DNA from: Aggregicoccus sp. 17bor-14
GTDB lineage: Bacteria > Myxococcota > Myxococcia > Myxococcales > Myxococcaceae
Assembly: GCF_009659535.1 (NCBI RefSeq)
Contig: NZ_VJZZ01000005.1
Coordinates: 248,001-312,000 of the forward strand
Length of the DNA: 64,000 bases
Direction: 5' to 3'
Positions 1 to 64,000 of the stretch are shown piece after piece. The notes under the pieces are model-generated. The model did not search any database. It saw only the letters and a list, made by a program, of their open reading frames with translations, and had not been told where the DNA came from. Numbering within the stretch: the stretch's first letter is position 1; each line of letters begins with the position of its first letter. Position numbers and translations under genes: made by a program.

Positions 1-190
1 GCTGCGCCGGCTGCTGCTGCGCCGGCTGCTGCTGGGCCGCGGGCTGCTGGCCCGAGGGCTTCTGAGCCGCTGGCTGCTGGGTCTTGGGCGGCGGAGGCTT
101 CTGCTGGTCGGCGCAGCCGCCGGGTGCGGCCAGCGCGACGGTGAGCGCGTAGACGCCCAGGCGTTGGTACGGCGATCGATCGCGGCTCAT
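1..190 (-). CDS. Partial Pro/Gln/Ala-rich secreted protein or lipoprotein (5' end only)
   Basis: The frame starts at the ATG at 190-188 and stays open to the window edge, so only the first 63 residues are visible. The N-terminus (MSRDRSPYQR...) has a short hydrophobic stretch ending in APGGC at residues 22-26, which resembles a weak lipoprotein cleavage site. After it comes a low-complexity tail built of QQP, AQQ and QPA units, encoded by short CAG/CCG/GCG-rich tandem repeats at 1-60. Such tails are typical spacers between a membrane anchor and a globular domain, and that domain would lie beyond the window. Function is unknown. Confidence 0.6.
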   Translation of the reverse strand, partial: MSRDRSPYQRLGVYALTVALAAPGGCADQQKPPPPKTQQPAAQKPSGQQPAAQQQPAQQQPAQ

Positions 191-313
191 GGCGTCCACC
201 TCGAGGTGCGAGGCCACCGGCCTGTCTCGCCCCTTCGTTGGGTACTGGCGGCGCGGCCTCCGGAATTCCGCTCCTGTCCGCGGGGGCAACTCCGCGCCGT
301 GCGCTGCAGGTCC

Positions 314-1216
314 TCACGCATGGGCCCTCCGCGCTCCACCCAGGGGACGGGGCGGGGGCAGCCTCTGCTCCACGTCGCTGCGCGCGCCGGCCCTCGCCCA
401 GCGCTTGTAGGGCCTCACTGCGAGCAGGCGGAGCAGGACGTAGAGATCGACGACGGAGCGGGCGCGCGAGTCCGGGAAGTGGGCCTGGGCGATGGCGAGC
501 GCGAGCGCCGGGTTGCCGTACACCGCGGCGATGGCCACCGCGATGCGGTCCTCGCGCCGCGGGCCACCCGCCGCGTGGCCGAGCAGCGCCGCGCCCGAGA
601 CGAATGCGAGGAAGGCGAGCAGCGTGCGGGGTGAGACGTGCAGCAGGAAGGCGCCGGACCTCGCGAGCGCGAGCAGGATGACGAGCCACAGCGCCACCGA
701 GACGATGCGCTGGGCGAAGCGGGTGAGCACCGGCACCGCGCCGGGCAGCGCCGCATGCAGGAGCATCCCGAGGGCGAGCGGCCCGAGCACGGCGGGCACC
801 GTCGTCGCGAACACCTCGCGGGCGGGCAGCGCGAGCGCGAGGCCATAGGCAGGGCCGATGGACGCGAGCCACAGGCCCAGCGTGAGGGGCGTGAGCAGGG
901 ATGAGAGCAGCAGCACGTTGAGCGCCGTGACCAGGCTGCCCCCCTCCTTCTGCGCGGTGGTGGTGAGGTGGGCCACGCCCGGGCATACCGCGAGCAGCAG
1001 CAGGGCGAGCGAGGTCTCGGCCGGGAGGCGAGCGAGGCTCACCAGCGCCAGCGCGAGCAGCGGCACGGCCAGCAAGAGCACGCCCAGTGCGCGCAGGTAG
1101 AGCGCGGGGCGCCGCCCCACGTCCCGCAGGTCCTCGGGCCGGCTCTGCAGCCCCACGAAGAACATCACCGCGAAGACGAGATTTTCCGAAGCGAAGGCGA
1201 TGAGACTCCGCAGCAT
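314..1216 (-). CDS. Bile acid:sodium symporter (BASS)-like permease
   Basis: A 300-residue, very hydrophobic protein with about eight to nine membrane segments spread along its length. The early LQSRPEDLRD and the central GVAHLTTTAQKEGGS and YGNPALALAIAQ segments fit the bile acid:sodium symporter / arsenite-transporter fold, whose members move organic anions with Na+ across the inner membrane. I place the start at the ATG at 1216 rather than the GTG six bases upstream, because AGGAG lies five bases before that ATG and would touch the GTG. The final 30 residues are basic and probably cytoplasmic. The Shine-Dalgarno sits in a palindrome (1220-1240). Substrate is not predictable. Confidence 0.75.
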   Translation of the reverse strand: MLRSLIAFASENLVFAVMFFVGLQSRPEDLRDVGRRPALYLRALGVLLLAVPLLALALVSLARLPAETSLALLLLAVCPGVAHLTTTAQKEGGSLVTALNVLLLSSLLTPLTLGLWLASIGPAYGLALALPAREVFATTVPAVLGPLALGMLLHAALPGAVPVLTRFAQRIVSVALWLVILLALARSGAFLLHVSPRTLLAFLAFVSGAALLGHAAGGPRREDRIAVAIAAVYGNPALALAIAQAHFPDSRARSVVDLYVLLRLLAVRPYKRWARAGARSDVEQRLPPPRPLGGARRAHA

Positions 1217-1219
1217 GAG

Positions 1220-1240
1220 CACTCCTGGGCTTCAGGAGTG
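1220..1240 (-). promoter_or_regulatory. Palindrome enclosing the ribosome binding site of the BASS-like gene
   Basis: The arms CACTCCTG (1220-1227) and CAGGAGTG (1233-1240) are perfect reverse complements around a 5-nt spacer. In the transcript of the minus-strand gene the AGGAG Shine-Dalgarno lies inside the stem, four to five bases from the start codon. It could therefore be an operator or a hairpin that hides the ribosome binding site. No larger riboswitch-like structure was recognised. Confidence 0.4.
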
Positions 1241-1367
1241 CGCACGCCTGCGGCCCGAGCCATCCGGACAAACCCGCAGTGGCGCGCCTCCGCAGAAACC
1301 CCGAGGCAGGGCAGCGGGCGACCGCGAGCCGCTTGCACGTGCGCGCCACCGTGGAGACAACGCGTGC

Positions 1368-1883
1368 ATGCTCCGCTCGCTCAACCTCGTCGCGCTCCAG
1401 CTCTCGGTGCGCGCGTCGAGCGCGGCGGCGCTGGGCATCGCGGTCTCCCACCTGCTGCGGCTGGAGATCCCGATGCATGCGGTGCTCACCGCGGTGCTGG
1501 TGACGGATCTCGACCCGCGCAGGACGCAGGCGGTGGGGCTGCCGCGCCTGGTGGGGACGGTCATCGGAGCGGGGCTGGGGGCCTTGCTCTGCGCCCTGCT
1601 GCCGCCCGGCACGCTCCGCGTGGGCCTCGGCATCCTGCTCGCCATGCTCCTCACCTTCGCGCTGCACCTGAAGGGCTCGGCGAAGGTGGCCGGCTACGTC
1701 TGCGGCATCGTGCTGCTCAACTTCGGCCACAACCCGTGGTGGTACGCGACTCACCGGCTCGCCGAGACGATGGTGGGCGTGGTGATGGCCGTCCTGGTGA
1801 GCTTCGTGCCCAAGCTGCTCAGGGCGCGGCGGGAGCGGCGGCCGTTCACCGGTGAGAAGGCTCCGTCGGGAAGAGGAGCGTGA
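1368..1883 (+). CDS. FUSC-like / aromatic acid exporter family membrane protein
   Basis: A 171-residue inner-membrane protein with about four to five hydrophobic segments, followed by a basic tail. The order of features (hydrophobic helix with VLTAVLVTDLDP, then LPRLVGTVIGAGLGALLC) resembles the membrane half of the FUSC / ArAE / YgaE families. These contain a repeated four- to six-helix bundle and are tied to export of aromatic acids. Here only the membrane module is present, without the large cytoplasmic domain of full-length exporters. I chose the ATG at 1368, downstream of GTGGAGAC, because the open frame before it has no family character. It converges with the lipoprotein gene 13 nt downstream. 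Confidence 0.6.
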   Translation: MLRSLNLVALQLSVRASSAAALGIAVSHLLRLEIPMHAVLTAVLVTDLDPRRTQAVGLPRLVGTVIGAGLGALLCALLPPGTLRVGLGILLAMLLTFALHLKGSAKVAGYVCGIVLLNFGHNPWWYATHRLAETMVGVVMAVLVSFVPKLLRARRERRPFTGEKAPSGRGA

Positions 1884-1896
1884 GCACGAGGCGCCC

Positions 1897-2352
1897 TCAG
1901 GGCTGCGGCTGGGGCGGCAGCGGCGGGATGAGCTCGTCGTCCGCCTCGCTCTCCGGCAGCGCGCTGAGGCCCACGTCCACGCGGCCGCGGGCGCCGAAGA
2001 ACTGGAAGCGCACCGTCCAGAGGCCCGGGACGCCGGGGCGGGTCTGGTTGTCGAAGTTGTAGTCCGCCGGCGTGGAGTAGAGCTGGGTGCCCGCGGCGTC
2101 GAACACGCTCACCACCACCTGCCCGTGGTGCACGAAGCTGCGGTGCGCCACGGCCGCGCGCCCCTCGGGGTTCACCCAGGGCACGCTCACCTCGTCATGC
2201 ACGTTGTCCAGGTCCTGCGCCGTGAAGCGCAGCTGCCCCGGCGTGCTGTCCACCGTGACGGCGTTCTCCGCGCCCAGCGTCTTGATGATGGTGTCCGCAC
2301 AGGAGGCCGCTCCCAGCAGCAGCAGCACCAGCAGCGGTTTCAGGGTGCGCAT
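1897..2352 (-). CDS. Small lipoprotein downstream of DUF3943 gene
   Basis: A 151-residue protein with a classical lipoprotein signal (basic MRTLK, hydrophobic LLVLLLLG, lipobox AASC with Cys18). The mature part is beta-rich (VSVPWVNPEG..., YSTPADYNF, GLWTVRFQFFGARGR) and looks like one Ig/C2-like sandwich. It ends in an acidic then Pro/Gln-rich tail. Its ATG overlaps the TGA of the upstream DUF3943 gene by one base (TGATG), so the two are translationally coupled and probably act together in the envelope. I do not recognise a named family. Confidence 0.7.
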   Translation of the reverse strand: MRTLKPLLVLLLLGAASCADTIIKTLGAENAVTVDSTPGQLRFTAQDLDNVHDEVSVPWVNPEGRAAVAHRSFVHHGQVVVSVFDAAGTQLYSTPADYNFDNQTRPGVPGLWTVRFQFFGARGRVDVGLSALPESEADDELIPPLPPQPQP

Positions 2353-3842
2353 CACGGCGTCCACCTCGGGCCGGCGAGCGAGGCGAAGACGCGGATCTCT
2401 CGCCCCGTGCGGTTCACGTCCGGAAAGGCGTCGTACTGGCTGTTGCGCCGGTACCAGGTGGCCGCGGCCCCCAGCCCCACCTGCCCGATGACGAAGAAGC
2501 GCGCCTCCACGTCCAGGGACAGCTGCTGGTGGTTGCCGTTGTAGCCGCTGAGGATGGGCTCCCAGAGGTAGCGCCCGGCGGCCTTCAGGCGCGCGCGTCC
2601 GGCGAAGAGCAGGCGCATCTCGGCGCGGCCGCCCATGCCGATGCCGTAGTCGTAGTCGCGCCCCTCCTCGGTGACGAAGTAGTCGCTGCGCACCGCGGCG
2701 ATGGGCATGGGCGTGGCGAGCAGCTCCGTCTCGAAGCGCACCGGCCCCATGGCGCCCCAGCGCGACACCGGCCCCACGGCGAAGCCCTGGCCGCCGTAGT
2801 CCAGCGAGGGCGTGCTGAAGTAGTCGTAGGTGATGTAGGTGGCGAGGAAGTGCTGCGCGCCGTCCTCCCCGCCGTGCGAGAGGCGCCAGGCGTGCAGGCT
2901 GCCGCGCGCCTGCAGCAGCGAGAAGCGGCGCGCCCCCTCCTCCTGCTTGGACATCAGCCACAGCCGCCCGTCGAAGGTGCTGAAGGGCACGCCCGCGAGG
3001 TCCGACACCGGGTCTCCGTAGAGCAGCTCTCCGGCGAGGAAGGCCGCGTCCACCTTCACGCTGTCGCCCGGCAGGGTCTCCCCGTCGCTGCGCCCGTAGC
3101 CCAGGTCCAGCAGGCCCATGATGCGCTTGGGGCGAAAGCCCGGCGGGTTCGGGCCCTCGCGCCACGCGTGCCCGTCCACCAGCCGGTTGAAGCCGCGCAC
3201 CGGGTTGATGAGCGCGGCGCCGATCTCGCGCATCACGCGCTCCGAGCCGGTGGCCTCGTTGTCCAGCACCAGCGAGGACACGCGCCACAGCGTCTCGCCC
3301 AGCGTGATGCCGCCGAGGCTGGTGTTCCACAGGTCGTTGGGGCTCGGCGCCCAGCGCTCGCCGAACAGCTCCCACATGAGGCTGCCGCCGAAGGCCCACG
3401 GCGCCGAGCGCCAGAAGTCGTAGCCGTTGGCGCGCGCCGAGTTGTAGTAGAGGCTGCCGTGGTACGGGTGGCTGAACTGGTTGTTGAGGAACGCGTTGTT
3501 GTCCCACTGCCACGGGTTCTCGAGGTTCGCCGCCCAGCTGGCCGCGTTGATCCTCGCCCACTCCGCGTCGCGCAGGATGATGTTGAAGGAGGAGGGCAGC
3601 GCCTGCGTGAGCATCAGCTCGCCGAGGGCGGTCCACGGCCGGGGCCGCACCTCGCAGTCCTGGCAGTGCGGGTTGATGGGATTCGCCAGGGGCGCATCCG
3701 CCGGCATCCGCGAGCGCTGCTCCTGCTGCTGCGCGAGCGGGGCATCCGCGAGCGGGGCGTCCGCGGGGGGGCTTGCCTGCGCGCGCAAGCTGCCCAGCAG
3801 CACCAGCGCAGCGACGGACATCTCGAGTGGCCACCGCCTCAT
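2352..3842 (-). CDS. DUF3943 domain outer-membrane protein
   Basis: A 496-residue exported protein. The start is an ATG preceded by GGAGG. A signal peptide covers roughly residues 1-23, then comes a repetitive linker with four copies of the motif ADAPLA. The stretch NNQFSHPYHGSLYYNSARA and the following YDFWRSAPWAFGGS are the hallmark of DUF3943. The rest (about 250-496) alternates hydrophobic and polar residues and ends in aromatic-flanked strands, as expected for a beta-barrel in the outer membrane. Function of the family is unknown. The linker is absent from most relatives I can recall, and its repeats suggest recent expansion. Confidence 0.75.
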   Translation of the reverse strand: MRRWPLEMSVAALVLLGSLRAQASPPADAPLADAPLAQQQEQRSRMPADAPLANPINPHCQDCEVRPRPWTALGELMLTQALPSSFNIILRDAEWARINAASWAANLENPWQWDNNAFLNNQFSHPYHGSLYYNSARANGYDFWRSAPWAFGGSLMWELFGERWAPSPNDLWNTSLGGITLGETLWRVSSLVLDNEATGSERVMREIGAALINPVRGFNRLVDGHAWREGPNPPGFRPKRIMGLLDLGYGRSDGETLPGDSVKVDAAFLAGELLYGDPVSDLAGVPFSTFDGRLWLMSKQEEGARRFSLLQARGSLHAWRLSHGGEDGAQHFLATYITYDYFSTPSLDYGGQGFAVGPVSRWGAMGPVRFETELLATPMPIAAVRSDYFVTEEGRDYDYGIGMGGRAEMRLLFAGRARLKAAGRYLWEPILSGYNGNHQQLSLDVEARFFVIGQVGLGAAATWYRRNSQYDAFPDVNRTGREIRVFASLAGPRWTP

Positions 3843-3956
3843 CCCGCCTCCCCGTGGGTCAGAGAAACCCCCGGGAGCAAGGTGGGCCGCGCGCCGTGCG
3901 GGCGCCCACTGCCTCCGGGAGCAACGGCACGGTGCACCAGCGAACGGCCGGCGCGC

Positions 3957-4616
3957 TCAGTCCCGCGTCCACGACAGCGAGATGCCGCCGCTGCCCACCC
4001 ACGGGCGCGCCCCGCCGCGCACCTGGAAGGGCTTCCCCGCCCCGGCCTCGAGCCGCAGCTGCGTGCGGTGGCCCAGCTCCAGGGCGAGCGAGGCGAGCCC
4101 CTCGGGCGTGGCGAGGAGCACTGCCCCGTCGCCGTAGCCGCGCAGGAAGGTGGGCGGCGCTGCGCCTCCGAACGCCAGCCTCGTGCCCAGCGTGAGGGTC
4201 CAGGAGGGCGTGAGCCGCAGGTCGGCCACGAGCGCGCCGCGGGCCCTCGCGTGCAGCAGCTCCACGGTGTTGTTCGTGAACGGCGCGTAGGCCAGCTCGA
4301 GCGAGGGCTGCGCGCCCAGCGTGAGGGCTCCGCGCGTGAGCAGCCGGTGGCGCGTGCCCACCTCCACCCCGGCCGCGTAGACCCGGAAGCCCATGTCCCA
4401 GTCCTCGCCCATGCCGTGGCGGCCGGTGAGCTCGAGTGCCGGAAGGAGGAAGGCCTCGCGGCCGCGCTCGAAGAGCAGCCCGTCCAGCGCGAGGCCCCAC
4501 TGCACGCTGCCCTGCGGCGTGGGCGCCGCGCCCAGGTGCGAGGCCGCGCTGAGGCAGCCGCCGAGGCCCAGGCACAGCAGCACGGGCACGAGGCGGCGCG
4601 CGCTCAGCGGGGCCAT
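3957..4616 (-). CDS. Barrel-like lipoprotein coupled to EEP-fold gene
   Basis: A 219-residue protein with a lipoprotein signal (MAPLSARRL..., lipobox GLGGC, Cys21). The mature part has repeated amphipathic strands (WDMGFRVYAAGVEVG, GALTLGAQPSLELAY, WTLTLGTRLAFGG, LELGHRTQLRLEAG) and a terminal GGISLSWTRD. That pattern suggests a small outer-membrane beta-barrel or barrel-like lipoprotein. Its ATG lies 13 nt inside the end of the EEP-fold gene, so the two are read from one message. No family name can be assigned. Confidence 0.65.
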   Translation of the reverse strand: MAPLSARRLVPVLLCLGLGGCLSAASHLGAAPTPQGSVQWGLALDGLLFERGREAFLLPALELTGRHGMGEDWDMGFRVYAAGVEVGTRHRLLTRGALTLGAQPSLELAYAPFTNNTVELLHARARGALVADLRLTPSWTLTLGTRLAFGGAAPPTFLRGYGDGAVLLATPEGLASLALELGHRTQLRLEAGAGKPFQVRGGARPWVGSGGISLSWTRD

Positions 4617-5446
4617 TCGAACTCCACCCAGACCGGGCGGTGGTCGGTGCCCGTGTCCCCGTCGTCCACGCCGCTCACCTGCGCGGAGGCCCCGTGCGAG
4701 AAGACGAAGTCCGAGGTGAGGCTGCCCAGCAGCCAGTCCACGGTGCTCCCGGCGCCCGAGGAGGCCCAGAGGTAGTCGCGCTCCTGGAACAGCCTCACCA
4801 TCTGGTCGCCCGCCCCGAGGTCGGGCGTGTTGAAGTCTCCGCCCACGAAGCGCAAGGCCGCCCCGCTCTCCTGCGCCAGCGCGTCCATCGCGCCGCACAC
4901 GGCTTCGGACTGGTCCAGGCGCGCGCCCAGCCCGGTGCCCAGCGTGTGCAGGTGCACGCTGGCCACCGCGGCCCGATGGCCCGCGAGGTCCACCACCGCG
5001 AGCACCGCGGAGCGCCGGCTGTGCACGTACGGGTCGTAGTAGGGCAGCACCACCTTGCGGTCCGCGAGCAGGGGCCAGCGCGTGAGCACGGCGTTGCCGA
5101 AGTCGTCGCCGTCCTTCTGGATGAAGGAGGGGTAGTATACGTAGCGCCACCCCAGCGCGCGCGCGATGCGCTCCACGCCGGGCGCGTCCATCTCCTGCAT
5201 CACCACGATGTCCGCATCTCCGAGCGGCGGGTGCGAGAGGGAGGCGATGGCCTTGTCCACCTCCTCCCCGAACGCGAGGTTGTACGTCACCACGCGCAGC
5301 ACCGGCCCCGGCACCGGCGAGGCGGTGACGAAGTCGCCGGTGTAGCGGGGCCCCTCGGGGTCCTCGTAGTTCGTGGCAATCCGGCAGCCGCAGAGCGACA
5401 GCAGGAGCAGCAGGGCCGCTGCGCGGGGTACGACGCGGTCTCGCAC
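4604..5446 (-). CDS. Endonuclease/exonuclease/phosphatase-fold lipoprotein
   Basis: A 280-residue lipoprotein (lipobox LCGC, Cys21; GTG start behind GGAGAGG). It carries the EEP catalytic set: N56 (VVTYNLAF), E85 (VMQEMD), H165/H167 (ASVHLHT), D204-x-N206 (VGGDFNT) and D268-H269 at the end (TGTDHRPVW). These residues form the Mg2+ site of DNase I-like and sphingomyelinase-like phosphodiesterases. Because it is exported and lipidated, an envelope or extracellular substrate (nucleic acid, phospholipid or sugar phosphate) is likely, but specificity cannot be read. It overlaps the next lipoprotein gene by 13 nt. Confidence 0.8.
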   Translation of the reverse strand: MRDRVVPRAAALLLLLSLCGCRIATNYEDPEGPRYTGDFVTASPVPGPVLRVVTYNLAFGEEVDKAIASLSHPPLGDADIVVMQEMDAPGVERIARALGWRYVYYPSFIQKDGDDFGNAVLTRWPLLADRKVVLPYYDPYVHSRRSAVLAVVDLAGHRAAVASVHLHTLGTGLGARLDQSEAVCGAMDALAQESGAALRFVGGDFNTPDLGAGDQMVRLFQERDYLWASSGAGSTVDWLLGSLTSDFVFSHGASAQVSGVDDGDTGTDHRPVWVEFEWPR

Positions 5447-5731
5447 GGACGGCCTCTCCTCCTTCGAGTCGAGGGAGGCTAGGCACGAGGGCCGGGCTGC
5501 TCAGCAGAGGCACCGCCGTGCTGTCCTCCACCCGAGGGATGGGGGGGCGGGGCTTTCACCTCGTGGACGCACCGCTCGTCCCCGAGGACGAGGACGGTGT
5601 GGCCCTTGCTGGGAGTCCTGGCGCCCGCTTCCCTGCCCCGGAGGCAGTGGCACAGGGAGGGGTTACTCCCGAGGAGGGCTCGCGCGCACGCGCCCCACAC
5701 GGCACCTTGGCCAGACGAAAGGCGGTGCCCC

Positions 5732-6742
5732 ATGCTCGAAGAGCCCCAGGACCTGCGCGCGCCCACACACGCGCCCACGCTCGCGCCCCTCCCCGCGCCG
5801 GGCACCGCGCCGCACCCGGACCTGGTGTGGATCCCGGGCGGCACCTTCCTCATGGGCTCCGAGGCGCACTACCCGGAGGAGGCGCCGGTGCACCCGGTGG
5901 GCGTGAGCGGCTTCTGGATGGACCGCTTCACGGTGACGAACATGCAGTTCCAGCGCTTCGTGGAGGCGACGAAGTACCTCACGGTCGCCGAGCGCCCGCT
6001 GAACCCGGAGGACTACCCCGGCGCGAAGCCCGGGGCGCTCGTCCCCGGCTCGCTCGTGTTCCGCAAGGCGCCGCACCCGGTGAGCCTCGCGAACTGGCAG
6101 CGCTGGTGGGACTACGTGCCGGGCGCGAGCTGGCGCCACCCCGAGGGGCCGCAGTCGAACCTCAAGGGGCGCGGAAAGCACCCGGTGGTGCACGTGGCCT
6201 ACGAGGACGTGGAGGCCTACGCCGCGTGGGCGGGAAAGCAGGTGCCCACCGAGGCCGAGTGGGAGTGCGCCGCGCGCGGGGGGCTCGAGGGCGCGGAGTT
6301 CTGCTGGGGCAGTGAGCTGCGGCCCGCAGGCCGCCCCATGGCGAACATCTGGGAGGGCGAGTTCCCCTGGCAGAACCTGAAGGAGGACGGCTACGAGGGC
6401 ACGGCTCCGGTGGGCAGCTACCCGCCCAACGGCTACGGCCTCCACGACATGGCGGGCAACGTGTGGGAGTGGACCCAGGACTTCTACGCCGAGCGCCACG
6501 CAGGGCCCGCGACGAAGGCCTGCTGCATCCCGCAGAACCCGCGCAACGCCGCGCGCGAGGCGAGCCGCGACCCGGCCCAGCCGCACATCCACATCCCGCG
6601 CCGCGTGCTCAAGGGCGGCAGCCACCTGTGCGCCTTCAACTACTGCCGCCGCTACCGCCCCGCCGCGCGCAGCCCGCAGCAGGTGGACTCGGGCGCCTGC
6701 CACATCGGCTTCCGGCTCGTGCTGCGGCCCGAGGCGCACTGA
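5732..6742 (+). CDS. Formylglycine-generating enzyme (sulfatase-modifying factor)
   Basis: A 336-residue FGE-sulfatase protein. The N-terminal IPGGTFLMGS (35-43), the VTNMQFQRF block, PTEAEWECAARGG and the core MAGNVWEWTQD are all family signatures. The two copper-binding active-site cysteines are both kept (C300 and C305 in GGSHLCAFNYCRRYRPAAR). The protein should therefore be a true aerobic FGE, converting the Cys of a CxAxR motif in sulfatases to formylglycine, rather than one of the many inactive relatives. I set the start at the ATG at 5732, where the conserved frame begins. Its convergent neighbour is an arylsulfatase with exactly the required motif. No signal peptide is visible, so it probably acts in the cytoplasm. 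Confidence 0.9.
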   Translation: MLEEPQDLRAPTHAPTLAPLPAPGTAPHPDLVWIPGGTFLMGSEAHYPEEAPVHPVGVSGFWMDRFTVTNMQFQRFVEATKYLTVAERPLNPEDYPGAKPGALVPGSLVFRKAPHPVSLANWQRWWDYVPGASWRHPEGPQSNLKGRGKHPVVHVAYEDVEAYAAWAGKQVPTEAEWECAARGGLEGAEFCWGSELRPAGRPMANIWEGEFPWQNLKEDGYEGTAPVGSYPPNGYGLHDMAGNVWEWTQDFYAERHAGPATKACCIPQNPRNAAREASRDPAQPHIHIPRRVLKGGSHLCAFNYCRRYRPAARSPQQVDSGACHIGFRLVLRPEAH

Positions 6743-6746
6743 AGGG

Positions 6747-6780
6747 CCGCGGCCCCCGGGTGCGCCCCGGGGGACCGCGG
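6747..6780. terminator. GC-rich hairpin between convergent FGE and sulfatase genes
   Basis: CCGCGGCCCCCGGG (6747-6760) pairs with CCCGGGGGaCCGCGG (6766-6780) apart from one bulged A, with a five-base loop. It occupies nearly all of the 43-nt gap between two convergent stop codons, so it probably ends transcription in both directions. No strong T-run follows. Confidence 0.6.
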
Positions 6781-6785
6781 GCTCC

Positions 6786-8333
6786 TCAGGCGCGCGCGGT
6801 GGGCTGGGGCTTCTTGTTTCCGCCGGTCACGGCGGGGTGCGGCTGCGCGGCCATCGCGTCCTGCTTCTCGCGCGCCTTGTCCAGTGCCTGGTCGATGCTG
6901 AAGCTCGCAGGCTTCTGGCGCGGCGGGAACTCCTCGAAGGTCTTGAGGAACTCACCCACGATTTGCTGGGCCGGCACCAGCACGAAGGCGTGGTCCACCA
7001 TCCACTTGTCGTAGAACATCGAGGCATCCTCGTCCCCGCGCTCGAAGGGGTCGCTGCGCAGGTTGTAGACCTTGGGCGCGCGCAGCGAGACCGTGGGGTC
7101 GCGCCAGACGCTCAGGCCGTGGGAGCGCTGCTCCATGAAGGTCACCTTCCACTGCTGCACGCGCAGCGCGAACAGGTCCCCGTCGTCGCTCCAGTAGAGG
7201 AAGCCCTTGCGCGGGTTGTCCTCCTCGCCCGTCAGGTGCGGCAGCAGGTTGAAGCCGTCGATGTGGACCCTGAAGGTCTTCTTGCCGGCCTTGTGCCCCT
7301 TCTTGAGCTTCTCCACGATGTCCGGCTCGCCGGCCGCCGCGAGCAGCGTGGGCAGCATGTCCGTGTGCGAGAAGATCTCGTTGGAGACCGTCCCCGCGTC
7401 GATCTTCCCCGGCCAGCGGATGGCGCAGGGCACGCGCCAGCCCCCTTCGAAGTTCGTGTCCTTCTCGCCGCGGAACGGAGTCGTGCCGCCGTCCGGCCAG
7501 CTCATGACCTCGGCCCCGTTGTCGGTCGAGTACATCACGATCGTGTCATTGGCGAGCCCCAGCTCGTCCAGCTTGTCGAGCAGGCGCCCCACGTGCCCGT
7601 CGTGCTCCACCATGCCATCGGGGTAGACGCCCAGGCCCGTCTTGCCCTCGGACTCCTTCTTGAGGTGCGTGAACATGTGCATGCGGGTGGAGTTGAACCA
7701 GAGGAAGAAGGGCTTGCCCTCCTTCTTCGCCTTGTCCATGAAGCCCAGCGCGCCCTCGACGAACTCCTCGTCCACCGTCTCCATGCGCTTCAGGTTGAGC
7801 GGCCCGGTGTCCTCGATGCGCTGAGTGCCATCCGCGTTGGCCCAGCAGTGCAGCACGCCGCGCGGGCCGAACTTCTTCCGGAACTCCGGGTCCTTGGGGT
7901 AGTCCGGGTGCTCCGGCTCCTGCTCGGCGTTGAGGTGGTAGAGGTTGCCGAAGAACTCGTCGAAGCCGTGCAGTGTGGGCAGGAACTCGTCGCGGTCGCC
8001 GAGGTGGTTCTTGCCGAACTGGCCAGTCATGTACCCGAGCGGCTTGAGCAGGTCCGCGATGGTGGGATCCTCCGGCTGCAGCCCGAGCGTGGCCCCCGGC
8101 AGGCCCACCTTGGTCAGCCCCGTGCGGATGGGGGACTGGCCGGTGATGAAGGCAGCCCTGCCCGCAGTGCAGCTCTGCTGGCCATACCAGTCGGTGAAGA
8201 GGCAACCCTCCTTCGCGACGCGGTCGATGTTGGGCGTGCGGTAGCCCATCACGCCCAGGTTGTAGGCGCTGACGTTGTACCAGCCGATGTCGTCGCCCCA
8301 GATGATGAGGATGTTGGGTTGTTTCGTTGCCAT
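6786..8333 (-). CDS. Arylsulfatase (formylglycine-dependent)
   Basis: A 515-residue alkaline-phosphatase-fold sulfatase. The start MATKQPNILIIWGDDIGW gives the first metal-binding aspartates, and QQSCTAGRAAF carries the C-x-A-x-R modification motif with Cys55, the residue that FGE turns into formylglycine. Later come FFLWFNSTRMHMFTH, the TDNGAE metal site and TPFRGEKDTNFEGGWRVP. Length and motif order fit a complete type I sulfatase. No Sec or Tat signal is visible, whereas many sulfatases are exported, so it may hydrolyse sulfate esters inside the cell. The convergent FGE is the probable activator. The gap to the next gene upstream (236 nt) should hold its promoter. Confidence 0.9.
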   Translation of the reverse strand: MATKQPNILIIWGDDIGWYNVSAYNLGVMGYRTPNIDRVAKEGCLFTDWYGQQSCTAGRAAFITGQSPIRTGLTKVGLPGATLGLQPEDPTIADLLKPLGYMTGQFGKNHLGDRDEFLPTLHGFDEFFGNLYHLNAEQEPEHPDYPKDPEFRKKFGPRGVLHCWANADGTQRIEDTGPLNLKRMETVDEEFVEGALGFMDKAKKEGKPFFLWFNSTRMHMFTHLKKESEGKTGLGVYPDGMVEHDGHVGRLLDKLDELGLANDTIVMYSTDNGAEVMSWPDGGTTPFRGEKDTNFEGGWRVPCAIRWPGKIDAGTVSNEIFSHTDMLPTLLAAAGEPDIVEKLKKGHKAGKKTFRVHIDGFNLLPHLTGEEDNPRKGFLYWSDDGDLFALRVQQWKVTFMEQRSHGLSVWRDPTVSLRAPKVYNLRSDPFERGDEDASMFYDKWMVDHAFVLVPAQQIVGEFLKTFEEFPPRQKPASFSIDQALDKAREKQDAMAAQPHPAVTGGNKKPQPTARA

Positions 8334-8569
8334 GCGCGGGCTCCAGAGGGGTGGGTGAGAGTTCGCGCAGCAAGCTGAGAACGCCGCGCCGGGCTGCCCA
8401 TTGGGCGAAAGCCCGAGGCGAGGCGGGGCACGGAGGCTCGGTGCGGGCCCAGCGTGCGGCAGAGGCAGCGCGCCGTGAGGCCAAGTGGAGAGCGGCCCGT
8501 CGGCTCCGGACTTCCCCGCAGCGCCATTGCAGGCTGCACGGTCGCGCTCAGCTTGCGCGCAGGTGCCAC

Positions 8570-9034
8570 ATGGACGCGACGATGAGCAAGCCCTTACACC
8601 CGCCCGAGCTGGAGCTCTCTGCGCGCCAGAGCGGGCTCAGCTTCCAGCGCACGCGGATGAGCACGGACCGCACGCTGCTCTCGATGCTGCGCACCGCCAT
8701 CTCGCTGGTGAGCTTCGGCTTCACCATCGCGCAGTTCTTCCAGCGCCTGCACCAGTCGCCGCAGTTCGCGCAGCTGGTGGGGACCCACGCCGCGCGCAAC
8801 TTCGGGATCGCGCTCGTGCTCATGGGCAATGCGCTGCTCGCGCTCGCGCTCGTGCAGCACGTGGCCATCCGGCGCACCCTGCACGCCGAGCGCGCGCTGC
8901 TCGTGCGTCAGGGGCTGATGCACGGAGACGAGCCCTTCGCGCCGTCCATGGCCTTCTACGTGTCGCTGCTCTTCCTGCTGCTCTCGCTCGCGGTGGTGCT
9001 GGGCATGGTGTTCCGCGCGGGCCCCTTCGACTGA
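8570..9034 (+). CDS. DUF202 / YidH-like small membrane protein
   Basis: A 154-residue inner-membrane protein. After a polar N-terminus, the stretch MSTDRTLLSMLRTAISLVSFGF is the DUF202 signature (E/TRT..AW.R.al.li..G), followed by a second helix (GIALVLMGNALLALALV) and a third near the end (FYVSLLFLLLSLAVVLGMVF). Family members are small three-helix proteins of unknown function found in bacteria and in yeast vacuolar transporter chaperones. The start at 8570 follows a weak AGGTG; an ATG at 8582 is an alternative. It is divergent from the arylsulfatase and convergent with the next gene, with only five bases between stops. Confidence 0.7.
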   Translation: MDATMSKPLHPPELELSARQSGLSFQRTRMSTDRTLLSMLRTAISLVSFGFTIAQFFQRLHQSPQFAQLVGTHAARNFGIALVLMGNALLALALVQHVAIRRTLHAERALLVRQGLMHGDEPFAPSMAFYVSLLFLLLSLAVVLGMVFRAGPFD

Positions 9035-9039
9035 GCGCG

Positions 9040-9837
9040 CTACGGCCCCTTGCGCTCGAAGGAGAACTGGCGCTTGTCCCAGCGCTGGGGCGTGAGCAGC
9101 AGCACGCCCCCTTCCACCTCGCAGCGCAGGCGGGTGACGTTGCGGCCGCTCCAGTCGGGGAGCGCCACGTCGCGCGGCTCCCCGCAGAGCACCCCCTCGA
9201 GCGAGCCTCCCAGCGCCCGCGCCTCCCACTCGTCCTTGTCCAGCATCACCACCTGGCCCCAGATGCGCATCGTGAGCGCGTTGCCCGAGCCCAGCGTGGG
9301 GCCGCCCAGGCGCGTCTCCATCTCGAAGCAGCCGGGCGCCGCGATGCGCATGAGCAGCCCGTAGTCGGAGCGGATGGACTGGTCATCCGTGCCCTTGCTC
9401 TGGCGCACGAAGCCCGCGCCCGTCAGCTCCCACTGCCCCGTCCACTCCTCCGGCAGCGCGAAGGCCGCCCCGGGCTGGGGTGCGCACTGCCCGGGCGCCT
9501 CCGCCCCCGGCGCCCCCTTCACCGAGGCGAACACCCGGCCACACGCCTCGGGGCAGGCCTTGCGCCAGCAGGCGGTGTCGCTCGCCGCGCACTGCGCCTT
9601 GCGCAGGCAGCTGCGCAGCCCCTTCATGGCGCCCGCGCAGGGCGCCATGCAGCGCTCGAGGCACTTGCCCTCGATGCAGCCGGCGATGCAGCTCCACGTC
9701 TCCAGCGGGCAGGCGCGCGGAGGCGGGGGCGGCTTTGCGGGCGCCTGGGCGAGCGCGCGGGGCAGCAGCGCGAGCAGCAGCGCCAGCGCAGCGGGGAGCA
9801 GGGGCCCGTGTGCCCTCCGCGCTGGCATGGCGCTCAC
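9040..9837 (-). CDS. Cysteine-rich secreted protein
   Basis: A 265-residue exported protein with a clear signal peptide (LLPAALALLLALLPRALA). It begins at the GTG at 9837, which overlaps the previous gene's stop (GTGA). Residues about 43-115 contain twelve cysteines in patterns such as CIAGCIEGKCLERC and CMAPCAG, a disulfide-stabilised domain seen in several myxobacterial secreted proteins. The second half (from EEWTGQWELTGAGFVRQ) reads as a beta-rich, calycin-like or lipocalin-like domain. Function is unknown. Coupling to the following lipoprotein gene upstream suggests a shared envelope role. Confidence 0.65.
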   Translation of the reverse strand: MSAMPARRAHGPLLPAALALLLALLPRALAQAPAKPPPPPRACPLETWSCIAGCIEGKCLERCMAPCAGAMKGLRSCLRKAQCAASDTACWRKACPEACGRVFASVKGAPGAEAPGQCAPQPGAAFALPEEWTGQWELTGAGFVRQSKGTDDQSIRSDYGLLMRIAAPGCFEMETRLGGPTLGSGNALTMRIWGQVVMLDKDEWEARALGGSLEGVLCGEPRDVALPDWSGRNVTRLRCEVEGGVLLLTPQRWDKRQFSFERKGP

Positions 9838-10469
9838 TCCATCGCGCGCTCGAGCATCAGCCCGAGGATGGTGGCCTGCTGCGCCGGCGCGAGGCGCTCG
9901 AAGCCGCTGGGCAGGGTCACCTTCACGTCCGTGGAGGGCTTGCCCTCGCAGTCACGCTCGCCCTTGTAGTCCGTGCCGAGCCCGCTGCCGCCCGTGCCGG
10001 CGCTGTTGTAGGCGTTGCTGCGGTTGCTGCGCTTCAGGTCATATCGGCAGGTGGCCACGTTGCCCGAGAGCGTGTTGGGCGAGAACGAGAACGAGGACTC
10101 CCGCCCGCGGTAGAGCCCATCCGCGCGCAGGCCGCCCTTCGTGGGCTGCAGCTGCAGCCGGATGGGCTCCTCCCCTACCTTGCCCTGCACCGTGCCCTGC
10201 GCGAGCGCGAGGTCCACGGGCGCGCCGTAGGCCTCGCCCTTCGCGGTGCCGCCCTGCACCTCCACGTTCACCTGGGGCCCCTTGAGCGTGTTGCCCTCGA
10301 GCGCCACGTAGCGGGTCTTCCCATAGGCCTCCACCATCACGTTGCCCGTGGCCTCACTCAGGCCCGTGCTCGCGACCGCCGCCCCGGTGCTGCCCTTCGA
10401 CGAAGAGGAGGACGAGGCACAGCCACAGACTGCGAGCAGCGCTGCCGTCATCCACGCCTGGCGCTTCAT
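9834..10469 (-). CDS. Lipoprotein with Ser-rich tether, hypothetical
   Basis: A 211-residue lipoprotein (MKRQAWMTAALLAVCGC; lipobox VCGC, Cys17) with a run of six serines as a tether. The body is rich in short strands (VMVEAYGKTRYVALEGNT, VNVEVQGGTAKGEAYG, VDLALAQGTVQGKVG) that could form a repetitive beta structure. It holds two cysteines (TCRYDL and GERDCEGK) that could pair. GGAAGGAG precedes the ATG well. It is followed by the Cys-rich secreted protein with a four-base overlap. No family was recognised. Confidence 0.65.
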   Translation of the reverse strand: MKRQAWMTAALLAVCGCASSSSSSKGSTGAAVASTGLSEATGNVMVEAYGKTRYVALEGNTLKGPQVNVEVQGGTAKGEAYGAPVDLALAQGTVQGKVGEEPIRLQLQPTKGGLRADGLYRGRESSFSFSPNTLSGNVATCRYDLKRSNRSNAYNSAGTGGSGLGTDYKGERDCEGKPSTDVKVTLPSGFERLAPAQQATILGLMLERAME

Positions 10470-10600
10470 GAGACACTCCTTCCCTCCCCGGGCAGAGCGC
10501 CCGTGAGGGAGGCTGGGGACGGAGGCTCGCGGCGGGATGCGGACAAACCCCGAGCCCGGCAGCGCCGCGCACGTCCGGTCCCCTCCTCACCAAGCTGCCA

Positions 10601-11623
10601 TTACGGCGCGGAGGCCGCGCTCACCGCCACCTTGCCCTTCACCGCCGTCTCGCCGGGCGCGCCGCAGCCCTCGCCCGTGCCGGTGACGGCGCCGGCCTCG
10701 CCCACCGTGAGCTGCAGCTCGTGGCAGCCCACCTTGCGCACCGTGGAGGCCTCCTTCATCTGGTCCCCGGCCGCCTGCAGCACCTTCTGGTGGGGCTCGA
10801 GCAGCTTCTGGTACTTCTCGAAGCAGGGCTGCATCTGCTCGGGCTTCAGCTTCACGCACTCCTCGCCCATCTTCTGGCTGAGGGCGTTGATCTTCTCCAT
10901 CGCGGCATTCGTGCGCTCCGAGCTGGACTGCGCGGTGAGCTCCTCGCTCAGCGCCTGCTGCTCCTCGGGCGTGGGCTCCACCTGCGCGCGCCACGCCCCG
11001 CCCGAGCCGGAGAGCGCCACGGGCCGCTCGCCCTGGGCCTTGCCCTGGCGGCTCCAGCGGCTCACGCCGCGCAGGTCCGCCGCGTCCTCGCAGCGCGTCG
11101 CGTCCACCACCCAGCGGCTGCTCGTCCCGTTCGCCAGCTGCAGCTCCCAGGTGTAGCGCCCCACCACCTGCACGAGCGGGAGGCTCGCCTGGATGCCGCT
11201 GCCGGCCGAGGCCACCAGCAGGTCGCAGCGCCCGGGCATCGCGTCCGGCCTCGCGCGCACCTCGAGGCGCAGCTTGCCGCCCTCGAGCTTCTGGTCGACC
11301 ACGGTGAGCGCGTCACAATTGAAGTCGATGAAGCTGCCCGGCACCACCTTCGCGTCGAGCACCAGCTTCGCCGTCTTGCCCGGCGCGAGGCACACGCGGC
11401 TGCCCTCGCTCGCCGGCACCGCGGAGACGAGGCTCAGCTCCGGGGTGGGGTACTTGCGCCGGAGCGCGTCGTAGCCGAGGCCCGTCTTCGCGCGCTCGGC
11501 GTCGAGGCGCTTCTGGAACGCTGCGTAGCGCTCCTGGAACGTGGCGCCCGCGCCCTGCCCTCCAGCGGCGGCGAGCACGGCGGCGAGGGCGAGGGTACAG
11601 AGCGCGAAGGGGACTCGGTTCAA
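10601..11623 (-). CDS. Secreted hypothetical protein, TTG start
   Basis: A 340-residue exported protein (MNRVPFALCTLALAAVLAAAGG). No ATG or GTG lies at the signal peptide. A TTG at 11623-11621 follows AGGAG by six bases and overlaps the upstream ligase stop as TTGA, so this is the likely start. The N-terminal half has an A/G-rich calycin-like pattern. Around residues 230-300 there is a helical, charged segment (TPEEQQALSEELTAQ, NAAMEKINALSQKMGEE) that may form a coiled coil. Several cysteines (CHELQL, EGCGAPGE) suggest disulfides in the periplasm. The role is unknown. Coupling to an O-antigen-ligase-like gene may be only positional. Confidence 0.6.
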   Translation of the reverse strand: MNRVPFALCTLALAAVLAAAGGQGAGATFQERYAAFQKRLDAERAKTGLGYDALRRKYPTPELSLVSAVPASEGSRVCLAPGKTAKLVLDAKVVPGSFIDFNCDALTVVDQKLEGGKLRLEVRARPDAMPGRCDLLVASAGSGIQASLPLVQVVGRYTWELQLANGTSSRWVVDATRCEDAADLRGVSRWSRQGKAQGERPVALSGSGGAWRAQVEPTPEEQQALSEELTAQSSSERTNAAMEKINALSQKMGEECVKLKPEQMQPCFEKYQKLLEPHQKVLQAAGDQMKEASTVRKVGCHELQLTVGEAGAVTGTGEGCGAPGETAVKGKVAVSAASAP

Positions 11624-12897
11624 GGCGTTCTCCTGGGGCTGAAGGCAGCGGCGCACGCGAGGAGCCACAGCAGCAGCTCCGCGGGGCGCGCGAGGGGGAA
11701 GTCCACCGCAGCGCGCGCCAGAAGGGAAGCCTGGGTGGCCGCGAGCCCGAGGCCCTCCCGGCCGCCACGGCGCAGCGCGGCGCCGAGCGCGAGCGCGGCG
11801 AGCCCCAGGCGCGGCAGCGTCCCGAGGAGGCCGAGGTCCAGCAGCCACTCGAGCGGGTCGCAGTGCACGTGGTCCTGCGCCCCCGCGTAGCGGCGCTCCG
11901 CCCCCTGCGCCGCCGCGCCCTGCCAGTGGAGCGCCTCCCACCCGGGCCAGCGCAGCGTGACGGAGCCGGGACCCGCGCCCACCCACGGCGCATCGCGCAC
12001 GTGCGGCGCGGCCACGGCCCAGAGGTACCTCCGTCCGCCCGCCGCCTCGCCCACGGCCCCGCGCCCGCGCAGGCCCAGCCCCAGCGCGCCCAGCGCGAGC
12101 AGGGCGAGGGCCGCGGCGCCCAGCAGCGCGCGGCGTGGACGCCCGCCGTGCCGCGCGGCGTGGACGCCCGCCGCGAGCCCCGCGGCCGCGAGGGCGAGCA
12201 CGCTCGCGAAGGACTGACAGGCGGCGAGCGCGAGCAGCTGCAGCCCGGCCGCGGCCCACGTCCACCCCGCCCGGGCGCGCGCGAGCGTGGCCACGAGGCA
12301 CGCGCCCAAAAGGCCCGCGACGAAGTCCGGGTTGCCCAGCGTGGCGTACACGCGCAGGCGCGGCGTCTGCAGGTCCGGCGCGAGCCCCACGAGCCGGAAG
12401 GGGTCCGCGCCCAGCCACTGCAGCAGCGCCACCGCCGCCACGGCCGTGCCGGCCCAGGTGGCCCCGCGCAGCACGGCTCCTGGGGACGGGGTGCGCTGCA
12501 GCAGCGCGACGAGGAGCAGCGCGGCGCTCGCCTCCAGGGCGAGACGGGAGGGCAGCGGCTCCCCCCCCAGGGCGGACGCCGCGAGCGTGCCCGCCCAGGC
12601 CCAGCCGAGCAGGCGCGCGGGCGCGGAGGCCGGCCGGGGCCACGCGAGCGCCGAGGCCAGCGCGAGCAGCGCGCCCGCCGCGAGCACCCCTCCCTTCGCG
12701 GTGGAGAAGGGCGTGGGCCCGCCCGGCCACACCGCGAGGGACACGGCGACGGGCAGCAGCGCGGGGAGCAGCTGGGCGGCGCGCGGGTGGGACGAGGTGG
12801 AGGCGGTCACGGGAGGAGGGGCGCAGGCTACACCGGCGAGCGAGGCGACCGCCTCCTGCTCCCGGCTGCCCTCGAGGCCCGGGCCCGGGGCGTGCAC
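11620..12897 (-). CDS. O-antigen ligase (WaaL/Wzy_C)-like membrane protein
   Basis: A 425-residue polytopic protein with roughly ten to twelve membrane segments. The motifs YATLGNPDFVAGLL, then RRYLWAVAAPHVRDAPWVG-GPGSV and the DHVHCDPLEWLLDLGLLG block fit the Wzy_C domain of O-antigen ligases and polymerases. In these the Arg and His of the large periplasmic loop are catalytic. It would act on undecaprenyl-linked glycans at the periplasmic face. The GTG at 12897 has GGAGGGG just upstream. The first 40 residues are polar and poorly conserved-looking. No glycosyltransferases lie nearby, so this appears to be an orphan copy. Confidence 0.65.
   Translation of the reverse strand: MHAPGPGLEGSREQEAVASLAGVACAPPPVTASTSSHPRAAQLLPALLPVAVSLAVWPGGPTPFSTAKGGVLAAGALLALASALAWPRPASAPARLLGWAWAGTLAASALGGEPLPSRLALEASAALLLVALLQRTPSPGAVLRGATWAGTAVAAVALLQWLGADPFRLVGLAPDLQTPRLRVYATLGNPDFVAGLLGACLVATLARARAGWTWAAAGLQLLALAACQSFASVLALAAAGLAAGVHAARHGGRPRRALLGAAALALLALGALGLGLRGRGAVGEAAGGRRYLWAVAAPHVRDAPWVGAGPGSVTLRWPGWEALHWQGAAAQGAERRYAGAQDHVHCDPLEWLLDLGLLGTLPRLGLAALALGAALRRGGREGLGLAATQASLLARAAVDFPLARPAELLLWLLACAAAFSPRRTP
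12127..12173. repeat. 25-bp-period direct repeat inside the ligase gene
   Basis: Two identical 22-bp copies (12127-12148 and 12152-12173) begin CGCGCGGCGTGG and are separated by three bases. The 25-bp period is not a multiple of three, so the two copies are translated in different frames, yet the gene stays open through both. Confidence 0.7.
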
Positions 12898-12974
12898 CGG
12901 GCCCCTCCACGGACGCTCTTTTCCTGCAATCGCTCGCGCCCCCGTGCGTGCTCCCCTGCGGAGGACGCACTCAC

Positions 12975-13259
12975 ATGGACGCTACTACCGCCTTCGTCGC
13001 CATCTTCATCACCGGCATGGTCGTGGGCATTCCGCTGCTCGGCCTGACCATCCGCCTCTCCATCAAGCCGCTGGTGGACGCGTGGACCCGCATGCGCACG
13101 GTGCAGCCCGGGGGCACCTCCGCGGAGCTGGAGGCGCTCAAGCTGCGCGTCGCCGCGCTCGAGGCGGTGTTCGAGTCGCCGGACCTCGCGCTCAGCTCCT
13201 CCGAGCGCCAGCTGCTCGAGGGGCGGCCGCTGAGCCGGCGCCTCACCGACAAGTCCTGA
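12975..13259 (+). CDS. Small membrane-anchored coiled-coil protein
   Basis: A 94-residue protein with one N-terminal membrane helix (VAIFITGMVVGIPLLGLTI) followed by a cytoplasmic part. A segment with heptad-like spacing (AELEALKLRVAALEAVF) is a probable short coiled coil for dimerisation. The tail is basic. It resembles small phage-shock-like or YtxH-like proteins in layout, but I cannot assign a family. It sits alone between a divergent ligase operon and a convergent PEP carboxylase gene. Confidence 0.6.
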   Translation: MDATTAFVAIFITGMVVGIPLLGLTIRLSIKPLVDAWTRMRTVQPGGTSAELEALKLRVAALEAVFESPDLALSSSERQLLEGRPLSRRLTDKS

Positions 13260-13281
13260 AGGCAGGTCCCGAGCGCGCCGC

Positions 13282-16041
13282 CTACCCAGTGTTGCGCAGC
13301 CCCGCGGCGATGCCGCTGAGCGTGAGGAGCAGGGGCCGGTCACAGCCGGCCTCGCCCGCGCGCTTGCGCCGCAGCAGCTCCACCTGCAGGAAGGACATGG
13401 GGTCCACGTAGGGGTTGCGCAGCCGGATGGAGCGCTGCAGCGAGGGGTTTCCCTCCAGCAGGCGCGCGTGCCCCGTGACGGCCTTCACCCAGCGGCGCGT
13501 GAGCAGCAGCTCCGCGCGCAGTGCGCCCCACAGCGGGCGCACCTCGGGCGGGGCGAGCCGCACGTAGCGCCGCGCGATGCCCGCGTCGCACTTGCCCAGC
13601 ACCATCTCCACGCGGTCCACCACCGTGCGGAAGAAGGGCCACTCGGCGTACATGCGCCTCAGCAGTGCCTCGCCTCCGGGCTCCTTCGCGTACGCCGCGA
13701 AGGCGCTGCCCACGCCGAACCAGCCCGGCAGGATGGCGCGGTTCTGCGTCCACGCGAACACCCAGGGAATGGCGCGCAGCGCCTCCACCCCACCCGCCTT
13801 GCGCTTGGAGGGGCGCGAGCCGATGGGCAGCGAGCCGATCTCCTCCACCGGCGTCACCGCGGTGAAGAAGGCGGTGAAGCGCGGGTCCTCCCACACGAAG
13901 GCGCGGTAGGCCTTGCGGCCCACCTCCGCGAGCGCATCGAACGCGGCGCGGAAGGCCGGCTCGTCCGCCGCGCTCGCGCGCGGCTGCGCATCCAGCGTGT
14001 GCACGAGGACACCGCCCAGCACCAGCTCCAGGGTGCGCCGCGCGAGCGCGGGCCGCGCGTACTTGTGGTCCAGCGCCTCGCCCTGCTCGGTGGCCTTGTA
14101 GTGGCCGGCCACCGTGCCCGGGGGCAGCGCGAGGATGGCCTCCTGCGCGGGCCCTCCGCCGCGCGCCACCGACTCGCCGCGGCCGTGGAAGAGCACCAGG
14201 CGCACGCCCGCCTCGCGCGCAGCTTGCGCGAGCTGCGTCTGGGCGCGGTAGAGCGCCGCGCTCGCCGCGAGCATCCCCACCTCCTTGCCCGAGTCGCTGT
14301 AGCCCACCATCACCTCCTGGTGGCCGCGCGCCCGCACGTGGCGCAAGTACGCGGGGTCCGCGAACAGCTCGCGCAGCACGCCCGCGCCCCCGTTGAGCGC
14401 GCCCAGCTGCTCGAAGAGCGGCACCACGTCCAGCGTGGCGCACCCGCGAGCCTCGTCCCACAGCCCCGCGGCCCTCGCGCACGCGAGCGCCGCGCGCACG
14501 TCCCCGGCGCTCTCCGCCATGCTGAGCACCAGCGTGCGGCACGCGGCCTCGCCGCCCTCCGCCTGCGCCTCTCGCAGCCTCGCGAGCACGGCCTGCAGCC
14601 GCGCTCCGCCCTCGTCCAGCGCGGGCCTCTCTGCGGAGCCCGCGGCCAGGTGCGCCGCGAGGTTGCGCGCCTCCTCCGCCGGCACGCGCGCCTCCAGCTC
14701 CAGCAGGTGGAAGCCCAGCGTCCGCGCGCGCTCGAGCACCCGGCGCGCGTAGCGAAGCCCCGCGCGCGCCGCCCTCCCCCGCTCGAGCGACTCGCACAGC
14801 AGCTCCAGGTCCGCGCACAGCTGCGCGGGCCCCTCGTAGGCGGCCGCCGCACGCGCCACCTCCAGGGCGCCCCGCTCACCCACGGCCCCTACTCCCGCCG
14901 CCACGCCCGCCGCGAACGCGCCTGCCTCAGAGGCTCCGGTGGCACCGGTGCGCTTCGCCTCCACCGCGCGCAGGCAGGCCTGCAGCCGCGCCTCGATGAA
15001 GCGCAGCTTGCGCCGCCACGGCTCTCCCTCGGTGCGCGGCCCCTGCTGCCGCGCCACCTCGGGCAGCGCCTCGGCGTCGCGCTCGAGCGAGGCGCGCAGC
15101 TCCGGGCTCACCGCCACGTAGCGCGCGGACTGCGAGAGCCACGCGCCCAGCCTTCCCACGTCGCGCAGCAGCAGGCGCAGCCCGTGCGCGCGGTGGGCGC
15201 GCAGCGTGTCGGCGAACACGTCCGCGGTGACCAGCGGGTTGCCGTCCATGTCCCCGCCCACCCATGAGTGCAGGCGCAGGGGCGAGGGCAAGGGCCCGAG
15301 CGGCTCGCGGTACACGCGCTCGAAGGCCCAGCCGATGGTCTCGGGCAGGGACACCACCTGCTCGGCGAGCACCTCCTCCATGTACCAGAGGACGTTCTTC
15401 ACCTCGTCGCCCACGGTGGGGCGCTCGCGCCGCAGCTCGTCCGTCTGCCACAGCGAGGTGATGCACTCGCGCATCGCGAGCAGCAGCTCCTCGCGCTCCT
15501 GCGGCACCAGCGCGCAGCGGTCGCGCTCTTCCAGCAGCCGGGTGAGCCGGTAGAGCTTCTCCAGCAGCGTGCGGCGCGCCGCCTGGGTGGGGTGCGCGGT
15601 GAGCGTGAGCAGCAGGCGCAGCTCGCCGAGCGCCGCGCGCACCCGGTCCGCCTCCACGCCCTGCGCTCGCAGCTGGGCGAAGGTGGCCTCGAGCGAGCCG
15701 CGCTGCGGCGGGGCCCCCGGGTCGCCCGCCCAGGCGCGGGCGCGGCGCACGCGGTGGTGCTGCTCGGCGAGGTTCGCGAGCTGGAAGTAGAGGCTGAAGG
15801 CGCGCACCACCGTCTCCGCACGCTCGGGGGACAGGCGCGTGAGGAGCCGGGCCAGCTGCGCCGCCGCCTCGCGCCGCTGCTCCGGAGGCCCGCGGCGCCG
15901 GCGGATGGCCAGGTGGCGCACCTCCTCCTCGAGCTCGAAGAGCGCGCGGCCCTCCTGCTCGATGAGCACCTCCCCCAGCAGCTGGCCGAGCAGCTTCACG
16001 TCCTGCCGCAGGGGCAGGTCCTCGGGTCTCTCGCGCGCCAT
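13282..16041 (-). CDS. ppc: Phosphoenolpyruvate carboxylase
   Basis: A 919-residue complete PEP carboxylase, which adds bicarbonate to phosphoenolpyruvate to give oxaloacetate and refill the TCA cycle. Catalytic H150 lies in [16 protein letters not shown], then come [29 protein letters not shown] (catalytic Lys), [18 protein letters not shown] (catalytic arginines), [19 protein letters not shown] and [19 protein letters not shown]. The C-terminus ends ...AAGLRNTG, with the invariant NTG that closes the active site. The residue after HPT is Gln, where many enzymes have Glu. The ATG start gives a normal length. The enzyme is cytosolic. Confidence 0.95.
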
Positions 16042-16110
16042 GGCGCAATGCTGCGGCCGGTCGGCGCAGGCGGCTGCGGGGTGTGCACTCCTGCCCGCAG
16101 TGGAGGCGAG

Positions 16111-16569
16111 CTAGTGCACCACGGTGACGGGCCTGCGGGCGTGGTGCACCACGCGGTCGCTCACCGAGCCCAGCAGCCAGCGCCCCGCGGCGGCCTGCCC
16201 GCGCGCGCCCACCACCACCAGGTCCGCGCCCAGGGCTTCGGCCTGGGCGCACAGGGTGTCCGCGGGCTCGCCCACCTCCACCACGTGCGCCACGCGCTCC
16301 GGCGGCACGCCCGCGCCCACCTCCTGCAGCAGCGCGCGCGCCGCCGCGAGGTGCGCGGGGTCCATGGGGTTGCCCGCCACGGCGAAGCCATCGAGCGGCC
16401 CGAAGCTGAGCACCCGCGGCGGCTCGAGCACCAGCAGCAGGGTGAGCCTCGCGCCGAGCGGCTCCGCGAGCGCGAAGGCGAAGCGCGCGGCGCGCCGCGA
16501 GCTCTCCGAGCCGTCGATGCCGACGAGGATGTGCTGCACGGGGCGCTGCGCAGGGGGAGCAGGGGGCAC
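16111..16569 (-). CDS. Universal stress protein family protein
   Basis: A single-domain Usp protein of about 152 residues. The first strand HILVGIDGSESSRRAARFA binds nucleotide, and the ATP motif G-x2-G-x9-G-S is present near the end (VVGARGQAAAGRWLLGSVSDRVV). It therefore belongs to the ATP-binding subgroup. The frame continues upstream to 16719 without family character. I prefer the GTG at 16569, which follows GAGG at good spacing and gives the usual length. Members help survival under energy or oxidative stress, often as dimers. A second Usp gene lies at 22352. Confidence 0.75.
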   Translation of the reverse strand: MPPAPPAQRPVQHILVGIDGSESSRRAARFAFALAEPLGARLTLLLVLEPPRVLSFGPLDGFAVAGNPMDPAHLAAARALLQEVGAGVPPERVAHVVEVGEPADTLCAQAEALGADLVVVGARGQAAAGRWLLGSVSDRVVHHARRPVTVVH

Positions 16570-16780
16570 GGAGGACCTCGCCGGGCGTTGCAGGAGGACA
16601 GCTTCAAGGTGCGCCCCGCCCCGCGCTCGCGGCAGGGCCGGCGCGGCGGCCGGGCGCCTGCCCGCGCGGCGGCGCAGCAACGGGCGCAGCGGGACGTTTC
16701 GGGGCGACCCCGGGGACATGGCTGCTCCGGAGGACGGGGCCTATACCTTCGAGCGAACGCGCAGGCGCACCGGAGGTCCC

Positions 16781-17146
16781 ATGCAACGGACACGAGAGAT
16801 TCCCCGCGAGGGCTGGGCGGCATACCTCGCCGGCCTCAGCCGCCACGAGCACGGCCACCGGGTGCGCATCGAGCTGGAGAGCGAGGGGCTCGGCGCGCAG
16901 CACTTCGCCGAGCAGATGCCGCTGCGCGACATCCGCTGGGAGGCGCGCGGCTCGGAGGCCGGCGCCATCTGCGTGCAGGTGGGCCGCGACGACGAGGAGC
17001 TCACCCACTGGATCGGCGCGCCCACGCGCGTGTACGCGGAGGAGAGCGACGACGGCGAGCTCGGCTGCCTGGACATCGAGGCCGAGCCCCAGGGCAAGAC
17101 GCTCATCTTCTTCGAGCCCGCCGAGGCCGAGCCATGGATGCACTGA
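16781..17146 (+). CDS. DUF5335 family protein
   Basis: A 121-residue soluble protein with the DUF5335 pattern: TREIPREGWAAYLAGLSRHE at the start, then LGAQHFAEQMPLRDIRW, ELTHWIGAPTRVYAEE and a closing LIFFEPAEAE. Family members are small proteins of unknown function that often lie near stress, ferritin-like or Usp genes, as here. GGAGG sits five bases before the ATG. The last codons and stop fall in an 11-bp tandem repeat. It is divergent from the Usp gene and probably shares a promoter region with it. Confidence 0.75.
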   Translation: MQRTREIPREGWAAYLAGLSRHEHGHRVRIELESEGLGAQHFAEQMPLRDIRWEARGSEAGAICVQVGRDDEELTHWIGAPTRVYAEESDDGELGCLDIEAEPQGKTLIFFEPAEAEPWMH

Positions 17147-17180
17147 CGACGCACTGACGACGCACTGACGACGCACTGAC
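17140..17180. repeat. 11-bp tandem repeat at a stop codon
   Basis: The unit GCACTGACGAC is repeated three full times and one partial time (17140-17180) with no mismatch. It covers the last codon and TGA of the DUF5335 gene and the start of the gap to the ferritin-like gene. As 11 is not a multiple of three, a change in copy number moves the distance but not the stop of the upstream gene. Confidence 0.9.
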
Positions 17181-17204
17181 GCTGCACGGACGCGGGAGCG
17201 CAGC

Positions 17205-17744
17205 ATGAAGCGCCTCATCGAGAAGCACCCGGAGCGCGTGGTGGACTACCTCGCCGAGCGCCTCGCCTTCGAGCGCGGCGGCGTGCGGCTGTACGAAGCG
17301 CTGCTGGAGCACGTGGAGGAGGCGCCGGAGCCCGAGGTGCGCGCGCTCGCCACGCTGCTGCGGCGCCAGCGCGACGAGGAGCGCGAGCACGTGACGTGGC
17401 TGCAGGCGCAGCTCGAGGCGCTGGGCGCGGGCAGCCACCCGCACAGCGCGCGCGCCGAGCTCTCGCGCGAGGAGACGCGCGGGCTCGCCCACGTCATCCT
17501 CGAGGGGCACGCGCCCCTGCCCCACCTGCTGCACGCGCTGCTCGCCGCGGAGCTGGTGGACCACGCGGGGTGGGACCTCCTGGTGGCGCTCGCGGACGAG
17601 GCCCACGACATGGAAGCCCAGCGCGCGCTGCGCCAGCGCCGCGACGAGGAGGCGCGCCACCTCGCGCTCTGCCGCGAGCTCGCCGAGCGCTTCGCGGTGC
17701 AGCAGGTGCTCGACGAGCCGCTGCGCCTGCCCGTCACGCCCTGA
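17205..17744 (+). CDS. Ferritin-like di-iron domain protein
   Basis: A 179-residue all-helical protein with the four-helix di-iron ligand pattern: Glu in AFERGGVRLYEALLEH, E-x-x-H in DEEREHVTWL, Glu in HALLAAELVDHAGWDLL and E-x-x-H in DEEARHLALC. Spacing between the two halves fits the ferritin-like superfamily (rubrerythrin / DUF892 side). A role in iron or peroxide handling is likely but not proven. It begins 58 nt after the DUF5335 gene and probably shares its message. Confidence 0.75.
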   Translation: MKRLIEKHPERVVDYLAERLAFERGGVRLYEALLEHVEEAPEPEVRALATLLRRQRDEEREHVTWLQAQLEALGAGSHPHSARAELSREETRGLAHVILEGHAPLPHLLHALLAAELVDHAGWDLLVALADEAHDMEAQRALRQRRDEEARHLALCRELAERFAVQQVLDEPLRLPVTP

Positions 17745-17755
17745 GGCGGGAGGCC

Positions 17756-17788
17756 GCGCCCCCGCCCTGCACCGGGCAGCGGGGGCGC
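17756..17788. terminator. GC hairpin between convergent genes
   Basis: GCGCCCCCGC (17756-17765) pairs perfectly with GCGGGGGCGC (17779-17788), with a 13-nt loop. It lies in the 116-nt gap between the ferritin-like gene and the convergent acyltransferase gene. No T-run follows, so it is either a weak or Rho-aided terminator. Confidence 0.5.
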
Positions 17789-17860
17789 CCTCCACGTTCG
17801 CGACGCACTGCACCCGCCCGCGGCCGCGTGGGCGCAGCCGCGGGCGGGCCCTGCGCGCCC

Positions 17861-18670
17861 TCAGCCGGGCCGCGGCGGCTCGAGCTCCACGGTGGGAGCG
17901 CTCGTCACCGCGGGTGAGGCCGAGGGCTCCGCGGGACGCAGCGGGTCCTCCGGTGCCTCGGGGCGCACCACGGCGCGGTTCGGCCCCGGCCCCGGCCCCA
18001 CCTGCACGCGCGCCGCGGTCTCGGGCGCCACGGCGGCCGCCGCCTGCGCGACGCTGGCTCCCGGCGTGCGCGGCTCGAGCAGGCGCGCCGAGCCCGTGTA
18101 GCTCACGGCCCGCGCCGGCACGCCCACCACCACTGCCTGGGGCGGCACGTTCGCCACCACGAGCGAGTTGGCGCCGATGACCGCGCCCTCGCCCACCTTC
18201 ACCGGGCCGGTGATGGTGGCGCTGGGGCCCACCCACACCCGGTCCGCGAGCTCGGGGCCGCGCTCCCCCTCGCCCGCGCAGCCGATGGTGACCGCGTGGT
18301 TCACGTTGCAGTGCGCGCCGATGCGCGCGTGGGGCGAGACCCAGATGCCGCCCCAGTGCCCGATGTAGAGGCCCGGCCCCACCTGCGTCTGCGGGTAGAG
18401 GTGGATGCCCAGGCCCCAGGACACCGCGCGGTGCGCGAGCGCAAAGGGCAGCTTGCACAGCAGGCGCACCGGCCGGCTCGCCTCCTCGTGCAGGTACTGC
18501 CCGAAGCGGAAGGTGGCCAGCGCCCACAGGGGCTCGGTGCGCAGCAGCACGCCGAGCCGCTGCAGCCGGGTGCCCGGCGCGCGCGCGCCGAGGTAGCGGC
18601 TGAGGTCCGCGTGAAAGCGCGCGCGGGCCGAGAGGCGGGGCGTGGGTGACGAGGGAGCCTCAGGCCTCAC
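17861..18670 (-). CDS. Serine acetyltransferase-like hexapeptide acyltransferase
   Basis: A 269-residue protein of the CysE/left-handed beta-helix group. A short helical N-terminal part (FHADLSRYLG) leads into hexapeptide repeats at about 90-190 (GIHLYPQTQVGPGLYIGHWGG, IGAHCNVNHAVTIG, VKVGEGAVIGANSLV). The active-site histidine is likely that of NHAVTIG. The final 70 residues are Pro/Ala-rich and disordered. It overlaps the carrier-protein gene by 11 nt and is the last gene of the operon. In cysteine synthesis such enzymes use acetyl-CoA. Here a carrier-bound acyl group is a plausible donor, as in LpxA. The GTG start is the only candidate near the operon junction. Confidence 0.7.
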   Translation of the reverse strand: MRPEAPSSPTPRLSARARFHADLSRYLGARAPGTRLQRLGVLLRTEPLWALATFRFGQYLHEEASRPVRLLCKLPFALAHRAVSWGLGIHLYPQTQVGPGLYIGHWGGIWVSPHARIGAHCNVNHAVTIGCAGEGERGPELADRVWVGPSATITGPVKVGEGAVIGANSLVVANVPPQAVVVGVPARAVSYTGSARLLEPRTPGASVAQAAAAVAPETAARVQVGPGPGPNRAVVRPEAPEDPLRPAEPSASPAVTSAPTVELEPPRPG

Positions 18671-18920
18671 CGGGCACCCCGCGCATCGCCCGGATGGCCT
18701 GTGCGATGCCCTCCACCGTGTCGAAGGACTGCGGCTCCCCGAAGGCGAGCAGGCTCACCCCGTACTGCTGCTCCACGTAGTCCAGCAGCTGCAAGAGCCC
18801 CAGCGAGTCCACCCGTCCCGACGACAGCAGCGGCTCCTGCGCCTGCACCAGCTGGTTGCGTCCCCGCTCCAGCACCAGCTCGCTGGAGATGTAGCGCTGC
18901 AAGTCACTCTCGATGCTCAT
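18660..18920 (-). CDS. Stand-alone acyl/peptidyl carrier protein
   Basis: An 86-residue carrier protein. The phosphopantetheine attachment site is S39 in SGRVDSLGLLQLLDYVEQQY, close to the usual (D/H)SL consensus. Length, acidity and helix spacing fit a free-standing PCP/ACP. Its ATG overlaps the adenylation gene's stop (ATGA), which implies that the enzyme and its carrier are made together. It should receive the aminoacyl group from the neighbouring adenylation enzyme and present it to the flavin dehydrogenase. Confidence 0.85.
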   Translation of the reverse strand: MSIESDLQRYISSELVLERGRNQLVQAQEPLLSSGRVDSLGLLQLLDYVEQQYGVSLLAFGEPQSFDTVEGIAQAIRAMRGVPGEA

Positions 18921-20518
18921 GCCCCTGCCCCCGTTTCCCACGCCTTCTTCAACGCCGTGCGGTCCGCCTTGCTCGTGGAGGTGCGCGGCAGCTCTCCGTG
19001 TACCGCGATGCGCTCGGGCACCATGTACGCGGGCAGCCGCTCCGCGCAGAAGGCGCGCAGGGCCTGCGGCTCCACCTGGCCTCCGGTGCGCAGGAGCACC
19101 GAGGCCACGATGCGGTTGCCCAGCTGCGGGTCCGGCAGCGGCACCGCCACCGCCTCGAGCACCTCGGGGTGCGCGGCGAGCGCGGCCTCGATCTCCCCCA
19201 GCTCCACGCGGAAGCCGCGCGTCTTCACCTGGTGGTCGCGCCGGCCGTGGAAGCGGAAGGCCCCGTCCGGCTCGCGCCGCACCCGGTCCCCCGTGCAGTA
19301 GGCGAGGCCGGGCACCCCGCGCGGGTCCGGCTGCAGCGTGGCGTGCGTGCGCGCGGGGTCCGCCCAGTAGCCCTGCATCAGGTGCGGCCCGCGCACCCAC
19401 AGGGTGCCCTCGCGGTCGTCGCGGATCTCCCGCCCCTCGTCGTCCAGCACGAAGCTCTCGAGCCCCGTGCAGGTGTGGCCAATGGGGATGGGCGCATCCC
19501 CGGGCGGCAGCTCCTCGGGCACCTGGTACGCGGTGCACACGTTGGTCTCCGTGGGACCGAAGAGGTTCCACAGCTGGGCGTGGGGCACTGCGCGCCGCAG
19601 CCTGCGCAGCTGCGGCGTGGGGAACACCTCGCCCGCGAAGAGCAGGACGCGCACGCTGGGCAGCCCTCCCTGCTCGAGCCCGCCTGCCTCCATCATCTGG
19701 GTGAGCACGCTGGGCACCGAGTACCAGACGGTGATGCCCAGCTGCCGCACCGTGCGCACCAGGTGCGGCGGCAGCATCGCCTCCACCGAGCTGAAGAGGC
19801 GCACGCTCGCGCCCGAGCCCAGCGCGGCGAAGAGGTCCGAGATGGAGAGGTCGAAGTGCAGCGGCGCGTGGCTGCTGAACACGTCCTGCGGGCCGGTCCG
19901 GAACGTGCGCTGCACCCAGCGCGTGAAGGCGATGCCCGAGCCGTGCGTGTGCACCACGCCCTTGGGCGTGCCGGTGCTGCCCGAGGTGTAGAGCAGGTAG
20001 GCCACCTGCTCGGGGCGAAGCTCGGGCAGCGCCGCGGGCGGGTGCTGCGCGGCCGCCTGCAGCGGCAGCAGCGGGGGCAGGAAGGGGTTCTCGCGCGCGA
20101 GCGCGAGCTGGCTGGGCTCGGCGCCGTCCACCAGCACGATGCGGGGGCTGAGCCCCTCGAGCAGCGTGGGCAGGTGCTGCAGGTGAGGCACGTCCACCAC
20201 CAGCGCCGCGAGCTCGCAGTTGCGCGCGATGGCGGCGCAGCGCGCGGGCGGCGAGCGCGGGTCCAGGGGCACGTAGGCGCAGCCCGCGGCGAGCGCGCCC
20301 AGGAGCGCCTGCACCGCGCCCGGCCCCTTCTCCAGGCACAGCCCCACGCGCGCGCCCGGCGGCACGCCCGCCTCGCGCAGGGTGGCCGCGATGCCGCGCG
20401 CTCCGTCCAGCAGCGCGCCGTAGCTCAGGGAGCCCGTGGCGGTGAGCAGCGCGGGCTTGCTGCGGGGAACGCGCGCGGCGCCCTCGCACACCAGGTCGAA
20501 GAGAGAGCCTCGTTTCAT
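18917..20518 (-). CDS. Stand-alone amino-acid adenylation enzyme (probable L-prolyl-carrier ligase)
   Basis: A 533-residue adenylate-forming enzyme with the full core set: LLYTSGSTGTPKG (175-187), FGPTETNVC (320-328), the hinge YCTGDRVRREPDG, and A10 Lys at 517 (TSTSKADR). Aligning by eye to the GrsA pocket gives D223, L224, S227, Y266, L293, A295, L319, V327 and C328. This nine-letter code, DLSYLALVC, differs at one place from DLLYLALVC, which I recall for the proline-loading enzyme PltF. Flanking dehydrogenase and carrier genes fit the same pathway. D-alanine ligase (DltA) is an alternative, since FDLS is shared, but the pocket Cys of DltA is Ala here and no dltB or dltD is present. Confidence 0.8.
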   Translation of the reverse strand: MKRGSLFDLVCEGAARVPRSKPALLTATGSLSYGALLDGARGIAATLREAGVPPGARVGLCLEKGPGAVQALLGALAAGCAYVPLDPRSPPARCAAIARNCELAALVVDVPHLQHLPTLLEGLSPRIVLVDGAEPSQLALARENPFLPPLLPLQAAAQHPPAALPELRPEQVAYLLYTSGSTGTPKGVVHTHGSGIAFTRWVQRTFRTGPQDVFSSHAPLHFDLSISDLFAALGSGASVRLFSSVEAMLPPHLVRTVRQLGITVWYSVPSVLTQMMEAGGLEQGGLPSVRVLLFAGEVFPTPQLRRLRRAVPHAQLWNLFGPTETNVCTAYQVPEELPPGDAPIPIGHTCTGLESFVLDDEGREIRDDREGTLWVRGPHLMQGYWADPARTHATLQPDPRGVPGLAYCTGDRVRREPDGAFRFHGRRDHQVKTRGFRVELGEIEAALAAHPEVLEAVAVPLPDPQLGNRIVASVLLRTGGQVEPQALRAFCAERLPAYMVPERIAVHGELPRTSTSKADRTALKKAWETGAGA

Positions 20519-21663
20519 GACAACCCCATCAGGCGAGCGATGATCTTGCGCTGCATCTCCGAGGTACCCGAGTAGAGGGTCCCCGGCACGGCGTCGCGCA
20601 GCTCCCGCTCCACCCCGTACTCGGTGGTGAAGCCGTAGCCGCCGTGGAGCTGGATGGCCGCGAGCGCCTGGCGCACGTGCGCTTCGGACACGAAGAGCTT
20701 GGCCATGGCCGCTTCCAGGATGGCGTCCTTGCCGGCGTCGCGTGCGGCCGCGGCGCGGTAGAGCAGGAGCCGCCCCGCCTCGAGCGCCACCTTCATGTCC
20801 ACCAGCTTGTCGGCGATCTCCGGGTGGCGCGAGATGGGCTGTCCGAACTGCTCGCGCCCCTTCGCGTACGCCACGCAGTCGTCGAGCAGCCGCTCCATCG
20901 CGCCCAGGTGCGCGGCGAAGATGCAGGTGCGCTCCCAGGCCATCGCCGCGTTGAAGATGCTGCCGCCCGCGCCCTCCGGGCCCAGCCGCGCGCTCACCGG
21001 CACCCGGCAGCCCTCGAGCACCACCTCGCCCATGGGCGAGGTGCGGATGCCCATCTTGGGGATGGGGCGGCTCAGCGTGAGCCCGGGCGTCTCGCGGTCC
21101 ACGAGGAAGCCGGTGACCCCGAGGCTCTTGAGCGCCGGGTTCACCGTGGCGAACACCAGCAGCACGTCCGCGACGGGGCCGTTGGTGATGAAGGTCTTGG
21201 TGCCGTCGAGGACATAGCAGTCGCCCTCGCGCCGGGCGCGCGTGCGCATGCCCATGGCGTCCGAGCCGTGTGAGGGCTCGGTGACGGCATGCGCCCCGAT
21301 GCGCTCTCCGCTCGCGAGCGGCGGCAGGTAGCGCTGCCGCTGCGCCTCGGTGCCGAACTTGAGCACTGGCAGCTGGAAGGCCCACATCTGGGCGTTGAGG
21401 GAGAAGACGAGCCCGTTGTCGCGGCAGCCGTGGCCCAGCGCCATCATCGCGAGCAGCGTGGTCATCAGGTCCGCGCCGCTGCCGCCGTACTCGCGCGGCA
21501 GCGGGAGGCCCGGGATGCCGAACTCGGCGCAGCGCCGCCAGGCCTCGCGGTCGAAGCGCCCCTCGGCATCGCGCTGCGCGAGCCCCTCGTTGAGGGTGCG
21601 CCCGAACTGGCGCACCGACTCGCACAGCGCGCGCTGCTCCTCGTTCGGCTCGAAGAAATTCAC
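20515..21663 (-). CDS. Acyl-CoA dehydrogenase-family flavoenzyme (possible prolyl-carrier dehydrogenase)
   Basis: A 382-residue flavoprotein of normal ACAD length. FAD-binding motifs are AHAVTEPSHGSDAMG and KTFITNGPVADVLLV, and the end is GTLYSGTSEMQRKIIARLMGL. The common catalytic Glu of medium-chain enzymes (YEGTs) is replaced (Y364-S365-G366). A Glu sits instead at E244 (MAWERTCIFA), the isovaleryl-CoA dehydrogenase position. That arrangement is also expected for carrier-protein prolyl dehydrogenases (PltE/RedW type). The GTG at 21663 follows GGAGGGGGG and gives the canonical N-terminus. Its stop overlaps the adenylation gene start (ATGA). It is the first gene of the operon. Confidence 0.8.
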   Translation of the reverse strand: MNFFEPNEEQRALCESVRQFGRTLNEGLAQRDAEGRFDREAWRRCAEFGIPGLPLPREYGGSGADLMTTLLAMMALGHGCRDNGLVFSLNAQMWAFQLPVLKFGTEAQRQRYLPPLASGERIGAHAVTEPSHGSDAMGMRTRARREGDCYVLDGTKTFITNGPVADVLLVFATVNPALKSLGVTGFLVDRETPGLTLSRPIPKMGIRTSPMGEVVLEGCRVPVSARLGPEGAGGSIFNAAMAWERTCIFAAHLGAMERLLDDCVAYAKGREQFGQPISRHPEIADKLVDMKVALEAGRLLLYRAAAARDAGKDAILEAAMAKLFVSEAHVRQALAAIQLHGGYGFTTEYGVERELRDAVPGTLYSGTSEMQRKIIARLMGLS

Positions 21664-21720
21664 GTGCCCCGCCCCCCTCCCCGCCCACCAGACAGGGGCA
21701 CGGCCCCCGTCAGGCTCGAA

Positions 21721-21756
21721 GGGTGGGCATGGGCCTGCGCACAGGCCCATCCACCC
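21721..21756. terminator. Long hairpin upstream of the four-gene carrier operon
   Basis: ATGGGCCTG (21729-21737) pairs with CAGGCCCAT (21742-21750), extended by GGGTGG (21721-21726) with CCACCC (21751-21756) past a two-base bulge. It lies just downstream of the 71-residue gene and before the dehydrogenase start. It probably ends the upstream message, so the operon would need its own promoter within about 60-150 nt, or would be controlled by readthrough. Confidence 0.55.
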
Positions 21757-21812
21757 GCCAGTGCAGCCCGGGTGTCCGCCGGGGCACGGGCGGGTGGGGC
21801 TTCAGGGCGGGG

Positions 21813-22028
21813 TCAGGTGCTGCTGCGGTTCGCGCCGCCGTGGCCCGACGCGCCCGAGTCCCCCGAGGGCGACGCGTCGCTGGAGTGCACCGAGCGGCCC
21901 TCGCGGCTCGCCGCGTTGCCGTCCGGGTCCGACTCCAGCTCCGAGCGGCCGAAGATCTCCTTGCGCGCCTCCTCCGAGAGCTTCGAGTTGCCGGCTCCCG
22001 GCGCCTCCTGGTTGCGCTTGTAGGGCAT
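21813..22028 (-). CDS. Small hydrophilic disordered protein
   Basis: A 71-residue protein starting MPYKRNQEAPGAGNSKLSEE, with a strong AGGAGG Shine-Dalgarno eight bases before the ATG. It has no hydrophobic segment and is rich in Ser, Gly, Asp and Glu, with an SSDASPSGDSGASGHGG-like tail. The start resembles small stress-linked hydrophilic proteins (KGG type), which stay disordered. Function is unknown. It is divergent from a Usp gene, across a 323-nt gap. Confidence 0.6.
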   Translation of the reverse strand: MPYKRNQEAPGAGNSKLSEEARKEIFGRSELESDPDGNAASREGRSVHSSDASPSGDSGASGHGGANRSST

Positions 22029-22351
22029 GAGCGTCCTCCTGACTGCGGGTTGGCTGACCGTGCGTCGAACGCTGCACTGCGGCGCGCGGGCGGGACTGCG
22101 CATGCGCCGGGCAGTGGAGCGGATGACCTCAAACCTCGGCTCCCCCCTGAGGCGTGGCAAGGCGCAGCCTGCGACCTGCCGGCCCGATGCGCCTGCTCCA
22201 GCCAGGCGTGGCCCGCGGGGGAATACCGGCCGCGCAGCAGCCTCGAGCAGCCAGGCAGGCGGGGGGCGCGCGGAGCGGGCGGGCCGTCACTATGTTCGCA
22301 GTGCGGGCAGGCTGCGTCGCCGTGGTCTTCGGCCGCCCGAAGGAGGCCGCC
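22029..22351. promoter_or_regulatory. Divergent intergenic region (71-residue protein / Usp)
   Basis: No coding frame with family character was found here. It must hold two divergent promoters. I looked for a sigma-54 GG-N10-GC pair near 22154 and did not find correct spacing. The near-palindrome ACTGCGCATGCGCCG (about 22095-22109) is the only notable element. Confidence 0.4.
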
Positions 22352-22837
22352 ATGCGGATCCTGTTGGCCATCGATGGTTCCGCCCCCTCGAGCGCGGCGG
22401 TGCACGCCCTGGACGCCCGACCCTGGCCCATGCCCACCACCGTGCGGCTCATCTCGGTGGTGCAGTACCTCTACGCGCCGGACACCCCGCTGGTGCCCGA
22501 GGCGGGGCTGATGGGCGACGGGCTGGAGAGCGTGTACCGGCAGCTCGAGCAGAACGCGCACGCCGCGCTCGTCCCCGTGGCCGAGGCGCTGCGCACCCGC
22601 GGCTTCGACGTGGAGACGGTGGTGCGGCTCGGCGACCCGCGCGTGGAGATCTGCGAGGAGGCCCGCCGCTGGGAGGCGGACCTCATCCTGATGGGCTCGC
22701 ACGGGCGCACCGGCCTGCGCGCCTTCCTCATGGGCAGCGTGGCCCAGAGCGTGGTGCGCCACGCGCCCTGCTCCGTGGAGGTGGTGCGCGAGACGCACCA
22801 CGAGCCAGGCGTGGAGCACGGCGCGAGCGCGGGGTGA
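22352..22837 (+). CDS. Universal stress protein family protein
   Basis: A 161-residue single Usp domain starting MRILLAIDGSAPSSAAVHAL. The nucleotide-binding loop GSHGRTGLRAFLMGS (G-x2-G-x9-G-S) is intact and is followed by VVRHAPCSVEVVRE. An ideal AAGGAGG lies six bases before the ATG. It should bind ATP as a homodimer and act in stress survival. It is a distant paralogue of the Usp at 16111, and its tail is His/Glu-rich. Confidence 0.9.
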   Translation: MRILLAIDGSAPSSAAVHALDARPWPMPTTVRLISVVQYLYAPDTPLVPEAGLMGDGLESVYRQLEQNAHAALVPVAEALRTRGFDVETVVRLGDPRVEICEEARRWEADLILMGSHGRTGLRAFLMGSVAQSVVRHAPCSVEVVRETHHEPGVEHGASAG

Positions 22838-22854
22838 GGCTCCTGCCTCACCCC
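22831..22854. terminator. Hairpin overlapping the Usp stop codon
   Basis: GGGGTGAGG (22831-22839) pairs perfectly with CCTCACCCC (22846-22854) across a six-base loop. It spans the TGA of the Usp gene and the gap to the convergent peptidase gene, so it probably serves both. Confidence 0.6.
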
Positions 22855-22864
22855 GGGGGAGGGC

Positions 22865-24328
22865 TCAGCGCGCCGGGGCCACGGGGCCGGGGCTGAAGCG
22901 CTTGTCGCTCAGCTTCATCTCCGTCACCGGGCCGTACTTCTTCGCCACCTCGCGGATGGCGCTCGCCTTGCCGATGAGCACCAGCGTGTAGTCCTCGGGG
23001 GTGGGCAGCACGCGCTGCATCACCTGCTTCACGTGCGCGCGGTCCGCCGCCTGCACCTGCGCCGCGAAGCCGTTCACGTCGCTCGCGTCCAGGCCGTAGA
23101 AGGCGAGCTCCGCGAGCTTCGCCGCCTGCTGCGGGCTCGTCTCCAGCGTGGTGGGGAACTGCCCCAGCACGTAGGTCTTCGCCGAGGCCAGCGTCGCCGC
23201 GTCCATGCCGTTCGCGCGGTAGCTGCGCAGGGTCTCCAGCGCCAGGTCCAGCGCCTGCCCCGTGCTCTCCGTCTTCGTGTAGCTGGCGATGGCCATCGGG
23301 CCCGCCTGCGTCTCGCGCATCACCACGGAGTTGGCCCCGTAGCTCAGGCCGCTCTTGATGCGCAGCGCGGTGTTGATGAGCGAGGTGAAGCGGCCACCGA
23401 ACACCGTGTTGCCCACCTGCACGTCCACGCGCTCCGGGTCCGTGCGGCTGATGCCCGTGTTGCCCAGCCAGAAGTAGGTCTGGGTCGCGTCCGGCTTGTC
23501 CACCAGCAGCACGCGCCGGCCCTGCGGGTGCGGTGAGGGCGGCGCCACCGGCGCAGGCGCCGCGGCCTTGCCCCAGCCGCCCAGCGCGCGCTCCAGCTGC
23601 GCCGCGAGCTGCTTCGCGTCGAAGTCACCCACCACGCTGAGGATGAGCCGGTCCGCGCCCAGCTGCGTGCGCGCGTACGCGAGCACGTCCTCGCGGGTGA
23701 GCCTGGACAGGCTCTCCTCGCTGCCCGTGGCGGGCCGCGCGTAGGGGTGGCCTGCGAAGTGGAAGGCATCGAAGTAGGTGCCCACCAGCCCGCGCAGGTC
23801 TCCGTCCTTCACCGCCGCGAGCTCGGACACCATGCGCGCGCGCGTCTTCTCCAGCTCCGCCGCCTCGAAGCGCGGGCGCAGGAGCAGGTCGCTGAGCAGC
23901 TCCACCATCAGCCCGGTGTCGCGCGCCATGAACTGGCCGTCCACCAGCAGCGCCTCGCGCCCGGCGTCCACGTCCAGGTGCGCGCCCGCGCCGTCCACCG
24001 CGTCGGCGAACTGCGCGGCGTTGCGGGCGCCCGCGCCCTTCTGCAGCAGCTCCGCGGTGAGCGACGCGAGCCCCTCCTTGCCCTCGGGGTCTCCCAGCGC
24101 GCCGCCGCGCAGCCGCGCGCTGAAGGCGACGAGCGGCACCTCGTGGCGCTCCACCAGCAGCAGCAGCGCGCCGTTCTTCAGCTGCACCCGCGTGGGCTCG
24201 GGCAGCGTGACGCTGCCTTTCACGGGGGACTTCGCGGCGGCGGCCGGAGCCGGGGCCGGGGTCGGTGCGGCGAGGGCCGGAGCCGAGAGGCTCAGCGCCA
24301 CGAGAAGAAATGCGATGCGCGCGCTCAT
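22865..24328 (-). CDS. M16 peptidase-like protein, zinc site lost
   Basis: A 487-residue exported M16-fold protein (signal peptide about 1-20, then a Pro/Ala linker). Both halves of the pitrilysin fold are recognisable: [30 protein letters not shown] and later [18 protein letters not shown]. In place of the zinc-binding HxxEH it has [12 protein letters not shown], so it cannot be catalytic alone. It starts with an ATGA overlap after the active M16 gene. In the processing-peptidase class (M16B), an inactive and an active chain form a heterodimer, and that is the natural reading here. The protein is periplasmic. Confidence 0.85.
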
Positions 24329-25695
24329 CGTGCGGCCTCCTGCTGGGTCGCGGTGTCGTCGGTGGGCACCAGCGTGCCCACGGTGCGGTTGTTGGGGTCG
24401 AAGAGGCGCGCGGCCACCTTGCGCACCTGCTCGCGGGTGACGGCCTCGTAGCGCTTGGGCGTGTCGAAGAGCTTGCGGTAGTCGCCCTGGAAGACCTCGG
24501 CGCGGCCCAGCGCCGCGGCGCGGCCGTTGATGGTCTCCAGCGAGCGCCAGAAGTCCGCCACGGCGATGTTCTTCGCCTTGCGCAGCTCTGCGTCCGTCAC
24601 GCCCTCCTTCGCCACGCGCGCGAGCTGCGCGCTGAGCAGCGACTCGGTCTTCGCGAGGTCGCCGCCCGGGGGCAGGTCCACCAGCAGCAGGGTGAGCGAG
24701 GGGTCGAAGCCGGGGTCGTAGAGCCCGCGCACCTGGATGGCCACGCGCGCCTCCTCCACCAGCGCGCGGTGCAGGCGGCTCGAGTCGCCGTCGGTGAGGA
24801 TGCTCAAGAGCACCTGCAGCGCCTCGAGGTCCGGGTCCTTGCCCGAGAGGCTGTGGAAGGCCATCTGCAACAGCGGGCTCTGCGCGGCCTTGTGCACCAC
24901 GAGCCGGCGCTCGCCCAGCTGCGGCGGCTCCACCGTGCGCACGGGCTCGGGGGCGGGCTGGCGCGGGATGGGGCCGAGGTACTTCTCCGCGAGCGCGAAC
25001 ACCTCCGCCGGCGTCAGGTCACCGCTGAGGATGAGGGTGGCGTTGTTGGGCGCGTAGTAGGTGCGGAAGTAGCGCTCCAGGTCCTTCTGCGTCCAGCGCT
25101 CGATGTCGCTGGGCCAGCCCACCACGGGGAACTGGTAGGGGTGCGCGAGGTAGGCGGTGGCCTGCACCTGCTCGAGCAGCAGGCCGGTGTTGTCGTTGTC
25201 CACGCCCGAGCGGCGCTCCGAGTAGACGACGCCGCGCTCGCTCTCCACGATCTTCGGGTCGATGGCCAGGTGCCCGATGCGGTCCGCCTCGAGGTCGAAC
25301 ACCGTGGCGAGCGCCGTGCGCGGGAACCAGTCCTGGTACACGGTCACGTTCTCGCTCGTGAACGCGTTGTTGCTGCCGCCGGCCGCCTCCAGCACCCGGT
25401 CGAACTCGCCGGGGCCGTACTTCTTCGCGCCGTTGAACATCATGTGCTCGAAGAAGTGGCTGAGGCCGGTGATGCCCGGCGCCTCGTTGCGGCTGCCCAC
25501 GTGGAACCAGTTGTAGAGCGCCACGTTGGGGATGTCGTGGTCCGGCCACACGATGACCTTGAGGCCGTTCTTCAGCGTGCGCGTCTGGATCTCTCCGCCG
25601 GGGTGCGCAGCCTGCGCAGCGGACGGGGTCTGGGCGGGGGCGGCCGTGCCGAGCAGGAGCAGCGCTCCTGCGGCCAGCCAACGAGAGTGCAGCAT
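24325..25695 (-). CDS. M16 zinc peptidase, active subunit
   Basis: A 456-residue exported insulinase-family peptidase. HFFEH at 80-84 gives H80, E83 and H84, with the downstream Glu in the [12 protein letters not shown] region completing the site. The N-terminus ([22 protein letters not shown]) is a signal peptide. Text motifs such as [27 protein letters not shown] match the family. Partnered with the inactive chain encoded next, it should degrade peptides in the periplasm. No substrate is evident. Confidence 0.9.
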
Positions 25696-25730
25696 CGGGG
25701 AGCTCCCTGCGGGTGCAACGGGGAAGACGG

Positions 25731-25748
25731 GGCCTGCGAACGCAGGCC
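25731..25748. terminator. Short perfect hairpin after the OmpA-family gene
   Basis: GGCCTGCG (25731-25738) pairs with CGCAGGCC (25741-25748). A second palindrome, AGCGCTA...TAGCGCT (25753-25772), covers the stop codon itself. Both lie downstream of the minus-strand OmpA-family gene and upstream of the M16 pair, and may separate the two messages. Confidence 0.45.
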
Positions 25749-25764
25749 GTGCAGCGCTATTCCG

Positions 25765-27633
25765 CTAGCGCTCCAGAATCACGAACTCGACGCGGCGGTT
25801 CAGCTCGCGCCCAGTCGAGGTGAGGTTGGGGGCGATGGGGCGCGCGCCGCCGTAGCCGTTGACCTCGATGCGGCTCGCGTCGATGCCGGCGCGCACCAGG
25901 TAGTCCGCCACCGACTGGGCGCGGGTCTGGGACAGGCGCAGGTTGGTCAGCGCGTTGCCGCGGTTGTCCGTGTGGCCCTCGATGCGGATGCGCTTGATGT
26001 CGTTCTTCACGATCGCGCTCACCACCTGGTCCAGCAGCGGGTAGCTGTCCGCGAGCAGCGTGGCCTTGCCGGTGGCGAAGTGCACCTGCTGGAGGATCTG
26101 GATGCGGTTCTCCTTCACCACCACCAGGCTCTTGGCAGGCTCGGGGACGAGCTCGAAGGCGACCTTCAGCTCACCGCCCTCGGAGACCTGCACGTCGCGC
26201 GTCTGCGCGAGGAAGCCCTCGGCGGTGACGCTGACCGTGTACTGGCCTGCGGGGACCTCGAGCTTCGAGGGGCCGCGAGCGGCCGCCGGCAGCGACACCG
26301 AGTCCTCCTTCGGGCCCTTGAGCGTCACGGTCGCCGCCACCGGCTTGCCGCCCGCGCTGGCGCTGACCAGCAGCGCGGAGAGCTTCACCGCGGGCTTCAG
26401 CTGGAGCTCGAACTCCGCCGTCTGGCCGGCCACCAGCGTGAGCTGCTGCGAGAGCGGCTCGTAGCCCTCGTGCGAGACCTGCAGCGTGGCGAGCCCCGCG
26501 GGCAGGTCGTAGGTGAGGAAGCGGCCCGTCCCCGCGGCCGAGGCCACCGGCGGCAGGTCCTGCCCCTCCACCGTGACCAGCGCCCCGGCGAGCGGCTTGC
26601 CCGTCTGCGCATCCAGCACCCGGCCCGCGACGCGCGTGGGCTTGGGTGCCTCGGCAGGCGCGGCCGCGGCTGCACTGGCAGCCGCAGGCGCGGTGGCCGG
26701 AGCGGCGGCCCTGGGCGGCGGCGGCGTGAAGCCCACCACCTTCGTGCCCTCCGTGAAGCTCACGCCGAAGAGGATGCGGAAGTCGGGCGTGCCCGGCGCA
26801 CTCCCCGTGCCCAGCGAGCCGAGCCCCACCAGCTCGATGTTCTCCGCGAGCGCGTAGCGCGGGCCCGCGAGCACCTCGAAGATGCTCGGGCCGCCCTGCA
26901 GGAAGTGGCCGTAGCGCAGCGCCACCTCGCCGCGCAGCGCGCCCTCGGTGGTGGCGAGCCCGACGTTGGCCTGCAGCTGGTGGTGGATGGAGACGTCGCC
27001 GAGCGAGGCCGGCGGCCGCAGCGTCGCGCCGACCTCCGCCGAGGCGAGGAAGGCGGGAAGGCGCGGCAGGGAGAAGCGGCGGCTCGCGAGCAGGCGCGGC
27101 GAGAAGGTGAAGCCGCGCTCGCGCGCGTAGGCCCCTGCGTTGCCGAAGGGCAGCGCGCTCGCCGCCTGCAGCGCGAGGTCCAGCGGCGCGCCGTCCACGC
27201 TGCGCAGCAGCGCGAGGCGCGCGCTGAGGATGGGGCTGCCCAGGCCGCCGCTGGAGAGCCGCGGCAGGCCGAACTGCTGCAGGTTGTCTCCGTCCTGGTA
27301 CACGACGATGGGCAGCTGCAGCGCGAACTCCACGCGCTGGCCGAGCGAGTACTGCCGCAGCAGGTGCAGCGTGAGCCGCTCGCGCACCACCTCGCCCACG
27401 TCCTGCCCGTCCACGTGGAGCGTGAGCGGGCTGTATTCGTAGTGGGAGAGGATGGTCGAGCGGAAGGAGCCCGCGGGCATCAGCTCGCCGGCGCCCACCA
27501 CCAGCGAGCCGATGCCGGAGGGGTTGAGCTCGAGGCGCTCGAGGTCGAGGGTGTCCGTGGCCTGCTGCGCGCGCACCGGGGAGGCCGCGCACAGCACGCT
27601 CACGACGAGGAGGAGGAAGGTCTTCGAGCCCAC
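25765..27633 (-). CDS. OmpA-family outer-membrane protein with barrel and regulatory-like domains
   Basis: A 622-residue exported protein (GTG start; MGSKTFLLLVVSVLCAASPVRA signal). Residues about 25-300 look like an outer-membrane barrel (LTLHLLRQYSLGQRVEFALQLP, GALRGEVALRYGHFL). Then comes an Ala/Pro linker, then two PEGA/carboxypeptidase-regulatory-like sandwiches (VAGRVLDAQTGKPLAGALVTVEG and KLEVPAGQYTVSVTAEG). The last 120 residues form an OmpA peptidoglycan-binding domain (IEGHTDNRGNALTNLRLSQ, RVEFVILER). It should tether the outer membrane to the wall. It is divergent from the chaperone-usher-like operon, whose assembly could use such an anchor, but that link is inference. Confidence 0.8.
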   Translation of the reverse strand: MGSKTFLLLVVSVLCAASPVRAQQATDTLDLERLELNPSGIGSLVVGAGELMPAGSFRSTILSHYEYSPLTLHVDGQDVGEVVRERLTLHLLRQYSLGQRVEFALQLPIVVYQDGDNLQQFGLPRLSSGGLGSPILSARLALLRSVDGAPLDLALQAASALPFGNAGAYARERGFTFSPRLLASRRFSLPRLPAFLASAEVGATLRPPASLGDVSIHHQLQANVGLATTEGALRGEVALRYGHFLQGGPSIFEVLAGPRYALAENIELVGLGSLGTGSAPGTPDFRILFGVSFTEGTKVVGFTPPPPRAAAPATAPAAASAAAAAPAEAPKPTRVAGRVLDAQTGKPLAGALVTVEGQDLPPVASAAGTGRFLTYDLPAGLATLQVSHEGYEPLSQQLTLVAGQTAEFELQLKPAVKLSALLVSASAGGKPVAATVTLKGPKEDSVSLPAAARGPSKLEVPAGQYTVSVTAEGFLAQTRDVQVSEGGELKVAFELVPEPAKSLVVVKENRIQILQQVHFATGKATLLADSYPLLDQVVSAIVKNDIKRIRIEGHTDNRGNALTNLRLSQTRAQSVADYLVRAGIDASRIEVNGYGGARPIAPNLTSTGRELNRRVEFVILER

Positions 27634-27954
27634 GAGGGGGTTCTTACCCTGTTTCGGAGGCGGTCAAAGTTTCATGCCTGCCTGGTCTGCAAGCAGGCAT
27701 GAAACAGCTGCTACATGCGACAACATGTATCAAATGCCCCCGACCGTGCCTCTGTGGGCGCATCAGGGAGCAGGTGCTACATGCGCCTGAAAAATCGCAC
27801 GGGTCGGCGGTACCCCGATTTGACTTCGCCTCACTCGATGCAATTATGCGCCTTGCCTGGACGCTGACAGGCGGATCGCGGCGAGTGGGTCGGCATCGCG
27901 CGCGGAGCTCGGCGATAACAAGTTTCGATGTATCAAGTTGGAGTTTCCTCCCCC
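27634..27954. promoter_or_regulatory. Divergent regulatory region upstream of the chaperone-usher-like operon
   Basis: This gap is noticeably richer in A/T than its surroundings and contains no coding frame of its own. It holds a perfect 12-bp inverted repeat (27670-27704, listed separately). TGCTACATGCG occurs as a direct repeat at 27709-27719 and 27775-27785, 66 bp apart. ATGTATCAA occurs at 27725-27733 and again at 27928-27936, just before the first subunit start. Such paired elements suggest binding sites for a regulator of both divergent genes. No sigma-70 promoter could be fixed. Confidence 0.5.
27670..27704. promoter_or_regulatory. Perfect 12-bp inverted repeat, putative operator
   Basis: TTTCATGCCTGC (27670-27681) and GCAGGCATGAAA (27693-27704) are exact reverse complements with an 11-base spacer. 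It lies 36 bp upstream of the OmpA-family start and about 250 bp upstream of the subunit operon. The symmetry and AT-ends suggest a dimeric repressor or activator site. A terminator is less likely because both flanking genes point away. Confidence 0.55.
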
Positions 27955-28638
27955 ATGAAGAACAATCTGATTGCCGCGGTTCTGGTGTTTGGCTTTGCTT
28001 CCAGCGCGATGGCGGCCCCCGCCTCCTCGGACACCGGCAAGGTGACCATCAACGCGCACGTCTCGAGCAGCGTGTCGCTGAGCTTCGACAGCATGACCTC
28101 GGGCGTCACCGGCGGCCCCGCCAACGGCAAGCTGGACCACACGATCGACTTCAAGGACGTGGCGGCGACCACCGCGGCCACCTCGCTGAAGACCGAGGAC
28201 GTCGTGATGCGCCTGCGCTCCAACACCCCCTACGTCCTGCAGGCCGTCGCCTCGGTCACCAGCGATGGCGGCGCGAGCGGCGCCAATGCGCTCGGCCTCG
28301 ACGACATCGGCTTCGGCATCACCGACGTCGGCAACACCAGCGCCAACCTGGTGGACACCACGACGGACCACACCACGGACGCGACCACCTACAAGTACGA
28401 TCCGTCCAGTGCTGACGTCTCCACGGGCGAGGTGGCCTTCACCCACACCCTGCAGGACCTGCAGGCGGCGGCGGTCGACGTCGCGCAGGGTGGCCGCATC
28501 TCCAAGGGCGGCAACGTGAAGTCCGACAACAACTACATCACGGTCACCACCCGGTACTCGATCCTGCCCCAGTTCTTCGAGCCGACGACGAGCGACTTCG
28601 TCGCCGTGGTGAACTTCACCCTCGCCTCCAACCCGTAG
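27955..28638 (+). CDS. Exported pilin-like subunit, paralogue 1
   Basis: A 227-residue exported protein (signal MKNNLIAAVLVFGFASSAMAA). It shares with three neighbours an N-terminal strand (KVTINAHVSSSVSLSF), a central LDDIGFGI motif and a C-terminal pair (ILPQFFEPTTSDFVAVVNFTL). The protein is beta-rich and nearly cysteine-free, so it differs from disulfide-bearing spore-coat-U subunits though the layout is similar. It is the first gene of a four-gene operon that ends with a chaperone-like gene. Likely role: a secreted structural subunit. The start could also be the ATG at 27928, but the signal peptide begins at 27955. Confidence 0.75.
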   Translation: MKNNLIAAVLVFGFASSAMAAPASSDTGKVTINAHVSSSVSLSFDSMTSGVTGGPANGKLDHTIDFKDVAATTAATSLKTEDVVMRLRSNTPYVLQAVASVTSDGGASGANALGLDDIGFGITDVGNTSANLVDTTTDHTTDATTYKYDPSSADVSTGEVAFTHTLQDLQAAAVDVAQGGRISKGGNVKSDNNYITVTTRYSILPQFFEPTTSDFVAVVNFTLASNP

Positions 28639-28665
28639 TCGCAGTCCCCTCTCCCGGAACTCCCC

Positions 28666-29367
28666 ATGCCCAGGCTCTTCAGGCAGTACATCGCAGTCCT
28701 TCTGAGCAGCCTGGCGCTGGGGCTCCCGGGCCTCGCCGCGGCACAGTCGCAGGCCACTGACTCCGGCAGCGTGACACTCAACGCCCGCGTCTCGGGCTAC
28801 GTGGACATCGCTGCCGGCGGGCCTGCGAGCGTCACCACGGGCGGCACCGTCTCCGTCGTCAAGAACAAGGGCGACGTGCTCACGGGCATGACCATCGACT
28901 TCGGCGACGTCTCGCCGGTCAACACGAACCCGATGGTCAAGGCCACCGTGCCGCTGCGGCTGCGCTCGAACGTCGCGTACACGCTGTCGGTGAGCACCAC
29001 GGGCTTCAGCAACGTGGACCCGCTGGCCATCCAGCCCACGGACGTCGGCTTCGGCGTGGACAACGTGCGGCGCACGGACTCGGGCGTGAATGCCGGCACG
29101 GACACCATCGTCGCCGCCGTCAAGGGCGACCCCTCGTTGGACCCGGACGCGAACACCGGCACGCCCCGCTGGGACTTCGTGACCGCCAAGTCGCTGTCCA
29201 ACTACACGACCTCGAAGGCCGTGATGACCGGCCCGCGCATCATGCAGGTGGTGCCGGCCGCGAACGTGGGCGGCCTGTTGGTGGACACCTACTTCGCGAT
29301 CAAGCCACAATTCTTCACGCCTGGCTCCTTCACCACCACCGTCACGTACACCATCACCACGCCCTGA
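28666..29367 (+). CDS. Exported pilin-like subunit, paralogue 2
   Basis: A 233-residue exported protein, paralogous to its neighbours: VTLNARVSGYVDI near the mature start, PTDVGFGVDNV in the middle and FAIKPQFFTPGSFTTTVTYTI at the end. A signal peptide (RLFRQYIAVLLSSLALGLPGLAAAQ) precedes it. The region between the first strand and the DVGFG motif includes TIDFGDVSPVNTNPMVKATVP, which is also recognisable in paralogue 3. It begins 27 nt after paralogue 1, so both lie on one message. Confidence 0.75.
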   Translation: MPRLFRQYIAVLLSSLALGLPGLAAAQSQATDSGSVTLNARVSGYVDIAAGGPASVTTGGTVSVVKNKGDVLTGMTIDFGDVSPVNTNPMVKATVPLRLRSNVAYTLSVSTTGFSNVDPLAIQPTDVGFGVDNVRRTDSGVNAGTDTIVAAVKGDPSLDPDANTGTPRWDFVTAKSLSNYTTSKAVMTGPRIMQVVPAANVGGLLVDTYFAIKPQFFTPGSFTTTVTYTITTP

Positions 29368-29383
29368 GCGGGCGGAGTCCCGT

Positions 29384-30079
29384 ATGGCAGCGCCCTCCCG
29401 CAGCTCCCGGACTGGCGCGCTCGCATGCGGCGTGTTCCTGGTGCTCTGCGCGGCCGGGGCTTTGGCTGCGCCCTCGAGGGACTACGACATCGGCAGCGCG
29501 GGCCAGCCCACCATCACGGGCAGCCTCGGCGGGCGGGTCGTGGTCGGCGATCCCAGCCTCCTTGCGGACCTGAGCGTCACGGTGGACCTGGGTGAGCTCT
29601 CCCCGGTCAACCGCAACAGCATCATCAAGGTCGTGGTCCCCATCGCCATCCGCAGCGACGCCGCGTACCAGCTCGAAGTCGATGTGTCTTCGGGAGGTAC
29701 CGGCACCACCCTGGACTCGCCGCAGCTGAGCGACGTGGGCTTCGGCATCCAGAACCTGCAGCAGATGGGGCGCGCCAAGAAGTGCGCGCTCGCCAGCCAC
29801 CGCATCATGGCGCCCTTCGCCAATGATCCTGCGTTCACGGTGAGCTCGGGTGCTGGGCGGGCCAGCTTCCCCTCCTCGCTTGCCACCGTGGGCACCACCG
29901 CGGTCATCATGCAGGGGCCGCAGCTGAGCACGGGCAACATCAACCCCCGCACCACGGACAACGGCTGGCGCTTCGACGCCGTCTTCGCCCTCGTCCCCCA
30001 GTTCTTCGCTCCGGGCACCTCCACGGTGACCCTCACCTTCCGCATCTCGGCGTCGGGCACCAACTGGCCCTGCCTCTGA
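29384..30079 (+). CDS. Exported pilin-like subunit, paralogue 3
   Basis: A 231-residue exported protein (signal about 1-29). It keeps VDLGELSPVNRNSIIKVVVPIAI, SDVGFGIQNL and ALVPQFFAPGTSTVTLTFRI, and it is most like paralogue 2. It has the odd cysteine CAL and a C-terminal WPC, not shared by the others, so it may be a tip or adaptor subunit. It starts 16 nt after paralogue 2. Confidence 0.7.
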   Translation: MAAPSRSSRTGALACGVFLVLCAAGALAAPSRDYDIGSAGQPTITGSLGGRVVVGDPSLLADLSVTVDLGELSPVNRNSIIKVVVPIAIRSDAAYQLEVDVSSGGTGTTLDSPQLSDVGFGIQNLQQMGRAKKCALASHRIMAPFANDPAFTVSSGAGRASFPSSLATVGTTAVIMQGPQLSTGNINPRTTDNGWRFDAVFALVPQFFAPGTSTVTLTFRISASGTNWPCL

Positions 30080-30095
30080 GCCGCAGCTTCCCTTC

Positions 30096-30968
30096 ATGAC
30101 CCGCCCCGCCCTCTCGCTCCTCGCCCTCCTGTTCACTGTCCCCGCGCTCGCCCAGGCGCCGGCCCCCGCCCCTGCGGAGACCGCGGCGCCCCGCCCCAAC
30201 GAGCTCGCCCTCGCGCCCTCGCGCTTCGAGCTGCCCATCGCCCCGGGCGACGAGCAGACGGTGGTGGTGAACGTCATCTCGTCGGGCAGCGGCACCACGC
30301 CCCTGCGCCTGCGCGCGTCGCTCGGCGACTGGGCGCTCAGCGCCACGGGAGACATGAGCTTCGACAAGCCGGGCACCACGCCGCGCTCCGCGACGCCCTG
30401 GATGCTCTACAGCCCCGCGGAGCTCTCGGTGGCCCCCGGCCAGACGCACCCGGTGCGCGTGACCATCTCGGTGCCCAAGGACGCGGCGCCCGGCGACTAC
30501 ACCGCGGTGCTCTTCGTGGAGGAGCGCCCCGCGGACTTGAAGCAGCGCACCAACACCAAGCAGCTGATGTTCCACTTCCGGCTCGCCGCCATCTTCTACG
30601 TGATGGTGCCGCCCTTCACGCTGAAGGGCAGCCTCACGGGGCTGCGCGCCGAGGCCACCGCGCGCGGGCTCGAGGTCACCCCCTCTCTCAAGAACGAGGG
30701 CAACACCCACCTGCGTCCCGTGCAGTCCTTCCAGGTCGTGGACGGCAGCGGCAAGGTGGTGCTCGAGCAGGAGCCCACGGAGGCCTTCCCGGTGCTCGCG
30801 GGCACCACCACCTCCCAGGCGCTGCGCTCGCAGCTGCCCGCCCCTGGCGAGTACTCGCTGCGCTACCGCGTGGACTTCAAGGACGGCGGCAAGGTGGTGG
30901 AGGGCCGCACCAAGCTGGTGGTGCCGGCAGCCGCCCCTCCGGCGCCCGCGAAGAAGACGAAGCGCTGA
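30096..30968 (+). CDS. PapD-like periplasmic chaperone
   Basis: A 290-residue exported protein with an early strand LALAPSRFELPIAPGDEQTVVVNV, then repeated sandwiches (VRVTISVPKDAAPGDYTAVLFVEERP, LRYRVDFKDGGKVVEGRTKL). The layout (N-terminal proline-rich mature end, two Ig-like domains, basic C-tail) fits a periplasmic pilus-assembly chaperone, possibly of the alternate (CfaA/CooB-like) type. It follows three subunit genes by 16 nt and converges on the usher-like gene, with only nine bases between stops. Direct homology to a named chaperone is inference. Confidence 0.6.
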   Translation: MTRPALSLLALLFTVPALAQAPAPAPAETAAPRPNELALAPSRFELPIAPGDEQTVVVNVISSGSGTTPLRLRASLGDWALSATGDMSFDKPGTTPRSATPWMLYSPAELSVAPGQTHPVRVTISVPKDAAPGDYTAVLFVEERPADLKQRTNTKQLMFHFRLAAIFYVMVPPFTLKGSLTGLRAEATARGLEVTPSLKNEGNTHLRPVQSFQVVDGSGKVVLEQEPTEAFPVLAGTTTSQALRSQLPAPGEYSLRYRVDFKDGGKVVEGRTKLVVPAAAPPAPAKKTKR

Positions 30969-30977
30969 GCGGCGCCG

Positions 30978-33557
30978 TCAGAACTCCTTCACCTCGACCT
31001 CGACCGGCTTCGCGCGCACCGGCAGCAGCACTCCGCCCGTCTCCTGCGCGGGAACGATGGAGACCTGGAGCGCGCCAGCGGCCGCTTCCATTCCCTCGGG
31101 CAGGGTCTTCTGGTCGATGAGCACGGTGTGCTGCCCCTGCGGCAGATCGCCGAGCACGAAGTCGCCGTCCGGGCCGGTGAGGGTGTCACGGTTTCCGGCC
31201 ACCACGCGCACCTCACCAAGCGGCTGCTCGCCCTCGTCGACCTGGCCGTTGCCGTTCGCATCTAGCCAGACCAGCCCGGCGGCGCGCCCTGTGCGGATGA
31301 GGCGGAAGTCGACCACCGCGTCGCGGTCCGCGCGCAGCTGCACCTTCTGGTCTGCGCCGCTCAGCAGCGAGAGGTCCGCGCGCACGGTGAGCAGGTTGAG
31401 GTAGACCTTGTGCTCGCCCGCCAGCACGTTGCCGAGCCGGTAGACCCCGTTCTCGTCGGTGCGCGCCGTGTTGTACCCGTCCACGAGCACCTCGACGTTC
31501 CTGAGCGCCCGGTCCACGAGCGGGTCGAAGCGCCCGTCCAGGTTCACGTCCTGGTACACGCGTCCGGAGAAGCCTCCCACGCTGCTCAGCGTCTCCAGGC
31601 TGCGCTGCGCGGCGCTGCGTGCCGCGGGCGCCTCGAAGAGGGGCCCGGAGAGCTCCAGGAAGGCCTGCCCCGAGCGCTGGCTCTGGCTGTAGGTGAGCTG
31701 CAGGCGCTGGTTGCCGGGCAGGAGGGCCGAGAGCCCCACCCGCGCGAAGCTGGTGTACTCGCCGCGCTGGCGGCTGTAGCCCACGCCCGTCGTCACCCCC
31801 ACCCGGTCGGTGAAGAAGTTCGAGGTGAGCCAGTCCAGGCCGCCGCTCATCGAAGCGCCCGTCGAGAAGGTCTGGTACGCGCGAACGCTCGCGGTGGTGA
31901 AGGCGCGGGTGGCCCCCAGCGTGACGCTGCTCGAGGCGGGAGTGCCCGCGGTGCGCGTGCGCGAGAGGTTCGAGAACAGCTCGGTGCGCCCGAAGGTCTG
32001 GGAGACGTTCACGAGCGTGAACTCGCGCGTGCCCGTCTCGGCCTGGCGCCCGGTGCTGTGGCTCACCAGCAGCGAGGGCCACGAGGGCGAGCGGAAGAAG
32101 GTGAGCGTGCCGGTGACGTCGTGGTCGGTGCTCCCGCTCGGCAGGTCCAGCCGCTCCGCGTAGCGGCCGCTCGTCGAGAGCGAGACCCACCGGTGCACGC
32201 GCCAGCTCACGCCTCCGGAGTACTGGTTCAGCGGGCGCAGGAAGCCCGCCAGCTGGGGGCTGAGCACGTTCTCACCGATGTGACTGAAGCCCGCGTTGAG
32301 CGTGAGGGACTCCACCGGCGTGAGCGTCTCGGAGGCGTCCAGCATCAGCCCGGTGCCGCGCACGTCGCGGCCGTCCAGCTGCTGGCCCTGGAAGGAGCCC
32401 ATTCCGAGGTCGAAGCGGAACTGGTGCAGGTTGGTGCCGTACTGCACGCCGCTGGTGAGCACGCTGCCCTGGCGCTGGGGACCCCCGAAGTAGAGGCCGC
32501 CGAAAGAGCTGCTCAGCCGTCGACCCTCCGGTGACGGAGCGCGGCCCAACGTGAAGTAGCCGCCGACCACCGAGGTGTCGAAGTGCTGGGCCAGCGAGGG
32601 CGGCACCTCCGGCGGCAGCGCAGGCCGCGCATCCGAGCGAGTACGCCCGGCAAAGGTGGTGAGCTCCAGCGCTCCCAGCGGCTGACGCCACCATCCACCG
32701 CGCATCGCGGAGGTGAGGAAGGCGAGGTCTCCGCCCGTGCTCAGGTCACCGAACATCAAACGCTGCCCACCCGGGCGCTCGTAGGAGAGCAGCCCGGACC
32801 GGAACTCGAAGAGGCGACCTCCGGTGTCCGTGCCCGCGAAGTTGCTGTTGAGGTCCAGCCGCCCGTCGGCCGCGCGGCCCGATGCGGCCGCGTTGAGGCT
32901 GTGCGTGTACGAGCTGCCGCTGGAGCTGGCCGTGTAGCCGTACTTCGCCGAGTACAGCTCGGCGGGCCCGCGCCGCGAGCCCTCGCGCACCACCAATTGC
33001 GGAAGTCCGCGGTCCACGCGCACGGTGCCCTGCACGTCGTCCACGACCAGCTGCGCGTCGAGCAGCGCGCTGACCAGCTCGGTGGGGAGCATGAGGCCCG
33101 TGGGGTCCGCGGGGAACACCACCTCCGCCACGTTGCCCGCTACGAGCGTGGGGACGCCGTTCTCACTCACCTGCCCCGTCGCCGCGTTGAGCTGGGCGCG
33201 CACGCCCGTGGCGCGCAGCACCTCCACGGTGCGCGTGCTCGCGTCCACGCGCACGGTGTCACCCAACGCGCGCGCGACCACCACCACCGGCAGGAACAGC
33301 CGCCCGCCGCGCAGCTCCGCAGCGCTGTACGCCCCCGTGAGCAGCCGCCCGTCCACGGTGAGGGTGGTGGGCGTCCTCGCCCCGGCCGCCTCTTCGGGCG
33401 CAGCCGTCTGCGCGCGCGCGAGTGGCGCGGCGAGCAGGGCGGCGGCGAGGCTGAGGGTGGCTCGAGTGCGGATGGGAGTGACCCCGGTGAGGCGGAGGCT
33501 CGCTCCGATTCGCCCTGGCGGAAGGGGGGTGCCAGGACGGTGGAAGTTTACGGGCAT
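30978..33557 (-). CDS. Usher-like outer-membrane barrel with SdrD-like C-terminal domains
   Basis: An exported protein of about 859 residues. The N-terminal region (about 60-180) resembles a copper-amine-oxidase N-terminal-like domain (LLTGAYSAAELRGGRLFLPV, TRTVEVLRATGVRA). The middle (about 200-650) is a long series of barrel strands (RPGGQRLMFGDLSTGGD, FFTDRVGVTTGVGYSRQRG, RLQLTYSQSQRSGQAF). The end has two sandwich domains with Ca-binding-like motifs, VYQDVNLDGRFDPLVD and WLDANGNGQVDEGEQP, as in SdrD and CooC_C usher ends. Only one start, the ATG at 33557, gives a signal peptide (ATLSLAAALLAAPLARAQ), with a long n-region. It lies between chaperone and subunit genes. Confidence 0.6.
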   Translation of the reverse strand: MPVNFHRPGTPLPPGRIGASLRLTGVTPIRTRATLSLAAALLAAPLARAQTAAPEEAAGARTPTTLTVDGRLLTGAYSAAELRGGRLFLPVVVVARALGDTVRVDASTRTVEVLRATGVRAQLNAATGQVSENGVPTLVAGNVAEVVFPADPTGLMLPTELVSALLDAQLVVDDVQGTVRVDRGLPQLVVREGSRRGPAELYSAKYGYTASSSGSSYTHSLNAAASGRAADGRLDLNSNFAGTDTGGRLFEFRSGLLSYERPGGQRLMFGDLSTGGDLAFLTSAMRGGWWRQPLGALELTTFAGRTRSDARPALPPEVPPSLAQHFDTSVVGGYFTLGRAPSPEGRRLSSSFGGLYFGGPQRQGSVLTSGVQYGTNLHQFRFDLGMGSFQGQQLDGRDVRGTGLMLDASETLTPVESLTLNAGFSHIGENVLSPQLAGFLRPLNQYSGGVSWRVHRWVSLSTSGRYAERLDLPSGSTDHDVTGTLTFFRSPSWPSLLVSHSTGRQAETGTREFTLVNVSQTFGRTELFSNLSRTRTAGTPASSSVTLGATRAFTTASVRAYQTFSTGASMSGGLDWLTSNFFTDRVGVTTGVGYSRQRGEYTSFARVGLSALLPGNQRLQLTYSQSQRSGQAFLELSGPLFEAPAARSAAQRSLETLSSVGGFSGRVYQDVNLDGRFDPLVDRALRNVEVLVDGYNTARTDENGVYRLGNVLAGEHKVYLNLLTVRADLSLLSGADQKVQLRADRDAVVDFRLIRTGRAAGLVWLDANGNGQVDEGEQPLGEVRVVAGNRDTLTGPDGDFVLGDLPQGQHTVLIDQKTLPEGMEAAAGALQVSIVPAQETGGVLLPVRAKPVEVEVKEF

Positions 33558-33754
33558 GGGAGTGGAAGACCAATTCCCAGCCACCCCTTCTCCCCTGCCT
33601 GTTTGTCTGCCCTCCAGGAGAGCCCGGGACACTTCTACGACCCGGGGACAGGCCCGGGCCTGGCACACGAAAGGCCGAGTGTTTTCCAGAGGCTGCAGCG
33701 CGGGCACGGTGGTTGCTCTGCCCACCCCCGCGCACTCCGCTGGAGGTAGCCCCG

Positions 33755-34423
33755 ATGCTCCGCCCGATGACCGCCGCTCTCCTCCTGCTGAGCCTGAGCG
33801 CTGCGGCCCAGGATCGCGGCACGGTGCGCATCGTCGGCCACGTCTCCGAGGTGGCCTCGCTGCGCTTCCAGTCCAGCACCCTCGCAGGCGAGGGCGTCAC
33901 GGGGCAGAACGCGGGCAACTCGCTCAACTACACGCTGAACCTCGGCGACCTGCGCGAGGCCGAGGGCCGTCCCAACGGCGTCCACGGTGGCGTGGTGACG
34001 CTCGCGCTGCGCACCAACACCGCCTACGTGCTCACCGCCACGGTGCAGGGCTCGGGCTTTCGCGCGGGCCCGGGGGAGATCGGCCTCGGGGACATCGGCT
34101 TCGGCGTGCCCAGCGCCGCCATCACCCCTTCGGGAGACCACGCCCGCGCGGACGGCACCCAGGTGGTGAACGCGGCCAAGTTCGACAGCGACCCGCTCAC
34201 GGCCTCCACCGCCGGCGGCCGGCCGCACTACGCGGCGACGCTCGCGGACCTCGCGCACGGCCCCACTCCGCTGCTGCAGGGCGAGCGCATCTCCTACGGC
34301 GGCACCGTGAACGCGCCGAACAACGCGCTGCTCGTCTCCACGAACTACGCGGTGCACCCGCAGATGTTCCGCCGCAACGACCGCTTCGAGGCCACGGTCA
34401 CCTACACGCTGACCACCCCGTAG
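33755..34423 (+). CDS. Exported pilin-like subunit, paralogue 4
   Basis: A 222-residue exported protein (MLRPMTAALLLLSLSAAAQ signal; GGAGG before the ATG). It carries the same hallmarks as the operon subunits: VRIVGHVSEVASLRF, LGDIGFGVPSA and YAVHPQMFRRNDRFEATVTYTL. It lies divergent from the usher-like gene, across a 197-nt gap that must hold both promoters. A separate gene could let it be made at a different level, for example as a base or tip subunit. That is inference. Confidence 0.7.
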   Translation: MLRPMTAALLLLSLSAAAQDRGTVRIVGHVSEVASLRFQSSTLAGEGVTGQNAGNSLNYTLNLGDLREAEGRPNGVHGGVVTLALRTNTAYVLTATVQGSGFRAGPGEIGLGDIGFGVPSAAITPSGDHARADGTQVVNAAKFDSDPLTASTAGGRPHYAATLADLAHGPTPLLQGERISYGGTVNAPNNALLVSTNYAVHPQMFRRNDRFEATVTYTLTTP

Positions 34424-34430
34424 CCGCAAG

Positions 34431-34462
34431 GGTGCGCGCCTCCGCGGTCGGAGGCGCGCACC
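34431..34462. terminator. Strong 14-bp hairpin between convergent genes
   Basis: GGTGCGCGCCTCCG (34431-34444) pairs perfectly with CGGAGGCGCGCACC (34449-34462) around a four-base loop. It lies between the end of subunit 4 and the end of the Ig-like lipoprotein gene, and it is the most convincing hairpin terminator of this half of the window. Confidence 0.7.
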
Positions 34463-34476
34463 GCCCCGCCCGGGAG

Positions 34477-36645
34477 CTACGGCGTCTGGATGAGCAGGTC
34501 GTCCACGTACACGCCGTCGAAGGTCTTGTTCGCGTTGGACGTGAAGACGAAGCGCAGGCGCAGGTGCGTCTTGCCGCTGACGTCCAGCGTGAGCGAGCGC
34601 GCCGCCCAGGAGAGGTTGCCCGAGAACTTGCCGCCCGCGACCGGGGTCCACGCGCCGCCGTCGAGGCTCGCCTCCACGGAGACGAAGTCGCGGTTCTTCT
34701 CGGTGCGGGTGCGCAGCCAGAAGAGCACGGACACCGAGCCGAGGTTCGTCACGTCCAGGTCCTGCGCAAGCGCCGCGGAGCTCGTCACGTTGTTCGCGTA
34801 CTTGCCGGGCGAGCCGTCGTGGAGGCTCTGCGCGCCGCCGTGGAAGGCGCTGGTGGTCAGGCCCCACGTCGCCCCGGTGCTGGGCGTGGGCAGCAGCCAG
34901 CGGTCGGTGCCGTCCTCGAAGTCATCCGCGAACAGCGTGCGGCGGGTGGTGAAGTGCGAGACGAAGGGGGCCTCCATCGCGTTGCCCGCGACGTCCTTCA
35001 CCCCGGAGACCTCCACCGCGTACAGGGACTCGGAGCCGAGCAGCTCGCCCGGCGTGAAGGTGAGCACGCGGGTGGTCGCGTTGTAGGTGGTGGTGCCGGC
35101 CACCTGCGTGCCGTCCGCCTCGAGCGTGAGCGTGACGGCGCCCGCCAGCGTGGCCGTGTTCACGGGCTCGCTGAAGGTGAGCGTCACCCGCGTGGAGGAC
35201 TGCACCGAGACGGCGCCGTCCACCGGCGTGACGGCGGTGACGGTGGGCCCCACGATGTCGCGGTACGCGCCGGTGGTGAAGCTCCAGCTCGTGCTGAGCG
35301 CGTTGCCCGACAGGTCCTTCACGCCGTTGAGCCCCACCGTGTACACGGTGCTGAAGGCGAGCGCGGCCGTCGGGGTGAAGGTGGCGGTGCCGCTCTGCAT
35401 GTCGAAGCTCACGCTGCCCGCCACCGCGCCCGCGCTGCTCGAGAGCGTGAAGGTGGTGCTGGTGAGCGAGGCCGGGTCCACCGGCTCGTCGAAGGCCACC
35501 TCGATGCTGGTGTTGCTCGCCACGCCGGTCGCGCTGGCCGCCGGGTTGCGGAAGGTGATGGCCGGCGGCGTCAGGTCCGGCGTCGCGCGGGTGGTGAAGT
35601 CCACCACCACATCCGTGGGCAGCACGTTGGGCAGCACCGCGTCATCCGAGATGAGCCCGTCCGCGCCGCCCTTGAGCGTGAGCGTGTAGTCCGTGGAGGC
35701 CGTGAGGGCTGCAGCCGGGTGGATGCGCAGGCGGTCCGCCGCATCCAGCGTGGCGGTGGCGGGCACGGCGGTGCCGGTCGCGGTGTCCGCGAGCAGCACG
35801 TTCGTCTCCGTCACCTGCGCGGCGAGCAGCGGCTGGCTGAACTGCGCGAAGAGGTCCGCGTCCACCGGCTGGTCGAGCGTGCCATCCGCGGGCGTGGTGC
35901 TCGCCTGCAGGCTCACGTGCACCGTCACGCTGCCCTGCGAGACGCAGCTGGAGGCGTGCGTCGCCTCGAGCGTGTAGCGCGTGGAGAGGGTGGGCGCGGC
36001 GAGGGGCTGCGCCTCTGCGTCCGAGGACAGCGCGCAGTCGGCGCGGTTGCAGGTCCAGTGGTACGTCGCGCCCGCCACCGCCGCGTCGCCCAGGCGCACC
36101 GAGGCCCCCGGCTGCAGCGTGAGCTCGCTCGAGGCGACCGGCACCGTGTCGCCCACGCTGACCGTCACGCTCGCGGAGGCCGTGGCCCCCAGCGCGTCCG
36201 TCACCGTCTGGGTGAAGGTGGTGGTGACCGCCGGCGTGGCGGTCGGAGCCGCGACGTCGAGCGCGCTGAGGCAGTCCGCGCACGCGGGGCTCGCGCTCCA
36301 CGCGTAGGTGTACGGCGCCGTACCGCCCGTGGCCGCGCCGCCCACCGTCACGCTGCCGCCGGGGCACAGCGTCTGGTCCGCACCCGCGTTCGCGCCCAGC
36401 GCCGCGGTGCCGCCCGCGTCGGGCTCGCCGCCCGCGTCAGGCTCATTGCCGGCGTCAGGCCCGTTGCCCGCATCGGGACCATTGCCGGCGTCGGGGCCGG
36501 GCGTGCCGGAGGCCCCCGGCGAGACGACGGGATCCGGGGGCTGGCTCTGCACCGGCTTGGCGCCCTTCGAGCACCCGCCTACCATCACCGCCACCACGAA
36601 CACACTGCACCACGTCCTGCTCCACCCTGCCCACGTCTTGGTCAT
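34477..36645 (-). CDS. Large Ig-like domain lipoprotein with PDAG linker
   Basis: A 722-residue lipoprotein (lipobox VGGC; GGAGG before the ATG). A linker of repeated PDAGNx units follows the anchor. Then come a PKD-like domain (ADQTLCPGGSVTVGG...APYTYAWSASP), an Ig-like domain, three Big_5-type domains (TPPAITFRNPAASATGVASN, GPTVTAVTPVDGAVSVQSS and a first, less regular one) and a C-terminal jelly-roll (LFADDFEDGTDRWLL ... LRLRFVFTSNANKTFDGVYVDDLLIQ). This suggests a surface adhesin or carbohydrate binder. The neighbours point to the cell surface. The frame runs on upstream with no sensible start. Confidence 0.75.
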   Translation of the reverse strand: MTKTWAGWSRTWCSVFVVAVMVGGCSKGAKPVQSQPPDPVVSPGASGTPGPDAGNGPDAGNGPDAGNEPDAGGEPDAGGTAALGANAGADQTLCPGGSVTVGGAATGGTAPYTYAWSASPACADCLSALDVAAPTATPAVTTTFTQTVTDALGATASASVTVSVGDTVPVASSELTLQPGASVRLGDAAVAGATYHWTCNRADCALSSDAEAQPLAAPTLSTRYTLEATHASSCVSQGSVTVHVSLQASTTPADGTLDQPVDADLFAQFSQPLLAAQVTETNVLLADTATGTAVPATATLDAADRLRIHPAAALTASTDYTLTLKGGADGLISDDAVLPNVLPTDVVVDFTTRATPDLTPPAITFRNPAASATGVASNTSIEVAFDEPVDPASLTSTTFTLSSSAGAVAGSVSFDMQSGTATFTPTAALAFSTVYTVGLNGVKDLSGNALSTSWSFTTGAYRDIVGPTVTAVTPVDGAVSVQSSTRVTLTFSEPVNTATLAGAVTLTLEADGTQVAGTTTYNATTRVLTFTPGELLGSESLYAVEVSGVKDVAGNAMEAPFVSHFTTRRTLFADDFEDGTDRWLLPTPSTGATWGLTTSAFHGGAQSLHDGSPGKYANNVTSSAALAQDLDVTNLGSVSVLFWLRTRTEKNRDFVSVEASLDGGAWTPVAGGKFSGNLSWAARSLTLDVSGKTHLRLRFVFTSNANKTFDGVYVDDLLIQTP
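36411..36507. repeat. 18-bp repeats encoding the PDAGN linker
   Basis: Five or so degenerate 18-bp units on the minus strand encode PDAGNG/PDAGGE hexapeptides between the lipid anchor and the first Ig-like domain. Copies differ mainly at third positions. Linkers of this type are common in myxobacterial surface proteins. Confidence 0.8.
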
Positions 36646-36879
36646 GGCCGCCTCCGCATCGGCCCCCCCAACGAGCGGCCTGAGCAAGGGGCGGTGTACC
36701 AACACCTTTCGGGTGGGTGCAAATATACACCCCCACGGGATATTCGACCGCTTCCATCTCAGTAAATCCAATATGTTGGAGATGAAGGCGTCGTTCCGAC
36801 ACCTGCGCACAGAGGGTTTGTCGGCGCGGTGGTCAGACGTGGGTTTCACGGCATCCGCCCGTGCCATGATGGCGCTGCG

Positions 36880-37908
36880 ATGCCCTCCCCGGATGCGCCC
36901 CAGACTCCCCCCGCGGGCCCCGCTCCCGCCGAGGCGACGCCGCGCCCGCCCCGGGCCGACGCGGTGCTCGGCGTGCTCAACGGCGTGCTGGGCGACTACC
37001 TGCAGCGCACCGGCAACGGGCTCGCCACGGCCATGGCGCTCCACGTGGACCATCGCCCCGTCGCGCTCGAGCCCGCGGCCCTGCGCGCCGCCTTCCCGCG
37101 CGCGAGCCCCCGCGTCGCGCTGTGGGTGCACGGGCTCGGCGTCACGGAGGCGGTGTGGGGCTTTCCGGGCGCGCCCCAGCAGTCCTACCCGGCGATGCTG
37201 GAGCGGGACGCGGGCTACACCCCGCTGACGCTTCGCTACAACACCGGCCTGCACATCTCGGAGAACGGCGCGGCGCTCTCGGCGCTGCTCGGGCAGCTCG
37301 TCGCGCACTTCCCCGTCCCCATCGAGGAGCTGGTGCTGGTGGGCTACAGCATGGGAGGCCTCGTGCTGCGCAGCGCCTGCCACGTGGCGGCGGAGGCCCA
37401 GGCCCCGTGGCTCTCACACGTGCGCCGCGCCGTCTACCTCGGGGCGCCGCACCTGGGCGCGCCGCTCGAGCGCCTCGGCCAGGGCGTGGCCCACCTGCTG
37501 CGTGCCCTGCCCAGCGCGTACACGCGCCTGGTCGCCGAGGTGCTGGACCTGCGCAGCAGCGGCGTGAAGGACCTGGGCTTCGCGAACCTGCTGCAGCAGG
37601 ACTGGGACGGGGCGACCCGCGAGCAGCTCTTGCGCAACCGCCGCCACCCGGTGCCGCTGCTGCCGGGCATCTCGCACCATCTCGTGGTGGGCACGCTGGG
37701 CCGCCACGAGCGGCACCTGCTCTCGCTGCTCTTCGGCGACGGGATGGTGCGGGTGGCGAGCGCCGCGGGCCGCGCGCCCGGGGGCCACCCGAGCCCCCTC
37801 TTTCCCCAGGAGCATGTGGCGGTGATGCCCGGCGTCGACCACCTGGGCCTCGCCCATCACCCGGACGTCTACGCCCGGCTCAGGGCGTGGCTCGAGGAGT
37901 CCCCATGA
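36880..37908 (+). CDS. Lipase-like alpha/beta hydrolase
   Basis: A 342-residue alpha/beta hydrolase. HGLG (84-87) is the oxyanion motif and the nucleophile is S157 in LVLVGYSMGGLVL. The YLGAPHLGAPLERL block is that of PGAP1-like and triacylglycerol lipases, and the catalytic His is likely in PGVDHLGLAHHPD near the end. The first 30 residues are Pro/Ala-rich. No signal peptide is visible, so it is probably cytosolic. The start is not certain (ATG at 36880; weak ribosome site). The next gene overlaps by ATGA. Substrate unknown; ester lipids are plausible. Confidence 0.75.
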   Translation: MPSPDAPQTPPAGPAPAEATPRPPRADAVLGVLNGVLGDYLQRTGNGLATAMALHVDHRPVALEPAALRAAFPRASPRVALWVHGLGVTEAVWGFPGAPQQSYPAMLERDAGYTPLTLRYNTGLHISENGAALSALLGQLVAHFPVPIEELVLVGYSMGGLVLRSACHVAAEAQAPWLSHVRRAVYLGAPHLGAPLERLGQGVAHLLRALPSAYTRLVAEVLDLRSSGVKDLGFANLLQQDWDGATREQLLRNRRHPVPLLPGISHHLVVGTLGRHERHLLSLLFGDGMVRVASAAGRAPGGHPSPLFPQEHVAVMPGVDHLGLAHHPDVYARLRAWLEESP

Positions 37909-38198
37909 AGCGCTGGCGCGGCGTGGTGCACCTCGTGCGCGATGCGGTGGAGCACGGCTCCGCCGCGGTCGAGCACCTGCAGAAGCAGGCCCTCGCCACG
38001 CCCTTCCGGGTGCTGGAGGCGCTGCCCGGCATCGCCCTCCCCGCGCGCCGCGTGCACGCCGTGCACGACGGCGTCGTCTCGGGCGTGCACGGGCTCGTGC
38101 GCCTCGTGAACCGCGGGGTGGGCGTGACGGCCGACGTCGTGCTGGACGCGCTCGAGGCCCGGGCGGCCGCGCGGCAGCCACCTCCGCAGGAGCCCTGA
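37905..38198 (+). CDS. Small helical protein coupled to the lipase-like gene
   Basis: A 97-residue basic, amphipathic-helical protein (VVHLVRDAVEHGSAAVEHLQKQ and VHDGVVSGVHGLVRLVNRGVGV). It overlaps the hydrolase stop by ATGA. The two repeated V-x-x-(A/G)VxxGxx segments suggest an apolipoprotein-like or phasin-like surface binder, perhaps a partner that brings the hydrolase to lipid. No family was recognised. Confidence 0.55.
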   Translation: MKRWRGVVHLVRDAVEHGSAAVEHLQKQALATPFRVLEALPGIALPARRVHAVHDGVVSGVHGLVRLVNRGVGVTADVVLDALEARAAARQPPPQEP

Positions 38199-38219
38199 CG
38201 GGCGCGCGGCGCGCGCGCC

Positions 38220-38912
38220 TCAGGGCCTCGCGTAGCTGCGCACCCCGTCCGGGTACGCCACCAGCGCGCGGTGGGCCATGCCGAGGAAGAGCCCGCAGTC
38301 CACCACGCCGGGCACGCTCTCGAGCTGCGCGTGCTGCGCCGCGGGGTCCTCCAGCACTCCGAGCGCGAGGTCCGCGAGCAGGTTCCCGTTGTCGCTGCGC
38401 AGCGGCGTCCCGTCCGCCCCGCGGCGCAGGCGCGGCGCCACGCCGCACAGCCGCTGCACCCGCGCGAGCGTGGCCTCGTACCCGAAGGCCAGCACCTCCA
38501 GGGGCACGGGGTTCTTCTCCCCCAGCCGCTGCACGCGCTTCGTGTGGTCGGCCACCACGATGAACTCGCGCGCCTGCAGCGCCACGAGCCGCTCGCGCAC
38601 CAGCGCGCCGCCGCGCCCCTTGATGAGCTCGAGCGTGGGGGAGATCTCGTCCGCCCCGTCGATGGCCACGTCCAGCGCGCGCGCGTCCAGCGGTTCGAGC
38701 GGCACCCCGGCCGCGCGCGCGAGCGCCTCCGTCTCGCCGCTCGTCGCCACGCCCACCACCCCGGCGAGCTGCCCCGCGGCGAGCCTGCGCCCGATCGAGA
38801 CGATGGCCCAGCGCGCGGTGCTCCCGGTGCCCAGCCCCACGCGCATGCCGCTGCGCACGGCATCCACCGCGCGCTCGGCGGCCTCCTGCTTCAGGTGCTC
38901 GAGGTCATCCAT
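38220..38912 (-). CDS. rpiA: Ribose-5-phosphate isomerase A
   Basis: A 230-residue RpiA. Signature motifs are LGTGSTARWAI near the start, VAIDGADEI with the substrate-binding aspartates, and IKGRGGALVRERLVA with the catalytic Glu. It interconverts ribose 5-phosphate and ribulose 5-phosphate in the pentose-phosphate pathway, in the cytosol. The ATG start (MDDLEHLKQEAAERA) gives standard length. It is separated from the EF-hand gene by 29 nt and could be co-transcribed with it. Confidence 0.9.
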   Translation of the reverse strand: MDDLEHLKQEAAERAVDAVRSGMRVGLGTGSTARWAIVSIGRRLAAGQLAGVVGVATSGETEALARAAGVPLEPLDARALDVAIDGADEISPTLELIKGRGGALVRERLVALQAREFIVVADHTKRVQRLGEKNPVPLEVLAFGYEATLARVQRLCGVAPRLRRGADGTPLRSDNGNLLADLALGVLEDPAAQHAQLESVPGVVDCGLFLGMAHRALVAYPDGVRSYARP

Positions 38913-38941
38913 GGCCCCCCGAACATGCACCCGGTGACCCG

Positions 38942-41185
38942 CTAAGGCACGGGCGCGTTCGCAGTGGCCTTCGCCGCAGCGGCCGCAGGCGCGGCCGGGG
39001 CGGAAGCTGGCGCCTTCTGGGCCCACACCGTGGCGCGGCGCGCGCGCTCGGGCAGGAAGGGGTCCGCGTGGCCGCTGAGCCAGAACACGGCGAGCGCGGC
39101 GACGGCCACCCCCGCGGCGTAGGCGCCCCAGGGCTGGTGCGGCTCGGCGTAGGGGTCCTTCAGCTCGCGCGCCGCGCCCGCGGGCAGCGCCGCCACCTGG
39201 GTGAGCGAGCTGCCGAAGGGGATGTTGATGCGCGCCGGCGAGTTCATCGCCCAGCCATTCGCATCCAGCAGCGGCGCGAGGTTGCGCTGGCGCAGCTTCA
39301 GCCACGCGATGGCCATGCTGGGCCCCGAGATGGCGAAGAGCAGCGCCACGAAGCCCAGCGGCATCCAGATGCCGAGCCCGAAGAAGGCCTGCATCATCGC
39401 GCCGAGCGCCGCGCTGATGCCGCCCACCGCGACGCCCAGGGCCGCCACGATGCCGATGTCCAGCTTCGGCTTCTCCTCGCGCGCCTTGCCCTCCGCCGCC
39501 GCGCTGCCCACGTCTGTGGCGGCCGAGGTGAGGCGTGCGTTGGCGGCCGAGTCCGCGTCGCTCGCGCGCTTGGCCACCTGCTCCTCGATGAAGCGCACCA
39601 GCTTCTTGTACGGCGCCCAGAAGGCCTGCCGAACGCTGATGGGGTTGTCCACGATGCGCACGATGGTGGCGTCCCAGTCGCGCCCCTGCCGGTCGTAGAA
39701 GACGCCGTTGCGCCCCACCATCAGCGTCTCGGAGTCGCCCGCGGTGAAGGCCGCGGCGATGGTCATCTTCTGCCCGTTGCGCGCGCACTCGCAGTACACG
39801 AGGTAGCTGCGCGCGAGCGGCGCCAGGGCCGCGTGCTTGCCCAGGTCCGTCACCTGGATGCACAGGTCGCAGCTGCGCTGGTCGATGTAGAGCGTGCCGG
39901 CCTGGAACGTCGCCTTGCCCTTGCGCGCGTAGAACTCGCGGAAGGAGACGAAGTTGTTGCACAGCCGGTAGAGGTCGCGGTGCAGGCGCACCAGCTTCTC
40001 GATGCTCGCGAGCGAGCGCGCCACCGGCTCCACCGCGAGGTCCGCCGCGACGAGCCGCGTGAGCTCGGCGTGCGCGTCACTCGCGCGCAGCGCCGCGATG
40101 CGCGCCGCGCCCAGCTTCTCCACCGTCGCGCCCTGCTTGCGCGCGAGCCACGCGTCGAAGGGGGCGAAGCGCGCGCGCAGCTCGCGCCACTCGGCCTCCG
40201 TGAGCTGCTCGCGCTCGCCCAGCAGCGGCACCACGGCGCCCGCGCGCAGCTGCGCCACGGCGTCCGCCCATGCGGGGTTGAGGCCGCGCACGAGCGGCAG
40301 CGGCTGGCTGGCGGCGACGAGCGCGAGCGGGAAGGAGGCCAGCTCCTGCGCCGCGAGCGAGAGCTCCCGGGCGGAGAGCTGCGCGTAGTCCTTGTCGTCG
40401 CGGTTCATCGCGTGGGCCGCGCGCGGGTCGAAGGCGGCGATGCGGCAGCGGGCGAAGTAGTCCTCCACCTTCGCCTCCAGCGCGCGCAGCTGCTCGCGCG
40501 CCGCGGCCGTCGCCTCGCCCAGCACCATCACCTGCGGGTCGGCCTCGCCCTCGGCGCGCCAGCGCGCCCACGCGTCCAGCTCCGAGAAGAAGAGGTCCAG
40601 CTTCGCCTGCCCCACGCCGGGCTTGCCGCTGCGGTCCTGCTCGCCGCCGAGGCACTCGAGTGCATCCCTCAGCGCGGCCTGCAGCTCGGCGCTCTCGCTG
40701 CTCGCCTCGGTGAGCAGCCCGTCGCCGTTGAGGGGCGCCTGGTTCAGCGTCTGCACGGCCTCGCTCGCATCCGCCACGCTCAAGCTGTCCGCGCCCGTCT
40801 TGCCCAGGCTGCGCAGGAGCGAGCCCATGGCCTCGGCGAGCGCGCGCCCCTCCTCGCCGCGGGTGTCCACGGCGGACAGGGGCAGGGCCTCGGCGCCCCG
40901 CAGCAGGTCGTCCGGGTTCTTCAGCAGGCGGCCGATCCACTCGCAGGCGGCGATGACCTCCACCGCGCGGATGCGCCCGTCCCCGTCCGTGTCCAGCAGG
41001 CGCAGGGTGCGCGGGTCGATGTCGAGGGTGGCCGTGGGACACGCGAGCGCCACCCACAGCTTCTGGTCCAGCTGCCCCAGCGCGAGCAGGTCCGCGCCCG
41101 TGTCCAGGCGCACCTGATCGAAGCCGCCCGCGCGAAAGAAGCGCCAGGGGTGGGAGGGGGTCGCTGCGGCCGTCTTGCTCGTCAT
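38942..41185 (-). CDS. Large EF-hand membrane protein, hypothetical
   Basis: A 747-residue protein. An EF-hand-like loop DTDGDGRIRAVE lies near residues 65-76. The long central part is mainly helical and soluble. Two or three hydrophobic segments (IGIVAALGVAVGGISAALGA and WMPLGFVALLFAISGPSMAIAWL) are found around 600-650, and a last helix (YAAGVAVAALAVFWLSG) precedes an Ala/Pro-rich tail. AAGGAG supports the ATG at 41185. The CDLCIQ and CECARN pairs could bind metal. I recognise no family name. It may be an inner-membrane sensor-like protein. Confidence 0.6.
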   Translation of the reverse strand: MTSKTAAATPSHPWRFFRAGGFDQVRLDTGADLLALGQLDQKLWVALACPTATLDIDPRTLRLLDTDGDGRIRAVEVIAACEWIGRLLKNPDDLLRGAEALPLSAVDTRGEEGRALAEAMGSLLRSLGKTGADSLSVADASEAVQTLNQAPLNGDGLLTEASSESAELQAALRDALECLGGEQDRSGKPGVGQAKLDLFFSELDAWARWRAEGEADPQVMVLGEATAAAREQLRALEAKVEDYFARCRIAAFDPRAAHAMNRDDKDYAQLSARELSLAAQELASFPLALVAASQPLPLVRGLNPAWADAVAQLRAGAVVPLLGEREQLTEAEWRELRARFAPFDAWLARKQGATVEKLGAARIAALRASDAHAELTRLVAADLAVEPVARSLASIEKLVRLHRDLYRLCNNFVSFREFYARKGKATFQAGTLYIDQRSCDLCIQVTDLGKHAALAPLARSYLVYCECARNGQKMTIAAAFTAGDSETLMVGRNGVFYDRQGRDWDATIVRIVDNPISVRQAFWAPYKKLVRFIEEQVAKRASDADSAANARLTSAATDVGSAAAEGKAREEKPKLDIGIVAALGVAVGGISAALGAMMQAFFGLGIWMPLGFVALLFAISGPSMAIAWLKLRQRNLAPLLDANGWAMNSPARINIPFGSSLTQVAALPAGAARELKDPYAEPHQPWGAYAAGVAVAALAVFWLSGHADPFLPERARRATVWAQKAPASAPAAPAAAAAKATANAPVP

Positions 41186-41340
41186 CCGGGGGTGTCTCCT
41201 TCGGGGCGCGCACGATGCCGGAGCGCGGGCGGGAGACTCCAGCACAAGAGGACGAAAAAGCCCCTACACGCCTGCCTGCCCACCAGGCCCCGGGGGCGCT
41301 GAACAGTGGGCGCGCCCGGGGGTACCACCCGCCTGCGCCC

Positions 41341-41856
41341 ATGAAGAGCTTGGGCGCGATGGCACACTCTCTGGAGGGATTCATCGCGCGCGCCGAGCTG
41401 CTGCAGACGGGCGCGAAGGGACTGACCACGGCGAAGGTGGTGCCGCTCGCGCAGGGCTATGCGCTGCTGCCGGTGACGCAGGCGCTCGCGGACGAGGTGA
41501 ACGGGGGCAAGGAGCGCACGGCCGCCTTCGAGCAGTTCTGGCGCCTCTCCGAGCGGCTCGCGCACCTGGCCGAGTCCTGGTCCGCGCTGGGGCCGGTGGC
41601 CTACGTGGAGACGGACTACGTGCGCGGCTCGGGAGTGCAGGCCTCGGTGGTGTGGGACGCGGGCACGCGGGTGCTGGACCCGAGCCGGGGCGCGGCGGGG
41701 CCGGTGAACTGGGCCCTGCAGCGCATCGGCGTGCAGTGCGACGAGGCGCAGGACGCCTTCGACACCCTGGGCCTCGGGCGCCTGCGCGAGACGGAGGCGT
41801 GGGCGCAGGAGGGCGTGGGGCCGCTCGCCGACGCGGACCTGCAGCCCGGCGCCTGA
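41341..41856 (+). CDS. Hypothetical cytoplasmic protein
   Basis: A 171-residue protein without signal or membrane helix. It starts MKSLGAMAHSLEGFIARAEL; a second ATG at 41359 is an alternative. It is helical at first, with a central ALGPVAYVETDYVRGSGVQASVVWDAGTR strand region. The closing segment has NWALQRIGVQCDEAQDAFDTLGLGR. I recall no named family. It stands alone, divergent from the EF-hand gene and 86 nt before the reductase gene. Confidence 0.55.
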   Translation: MKSLGAMAHSLEGFIARAELLQTGAKGLTTAKVVPLAQGYALLPVTQALADEVNGGKERTAAFEQFWRLSERLAHLAESWSALGPVAYVETDYVRGSGVQASVVWDAGTRVLDPSRGAAGPVNWALQRIGVQCDEAQDAFDTLGLGRLRETEAWAQEGVGPLADADLQPGA

Positions 41857-41942
41857 GCGTGCGCTGAAGAACGGGCCGCGAGGCCACTGGCCTCGAGCAG
41901 AGGCGTGAGCATGCTTGGCTGCCTTCCCCAGCGGAGGCCCCC

Positions 41943-42947
41943 ATGTTCAACGCCATACTCCTGAAGAAGCGGGCGGACGGGACGACGGACGCCCAGGTCA
42001 CGCAGCTCGACGACGCGCAGCTGCCCGAGGGCGACGTCACCGTGCGCGTGGACGCCTCGACCCTCAACTTCAAGGACGCGCTGGCCATCACCGGCAAGTC
42101 GCCCGTGGTGCGCAAGTTCCCGATGGTGCCCGGCATCGACGGGGCGGGCGTGGTGCTCGAGTCCTCGCACCCGGACTGGAAGCCGGGCGCGCCCTTCATC
42201 CTCAACGGCTACGGCGTGGGCGAGAGCCACCCGGGCTGCCTCGCGCAGCGCGCGCGCCTCAAGGGCGACTGGCTCGTGCCCCTGCCTCCCGGGATGTCCG
42301 CGCGCACCGCGATGGCCATCGGAACGGCCGGCTACACGGCCATGCTGTGCGCGATGAGCCTGCAGGAGCAGGGCGTGTCCAAGGACGAGGGCGAGGTGCT
42401 CGTCACCGGAGCCACGGGAGGCGTGGGCAGCATCGCGGTCGCGCTGCTCTCGGGGCTCGGCTACCGGGTGGTGGCCTCCACCGGCAAGGCGTCCGAGGCG
42501 GACTATCTGAAGTCGCTCGGCGCCTCCGAGGTGCTGGACCGCGCGCAGCTCTCCGCGCCGGGAAAGCCCCTGCAGAAGGAGCGCTGGGCGGGCGTCGTGG
42601 ACTCGGTGGGCTCGCACACCCTGGCGAACGCGCTCGCGCAGACGCGCTACGGTGGCGCGGTGGCCGCCTGCGGACTCGCCCAGGGCATGGACCTGCCCGC
42701 GAGCGTCGCCCCCTTCATCCTGCGCGGCGTGCGGCTCATCGGAGTGGACAGCGTGATGGCGCCGCAGGTGCGCCGGCGCCTTGCCTGGCAGCGCCTGGCG
42801 GCCGAGCTGGACCCCGCGAAGCTCGCGCGCATCACCGAGGAGGTTCCGCTCGCCGCCGCGCTCGAGCGCGCCCCGGAGCTGCTCGCCGGCCGCGTGCGCG
42901 GGCGGCTCGTGGTGGACGTGAACGCCGACGTGAACGCCGCTCGCTAG
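41943..42947 (+). CDS. AcuI/YhdH-like medium-chain reductase
   Basis: A 334-residue NADPH-dependent MDR oxidoreductase. YhdH/AcuI features include LNFKDALAITGK near the start, VPGIDGAGVVLES, AIGTAGYTAMLCAM and the nucleotide loop VTGATGGVGSIAVALL. Relatives reduce acryloyl-CoA to propionyl-CoA, or act as quinone-like reductases, and no zinc ligands are needed or seen. Length is normal. The gene is a single unit; 3-hydroxypropionate-type detoxification of acryloyl-CoA is plausible but not fixed by context. Confidence 0.8.
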   Translation: MFNAILLKKRADGTTDAQVTQLDDAQLPEGDVTVRVDASTLNFKDALAITGKSPVVRKFPMVPGIDGAGVVLESSHPDWKPGAPFILNGYGVGESHPGCLAQRARLKGDWLVPLPPGMSARTAMAIGTAGYTAMLCAMSLQEQGVSKDEGEVLVTGATGGVGSIAVALLSGLGYRVVASTGKASEADYLKSLGASEVLDRAQLSAPGKPLQKERWAGVVDSVGSHTLANALAQTRYGGAVAACGLAQGMDLPASVAPFILRGVRLIGVDSVMAPQVRRRLAWQRLAAELDPAKLARITEEVPLAAALERAPELLAGRVRGRLVVDVNADVNAAR

Positions 42948-43062
42948 CCCTCGGCGTTCCGCGCTCAACAGGGTCCTCCCGTCTTTCGGGGCTGGAGGGC
43001 TTGCCGCACGCCCCGTGCGCCCCCATTCCCTTCCGAGGGTGTGGGGCCGGGCGGGGACGGGG

Positions 43063-43671
43063 ATGCACGTGGACGCGGACAGCGCGCTGTACTCCGCCTC
43101 GGCGGAGGGGGCCGAGGCGGCCTGGCTCGCGCAGTTCCACGCGGGGCACCGCGCCGCGCTCGAGCGCTGCTACCGCGAGTGCTACCCCAGCGTGGACCGC
43201 GCGGTGGGCCGGGTGCTCTCGGGCGCGGACCGCGAGAGCGTGGTGCACGAGGTGTTCTACCGCCTCCTCACCCGCGAGGAGCTGCGACGCTCCTTCCGCG
43301 GCGGCTCGCTGCAGGCGTGGCTCGCGACCCAGGCCGTGCACCTCGCGCTGGACCACGTGCGCCGCCAGCAGCGCGAGCGCGGCGTGCTGGCGAGCGTGCA
43401 CGCCGAGGCGCAGCAGGAGCCCGCTGCCTCGGAGGCCGCCCCGGAGGCCTGGGCCGAGGCGCAGCAGGCGCGCGTGCTCGTGGAGCGCTTCCAGCGCGAG
43501 CTGCTCCCGCCGCGCTGGGCCCCCGTCTTCGAGGCGCGCTTCCTGCGCCAGCTCTCGCAGCGCGAGGCCGCGCGGGAGCTCGGGATGCGCCGCACCACGC
43601 TCGCCTACCAGGAGCTGCGCATCCGCGCGCTGCTGCACCGCTTCGCCGAGCAGCTGAGGAGGGAGCCGTGA
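43063..43671 (+). CDS. ECF-type RNA polymerase sigma factor
   Basis: A 202-residue sigma-70 family protein with region 2 (VVHEVFYRLLTREELRR ... LQAWLATQAVHLALDHVRRQQ) and region 4 (RFLRQLSQREAARELGMRRTTLAYQELRIR). It lacks regions 1 and 3, hence the ECF class. The ATG follows GGGGACGGGG. The stop overlaps the next gene's GTG start, so it is made with a membrane protein that has a zinc-finger anti-sigma-like N-terminus. It should direct RNA polymerase to a small regulon, possibly including its own operon. Confidence 0.8.
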   Translation: MHVDADSALYSASAEGAEAAWLAQFHAGHRAALERCYRECYPSVDRAVGRVLSGADRESVVHEVFYRLLTREELRRSFRGGSLQAWLATQAVHLALDHVRRQQRERGVLASVHAEAQQEPAASEAAPEAWAEAQQARVLVERFQRELLPPRWAPVFEARFLRQLSQREAARELGMRRTTLAYQELRIRALLHRFAEQLRREP

Positions 43672-44651
43672 ACCCTGCCGCCCACGAGCGCTGTTCCGAG
43701 CGGGCTGCCGTCGAGCAGCACTTCGCGCGCCGGCTCCCGCCCCCGCGCGAGCGCGCCCTGCGCGCCCACCTGCCCACGTGCGGCGCGTGCCATCGCCACT
43801 ACGAGCGCCTCCTCGTGCTCGAGCAACTCGATCCGCGCAGAGGGGGCGCAGCGCAGGCCCGGCTCGCCACCGCGCTGGGACTGCAGCGCCGGGCGCTGCC
43901 CGCGGGAACAGTGAGCGTCGCTGCCGCTGCGTGCGCGCTGCTGCTGCTCGGTGGCCTCGCGCTGCGTGCGGCCCGGGCGGACGAGGCGGGGTCTGCGGGT
44001 GTCGTTGCTGCGCGGAGCACGGACGCCACGCGTAGGAGCGAGGGCGCTACGTGGAATCCCTCGAGTGCGGGGGCTCTTGCGGCGCGGAACGAAGCTGCAC
44101 GAGAACTCTCTTCGAATGCAGGGGTTGTTGCACGGGGCGAGGCCGCAGCACGGGTGTCCTCGGGCGCAGAAGCGGTCGCAGCGCGAAACACTGCAGCCCC
44201 CTCGCTGGAGGGTGCCTTCGCAGCGCGCGGCAGCGGCGCCCCGAGCGCGCCGGAGCTGCTGCGCGTGTACCGCATCGGCGCCGGTGCGGCGCCCGAGCCG
44301 GTGGAGCGCGAGGTGGACGCGCGCGACGAGCTCGCCTTCGGCTACGTGAACCCCGAGGCGAAGCGCTGGCTCCTCGTCTACGGCGTGGACGAGCACGGCC
44401 ACGTGTACTGGTTCCACCCGAGCTGGGAAGACCCGGCCGAGAACCCCCGGGCCATTCCCGCCCAGCCCGGCGCGCAGGTGCACGAGCTGCCCGAGGCCAT
44501 CTCGCACGCGCTCGATGGCCGGGCCCTCACCCTCTACGGCGCGCTGAGCGACGAGCGCCTCTCGGTGAAGCAGGTGGAGCAGCTGCTGCGCGAGCACAGG
44601 CCGCTTCCCGGCGCGCAGACGAGCGCGCTCGAGCTCGAGGTGACCCGGTGA
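43668..44651 (+). CDS. Zinc-finger (zf-HC2) anti-sigma-like membrane protein
   Basis: A 327-residue protein starting at a GTG that overlaps the sigma stop (GTGA) behind GAGGAGGGAG. H34-x3-C38-x2-C41 (HLPTCGAC) is the zf-HC2 motif of ZAS-type anti-sigma factors. One membrane helix follows (VAAAACALLLLGGLALRAA). The next 80 residues are a degenerate repeat of AAR/ARx units. The C-terminal 130 residues form a strand-rich exported domain (FGYVNPEAKRWLLVYGVDEH, HVYWFHPSWEDPAENP). It should hold the sigma factor at the membrane and release it on an outside signal. Confidence 0.75.
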   Translation: MNPAAHERCSERAAVEQHFARRLPPPRERALRAHLPTCGACHRHYERLLVLEQLDPRRGGAAQARLATALGLQRRALPAGTVSVAAAACALLLLGGLALRAARADEAGSAGVVAARSTDATRRSEGATWNPSSAGALAARNEAARELSSNAGVVARGEAAARVSSGAEAVAARNTAAPSLEGAFAARGSGAPSAPELLRVYRIGAGAAPEPVEREVDARDELAFGYVNPEAKRWLLVYGVDEHGHVYWFHPSWEDPAENPRAIPAQPGAQVHELPEAISHALDGRALTLYGALSDERLSVKQVEQLLREHRPLPGAQTSALELEVTR

Positions 44652-46180
44652 GCCTCACGCCCCTCCTGCTCACGCTGCTCGCGGCCGCCCCCGCACCGGG
44701 CGCCCAGGCGCCGGCGCGCGCGAGCTTCGCGCTCATCGTCGGGGTGAACCGCAGCGTGGACGAGGACGAGGCCCCGCTGCGCTACGCGGACGACGACGCC
44801 GCGCGCTACCAGGACCTCTTCCGCCTCCTCGGTGCGCGCACCTATTTGCTCACCCGCCTCGACGAGAACACCCGCCGACTCCACCCGCAGGCCGCCGCCG
44901 AGGCGCGCGACCCCACGTGGGCGGAGTGGCAGCGGGCCGTGCAGCAGCTCGAGCACGACCTCGCCCAGGCGCGTGCGGCGGGCGTGGAGACGGTGCTCTA
45001 CGTGGTCTACGCGGGCCACGGCAACGTGAAGAACGGCCAGGGCTACGTGAGCCTCGAGGACCGGCGCCTCACGGGACACGCGCTCGCCGAGGGGCTCCTG
45101 CAGCGCGTCGCCGCGACGCGGGTGCACCTCATCGTGGACGCCTGCTCCTCGTACTTCCTCGCCTACGGGCGCGGCCCCGGGGGCCACCGCCGCACGCTGG
45201 AGGGCTTCAGCGAGCTCACCCGGCTCGCGGACGACGGGCGGCTGGGGCTGCTGCTCTCCACCTCGAGCGCGCGAGAGAGCCACGAGTGGGAGGGCTTCCA
45301 GTCGGGTGTGTTCAGCCACGAGGTGCGCTCGGGCCTGTACGGCGCGGCGGACGCGGACGGCGACGGCCGGGTGAGCTACCGGGAGATCGCCGCCTTCGTC
45401 GAGCGCGCGAACGCGGCCATCGCGAACGAGCGCTTCCGCCCGGAGCTGCACGCGCGCCCGCCTCCGGCAGACGGAGAGGGCGCGGCGCCCTTGCTGGAGC
45501 TCGCGCGCGCCCTGCCCCACCGCATCGAGGTGGACGGGGGCGAGGAGGCGCACCTGGTGCTGGAGGACGCGCAAGGCGTGCGCCTCGCCGAGCTGCACAG
45601 CGGCGCGGGCCAGCGCACCTGGCTCGTGCGCCCCGCAGGCCGCGGGCCCTTGTGGGTGCGCCGGGTGGACGACGGGACGGAGTACCGCATCGGCGACACG
45701 CCGGAGGTGGTGCACCTCGCGCAGCTCACCGCGCAGCCGCCGCGCACGGCGAGCCGCGGCGCCGCGCACGAGGCCTTCGGCCGCATCTTCTCCCTGCCCT
45801 ACTCGCGCGCCGAGGTGGAGCGCTACGCCTTCCCGCGCCCCCAGGGGCCCGCGCCCGTGCCCGAGCGCAGCCGCCTGCGGACGTGGGTGGGCTGGAGCGG
45901 CGTGGCCCTCTCGGGCGTGGGGCTCGGCGCGGGCGCACTGATGACGATGCGCGCCCAGGGCGTGCGCCGCGAGGCGCAGCCCGGCGACTCGCAGGCGACC
46001 TTCGCAGAGCGCAACGCGCAGATTGGGCAGCTCAACCGCAGCGCGGCGTGGCTCTACGCCGCCGCAGGCGCAGCCGGCCTCACGGGAGCCGCCCTGCTCC
46101 TCTGGCCAAGCAAAGAGACACGAGCCGTCCCAGTGGCCACCGGCAACACGGGAGGCCTCCTCCTGCAGGGCCGTTTCTGA
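44648..46180 (+). CDS. Caspase-fold (C14-like) peptidase with EF-hand
   Basis: A 510-residue protein, GTG start overlapping the anti-sigma stop. After an N-terminal signal-like segment (LLLTLLAAAPAPGAQA), the caspase fold starts at ASFALIVGVNRS. The dyad is H124 (VVYAGHGNV) and C166 (LIVDACSSYF). An EF-hand-like loop DADGDGRVSYRE (about 235-246) suggests Ca2+ control, as in metacaspases. A helix near the C-terminus (WVGWSGVALSGVGLGAGAL) may anchor it. Exported caspase-like enzymes often cleave at Arg or Lys. Coupling to a sigma/anti-sigma pair suggests regulated proteolysis or a death-like response. Confidence 0.75.
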   Translation: MSLTPLLLTLLAAAPAPGAQAPARASFALIVGVNRSVDEDEAPLRYADDDAARYQDLFRLLGARTYLLTRLDENTRRLHPQAAAEARDPTWAEWQRAVQQLEHDLAQARAAGVETVLYVVYAGHGNVKNGQGYVSLEDRRLTGHALAEGLLQRVAATRVHLIVDACSSYFLAYGRGPGGHRRTLEGFSELTRLADDGRLGLLLSTSSARESHEWEGFQSGVFSHEVRSGLYGAADADGDGRVSYREIAAFVERANAAIANERFRPELHARPPPADGEGAAPLLELARALPHRIEVDGGEEAHLVLEDAQGVRLAELHSGAGQRTWLVRPAGRGPLWVRRVDDGTEYRIGDTPEVVHLAQLTAQPPRTASRGAAHEAFGRIFSLPYSRAEVERYAFPRPQGPAPVPERSRLRTWVGWSGVALSGVGLGAGALMTMRAQGVRREAQPGDSQATFAERNAQIGQLNRSAAWLYAAAGAAGLTGAALLLWPSKETRAVPVATGNTGGLLLQGRF

Positions 46181-46197
46181 GTCCTCTCAGAGGACTC
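46179..46197. terminator. Palindrome at the end of the sigma-caspase operon
   Basis: GAGTCCTCT (46179-46187) and AGAGGACTC (46189-46197) are perfect reverse complements around one base. The palindrome begins on the last bases of the caspase stop codon. It may form a compact terminator hairpin or be an operator for the gene at 46257. Confidence 0.4.
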
Positions 46198-46256
46198 CGG
46201 GCGAAGCCGCGTGAAGGTCCCCTCCCCCCCTGGGAGAGGGAAAGAGTGAGGGATAG

Positions 46257-48167
46257 ATGCAACTCAGTGGCAAGTCCTACCTCTTCATGGCGTTCACGGC
46301 CGCTACCCTCGGCGCCTGCGTCGGAGCCCTTCCGCTCGGAGGCCAGGGCTGTCCCTGCGCCGAGGGATTCACCTGCTGCGAGCAGACGAACCAGTGCCTC
46401 CCCTCGGGCACCACCTGCCCTGCGGTCGACCTACCCCCTCCCGGAAAGGGAGACACAGACCCGCCCCCCACACAGCCCAACGCAAGCTGCGCCGAGGGCG
46501 GCTGGTGCTGGGAGAACCCGACGCCGCACGCGCGCTACCACCTCGCGGTGTGGGCCTCCGCGCTGACGGACGTATGGGCGGTGGGCTCCGCGGGTCTCGC
46601 CACGCACTGGGACGGAGCGCACTGGGAGGTCCACGACGCGGGCACGCAGGAGAAGCTCCTCGCGCTGTGGGGCAGCGGCGCCGCGGACGTGTGGGCCGTG
46701 GGCTTGAACGGTGCCGTCGTGCGCTACGACGGCCGCACATGGCAGGCGGTGCGCACGGGCAGCACGGCGCTGCTCCAGGCGGTGTGGGGCAGCGGGCCCG
46801 CAGACGTCTGGATTGCCGGGCACGCGGGCACGCTGCTGCACTGGAACGGCGCGGAGTGGCGCAGCGCCGCGGAAGGGCTCCCCGCGAGCGAGGACTTCGC
46901 GGGCCTGTGGGGTACGGGCCCCGAGGACATGTGGCTGGTGAGCGTGTCGGGCCGGCTCTGGCACCGGGAGGGCTCCACCTGGACCGAGGGCCTGCCCTCT
47001 GGAGCGCGCGCCGTGCGCCGCGTGTCCGGCGCGGACGGCGTGCTGTGGGTGCTCGACGAAGGGACGGAGGGCGGCCAGGTGCTGCGCTACGCCTCGGGCG
47101 CGTGGCACGCCGTCCACACGAGCTCCGCGCGCACGCAGCTCTTGGGCCTGCTCGCGCTCTCCGGCACCGAGGCCTGGGCCGTCGGCACGGCCGGCGCCGT
47201 GCGGCAGCTGGGGCCCAACGGCCTCCTGAGCGCGCAGACCATCGCCCCGGAGTCCCTGCAGTCCCTCTGGGGCAGCGCAGGGGGCCCGCTGTGGGCCGTG
47301 GGCGACTACGGCCAGATGCTCGAGCGCACGGCGTCGGGCTGGCGCGCGTTGCGCGAGGGTTCCACGCTCCTGCTGCACGCAGGCTGGGAGGCCGCGCCGG
47401 GGCGCGCGTGGGTCGCGGGGGGAAACGGCGCGCTGCTGCGCGAGGAGGCGGGGCGCTGGAGCTCCGTGGCCTCGGGCACCTCCGAGGAGCTCTTCGGCGT
47501 CTGGGCGGATGCCCAGGGCGAGGGCTGGGCCGTGGGCGCGGACGTCCTGGTGCGCTTCGGAGCGCAGGGAGCGAGCACGTGGCCGAGCCCGCTCGCGAGC
47601 GGCCGCCTCTACGGCGTGTGGGGCGCGGATGGCACCGAGGTATGGGCGGTGGGCGAAGCAGGGCTGCTCCTGCGCTTCGATGGCCAGCGCTGGAGCCAGG
47701 TGCAGAGTGGCACCACGGCCGCGCTGTACGGCGTGTGGGGAAGCGGGCGCGCGGACGTGTGGGCCGCCGGCGCTGAGGGCACGCTGTTGCACTACGACGG
47801 CGTGCGCTGGTCGCAGGTGACGCTGGAGCAGCCCTCCTCGGAGGCCTTCCTCGCGCTGTGGGGCAGCGGACCCGGGGACGTGTGGGCCGTCGGCAGCCAC
47901 GGCACGTTGCGCCACTTCGACGGGCAGCGCTGGGACTCGCGCCTGCCCTTCAGCACCGGCGACCTCGTCTCGGTGTGGGGCACGGGCCCCGCGGACCTCT
48001 ACGTGCTCGAGCAGGGCGATAGTGCAACCCTGTTTCATTTCGATGGCGAGCGCTGGACGCCGCGCACCGTGCCCTTCGGGGGACGGATGGGGGCCGTGTT
48101 CGGCGCGGGGGACGCACCGCGCGTCGCGGGCTCCGCAGGCGCCATCCTGCGCCTGCAGCGACGTTGA
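46257..48167 (+). CDS. Propeller-type repeat lipoprotein (WGSGPADVWAVG)
   Basis: A 636-residue lipoprotein (lipobox LGAC, Cys21). A cysteine-rich segment follows (GCPCAEGFTCCEQTNQC). The rest is built from about twelve repeats of roughly 45 residues with the core WGSGPADVWAVG, GTLLHYDG and W..V.SGTT, in the manner of beta-propellers. The fold probably exposes a binding surface outside the cell. Repeats differ, so recent expansion is not evident. Function is unknown; homologues of this type are frequent in myxobacteria and often sit near regulatory or protease genes. Confidence 0.75.
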   Translation: MQLSGKSYLFMAFTAATLGACVGALPLGGQGCPCAEGFTCCEQTNQCLPSGTTCPAVDLPPPGKGDTDPPPTQPNASCAEGGWCWENPTPHARYHLAVWASALTDVWAVGSAGLATHWDGAHWEVHDAGTQEKLLALWGSGAADVWAVGLNGAVVRYDGRTWQAVRTGSTALLQAVWGSGPADVWIAGHAGTLLHWNGAEWRSAAEGLPASEDFAGLWGTGPEDMWLVSVSGRLWHREGSTWTEGLPSGARAVRRVSGADGVLWVLDEGTEGGQVLRYASGAWHAVHTSSARTQLLGLLALSGTEAWAVGTAGAVRQLGPNGLLSAQTIAPESLQSLWGSAGGPLWAVGDYGQMLERTASGWRALREGSTLLLHAGWEAAPGRAWVAGGNGALLREEAGRWSSVASGTSEELFGVWADAQGEGWAVGADVLVRFGAQGASTWPSPLASGRLYGVWGADGTEVWAVGEAGLLLRFDGQRWSQVQSGTTAALYGVWGSGRADVWAAGAEGTLLHYDGVRWSQVTLEQPSSEAFLALWGSGPGDVWAVGSHGTLRHFDGQRWDSRLPFSTGDLVSVWGTGPADLYVLEQGDSATLFHFDGERWTPRTVPFGGRMGAVFGAGDAPRVAGSAGAILRLQRR

Positions 48168-48199
48168 CGCATTGGGAGCCCGCGAGTACGACGACGTCC

Positions 48200-49471
48200 A
48201 TGGCTCCTCAGGATGACGATGCGCTGCAGCAGCGGCTCGAGCGTCTGAGCGCAGCGCTCGGCCAGGCCCCGCACTCCGCCGCGACGGAGCCCCCTCCCCC
48301 GCGCGACGGCACGCGCATGTTCGCGAGCGTCATGCTCGGGCTTGCGCTCGCCCTCATCGGCGCAGGGCTCCTTGCCGGCTCCTGGGCCGTCGGCCTCCCT
48401 GGCCTGCTGCTCGCCGTCATCGCTGCGGGACTGATGCTCACCGGCTCCGAGCAGACGCTGCTCGCGAGCCTCCCGGGAGGCATGGCTCCGAAGGACCCGC
48501 TGCGGCCGCGCATCGGCATGGGCGCGGAGGTCGCGGGCGACGCCGTGGTGGAGCCCGGCGCGACGGTGGAGATGGGCGCGACCGTGGGCCCGGGCGCCGT
48601 GGTGAAGAGCGGGGCGGTGGTGCGCATGGGCGCCACCGTGCACGCGCAGGCCGTCATCGAGGCAGGCGCGGTCGTCGGCTGGGGCGTGGACGTGCACGAG
48701 GGCGCCACCGTGGGCGAGCGCGCCACCCTGGGCGCCGGCACGACGGTGCAGAAGCGCGCCGTGGTGCCCGCGGGGATGCGGCTGATGCCGGGAGCGACGT
48801 GGTCCTCCGGTGCAAGCACGGGCGCACGCGCCCAGGCGGCAGCGGCCACTCCAGCCGCGGCGGTGGACCCGCGAGAGGCGCGCATCCGCGCCGCCTGCGA
48901 GCGCATCGAGGCGGAGCTGCGCCAGGCGCCCGAGAGCGTGCGCAGCTACCTCGGGGCCTCGGAGCAGACGGTGCAGGCGCTGCGCACGACCTGCCTCGGA
49001 CTGCTCGAGCGCGAGCGCACGCTGCGGCGCGAGTGCGCCCCGGAGAGCCTCGCCTTCCTCGCCCAGGAGCGCACGGCGCTCGAGGCGCGCATCGCGGCGG
49101 CCCAGGACCCGAGCGTGCGCCGCTCGCTCGAGCAGGCGCTGGAGGCGCTGGATGCCCAGCGGCGTGAGCGCGGGCTCTTGCAGCAGAGCGCCGAGCGGCT
49201 GGACGCGGAGCTCACCCGGCTGATGTGGACGCTGGACGGGATGGGGACGCAGCTCGTGCGCCTGCGCAGCGCCGGTGCCGAGGCCGCGAGCGCGCCGGAC
49301 CAGGCCGTGCTGCAGTCGATGCAGCAGCTGCACCAGGAGATCGACGCCATCACCGAGGCGCTCGAGCACGTGGCGCGCGGAGAGGAGAATGCCTGGCGCG
49401 CCGGCCCCATCGCCGAGGTCGAGGGCGCGCCCGAGGCCTCACCCCACCCTCGATCGCGCGAGCGCACGTGA
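48200..49471 (+). CDS. Membrane protein with bactofilin-like beta-helix and coiled coil
   Basis: A 423-residue protein with an unusual layout. After a polar start come two hydrophobic helices (MFASVMLGLALALIGAGLLAG and VGLPGLLLAVIAAGLML). Then there is a left-handed beta-helix of hexapeptide-like repeats (GAEVAGDAVVEPGATVEMGATVGPG... to VPAGMRLMPGA), as in bactofilins or acyltransferases but without an acceptor pocket. The C-terminal 200 residues are a helical coiled coil (ARIRAACERIEAELRQAPE, ...LLQQSAERLDAELTRL). I prefer the ATG at 48200; one lies at 48164. It could be a scaffold at the membrane. No family fits the whole protein. Confidence 0.6.
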   Translation: MAPQDDDALQQRLERLSAALGQAPHSAATEPPPPRDGTRMFASVMLGLALALIGAGLLAGSWAVGLPGLLLAVIAAGLMLTGSEQTLLASLPGGMAPKDPLRPRIGMGAEVAGDAVVEPGATVEMGATVGPGAVVKSGAVVRMGATVHAQAVIEAGAVVGWGVDVHEGATVGERATLGAGTTVQKRAVVPAGMRLMPGATWSSGASTGARAQAAAATPAAAVDPREARIRAACERIEAELRQAPESVRSYLGASEQTVQALRTTCLGLLERERTLRRECAPESLAFLAQERTALEARIAAAQDPSVRRSLEQALEALDAQRRERGLLQQSAERLDAELTRLMWTLDGMGTQLVRLRSAGAEAASAPDQAVLQSMQQLHQEIDAITEALEHVARGEENAWRAGPIAEVEGAPEASPHPRSRERT

Positions 49472-49482
49472 GAACCTTTCCC

Positions 49483-50106
49483 ATGAAGCGAATGACCTGG
49501 GCCATCGCCACGGCAGCACTGCTCTCGGCGTGCGCCCACGAACCTGCAGCGGCGCACAGCGCACCACGGCCGACGGTGGCGCTGAGCCACGGCACGCCCG
49601 AGGAGCGCCTCACCGCCGAGCAGCTCGAGCGCCTCTTCGGCCGCTATGACCTCTCGCCCTGGCTCTACACGCGCAGCATCGCGATCGACGAAGAGAGCAT
49701 CCCGCACAGCCACCCGGTGCTGACGCTGCACACGCGCCACCTGCGCGACGACCTCCTGCTGCTCTCCACGTACGTCCACGAGCAGAGCCACTGGTACCTC
49801 GACCAGCACCGCGCGGCCACGGAGGCTGCGGTGGCCGAGCTGAAAGCACGGGTGCCGAGCCTGCCGGTGGGCTTCCCGGAGGGCGCCAACTCACTCGAGT
49901 CGTCCTACGAGCACCTGCTCGTCATCGCGCTCGAGGAGCGGGCGCTGCAGTACCTTGTCGGCGAGCTCCAGGCGAGACAGGTGATGGAGTTCTGGGCAGC
50001 GGACCACTACCGCGCGCTCTACCGCTACGTGCTCGACCACCGCTCGGAGGTCCGCCGCGTCATGCGCAAGAACGGCCTCGCGTCGCCGATCGACTCGCCC
50101 CGCTGA
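49483..50106 (+). CDS. Lipoprotein with HExxH metal motif
   Basis: A 207-residue lipoprotein (MKRMTWAIATAALLSAC, Cys17). The stretch LLSTYVHEQSHWYLDQ contains HEQSH, the HExxH zinc motif of metallopeptidases. A conserved-looking Glu-rich segment follows (YEHLLVIALEERALQYL). Active peptidases need a third ligand, which could be one of these glutamates. It begins 11 nt after the beta-helix gene, so it is probably co-transcribed. Whether it is a peptidase or only a metal binder is open. Confidence 0.6.
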   Translation: MKRMTWAIATAALLSACAHEPAAAHSAPRPTVALSHGTPEERLTAEQLERLFGRYDLSPWLYTRSIAIDEESIPHSHPVLTLHTRHLRDDLLLLSTYVHEQSHWYLDQHRAATEAAVAELKARVPSLPVGFPEGANSLESSYEHLLVIALEERALQYLVGELQARQVMEFWAADHYRALYRYVLDHRSEVRRVMRKNGLASPIDSPR

Positions 50107-50156
50107 GGCGCTCCCAGCGATGCTTTCGCGGATCGCCGTCGCCAAACAGGGCCTGT

Positions 50157-50666
50157 TTATCGGGCACCGGATTCTGGGGCGATCTCATAGAGGGCCCAGA
50201 TGGTGACCTTTCCATGGGGGTCAGCTGGCCACTCCTTCGACAGAAGAGTTTTAGCCAGTGCTGCATCGTGGAAAGCCAGCAGTCCATAGCCGTTCAGCCG
50301 CTCTGTGAGCGGCGCGAGTTGACCCGTCCACGGACCGCAGTTCAGCAGTGACGAGGTGCGTGTCTCGTCGGACAGGTCATGCCCGAGGAGTCGACAGTCA
50401 GGCCCCTCAGGAGGTGCCTTCTCTTGCTCCGCATCCAGGAACAGAAGGTGGTACTGGCACTCGCCCACGGCGCGGGGCAATTCCCGTAGAGCGTGCCGTG
50501 CGTCAGTGAGCGTCTCTACCTCGCGGGAGCCGCAGCCATCGACGTAGCTATTCAGCATGGCATCGAGCGTGCGCACTTCCTTGAGCTGCGGAAGGCCGAT
50601 GAATTTGAGGTACCCAGACCAGCCAGGGTCTCCCTCGCGAAACGTGAAGCGCGTGCTCACCCACAT
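50157..50666 (-). CDS. Hypothetical protein
   Basis: A 169-residue protein without signal peptide or membrane helix. It starts at MWVSTRFTFREGDPGWSGYLKF; the open frame continues 14 codons upstream to a GTG at 50708 without a ribosome site at either start. It has DDIS-like polar features, an acidic middle (LFLDAEQEKAPPEGPDC) and ends in LYEIAPESGAR. I recognise nothing. It converges with the HExxH lipoprotein and resembles single-copy immunity-like proteins in size, which is not evidence. Confidence 0.5.
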   Translation of the reverse strand: MWVSTRFTFREGDPGWSGYLKFIGLPQLKEVRTLDAMLNSYVDGCGSREVETLTDARHALRELPRAVGECQYHLLFLDAEQEKAPPEGPDCRLLGHDLSDETRTSSLLNCGPWTGQLAPLTERLNGYGLLAFHDAALAKTLLSKEWPADPHGKVTIWALYEIAPESGAR

Positions 50667-50823
50667 GCGGGCCCAATCTCGCGATTCCGGGGAAGGTGCA
50701 AGCACCACCGTCGTCTATTCGCGCGGCGCGCAGATCGCGCAAACAGGTAGCCAGGCTGCACGCACGTATGGCGAGAACCAGGGCGGAAGTCCCCACACCA
50801 CGCGCGGCGTGCCCGAAGCTGCG

Positions 50824-51351
50824 CTACTCCGCGCCCTCGTCCAGCAGCACGTCCGCGACGCTCACGCGGCCAGGGAGCACCTCGGTCACCGCGCAGGCCC
50901 CGGCCCCTGCGCGTTGGACGCACTGGGCGCAACCCTGCTCGTCCACAAGCACCAGTGCGTAGCGTCCCGGAGCAAGCGCGAGTGCATAAGTGTCGTGGTT
51001 CAGCTGGACTGAATCCGCATGGGCGGTGCCGAGCGATGCTTCAGGAAAGCTCAGGTACTCGCCGCCTGTGACGATGGAGAGCTGACACGTGTACGTCTCT
51101 GCGGGCGAGAAGCCGTCGCTCACGGGCACGGCTCGCAGCGAGACGCCGGGCGGCGAGATGTCGCAGTCCGAGAGACACCCCGGCGCGCAATTGCCCGTGC
51201 GCAGCGCCGCGCGGCCGGCCACGCCCTCGGTGATGCCGAGGTGCTGCGCCTCGCTCTCGGAGAGCCCGGCAGGGAGGTCTCCCGCCGCGCAGCCGCCCGC
51301 GAAGCCGAGTCCGAAGGCGAGGATGACGAGGAGCGCATTTCGCAGAGGCAT
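50824..51351 (-). CDS. Cysteine-containing lipoprotein
   Basis: A 175-residue lipoprotein (signal MPLRNALLVILAFGLGFAGGC, lipobox AGGC). A cysteine cluster lies in NCAPGCLSDCDISPPG, a further pair in CAQCVQ, and CAV follows; these suggest disulfides. Strand-like segments (TYALALAPGRYALVLVDEQG) suggest a small Ig-like or PEGA-like sandwich. It starts one base after the stop of the membrane protein gene upstream, so both form one operon. Confidence 0.65.
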   Translation of the reverse strand: MPLRNALLVILAFGLGFAGGCAAGDLPAGLSESEAQHLGITEGVAGRAALRTGNCAPGCLSDCDISPPGVSLRAVPVSDGFSPAETYTCQLSIVTGGEYLSFPEASLGTAHADSVQLNHDTYALALAPGRYALVLVDEQGCAQCVQRAGAGACAVTEVLPGRVSVADVLLDEGAE

Positions 51352-51352
51352 C

Positions 51353-52060
51353 TCAGGTTTCCTGGGCGGGATGAGGGAGGAGCAGCCAGAGGCCCACGGC
51401 GATGGCATGCGCCAGCGTGAGCGGCAGGTAGATGACGTCCGCGACCGGCGCGAGCCACGCGGCGCCGAAGAACATCGCTGCCAGACGCACTGCGCCCCGC
51501 ACGGCGTTGAGGACGAGGCCATAGCGCGCGAGCCGGGTCCAGCGGTCTCGCCCGCTCGCGGCCACGGCGAAGAGTGCGCATCCGAGCACGTGCGCGGCCA
51601 GCAGCGGCAAGTAGCTCGCGAGCTGTACAGACGTGAAGACGTCGATCCGCGAAGAGAGCGCCTCACGCATCGCAGGCGTCTCCAGCCAGGCACGTTGCCA
51701 CTGCGCGGCGAGCACCAGCTCGAGCCCGCGATCGACGAGCTCGATGCCGAGGAACAGCGTGATGAGCAGCAGCCCCGCGAGCGCCCAGCCGCTCTGGCGC
51801 AGGCGTCGGTACACCGCTGCGTAGCCGAGCAGCAGGCCCCAGAAGGTGACGTAGAGGAACACCGCTCGGAACCGGTCCGGGCTCGAGAGCGTGAAGGCGT
51901 AGGAAGCCGCGGTGTCGGAGTCCGACGGCGCGGCGCGCAGGACGAGTTCCTGCGTCACCTGGGCGAGCGCATAGGCGAAGAACGCGAGCGCTCCCACCTG
52001 CTCGAAGCGCCGGTTCGGCGCGGACGGCTGAATCTGCTCGGGCATCGCGGGAGCGAGCAT
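51353..52060 (-). CDS. Six-helix membrane protein, DUF4386-like
   Basis: A 235-residue polytopic protein with about six helices: VGALAFFAYALAQVTQELV, FLYVTFWGLLLGYAAV, GLLLITLFLGIELVD, ASYLPLLAAHVLGCALFAVAA, YGLVLNAVRGAVRLAA and VADVIYLPLTLAHAIAVGLWL. The order is like DUF4386 proteins, which are of unknown function, but I hold this loosely. Starts at ATG 52060 or 52045 are both possible. It is followed immediately by the Cys lipoprotein, and is divergent from the next membrane protein. Confidence 0.6.
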   Translation of the reverse strand: MLAPAMPEQIQPSAPNRRFEQVGALAFFAYALAQVTQELVLRAAPSDSDTAASYAFTLSSPDRFRAVFLYVTFWGLLLGYAAVYRRLRQSGWALAGLLLITLFLGIELVDRGLELVLAAQWQRAWLETPAMREALSSRIDVFTSVQLASYLPLLAAHVLGCALFAVAASGRDRWTRLARYGLVLNAVRGAVRLAAMFFGAAWLAPVADVIYLPLTLAHAIAVGLWLLLPHPAQET

Positions 52061-52163
52061 CGTGCGCCGTACTCTAGGCCAGCGAGCCACGCTCGCTCGA
52101 ATCCAGCCGCGCAGGAGGTGAGATCGAGCCACGCCTGGCTTGCGCTACTCTGCTCTCCACCTC

Positions 52164-52691
52164 ATGGCCGCCTCTCCCGAGTTCACGTTCAATGACCTGT
52201 GGCAGCACATGGGGCTCTTCGCCCGGCTCTTGGTCGGAAGCTGCGGGCTGCTGGTCCTGGTGTTGGGCGTGACCAGCCCCACGCGAACAGACATTCAGGG
52301 AGCCACCGAGCGCGTGCCTCCCGAAACGCTCGAGGCCGCCGCGAAGCTCGTCCGATGGCCCGCGCTGGGCTTGGTGGGCTCAGCGGCGCTCAGCCTGCTC
52401 GTGGGCAGCCAGTACCTTCACCGCGTGCTTCTGTTCCTCAGTACGGGCGTCCCGCCGCGCGCGGGGCAGCTGGACGGCTCACTGCTCCACCTCGCGATGG
52501 GCCTCGTGACCCTGGCAGGTGCAGTGGCGCTCCTCCGCCTGCATTTCCGTGCCGTGGTGGTGGCCGGCGCGACGTGCGCAGCCATCCCGTGCTTCGGCGC
52601 CGGCTTCGGCGTGGGGTTTCTATTCGCTCTCTGGGCGGTGCTGGTCCTCGGGCGCCCCGAGGTACAGGCGGCCTTCGCCCTTCGCCGCTGA
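52164..52691 (+). CDS. Membrane protein, hypothetical
   Basis: A 175-residue protein with four hydrophobic segments (LFARLLVGSCGLLVLVLGV, LVRWPALGLVGSAALSLLVG, LAMGLVTLAGAVALLRL, AVVVAGATCAAIPCFGAGFGVGF). The ATG at 52164 follows weak Shine-Dalgarno, and a TTG at 52140 is the other option. It is the last gene before a strong terminator and the tRNA fragment, and is probably part of the ordinary chromosome. No family was recognised. Confidence 0.55.
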   Translation: MAASPEFTFNDLWQHMGLFARLLVGSCGLLVLVLGVTSPTRTDIQGATERVPPETLEAAAKLVRWPALGLVGSAALSLLVGSQYLHRVLLFLSTGVPPRAGQLDGSLLHLAMGLVTLAGAVALLRLHFRAVVVAGATCAAIPCFGAGFGVGFLFALWAVLVLGRPEVQAAFALRR

Positions 52692-52713
52692 CAGCGAGGG
52701 CGGGGCAAAGAAA

Positions 52714-52743
52714 AAGGCCGCGGGTCTTTCGACCCGCGGCCTT
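52714..52743 (-). terminator. Intrinsic terminator with T-tract, downstream of the tRNA-Phe fragment
   Basis: AAGGCCGCGGGTC (52714-52726) pairs perfectly with GACCCGCGGCCTT (52731-52743) across TTTC. Read on the minus strand the loop is GAAA and the stem is followed by TTTTTCTTTG. This is the best rho-independent terminator in the window. It lies directly after the 3' end of the tRNA-Phe fragment, so it is probably the native tRNA terminator. It could also serve the membrane protein gene on the plus strand, which has an A-run upstream rather than a T-run downstream. Confidence 0.85.
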
Positions 52744-52756
52744 CAAGTCTTCATTG

Positions 52757-52798
52757 TGCCCAGAGACGGAATCGAACCGCCGACACGGGGATTTTCAG
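52757..52798 (-). other. tRNA-Phe 3' fragment: probable attachment-site remnant
   Basis: On the minus strand this reads from the anticodon loop (CTGAAAATC, anticodon GAA) through variable region and T-arm (GGCGGTTCGATTCCGTC) to the acceptor 3' side TCTGGGCA. That is the 3' half of a tRNA-Phe. CCA is not encoded. The D-arm and the 5' half of the anticodon stem are missing. A GCCCAG about 15 nt upstream could still pair with CTGGGC, so a deleted tRNA is the alternative to an att repeat. Integrating elements commonly duplicate exactly this half, and the gene content changes here. Confidence 0.75.
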
Positions 52799-53002
52799 GC
52801 CTAATTTAGCTGGGCTGGACCGCCACTCCCGAGGGAAGTGTGGCCGCTCGTGGCCGTCCATGGCCGGAGCAGTTGCCCGTATTTTGCCCATGGCTCTGCC
52901 TACGCGGTGGGACACGCATCGAGGTGCGCTGGCAGACTCCCCTGGGCGCCCAAGCGCGGGCTTCCGGCGCGCAGGGCGTCGAGATGTCAGAGAGACACCG
53001 TC

Positions 53003-54127
53003 ATGCCGATCAACTCCGGTAGAACCGTGCGCCCCAATCTTCCAGTGCTCTACCTCGATGAGTCGGGCAACACGGGTGACAACTACCTCGACGCCCAGCA
53101 GCCGGTGCATGTCCTTGCAGGCTTCCTCGTACCCGAGGGGCAAGAGCCCCGCCTGCGCCAGCTGCTGGATGCACTGCGCGAGGCGGGTGCTCCGCTTGAG
53201 TGCCACGAAGGGGGCGCAGGCGAGCTCAAATCGACGAAGCTCCTGAGGGCGCACCGCTGGGCTCGCGCGACGGCCAAGACGGTGTCCTCCTTGTGCAGCG
53301 AGTTCCTCCCCGTCAGCGTCATCGTGGAGAAGCGATTCTTCGCGGCTGTGAAGGTTGCCGAAACCCTTCTGCACCACGACACGAACCCCTTCATCTCCGC
53401 AGAACAACGCACCCCCGCAGCTCGAACCGAGCTCGCCGAGCAACTGAGCCGTCTCTCCGATGCCGCCCTGAAGGAGTTCTCGCGGGCGTATGCCAATCCA
53501 AGTGCCGACGCATTCGCGGCGTGCATCGGCGTGATGAAAGATGAGCTCGCCGCGCAAGGACAGGGCCACCTCGTGAGGCTCCTCCAGGGTGGGCTGGACG
53601 CGTTGCCTGCCATCGTCGCCGAGGAACAGCAGGAGATGGAGCTTTGGCACGTGGAGCACCCACGCTTCCCGGAGCACCGGGTGCGGGCTGGGGCCCGCTT
53701 GGCGCTGGATGCCTTCTTCGCAAGCCTGACCACCCTCGATAGGGTGCTTCGCCACGTCCATCCCCACCCAGCCAACATCGTGTACGACGAGGCAGAGGAG
53801 GGGCGCGCCTTCGAGCTTGCCCTCTGGGCAGCGCAGGAAGGCGGACACGTGAGGCACATCGGACGCGCGATTCCGGGCCTCTCCCATCAGGAAGACGCCC
53901 TTCAGGCTGCGGATCTCCTGGCGGGCATCCTGTACCGCGTTGCCAAGGATGGAGCGCTCAACGGCGTTGCTCCGACGGATTTGGATGCCGTGCTCGCGCC
54001 CCTCGTCAGCACCCCGCCCGCATCTGTTCGTATCGGGAGCAAGGCATTCTCCGACCGCATCAAGGTGATCGCGGCCCAGGCAGCCATCCGGCGCCAACGT
54101 GCAGGTAGATCGGAGGGAGATGGGTGA
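53003..54127 (+). CDS. DUF3800 domain protein
   Basis: A 374-residue protein with the DUF3800 signatures: VLYLDESGNTG near the start (D19-E20-S21-G22) and HQEDALQAADLLAGILYRV near the end. This domain has an RNase H-like fold, with the Asp residues as the likely catalytic metal ligands. It is common in mobile elements and in defence islands. The region upstream of the ATG is open but without family character. It is the first gene on the right of the tRNA fragment, 200 nt away. Target nucleic acid unknown. Confidence 0.8.
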   Translation: MPINSGRTVRPNLPVLYLDESGNTGDNYLDAQQPVHVLAGFLVPEGQEPRLRQLLDALREAGAPLECHEGGAGELKSTKLLRAHRWARATAKTVSSLCSEFLPVSVIVEKRFFAAVKVAETLLHHDTNPFISAEQRTPAARTELAEQLSRLSDAALKEFSRAYANPSADAFAACIGVMKDELAAQGQGHLVRLLQGGLDALPAIVAEEQQEMELWHVEHPRFPEHRVRAGARLALDAFFASLTTLDRVLRHVHPHPANIVYDEAEEGRAFELALWAAQEGGHVRHIGRAIPGLSHQEDALQAADLLAGILYRVAKDGALNGVAPTDLDAVLAPLVSTPPASVRIGSKAFSDRIKVIAAQAAIRRQRAGRSEGDG

Positions 54128-54185
54128 GTGGGCCGCTGGAGTCAGCCGAGTAATGTACGGTCGATCGGGAGTCCCACCATGAGCC

Positions 54186-55688
54186 ATGCGCTCTCGGAGC
54201 CCCGACGTGATCCGTGACCTCGAAGAGCAAGCCCTTCGTATCGACGATCCGCCCGCCCGGCAGTACATGCACGAGGCTTTGCGCTGCTATCACGCGGGTG
54301 CCTATCGGGCGGCAATCGTGCTCTCCTTCGCGTGCGCGTTCGATTACCTCCGGCGCAGCTTCGAGGAGCTGCTTGCCAGTGGAGGGGGATCCAAGGCTCT
54401 CCGGGAAGCCTTCAACAAGGTGCGGGAGAAGTTCGAGGCGCAGGATGCCTACGAACGGCAGCTTCTCGACGTGGCCGCATCGGCGGGTAGCGTCACTCCC
54501 GAAGAGAGAAAGCGCATCAACGCGCTCTTCGACTTCCGGAATCTCGCCGCGCATCCATCCGGCTATCCGGGCACTGCCGAGGACGCGCGTGCCGTTATCA
54601 CCACCTTGATCGACGTGCTCCTCGCCAAACCGGTGCTCCTCGGCGTCAGTGAACTCGAAGGCCTGCTGGGACGCCTTCAAACCAAAGGGTTCTTCCCCGA
54701 GACGGAGCTTCAGAAGGTTGCGGAGGTGGTCGCGCACGAGATGAAGCGCATCCACTCGACTGCTCACGCGGCGCTCGTGGCCAAGCTCTTCGCCCGCCAA
54801 GAAGCGCTGGTCTCAACGCCCTCGTATGGTGCAGGGCACGTCGAGAGGACCAACGTCCGGCGCTTCATCAGCGGGCTCTGGCGGTCAGCTTCCTCTTTGA
54901 AGCCGCTCCTACTCACCCGGCTAGAGCGGCTGGCAGAGAAGCCGGAAACGAGCGTGGACCTGCGGGAGATCCTCCTTGAGGCGCCTGAGCTCTTCAGCGC
55001 ACTGACCATCCTGACGCGCCGGCGCGTGCTCGACTATGCGCGGAGCGTGGCCGACACCATGGATGGATGGCCTCTGCTCTTCGCACTGGTGCAGGCCGAC
55101 GTGCTCCAGCAGGACGAGCGCGACTTCCTAATCAATAGCTCTCCGTCCTTGGCCAGCGCCTTGCCGCTCGGGCACGCCCTCACCCTCGACTGGCCCGAGC
55201 TGCGCCAGCGCGCCATCGCCGGCACGTTGCACCGTGTTGGCAGCTCCAACTTCTACACGGGCCGAGCGGCCATCAACGCCATCCAAGAGCTTCCGCCCGA
55301 GCAAGCGCAGCAATTCGATGACCGCGCGCAGGCGGAGTACGTCCTGCAGATCGCCAAGGCGGCGCGCAACACCACGGAACCGGCCCGCACCATGGTCCTG
55401 AACGACGGCCTTGGGTCTCGTGCGAGCTTTCTCGATGGCTTCACCCGGGTGCTCGATGCGCATGCGAAGCAGGTGCTGGAGGAAGGGTCGTGCTGGAAGG
55501 AGGTAGCCCAGCTCCTGCTCGCTTCGGGGCGGACGGACAGCATCCAGGCCCTACTGAGCCAGACTGCCAACCACAAGGCGGAGGAGCACGTCGGCGCAGA
55601 GACGTTCGCCTTGCTCATCAGCGAATGCCCGGAGGCAGCAACGGCGGCTCAGGCGAGGTTGAAGGCGCTGGAGGCCAACCCCGGCTGA
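54186..55688 (+). CDS. HEPN-like domain protein, large, hypothetical
   Basis: A 500-residue all-helical protein. The first 130 residues resemble an HEPN domain: helices around AALRCYHAGAYRAAIVLSFAC and the motif R118-N-x3-H123 in FDFRNLAAHPSGYPG, which is the R-x4-6-H of HEPN ribonucleases. The remaining 370 residues are helical repeats (VRRFISGLWRSASSLK, RDFLINSSPSLASALPL) with no named family. A 12-codon frame (ATG 54179) overlaps the start out of frame. It is 58 nt after the DUF3800 gene. Such pairs (nuclease plus sensor) are frequent in defence loci. Enzymatic activity is inference. Confidence 0.55.
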   Translation: MRSRSPDVIRDLEEQALRIDDPPARQYMHEALRCYHAGAYRAAIVLSFACAFDYLRRSFEELLASGGGSKALREAFNKVREKFEAQDAYERQLLDVAASAGSVTPEERKRINALFDFRNLAAHPSGYPGTAEDARAVITTLIDVLLAKPVLLGVSELEGLLGRLQTKGFFPETELQKVAEVVAHEMKRIHSTAHAALVAKLFARQEALVSTPSYGAGHVERTNVRRFISGLWRSASSLKPLLLTRLERLAEKPETSVDLREILLEAPELFSALTILTRRRVLDYARSVADTMDGWPLLFALVQADVLQQDERDFLINSSPSLASALPLGHALTLDWPELRQRAIAGTLHRVGSSNFYTGRAAINAIQELPPEQAQQFDDRAQAEYVLQIAKAARNTTEPARTMVLNDGLGSRASFLDGFTRVLDAHAKQVLEEGSCWKEVAQLLLASGRTDSIQALLSQTANHKAEEHVGAETFALLISECPEAATAAQARLKALEANPG

Positions 55689-55789
55689 AGCAGAGCACTC
55701 ACCCTGTGATTGGTCCTGTGCTGGGACCACCTGGATTTCGTGTTATGTTAGGGTTCCAACTTCTGGAGACCGGGGGGGGGACTAGCTCA

Positions 55790-56899
55790 ATGCGGCGCCT
55801 CAGCACCGAGCAGCGAGAGTTCTTGCTTCGCAGAGCGGAGGTGTCGCTGCGTCTGCTGCGTAAGCGGCGCCATCTCGGGCGGCGCTACGGCGAGGAGGTC
55901 CGGAGCCAGAATGGCTATATCCAGCGTGGCCTCAAGCTCCCGCACAAGACGCCCGGTGCGGTCATCGCCCTGCAGGGGCACCTCAACCTGGTTGATGCGC
56001 CGAAGGAAACGCTCGCGCAGCTCTCACAGCTCGATGACCTCTACCCGAGGAGTCGGCGCGGTCTGCGGGTCCACGTCGTGATGAACGACGTCGTGAGCAT
56101 CGATGCGCCCAGCCTCCTTTACCTCTGCTCGCGGGTCGACTGCCTGAGAAGCATGGCGAACGTCCGCCTCACGGGGACGTACCCAGTGCATCAGCACGCC
56201 CGTAAGTCCCTGCATGATGCCAACTTCGAAGGCTTCCTCGCCGACGAGCATCCCGAGTTCACCCCCGGCAGCAAGACGCTCAGGCTTCACAAGGGAGTGG
56301 TCCAGCACGACCTCAGGTTGAGGACCGAAATCTCGGCGAGAATTCAGAACTTCCTCATCGACCTGCATCAGGGCTTGGGCCAGATGGAACAGGACCACAT
56401 CTACCTCGCCTCGATGGAGTGCCTGGAGAACGTCCGCGCGCATGCGTATGGGGAGCTCAAGGCCAGCAAGGACGAGGACCCGCCCGTAGGAGGTGGTCGT
56501 CCTCGGGGTTGGTACGTCGTCGGCTTCTACAATGAGGCGTCCGCCACATCGTCGGTAGCCATCCTCGACATGGGCGTCGGGATGGAGTCCACGGTGCGCA
56601 AGAAGCTCTCTGCCGTCGACAAGCTCGTCGACTGGCTGGCCACGCCGGCATCGCAGGTCATCAAGGAGGCCACGCTGGGGCTCCGCACGGAAACCGGCGA
56701 GGCCAAGCGGGGCAAAGGGTTGAGAATGCTGAGCCACTTCGCTAAGGAAGCCTCCAACCGGCGGCTGCACGTCCTTTCCTCCACTGGCATGGTGACGTGG
56801 AGCCACGAGTCCGGTTGCCAGCAGCGTGAGATTCCCGCTGTGGACGGCACAATCGTCTGCTTGGAAATTCGGAATGGCCCTGCAGCTTCGGCCAGCTAA
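55790..56899 (+). CDS. GHKL-type ATPase with N-terminal STAS-like region
   Basis: A 369-residue protein. The C-terminal half is a histidine-kinase-like ATPase: N-box ECLENVRAHAY (E213, N214, H218), G1 box LDMGVGM (259-265) and G2-like KRGKGLRML (307-313). No dimerisation helix with phosphoacceptor His is present, so it is closer to anti-sigma kinases and MORC/HSP90-like switch ATPases than to a sensor kinase. Residues about 60-130 (VVSIDAPSLLYLCSRVDCLR) look STAS-like. The next gene is a STAS-like DUF4325, suggesting a kinase/antagonist pair. I prefer the ATG at 55790 over that at 55745. Confidence 0.75.
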   Translation: MRRLSTEQREFLLRRAEVSLRLLRKRRHLGRRYGEEVRSQNGYIQRGLKLPHKTPGAVIALQGHLNLVDAPKETLAQLSQLDDLYPRSRRGLRVHVVMNDVVSIDAPSLLYLCSRVDCLRSMANVRLTGTYPVHQHARKSLHDANFEGFLADEHPEFTPGSKTLRLHKGVVQHDLRLRTEISARIQNFLIDLHQGLGQMEQDHIYLASMECLENVRAHAYGELKASKDEDPPVGGGRPRGWYVVGFYNEASATSSVAILDMGVGMESTVRKKLSAVDKLVDWLATPASQVIKEATLGLRTETGEAKRGKGLRMLSHFAKEASNRRLHVLSSTGMVTWSHESGCQQREIPAVDGTIVCLEIRNGPAASAS

Positions 56900-56920
56900 C
56901 CGGCCTTGGATGGTAGCACC

Positions 56921-57256
56921 ATGAGCATCGAATACATCGACTTGGGTAAGGACTACTCGAAGCACCTGGGCCCTCGCTACAAGCGAGATGGCAACAACTC
57001 CGGTGAGCAGTTCCGCGAGAAGGTGCTCGAACCGGCGTTCCTCAATCACGATCAGGTCGTGGTGAACCTGGACTCCATCGTTGGCTACTCTGCGTCCTTT
57101 CTGGAGGAGGCCTTCGGTGGGCTCGTGCGCAAGCACGGGCTGTCCTCGGTGCAGGAGAAGGTGCGGTTCGACACGATCAAGCGCCTCTATCTTGTTCCGC
57201 TCATTGAAAGCTGGATGAAGGACGCCTCTCACTCTTCCTCGAAGCAATCCCGATAA
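56921..57256 (+). CDS. STAS-like DUF4325 protein
   Basis: A 111-residue protein with the DUF4325 core: QFREKVLEPAFLNHDQVVVNLDSIVGYSASFLEEAFGGL. This fold resembles the anti-anti-sigma proteins that bind GHKL ATPases, with Ser in the position after VGY possibly phosphorylated. It lies 21 nt after the GHKL ATPase and 3 nt before the membrane protein gene. The natural reading is a phosphorylation or binding switch with the ATPase, as in SpoIIAA/SpoIIAB, but the output is unknown. Confidence 0.8.
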   Translation: MSIEYIDLGKDYSKHLGPRYKRDGNNSGEQFREKVLEPAFLNHDQVVVNLDSIVGYSASFLEEAFGGLVRKHGLSSVQEKVRFDTIKRLYLVPLIESWMKDASHSSSKQSR

Positions 57257-57259
57257 CCC

Positions 57260-57877
57260 ATGCGAGAGCACCTTCAAGCGCTGGCGCAGTGGCTCGACAT
57301 GAAACCCAGCGATTGGTTCACGTGCGTCCTGTCGGCGGTGGCCTTGGTGATCTCGATCCGCAGCTTGCGTGTGGCGAGTCAGAACAACGCCATCTCCGCA
57401 AGCTCCCCCTGGGCCGAGTCGCTTCTCCGTCACGTCGAGGAAGAGGTAGCGAATGCGGCCAAGGACCGCGATCTCTTCCGCCGCCTCTGCACCGTTCCTT
57501 TTCCGGACAGGAGCCGGAAGGCGGAAGTCGTGGAGGCGCTCAACATTGGGCGTGATGACTCCGCCCAGCGCCTCTACCTGCTCTCCACGATGTGGGGCAG
57601 CAACACCGATCTCTCGGACCTCAAGTCGAAACGGGACGGCATCCACGACTCCTTCATTGAGAACGATGAACTGACGTTCCCGAAGAAGAGCGCCCAGTTC
57701 CTTCTTGCGAAGTACCAGACGGCCTCCGAGGCGTACATCCAAGGCCTCCGAAAGTTCGCCCGGGCGATCTGCACCCGCAACGGCTTCCCCGACGAGAAGC
57801 GGCCCTCGAAGCTGGCCTTCCTGCCGATCAGCTGGGGTCGGCAGCAGGATTCCAGCCAAACTGACCTGACCGGCTAA
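57260..57877 (+). CDS. Membrane-anchored hypothetical protein, third gene of the GHKL/STAS set
   Basis: A 205-residue protein. One N-terminal helix (WFTCVLSAVALVISIRSL) anchors a helical cytoplasmic part (RHVEEEVANAAKDRDLFRRL, FIENDELTFPKKSAQFLL). The start is four bases after the DUF4325 stop, so it is translated with it. It could be the effector of a switch that makes the envelope react to infection or stress. No homologous family is known to me. Confidence 0.6.
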   Translation: MREHLQALAQWLDMKPSDWFTCVLSAVALVISIRSLRVASQNNAISASSPWAESLLRHVEEEVANAAKDRDLFRRLCTVPFPDRSRKAEVVEALNIGRDDSAQRLYLLSTMWGSNTDLSDLKSKRDGIHDSFIENDELTFPKKSAQFLLAKYQTASEAYIQGLRKFARAICTRNGFPDEKRPSKLAFLPISWGRQQDSSQTDLTG

Positions 57878-57986
57878 CGACCTTCGGCCGATCGAATGAA
57901 GGCAGGCCTGCTTAGGCAAAGTCGGCGCGCATTGCGCCACTCCCCCCGCCTACGCTTGCGCTCCCCCACCAGCCACGAGCCCCTCC

Positions 57987-58562
57987 ATGCCCGCGCGCGA
58001 CGAAGCGCTTCAGGACGTCTTCCAGTCTCTCATCTTGCGAGAGGTCGTGCTCGCTGAAGGGCTTCAGGCCGACCTGGAGCGCGCAAAACTAGGGCCCAAG
58101 CTCGGCGAACTCCTGCAGGTTCCCGCCAGCGTTGCGATTGACACCTTCCTCGCGGCCAAGATCGGAAAGCCAGGAGCCAAGGTTGCGAAGGCGCTGACAA
58201 AGGCGGCGATCATCGCAATCTTCAAGGACGAGAACACGCTCGCGGTCATCCGCGAGGCCCGTGGCATGTGGCAGCGGCTCGCGGGCGACGCGGAGTCAAC
58301 CGCGCATTCGTTCTGCCGGTCGGCCATCTGCTACGCCGTTGCCGGTGACTACGATCAGGCAGAGGCGTGGCTCGTCCGTGCAGAGAAGCTCGTGAGCGAC
58401 CTTGCTCGTCCGAACTTTATCCGTGGGCTGATGCTCGGTGCGCAGGGGCAGGAAGATGGCGCTCGCCACATGCTGGAGTCATCCCTGAGCGGGCGCGCGA
58501 AGAAGGTGACGAAGGAGCGCATCCAGGGGGCCCTTAAGGCGCTCGAAGACCTCCGCCAATGA
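57987..58562 (+). CDS. TPR-like helical protein
   Basis: A 191-residue protein. After a helical N-terminal half (LPKLGELLQVPASV ... ALTKAAIIAIFKDENTL) there is a TPR-like stretch: HSFCRSAICYAVAGDYDQAEAWLVRAEKLV and FIRGLMLGAQGQEDGARHMLESSL. It could bind a partner protein. It lies 109 nt after the membrane protein gene and may be a separate unit. Base use is like that of the neighbouring island genes. Function is unknown. Confidence 0.55.
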   Translation: MPARDEALQDVFQSLILREVVLAEGLQADLERAKLGPKLGELLQVPASVAIDTFLAAKIGKPGAKVAKALTKAAIIAIFKDENTLAVIREARGMWQRLAGDAESTAHSFCRSAICYAVAGDYDQAEAWLVRAEKLVSDLARPNFIRGLMLGAQGQEDGARHMLESSLSGRAKKVTKERIQGALKALEDLRQ

Positions 58563-58709
58563 GCCGGAAGTAGCGATTGTTCCACCGGCCCTCCGCGAGG
58601 CTGCCGAGGGCCTAAACTCAGCAGGCTGAAGCTCATTAGGCCCAGGCCAGCCAACTGGCACATGACCTGCGACCACCGAGCGTAGCGCGACACTCGCAAG
58701 GACCATCCA

Positions 58710-59372
58710 TCACGTCAGCTTCAGCGCACGGATCTTCGCTCCTGGCGATCTTCCGTATGACCGTGTCCTGGCTGCAGAAGGAGTGGTGTCGGGCCGCGTC
58801 TTCGCAGGCACCACGGTTCCCGCTTGCAGAAGGCGATCTATGTCAGCGCGGGGTATGCGCTGGTCTTTCCCCATGGCGACGGTGCGGAGCTGACCGGTGG
58901 CAATCAGCTCCTTGAGCCGTCCATTGCGGTCGATTCCAAGGAGCGCTGCGGCTCCGCGAAAGCTCAGCAACTCGGCGCCGCGCCCTCGCTTCACCCTGGG
59001 CTCCAAGGAAGGTGCTGGCGCTTGCTCCTTCTCCTTGAGCGCAAGTAGCTCGCGCTGCACGACGACTGCGCGCTCGGTGGGGTCGAGAAGCGCGTCACAG
59101 CGGGCGCACACGGCGTCCGGATGGGGCGGGTACATGTCGGGCAGCCCTACCCACTCCGTGCAGGCCGCACACCACCAGGCCCCCGGCTCGGGCAACTCGA
59201 TGGCGTACGACTGCGGGCCAAAGCCCTTGAGCGCCGCCGGAGGCGGAGGGGGCGGCGGGGCACAGGCGTTGCCGCGAGCACGGCCACGAGGACGCGGCGC
59301 AGGAGCGGAGGCTGCCGCCCTGGGTGCCGGGTTCGCCATGCGCGGGCCATCTGCCTCATCTTCAGTGCTCAT
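58710..59372 (-). CDS. Zinc-ribbon plus excisionase-like HTH protein
   Basis: A 220-residue protein. C68-x2-C71 and C89-x2-C92 (WWCAACTEWVG, CARCDALLD) form a zinc ribbon. At about 140-185 there is an excisionase/HTH_17-like DNA-binding domain (FRGAAALLGIDRNGRLKELI ... QRIPRADIDRLLQAG). Between them lies a Pro-rich segment of eight prolines. Excisionase-type proteins control element excision or transcription. ATG at 59372 was preferred over the GTG at 59378. A perfect palindrome lies 52-63 nt upstream. Confidence 0.65.
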   Translation of the reverse strand: MSTEDEADGPRMANPAPRAAASAPAPRPRGRARGNACAPPPPPPPAALKGFGPQSYAIELPEPGAWWCAACTEWVGLPDMYPPHPDAVCARCDALLDPTERAVVVQRELLALKEKEQAPAPSLEPRVKRGRGAELLSFRGAAALLGIDRNGRLKELIATGQLRTVAMGKDQRIPRADIDRLLQAGTVVPAKTRPDTTPSAARTRSYGRSPGAKIRALKLT

Positions 59373-60060
59373 CGTCACCTGCCCGCCGAAGTCGCTCCGT
59401 ATACGTTTGCTATCGAATGGAATGCACGATCGTGCTCCGCACGGGTGCCCTGCGCCGCTAGAGTAACGGTGTGGCTCTCGCTGTCACCGCCCCCCCACGC
59501 ACGCCGAGCACCGAAGCGGCCAGGAGCCGACAGGTACAGGACAAGTGGGGGGCGGGGCCGAGTTCTGCACCGGGGCGGCCTCTTGTTGGCCAATGGGTGC
59601 GTGAGCGGTCGGACAGCGTGGGGCTTCTCTGGCGGTGAATCCTCCGCGTGAAAAAGGCCGGGCGGCTCGTGCCCGTGAAGGTTGAGGACGAGGGCAGCAC
59701 ACACAACGTCGCCTCCACGCTACGGAGGGCATGCCCCTGGTTCCCCCTCTGTGGGGGGCGTGCAGCGCTTCTCGGCCGAAAACCGAACCTGGTCGTTCGC
59801 GGTGACTGCGGGTGTGGGACGTGGGGCGGGTCTAAGAATCCCGCCAAGGGTGCGGAAGTCAGTCACCATCCGATACGGAAGATTGGACCAGCGGGCTCAC
59901 CGTCGCCCGTCACGGACCCCGAGGAGAGCCCCATCTGGGTGTAGTTGTGCCCGGATGGGAACCCCGAGAAGTAGTCGGGGCTCGCTGCGCGTGTATCCAG
60001 GGGACGGCCTTCCATCCGTTCCCCACCCGCCACGCGAGCCCCGAGCACCGCTCTTCCACC
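59373..60060. other. Gene-poor gap in the island
   Basis: A 688-nt stretch between the excisionase-like gene and the HNH gene. It holds the palindrome at 59424-59435 and a small hairpin CCCCGA/TCGGGG (59962-59980). A plus-strand frame at 59648-59944 has a GTG start and two cysteine pairs, but no Shine-Dalgarno, and I do not call it. I see no RNA gene. Confidence 0.5.
59424..59435. promoter_or_regulatory. Perfect 12-bp palindrome, putative operator
   Basis: GCACGATCGTGC is self-complementary over all twelve bases, 52-63 nt upstream of the excisionase-like gene start, in a local A/T-rich patch. The position fits a repressor binding site over the promoter of that gene. The regulator could be the gene product itself or the XRE protein at 63692. 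Confidence 0.45.
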
Positions 60061-60924
60061 ATGCACGTTCGCACTCGGTCCTGGAGATTCCAGGGCATCC
60101 GCATCGACCCCAGGATGGCCATCCTCCTCGTGAGCGAGGGCCGCGCCTTCCTCCTCGACCCATCGCACGACGAGCAATACCCATGGGTCTTCGACGTGAG
60201 CACCAAGAAGCCAATCGAGCCCCTCCATCTCTACGTGTGGCGCTCGCATCGTGGCGAGATTCCTGACGGCTATGTGGTCCACCACCGCGACCACAACAAG
60301 CTGAACGCCACCTTCAAGAACCTGGAGCTCCTCACGCGCGAGGCCCACGCTGCGCGCCACCACGCCGAGCAGCAGAAGTTCTCGCCCCGCGTGCGCGAAG
60401 ACCACTGGGGTCTCTACCGGCCGCATGCCCCCAGCCCTGTGCGCTCGCTCACCCTCACAGAGACGCAGCGGCTCTTCCGCCGGGGCAAGCTCAAGCCTCC
60501 CTCTGCCACATCACGCATCAAGAGCGAGCGCGAGCTCCAGCGCACGCAGGAGCAGCGTGACGAGGAGTACCTCCTCCTCCAATTCGAGCGCCTCCGGAGC
60601 GAGACAGCCCACCTCGACAGTGGCATGCCCATCCCGAGAGTGACCACGCGGCGCACGGGACATGACTTCAAGCTCGGCCTCGGACGCCACGCGGAGCGAC
60701 GCGGCTGCACCCAGCAGGAGAAGGTGCTCGTCTACGCCCTCGCCAAGCACCAGCTCGCAGAGGATGTGCTTGCCGCCGTTGCGGCCGACCTGGGTGTGTC
60801 CGTGGAGTTGATCCGGAAGATGAAGACGCGCCCGAGCGTGGACGTGGCGCTGGGGCACTGGCGCAAGTACAGACGTCTTCCCAAGCTCGAGCGCCATGCG
60901 AGGAAGAAGGAGCCTGAGAGCTGA
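60061..60924 (+). CDS. HNH endonuclease
   Basis: A 287-residue protein. The HNH_3-type motif is YVVHHRDHNKLNATFKNLELL followed by EAHAARHHAEQQ. The first part (PRMAILLVSEGRAFLLDPSH ... IEPLHLYVWRSHRGEIPDG) is the strand region before the nuclease centre. The C-terminal 130 residues are basic and helical and may bind DNA (EDVLAAVAADLGVSVELIRKMK is helix-turn-helix-like). It could be a homing-type nuclease of the island. It is 60 nt before the next gene. Confidence 0.75.
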   Translation: MHVRTRSWRFQGIRIDPRMAILLVSEGRAFLLDPSHDEQYPWVFDVSTKKPIEPLHLYVWRSHRGEIPDGYVVHHRDHNKLNATFKNLELLTREAHAARHHAEQQKFSPRVREDHWGLYRPHAPSPVRSLTLTETQRLFRRGKLKPPSATSRIKSERELQRTQEQRDEEYLLLQFERLRSETAHLDSGMPIPRVTTRRTGHDFKLGLGRHAERRGCTQQEKVLVYALAKHQLAEDVLAAVAADLGVSVELIRKMKTRPSVDVALGHWRKYRRLPKLERHARKKEPES

Positions 60925-60984
60925 AGAGAAGACGCAAGAAGTCCTCTCTTCCCACAGCTCCAACACCGGCCTCACAATTCGCGC

Positions 60985-61950
60985 ATGGCCACCACCGCCC
61001 GCTCCACTTCGCAACGCACCACCTCCGCCCTCAACGGCACGCACTCGCACGGCCCCAACACGCCCGAGGGCAAGGCGAGCTCCTCGATGAACGCCGTCCA
61101 GCACGGCCTCACCGCGCGGGGCGCGCTCCTGCCCTCGGAGACTGTGCAGGACTACGAGGCGAACCTCGGCGCGTGGGTGGCCACCCTGCAGCCCGGCTCG
61201 CCGGGGGAGGTGCAGCTCGTCTCCACCATCGCCGACGTGCAGTTCCGCCTCGCCCGCCTGGAGCGCCTGGAGCAGCAGCAGCTCGCGGCCGCGATGGAGC
61301 GGCGCCTGGGGGAGAGCGCGGTGGGCGCCGAGCTGGTGCGCGCGCGCGAGGCGCACCGGCTGGTGAGAGAGCTCATCTTCGTCGTGGGCGGCGTCCGGGA
61401 GGACCAGCCCGGGGAGCGGGCGCGGGCCCTGCTGCCCCTCCTGCGGGTCGTGCTGCAGCGCACCGAGGCCGTGGAACTGCCCGTGGCCGTCGAGCATGTG
61501 CTCGGCCAGGCCATCGCGGCCTTCGAGGAGGCCACTGGCGATGAACTCGCGCCGCTCGCCGCGTGGCAGGCCCTCTACGAGCGCGCTCACCTCACGCAGG
61601 CGGGACTCGCAGAGCGCCTGGGCGTGCTGGAGACTGCGCTGGAGGCCGAGCGCGTGCGGGTGGCGGATGAGACGCTGCTCGGGGACGACAAGGAGCTCGC
61701 CCGGCTCGCGCGCCACCGGGCCCAGCTGCACAAGCAACTGGAGGCGCAGCTCGGGATGCTGAAGACGGTGCGCGAGCTTGCCCTCAGCGCGCCCGGCGGT
61801 GGCTCGGGTTCGTTCAGCGGGCCCGTGCTGGTGGAGCTGCGGCTCGTCGGCCGGGGCCCCGCGCACGACGTGTCTGTACACCACGCCTCGACAGCACCAC
61901 CTTCGAGGGCGCCACGGCGAGCCGGTGAAGCCGCGCAGCGCGGCGCCTGA
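60985..61950 (+). CDS. Phage-associated helical protein with NTPEGKA motif
   Basis: A 321-residue helical protein. The start SHGPNTPEGKASSSMNAVQHGLTA matches a motif common in proteins of phage and integrated elements, often next to recombination or packaging genes. The rest is long coiled helices (RLARLERLEQQQLAAAMERRLGE, LGVLETALEAERVRVADETLL) and a disordered tail. Function is unknown. The gene is GC-rich like the host, unlike the 53-58 kb genes, which may mean a separate module. Confidence 0.65.
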   Translation: MATTARSTSQRTTSALNGTHSHGPNTPEGKASSSMNAVQHGLTARGALLPSETVQDYEANLGAWVATLQPGSPGEVQLVSTIADVQFRLARLERLEQQQLAAAMERRLGESAVGAELVRAREAHRLVRELIFVVGGVREDQPGERARALLPLLRVVLQRTEAVELPVAVEHVLGQAIAAFEEATGDELAPLAAWQALYERAHLTQAGLAERLGVLETALEAERVRVADETLLGDDKELARLARHRAQLHKQLEAQLGMLKTVRELALSAPGGGSGSFSGPVLVELRLVGRGPAHDVSVHHASTAPPSRAPRRAGEAAQRGA

Positions 61951-62629
61951 GGGTTGGACGCGCAGCCCGCGATGGGCAAGGGTGGCCGCTGCGGGCTCGC
62001 GTGATGACGAGTCCCCGGAGCGTCACCTCGCCTGTGGCTAGGGCTACCGTCTCCGCGAAGCCGCCGCTGCAGGGGAGGAGTGGGTGGTGCGTGCCGTGGG
62101 TAATTTTCGGGGGCCCGCTCCTGGATGCGCCCCCCCCCCGGCTACCCCACCCCTCCAGAATTTTCGGGGACTTCTCGGCGAGCCTGCCGTCGAGGCTTGG
62201 GGACGACGGCACCCGGGGGACTGTGCGGCGCGTGCCGCTCTCGCGCATGAGGGGGGTCTGCAGCCGCGCTGCAGAAGGGGCCTTGGCCCATGAGGTGGCA
62301 GCGCTGGGGCTGCACGGGGCCCACGGTGATGCCAGCCAGGGCAGCGCGGGTGTCAGCCGGGGCGCCCGCGCCTCGTGCCGCTCGCGCTGGGCCGCGCTGC
62401 AGCGCTCGCCGCTGGCGGAGGGCGAGGTTGCCGCCCGGGAAGATGCACCGGCGCGGCGGTGTGAGGCGACGAGCCCACAGGCGGTGCGGACCCCTTGGCA
62501 AAGCTCGCGGGCTCAGCGCAGCGATGCGGCCTGCGCCTGGCTGGGTGGAGCTGCGGGCCCTGCAACCGGAGGCTTACGGGCGCCGGGTGCTGTGGAGGGC
62601 GAGGGAAAGTACTTACCGGCGCACTGCCG
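61951..62629. other. Gene-poor gap in the island
   Basis: A 679-nt stretch between convergent genes. AATTTTCGGGG occurs twice (about 62103 and 62160), with a nine-C run between. Long frames exist on both strands, but they lack ribosome sites and family character, and codon use is that of noncoding GC-rich DNA. I see no RNA gene. Confidence 0.5.
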
Positions 62630-63577
62630 TCATGGGTGCGAAGAATCCTCCGCGCTCACCTGCGTCGGCTCCTCGGGCACCATGCCGCTGCTCAGGTGGC
62701 GGGCGGCGGCGGTGAGGAAGGCGAGGCCCGTGCCGATGGCCACCAGGAGGGTGACGTCGGGCACGTTGAAGTCCTTGGTGACGGCCATGGACACAGGCAG
62801 CCACGCCAGGGCGAAGAGGGCCGCGAGCGCGAGCAGGGCCGTGGCCCGCGCGTTGGCGCCCCGGTACCCGGCGACGTCCTGCCCCGCGCGCTCCATGCGG
62901 GCGAGCGGTGGCCGGGCGAGCGCCACCCACAGGGCCAGGGCGAGCGCGCCGAGGGCGAACGCCGTGGCGAAGTACGCCATGAAGTCGCGCGCGGACTCGC
63001 GGCCCTCGGCGGCGCGCAGCTCGCGCTCCACGTCCGCCGCGTCCAGCATCCACCTGCGGCCCTTCAGCTCGGCCGCGACCTGGTCCAGCAGGTTCCCGCG
63101 CCGCATCGCGTCCGCGCGCTCAGCCACCAGCGCCTCGGCCTCCTCGCGGCTGGTGGTTGCGGCCCGCCAGCGTCGCGGCTCGGAAGCAGGGCCCTCTCCC
63201 TCCAGGAGGAGCACCTGGCCCTCGCCTGCGGCCTGGAGCTTAGCGTGCAGCGCCCCGAAGGCCTCCGCTCGCTCGCGGTCCTCACCGGTGTAGGCCTCGG
63301 AGGGGGAGGCGCTGACGATGGCGGGCACCAGCAGCAGCAGGCCGAGGGCTGTGCCCACGCGCAGCAGCAGGCCCAGCCCGCCGATGGCCTCCCAGGCGCC
63401 CGGGGCCGACGGAGGCTGCAGCGGCACGGGCGCGGAGGACACCACCGGCTGCGCCGGGGGCGGCGGCAGGGGTGCGGCACCGGCCGCCTCCAGCCGCTCG
63501 CCGCAGAAGCGGCACTTGATGGCGGCGGCCCGGATGGACTCGCTGCAGAAGGGACAGCGCTTCAGCTGCTCGGACAT
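62630..63577 (-). CDS. Zinc-ribbon membrane protein
   Basis: A 315-residue protein. The N-terminal double CxxC (C8-x2-C11, C22-x2-C25 in RCPFCSESIRAAAIKCRFCG) is a zinc ribbon like that of many membrane proteins with zinc-ribbon headers. A Pro-rich linker, one membrane helix (GLGLLLRVGTALGLLLLVPAIV), a charged helical middle and three further helices (FMAYFATAFALGALALALWV, ATALLALAALFALAWLPVS, VTLLVAIGTGLAFLTAA) follow. I prefer the ATG at 63577, behind GGAG, over 63592. Function is unknown. Confidence 0.65.
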   Translation of the reverse strand: MSEQLKRCPFCSESIRAAAIKCRFCGERLEAAGAAPLPPPPAQPVVSSAPVPLQPPSAPGAWEAIGGLGLLLRVGTALGLLLLVPAIVSASPSEAYTGEDRERAEAFGALHAKLQAAGEGQVLLLEGEGPASEPRRWRAATTSREEAEALVAERADAMRRGNLLDQVAAELKGRRWMLDAADVERELRAAEGRESARDFMAYFATAFALGALALALWVALARPPLARMERAGQDVAGYRGANARATALLALAALFALAWLPVSMAVTKDFNVPDVTLLVAIGTGLAFLTAAARHLSSGMVPEEPTQVSAEDSSHP

Positions 63578-63691
63578 GTGGAGCGTCTCCATGTGTGCTG
63601 CGCACGCGCGGACGAGCCGCGCATGCGCGAGTTGAATACCACCCTATGAGTTGATTTTTACAGGTAGGCGGCTGGCCCACCGTCCGGGCCG

Positions 63692-63958
63692 ATGCGAGCC
63701 CCGGGTGCAGCCAAGGTGAAGCAGGGCGTGGGCCGTCGCGTGGCGGAGCTGCGCCGCACCCAGGGCCTCACCCAGGCCGCCTTCGCCGAGGAGGCGGGGG
63801 TGTCGCTGCAGTACGCGCAGCGCGTGGAAGCGGGAGAGGAGAACCTCACCATCGAGTCGCTGGTGAAGCTCGCCCACCTGCTGCGTGTGCCCGTGGCCTC
63901 CCTCTTCGAGGCGCCCACCACCCGCAGGGCACCTCCCGGACGGCCCCGCAAGGCGTGA
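63692..63958 (+). CDS. XRE-family helix-turn-helix regulator
   Basis: An 88-residue protein with a single HTH_3 domain: VGRRVAELRRTQGLTQAAFAEEAGVSLQYAQRVEAG, ENLTIESLVKLAHLLRVPVASLFE. No other domain is present. Such small regulators control mobile-element genes or restriction systems. The gap upstream (63578-63691) is A/T-rich and contains GAGTTGAATACC and GAGTTGATTTTT, a likely operator pair. It ends 42 nt before the window edge. Confidence 0.85.
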   Translation: MRAPGAAKVKQGVGRRVAELRRTQGLTQAAFAEEAGVSLQYAQRVEAGEENLTIESLVKLAHLLRVPVASLFEAPTTRRAPPGRPRKA

Positions 63959-64000
63959 GGCCGCGTGCCCTTGGGGGCGCGGGCACCACGAGGTCAGCGG

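Follow-up and report, generated by a model that had tools for sequence, protein, structure and literature searches.

A conserved four-gene operon of Aggregicoccus sp. 17bor-14 that may pass a proline-derived acyl group from a carrier protein to a small acceptor through a CysE-like hexapeptide acyltransferase

The window analyzed here, a 64,000-nucleotide stretch of the Aggregicoccus sp. 17bor-14 genome, carries a compact operon of four genes on its minus strand (17861-21663). In order of transcription, these encode a prolyl-carrier-type enzyme of the acyl-CoA-dehydrogenase fold (20515..21663; 382 aa, GTG start), recognized by its NCBIfam and PDB relatives; a stand-alone adenylation enzyme (18917..20518; 533 aa); a free-standing carrier protein (18660..18920; 86 aa); and a CysE-like hexapeptide acyltransferase (17861..18670; 269 aa), recognized by PF00132 and by orthologues in four other operons. 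As a preliminary description of the locus had stated, and as the coordinates confirm, the genes overlap by 4 bases (20515-20518), 4 bases (18917-18920), and 11 bases (18660-18670). All four were chosen by a gene caller trained on the window DNA, and their third-position GC of 93-96% is that of real genes in this region. The acyltransferase gene is the last of the transcription unit, since the gene beyond its 3' end (17205-17741) lies on the plus strand; a gap of about 150 bases separates the operon from an upstream frame of 71 codons in the same direction (21816-22028). Read by eye, the neighboring genes resemble those for PEP carboxylase, UspA-like, M16-peptidase-like, and OmpA-like proteins, and the called genes near the operon include none for a polyketide synthase (PKS), a nonribosomal peptide synthetase (NRPS), or glycan synthesis.

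Two other regions of the window are recorded for completeness. At 5732-8333, a formylglycine-generating-enzyme-like gene is convergent with a sulfatase-like gene (both read by eye). At 27955-34420, several small secreted proteins share related N-terminal regions in what resembles a fimbria-type surface cluster; among its genes are one that is possibly chaperone-like (30096-30965) and one for a protein of 792 aa (30981-33356), and a search for chaperone/usher matches to this cluster gave none of significance.

The adenylation enzyme is a full A-domain (PF00501 plus PF13193) whose best solved match among stand-alone-type enzymes is PltF (6o6e). Over the specificity region PltF is the top PDB match, with an E value of 7e-52 versus 3e-32 for the next. 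The nine pocket residues, D223, L224, S227, Y266, L293, A295, L319, V327, and C328 (encoded within 19535..19852, minus strand), had been proposed earlier from the letters alone as one position away from the code of PltF. HMMER alignment to 6o6e returned the same residues and a proline-type match, DLSYLALVC against DLLYLALVC, identical at 8/9 positions. Lys517 is invariant in the aligned orthologues. The carrier matches PF00550 weakly (18.8 bits, below the gathering cut-off of 20.8), and its best PDB matches by phmmer, 6cxt_A (the carrier that works with Bmp3), PltL, and PigG, all belong to prolyl systems. In an alignment of five carriers, D38-S39 of the DSL motif is invariant; Ser39 (codon 18804..18806, minus strand) is the predicted phosphopantetheine attachment site.

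For the dehydrogenase, the best NCBIfam models are PigA (432.8 bits) and RedW (418.5 bits). Both scores lie under the respective equivalog cut-offs of 500 and 650 bits, so the protein is not filed as PigA or RedW themselves. Its nearest solved relative is the prolyl-ACP dehydrogenase AnaB (4irn; 405 bits), followed by Bmp3 (6cxt) and 5zw0. The predicted catalytic base, Glu244 (codon 20932..20934, minus strand), occupies the position of the Glu in AnaB, Bmp3, and 5zw0, where chain 6af6 has Ala, and its equivalent is Glu in all four other operon dehydrogenases; the Glu position of medium-chain acyl-CoA dehydrogenase (MCAD) is occupied by Ser365 in the window protein. The Glu at the AnaB/Bmp3 position is described as essential in both of those enzymes (PMC10849742). 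In a maximum-likelihood tree, the five operon dehydrogenases alone form one clade (support 100/98) that is separate from the AnaB group and the Bmp3 group, so the sequence fits a stop at pyrroline or at pyrrole alike, and it is within these two end points that we infer the degree of oxidation. Activity as a prolyl-carrier oxidase with pyrroline or pyrrole as the end point is well supported by these comparisons. The preliminary assignments of a prolyl-carrier dehydrogenase and a carrier protein agree with the family match and retained Glu244 of the one and the DSL serine of the other.

The acyltransferase consists of a core (residues 19-198) and, in the window protein alone, an extra C-terminal tail of about 70 residues that is Pro/Ala-rich, of low complexity, and missing from the orthologues, which are 40-54% identical in the other four operons. 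His105 (codon 18356..18358, minus strand), the predicted catalytic residue, aligns with the His of the serine acetyltransferase (SAT) motif 'DHATG' and is invariant in 19 homologues. In E. coli CysE, D143 is the Asp of the catalytic dyad, and D157 and H193 are serine-binding residues, D157 being the Asp beside the catalytic His and H193 the His of 'DRHPK'. These three positions are H90, G104, and G138 in the window protein and are not restored in its orthologues. With the SAT catalytic His kept and D157, H193, and D143 lost, serine is probably not the acceptor, and the enzyme is likely an O- or N-acyltransferase that lacks a serine site. An AlphaFold model (19 rows) had a mean pLDDT of 63.5, with the N-terminal helices alone confident, and a Foldseek search with this low-confidence model returned no match below E 1e-3; serine acetyltransferase appeared at E ~10.

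A search with the acyltransferase against 195 genomes of the window's phylum returned two strong matches, in Anaeromyxobacter oryzae Red232 and A. oryzisoli SG63. Both genomes have the order dehydrogenase, ligase, carrier, and acyltransferase seen in the window; the carrier of SG63 was missed by the gene caller yet is present in frame. Scanning GTDB contigs with an alignment of the dehydrogenase added Candidatus Krumholzibacteriia MAG46, with all four genes (67/56/40/55% identity) and a holo-ACP synthase gene after them, and a search of 80 genomes of that phylum added one more (G240), in which dehydrogenase and ligase are followed by two carriers and the acyltransferase. The tandem carrier pair of G240 lies at 9549-10167 of locus L117. 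The gene order that the preliminary description had suggested looking for elsewhere is thus found in four further genomes, making five genomes in two phyla with the carrier doubled in one, and the acyltransferase, which it had counted as part of the unit, recurs in its place in each. Flanking genes differ among the five loci, save between the two Anaeromyxobacter, indicating that the four genes stay together as a unit and are not neighbors by chance. Exactly the five operon ligases are joined in the ligase tree (99/99), and the five operon acyltransferases are joined weakly in theirs (71/53). Neither the gene calls nor the sequence of the stretches read revealed a ketosynthase, condensation domain, or halogenase beside any of the five operons. 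Among 96 genomes of the window's own family, the operon acyltransferase occurs only in the window's genome, and an acyltransferase profile found 0 matches in 396 Actinomycetota genomes at E 1e-40, in a search run without a positive control.

Genomic contexts of the wider acyltransferase group bear on both donor and acceptor. The MAG46 operon is set among UDP-GlcNAc 2-epimerase, glycosyltransferase, capsule-synthesis, DUF354, and O-antigen-ligase genes, and more distant homologues are found mostly in apparent polysaccharide loci. A stand-alone carrier is encoded within 6 kb of the acyltransferase in 6 of 21 other loci; acyl-AMP ligases accompany three of these six, and an FkbH-type loading enzyme scoring above its cut-off accompanies two. 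Because there are about three stand-alone carriers in the 6.9-Mb window genome (two by Pfam plus the operon's own), a carrier would be expected this close by chance in well under 1/50 cases; some of these carriers had gone into the profile that detected them, which bears on detection and not on position. Many members from polysaccharide loci have no carrier gene nearby and probably use acetyl-CoA. In two loci (L085, 5795-9143; L086, 8408-11543), an FkbH-domain protein and a carrier stand beside one or two CysE-like acyltransferases, a context that suggests glyceryl-carrier-dependent acylation by this branch. By analogy, the contexts of the relatives point to glycans as possible acceptors.

We propose that the operon encodes a self-contained acylation pathway of loading, oxidation, and direct transfer to a small acceptor, a reading of the sequences to which we assign a probability of about 0.55. 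The adenylation enzyme would activate L-proline or a close analogue and load it on the carrier; the FAD dehydrogenase would then oxidize the prolyl group on the carrier, giving a pyrroline-carboxyl or pyrrole-2-carboxyl thioester; and the CysE-like acyltransferase would move this group directly from the carrier to a small acceptor with a hydroxyl or amino function, most likely a sugar or a sugar nucleotide, with no need for a condensation domain or ketosynthase. The first two steps are proposed because of sequence matches to biochemically known enzymes, and by these matches proline-type loading with oxidation on the carrier is highly probable. For the third, proposed because of the conserved linkage and the contexts of the acyltransferase family, we infer both the direct transfer from the carrier and the identity of the acceptor: action of the acyltransferase on the carrier-bound group seems somewhat favored, and a sugar-type acceptor is a suggestion that we would put below even odds. 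The proposal in its most specific form, a dedicated decoration of a glycan, or of a small compound bearing a hydroxyl or amino group, with a proline-derived pyrrole or pyrroline group that the CysE-like enzyme takes directly from the carrier, is more tentative still. Three observations count against the proposed pathway, namely that glycan genes are missing near the window operon, that monophyly of the five acyltransferases is weak, and that the dehydrogenase scores below the cut-offs.

Since family members without a carrier probably use acetyl-CoA, the operon acyltransferase could acetylate instead. On this alternative, the thioester made by the first three gene products would serve in trans a PKS or NRPS encoded elsewhere in the genome, and the acyltransferase would be an acetyl-CoA-dependent O- or N-acetyltransferase decorating the final product. 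Acetyl-CoA is the normal donor for CysE-like enzymes, NRPS-like genes are present on contig C3 of the window genome, and the well-known dehydrogenase-adenylation (DH-A)-carrier sets all feed PKS/NRPS lines. This extends to the window's family, where other DH-A pairs in the 96 genomes are located in an NRPS cluster that includes a condensation-domain protein and in PKS-linked clusters, which we take to be DKxanthene-like. Against these points, the acyltransferase directly follows the carrier in five operons with different surroundings, and the stretches read around these operons contain no PKS or NRPS gene; we therefore regard use in trans as unlikely, although it is the strongest of the competing accounts. 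The window's family also contains a second conserved DH-A-carrier set (L048-L058), after which come a free condensation-carrier protein and a crotonyl-CoA-reductase-like enzyme; in several genomes the set runs into a large NRPS.

A narrower alternative keeps the pathway and changes its substrate to a substituted or homologous imino acid such as hydroxyproline, methylproline, or pipecolate. The pocket codes of the other four operons are DLSYLALVC, DLSYLAAVC, DLCYFALVC, and DLFYLALVC. At the third code position, which corresponds to GrsA W239, four of the five operons have Ser or Cys; the residue is Leu or Phe in the ligases of PKS- and NRPS-linked sets, a difference that leaves room for a substituted proline. 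The remaining eight positions of the window code are nevertheless those of PltF, and the fifth operon code, DLFYLALVC, is that of other proline-type ligases, making this substrate change improbable. Least credible is a serine O-acetyltransferase or other sulfur-metabolism enzyme placed in the operon by accident: cysE and EpsC are indeed the best curated models for the protein, but it scores below both cut-offs (97.9 bits versus 210.65 and 97.7 versus 150, respectively), does not conserve the serine-binding residues, and keeps its linkage across two phyla.

Ligase-carrier-dehydrogenase sets that lack this acyltransferase also adjoin exopolysaccharide genes, on plasmids of Microvirga and of two roseobacters. 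Plasmid pMVF16-2 of Microvirga sp. VF16 (L128, 2874-9137) has, within an exopolysaccharide cluster, genes for a prolyl-carrier dehydrogenase, a carrier, and a ligase with the proline-type code DLFYLALVC; beside them is a gene for a multispan protein of 876 aa whose C-terminus gives a weak SGNH-type match. By eye this protein seemed MBOAT-like, a resemblance that neither Pfam at 1e-5 nor NCBIfam confirmed. The Microvirga set resembles a further, possibly Dlt-like, route for placing a proline-derived group on a glycan. Plasmids of Roseovarius pelagicus (L133, 15715-19892) and Pseudohalocynthiibacter (L129, 7564-11741) share one carrier-dehydrogenase-methyltransferase-ligase block, with identical protein accessions across the two genera, next to genes for YjbH/YjbF and for polysaccharide export. 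One of the two plasmids has been typed as conjugative. The ligase code in this block, DIFFIGSMC, is not proline-like.

Several characterized systems resemble parts of the proposed pathway. PltF-PltL-PltE, PigI-PigG-PigA, and RedM-RedO-RedW likewise combine a stand-alone prolyl ligase, a free carrier, and an oxidase of the acyl-CoA-dehydrogenase type, but there the pyrrole passes to a halogenase or to a PKS/NRPS ketosynthase, whereas the window operon has a hexapeptide acyltransferase in that place, and the operon dehydrogenases form a separate clade. The anatoxin-type starter set AnaB-AnaC-AnaD includes the closest solved relative of the window dehydrogenase, AnaB; this enzyme carries out a two-electron oxidation that ends at pyrroline, and it supplies a PKS. 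The aminoacyl ligase and carrier of the Dlt system, which decorates teichoic acids with D-alanine, provide the closest logical parallel for glycan decoration; the window operon differs from it in the amino acid, in the added oxidation, and in having a soluble hexapeptide enzyme rather than the MBOAT protein DltB. The acyltransferase itself has hexapeptide repeats and a catalytic His in common with CysE/EpsC and with WcaB- and NeuD-type polysaccharide acetyltransferases and, unlike CysE/EpsC, is without the serine-binding residues, falls below the curated cut-offs, and has a fixed carrier partner.

In overall chemistry the proposed pathway resembles the clorobiocin and coumermycin pathways, where CloN3-CloN4-CloN5 make pyrrole-2-carboxyl on a carrier as in the proposed pathway, and where, in clorobiocin, CloN7 places the group on a sugar hydroxyl after a second carrier (PMC11218499). 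The CloN7 transfer gives the overall chemistry a precedent; its route runs via the second carrier (CloN1, CloN2) within a large antibiotic cluster, whereas the window unit is stand-alone. To our knowledge, CloN7 is not of the hexapeptide type. The open-access literature yielded no description of a hexapeptide acyltransferase paired with a prolyl or pyrrolyl carrier, or of such a unit without further biosynthetic genes. The preliminary claim of an undescribed pathway is accordingly to be narrowed: it stands with respect to that literature, and falls for the transfer of pyrrole-2-carboxyl to a sugar, which is known from clorobiocin with another acyltransferase. The novelty lies in the type of enzyme and in the stand-alone nature of the unit, while the general chemistry and the families of the first three parts are known.

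If the proposed pathway is correct, three enzymes and one carrier would suffice to turn a proteinogenic amino acid into an N-heteroaryl acyl group attached to a small acceptor, which is a very short route. Because the four proteins are small, the claim is open to direct testing in vitro, and the same set would offer a compact kit for in vitro acylation. Carrier-protein chemistry would then reach hexapeptide acyltransferases beyond lipid A synthesis, and the operon enzymes, together with their glyceryl- and acyl-loading relatives, would represent a branch of carrier-dependent hexapeptide acyltransferases in polysaccharide biosynthesis. For the organisms themselves, the operon would suggest that Myxococcota and Krumholzibacteriota make glycans or metabolites with heteroaryl modifications.

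Follow-up and report, generated by a model that had tools for sequence, protein, structure and literature searches.

Gene content and setting of the locus

The locus lies in a 64,000-nucleotide window, the whole stretch of DNA analysed here, from Aggregicoccus sp. 17bor-14. Six clustered genes code for four related exported proteins (S1 to S4), a chaperone with two Ig domains, and an outer-membrane barrel. S1 (27955..28638, +), S2 (28666..29367, +), and S3 (29384..30079, +) form a tight operon with the gene for a PapD-superfamily-like, periplasmic chaperone (30096..30968, +), in which the intergenic gaps are 16-27 bases. The barrel gene (30978..33557, -) is convergent with the chaperone gene and its end is located 9 bases beyond, while its start is separated by about 200 bases from that of the divergent S4 gene (33755..34423, +). 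The ATG at 33557 is the only in-frame ATG, GTG, or TTG up to the end of the signal peptide, giving a barrel protein of 859 aa. The first-pass annotation had described three subunit genes in one operon that closes with a PapD-like chaperone gene, and a fourth divergent from an SdrD-tailed barrel; the ORF calls agree with this cluster, the paralogy is real, and the gene set recurs in Acidobacteriota. In the host genome (6.9 Mb, 38 contigs) the barrel is single-copy and the subunits are only these four.

Three observations concern the surroundings of the locus. A tRNA-Thr (GGT) gene, which is a possible integration site, is located at window positions 37395-37489 (-), about 3 kb from S4. The G+C content is 62-68% in window positions 50000-60000 vs. 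72-75% elsewhere, and this may be an acquired segment. An OmpA-family protein with CarboxypepD_reg/PEGA domains is encoded at window positions 25765-27633 (-), adjoining the operon on its left. Relatives of this protein were multicopy in 25/25 genomes searched, and synteny via its gene was therefore uninformative.

The four exported proteins are true paralogues, with pairwise BLASTP E-values of 3e-29 (S1/S4), 7e-13 (S1/S2), and 9e-24 (S2/S3), and S2, S3, and S4 are 26-36% identical to S1. Among the features previously attributed to all of them, the D(I/V)GFG(I/V) and PQ(F/M)F motifs are indeed present in 4/4 subunits, but the N-terminal strand is absent from S3, and the FxxxVT(Y/F)T ending, which fits well in S2 and S4, fits only loosely in S1 and S3. 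The subunits were also thought to lack a disulfide. This holds for S1, S2, and S4, which have no cysteine pair, but not for S3, whose mature part contains two cysteines. Two core cysteines, one of them the last residue, are found in 8/8 S3-type and 0/15 S2-type proteins of Acidobacteriota, and the pair in the window S3 is equivalent. The two residues probably link the C-terminus to a mid loop through a disulfide.

The distribution of the gene set is patchy. The subunit profile matched 1/195 genomes of the window's own phylum, namely the window's own. No full-length barrel beyond the window's own was found in these 195 genomes, the other 10 matches being short and mostly in the tail domains, and no match was found in the viral contigs searched. 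Scanning genome contigs with the chaperone alignment gave 11 loci. Those from Blastocatellia (L058; chaperone 51%) and Pyrinomonadaceae (L059; chaperone 44%) are orthologous to the window locus, that from a proteobacterial MAG (L060; chaperone 30%) is distant, and the remaining eight matches are weak or incomplete. The L059 barrel is 37% identical to the window barrel over its length, and the barrel profile had 10 matches at E<=1e-10 in 119 genomes of the same order. The subunit, chaperone, and barrel profiles matched together in 8/13 Acidobacteriota loci fetched, and the cluster is therefore not due to chance; the remaining five loci are cut by contig ends or are without a part. The L086 locus copies the layout and strands of the window exactly, and no other barrel is as close to that of the window (44%).

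Among 396 genomes taken from the Acidobacteriota phylum, the barrel profile gave 11 matches at 1e-20, of which two were already known, one (G505) came in two pieces spanning most of the barrel, and eight lay mainly in the tail domains. Nine loci from this search and the L060 contig made up ten distant loci. The profiles for the subunit (mostly shorter), the chaperone, and the SdrD-tailed barrel all matched in 10/10 of them, although the subunit matches of L060 are not independent, because its own subunits trained the short-subunit profile. Both the gene set and its conservation are thus observed directly. In the tree, the window chaperone branches next to the Acidobacteriota members of its group and not among them (support 85/62), which gives no direction to a possible transfer from Acidobacteriota. 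Separately, relatives of the window genome have a second pilus-like locus type (L053 and L014/L002), in which a PapD_N chaperone adjoins a barrel with an SdrD/CarboxypepD_reg tail and no Usher match (866 aa in L053).

The chaperone and the barrel

None of the window proteins directly matched a PapD, usher, or pilin/subunit family in Pfam or NCBIfam, the Pfam matches of the chaperone were weak and Ig-like only, and PDB sequence searches with the window proteins gave nothing useful. In the profile-profile comparison, a chaperone profile of 11 family members matched a profile of eight archaic PapD_N chaperones from related genomes with a probability of 97.3% (E 1.9e-11) over 188 columns covering both domains, and the score was 86 vs. 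12-17 for a reversed and five shuffled controls. One of the eight archaic chaperones was checked directly (PapD_N E 7e-17). The chaperones of L053 and L014, which were found via the chaperone profile, exceed the PapD_N cut-off.

Three residues, P107, R43, and R162, are conserved in 11/11 members of the chaperone family, and the aligned archaic residues are proline in 8/8, arginine in 6/8, and arginine in 8/8, respectively. One proline, in domain 1, is described as the sole invariant residue of the chaperone superfamily in the available text of a review (PMC4654587), and P107 is likely to correspond to Pro59 of CsuC. The same text gives Arg89 as a mark of archaic and alternative chaperones (PMC4654587); no residue of the window chaperone clearly corresponds to it in the profile-based alignment. 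The assignment of the window chaperone to the PapD superfamily as a distant member is well supported at the sequence level.

The match to archaic chaperones, together with the archaic systems contained in relatives, might indicate an ordinary chaperone-usher system of the archaic (sigma, spore-coat-U) type that has diverged strongly. However, the window subunits had no Pfam match to SCPU, the subunit profile, from which two fragments of the L091 locus were left out, reached a profile-profile probability of only 4.8%, the barrel has no Usher match, and the Pfam PapD_N and Usher families had zero matches across the whole host genome. We consider this explanation very unlikely.

The barrel protein consists of a Cu_amine_oxidN1-type N-terminal domain, the barrel, and two SdrD_B/CarboxypepD_reg C-terminal domains. 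Matches to Cu_amine_oxidN1, SdrD_B, and CarboxypepD_reg were found in 9/9 aligned barrels, in agreement with the copper-amine-oxidase-like N-terminal region noted earlier from the sequence. An earlier proposal was to search the barrel against usher families. PF00577 (Usher) matched 0/9 aligned barrels, and no plug-size insert was seen in their alignment, but the last strands and the two tail domains resemble those of archaic ushers. The barrel profile, which leaves out the partial or remote barrels of L084, L091, L092, and L093, matched a profile of eight archaic ushers with a probability of 82.6% (E 9.7e-6); the match spans the last strands and the two C-terminal domains, which follow each other alike in both. 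Its score was 56 vs. 18-25 for the controls, and reversed or shuffled profiles gave probabilities of 0.1-0.7%. The neighbouring OmpA protein, which itself has CarboxypepD_reg domains, reached only 0.7% against the archaic usher profile.

When the parts were compared with archaic ushers separately, the probability was 40.5% for the tail domains alone, 2.9% for the barrel alone, and 1.1% for the N-terminal domain alone, and the latter two gave no usher match above noise in the profile-profile comparison. A putative role of the barrel as an usher therefore rests on its position, its tail domains, and its gene company, and is partly supported. Two distant barrels, L123 (E 1.3e-6) and L126 (1.2e-4), reach the archaic usher profile directly, in the tail domains. 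No N-terminal domain match was found in the distant barrels, G505 having a weak Cu_amine_oxidN1 match below the cut-off. An AlphaFold2 model of the barrel from two sequences had a pLDDT of 34.7, which is too low for any reading. Amphipathic-strand peaks numbered 25-31 in the window barrel vs. 35-40 in the longer stretch of the archaic ushers, a measure that is too coarse for a strand number.

Donor-type strand and predicted fold of the subunits

S1, S2, and S4 carry an N-terminal donor-type strand, the form of which is G-x-V-x-(I/L/M)-x-A-x-V in S1 and S2, and a typical N-terminal extension reads Q-x-T-T-G-T-V-x-M-S-A-T-V-S. S3 begins at the first core strand. The spacing between cleavage site and first core strand was scripted on 33 rows, comprising 9 S3-type rows, 16 S2-type rows, and 8 rows without a core-strand motif, which were read by eye only. 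It was 1-7 residues in 8/8 measurable S3-type rows, and 2 residues by eye in the ninth (L087), which was not measurable by the script. In the S2-type, it was 14-21 residues in 13/13 measurable rows (3/16 were unmeasurable), and two S2-type rows also offer a nearer alternative cleavage site, at 4 or 5 residues. One strandless subunit per locus was found in 9/9 close loci and, by eye, in 7/7 distant loci where two or three subunits could be read. A subunit without the N-terminal strand could only be the first one, i.e., the tip. S3 is therefore proposed as a tip subunit, receiving a strand but giving none, and such an accept-only subunit would directly explain the single strandless subunit per locus.

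The AlphaFold2 model of S2, built from nine sequences, had a pLDDT of 82.5 and a pTM of 0.83. The N-terminal strand was modelled at residues 7-16, and the mean pLDDT of the first two blocks of ten residues was 60 and 71. In the Foldseek search of the PDB, the top five matches were FimA monomers, including the wild-type solution structure, and these were the sole matches at E<=0.001, with probabilities of 0.96-1.00 and low query-normalised TM-scores (0.28-0.39). One of them, 6erj, is titled self-complemented, and we take the remaining FimA monomers to be likewise self-complemented. In the structure prediction suggested earlier as a check on the subunits, the outcome that would have spoken against the fibre reading, a self-contained fold without a donor strand, was not seen. 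The chaperone-usher-like reading of the subunits is fairly supported by the modelled likeness to self-complemented FimA and by the apparent donor-strand anatomy.

VIA aligned the S2 model with FimA at Z 7.0-7.5 (130-135 residues at 3.9-4.3 Å), and Z was 7.6 for TLP-1b, 6.1 for CfaE, 5.9 for the Pyrobaculum pilus, 5.7 for TasA, and 5.6 for CsuA/B; a Z below 8 is middling and not decisive by itself. Several proteins on the list of VIA matches, which includes these five, are fibres built via strand donation, and TLP-1, the Pyrobaculum pilus, and TasA are not known to need a PapD or usher. The S2 model fits these three about as well as FimA, and the barrel has no usher family match or recognised plug. 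Both points would be expected if the subunits assembled by usher-free strand donation in the style of TasA or archaeal pili, with the chaperone blocking early assembly and the barrel serving as an export pore or anchor. We regard such assembly as unlikely, however, as in the loci whose context is complete the subunits go together with the PapD-superfamily chaperone and the barrel with its usher-like tail.

The N-terminal stretch of S2 also appears as a strand within a confident monomer fold, and so a self-contained monomer is conceivable. The exported proteins could then be stand-alone surface or matrix proteins with complete folds, and the chaperone and barrel generic envelope proteins travelling along. 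Nevertheless, the best matches are monomers of a pilin, FimA, in self-complemented form, and this explanation offers no reason for the consistent loss of exactly the N-terminal strand in one subunit per locus. It is the least probable of the explanations considered here.

Proposed pathway and relation to known systems

Taken together, the locus probably codes for a chaperone-usher-like pathway, known here from sequence alone, that would make a surface fibre by donor-strand exchange. The first-pass annotation had already read the locus in this way, and its reading stands well for the chaperone, fairly for the subunits, and only in part for the barrel. S1 to S4 would reach the periplasm via their signal peptides, where the PapD-like chaperone would lend them a strand and prevent aggregation, and the SdrD-tailed barrel would stand in for the usher at the outer membrane. 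In known pathways, the incoming complex is bound by the N-terminal domain of the usher and the growing base rests on the pair of C-terminal domains, as given in the available text of PMC9452303. In the proposed pathway, the Cu-amine-oxidase-N-like domain of the barrel may recruit the incoming complex, and the two C-terminal sandwich domains may hold the base of the growing fibre. S1 and S2 would form the shaft, S3 would be first in and located at the tip, and S4, encoded beside the barrel, might be a further shaft subunit or else form the base. Polymerisation, the order of the subunits, and the role of the barrel are what we infer here. Judging from its class, the product may serve as a thin adhesive surface fibre or a matrix fibre.

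The archaic (sigma) spore-coat-U/Csu pathway resembles the window locus in having a PapD-superfamily chaperone by profile, exported Ig-like subunits with a donor-type strand, and a barrel with a pair of sandwich domains at its C-terminal end. The window locus differs from it in its subunits, which are unmatched to SCPU and, in S1, S2, and S4, without the cysteine pair, and in its barrel, which has a Cu_amine_oxidN1-type N-terminal domain and no PF00577 match. FimA of the classical type 1 pilus, specifically as self-complemented monomers, is the best Foldseek match of the S2 model. However, the identity is 10-14% in the structural alignment, the window subunit is larger (about 205 residues mature), and the chaperone and barrel belong to other families than those of the classical pathway.

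Two groups of plasmid loci are also comparable. Polaromonas plasmids (L045, L046) have an operon in which DUF4402 proteins are accompanied by a pilus-type chaperone and a barrel annotated as "carboxypeptidase-like regulatory domain". These loci share with the window the gene plan, the SdrD_B/CarboxypepD_reg barrel tail, and a related chaperone, but the DUF4402 subunits are unmatched to the window subunits, which had no PF14352 match and a profile-profile probability of 0.4%. DUF4402, of which no mention was found in the open-licence literature, is likely a fibre subunit, because it shares an operon with a pilus-type chaperone and a barrel. In Deinococcus plasmids (NW-56, AB2017081, and D. psychrotolerans; L012, L043, L044), four-gene loci annotated as hypothetical or "carboxypeptidase-like" contain a related chaperone (profile-profile probability 99.6%) adjoining an SdrD-tailed barrel and exported proteins. 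Their exported proteins are not recognisably related to the window subunits and look like another subunit family, and the NW-56 barrel differs in having other N-terminal Ig-like matches.

Since the PF00577 feature of ushers was not found in the barrel, the locus is classed as working like a chaperone-usher system and is not assigned to any described group. The best reading is a strand-donating fibre system that belongs to none of the classical, alternative, and archaic groups. The earlier remark that no described fimbrial type has such a combination agrees with our search, as none was found in the open-licence literature, nor was any description of SdrD/carboxypeptidase-regulatory-type, plugless, or new-class ushers, of chaperone-usher systems in Acidobacteria, or of archaic systems in Myxococcus. 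It is quite possible, although we hold this view tentatively, that these loci form a further main chaperone-usher branch, present in Acidobacteriota, Deinococcota, a myxobacterium, and other groups. Such a branch would combine a PapD-type chaperone, strand-donating subunits with a strandless tip, and a plugless SdrD-tailed usher, in which a Cu-amine-oxidase-N-like domain for recruitment may be present or absent.

Most known chaperone-usher pili come from Proteobacteria, and archaic ones also from Cyanobacteria and Deinococcus-Thermus, according to the available text of PMC4654587. With the present loci, the range of strand-donated fibres would come to include Acidobacteriota, and names could be given to many genes now annotated as "hypothetical" or "carboxypeptidase-like regulatory domain". 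The missing donor strand is a clean sequence test for a tip subunit. A related pathway whose barrel is without the usher family signature would reveal which parts of an usher are needed at all.
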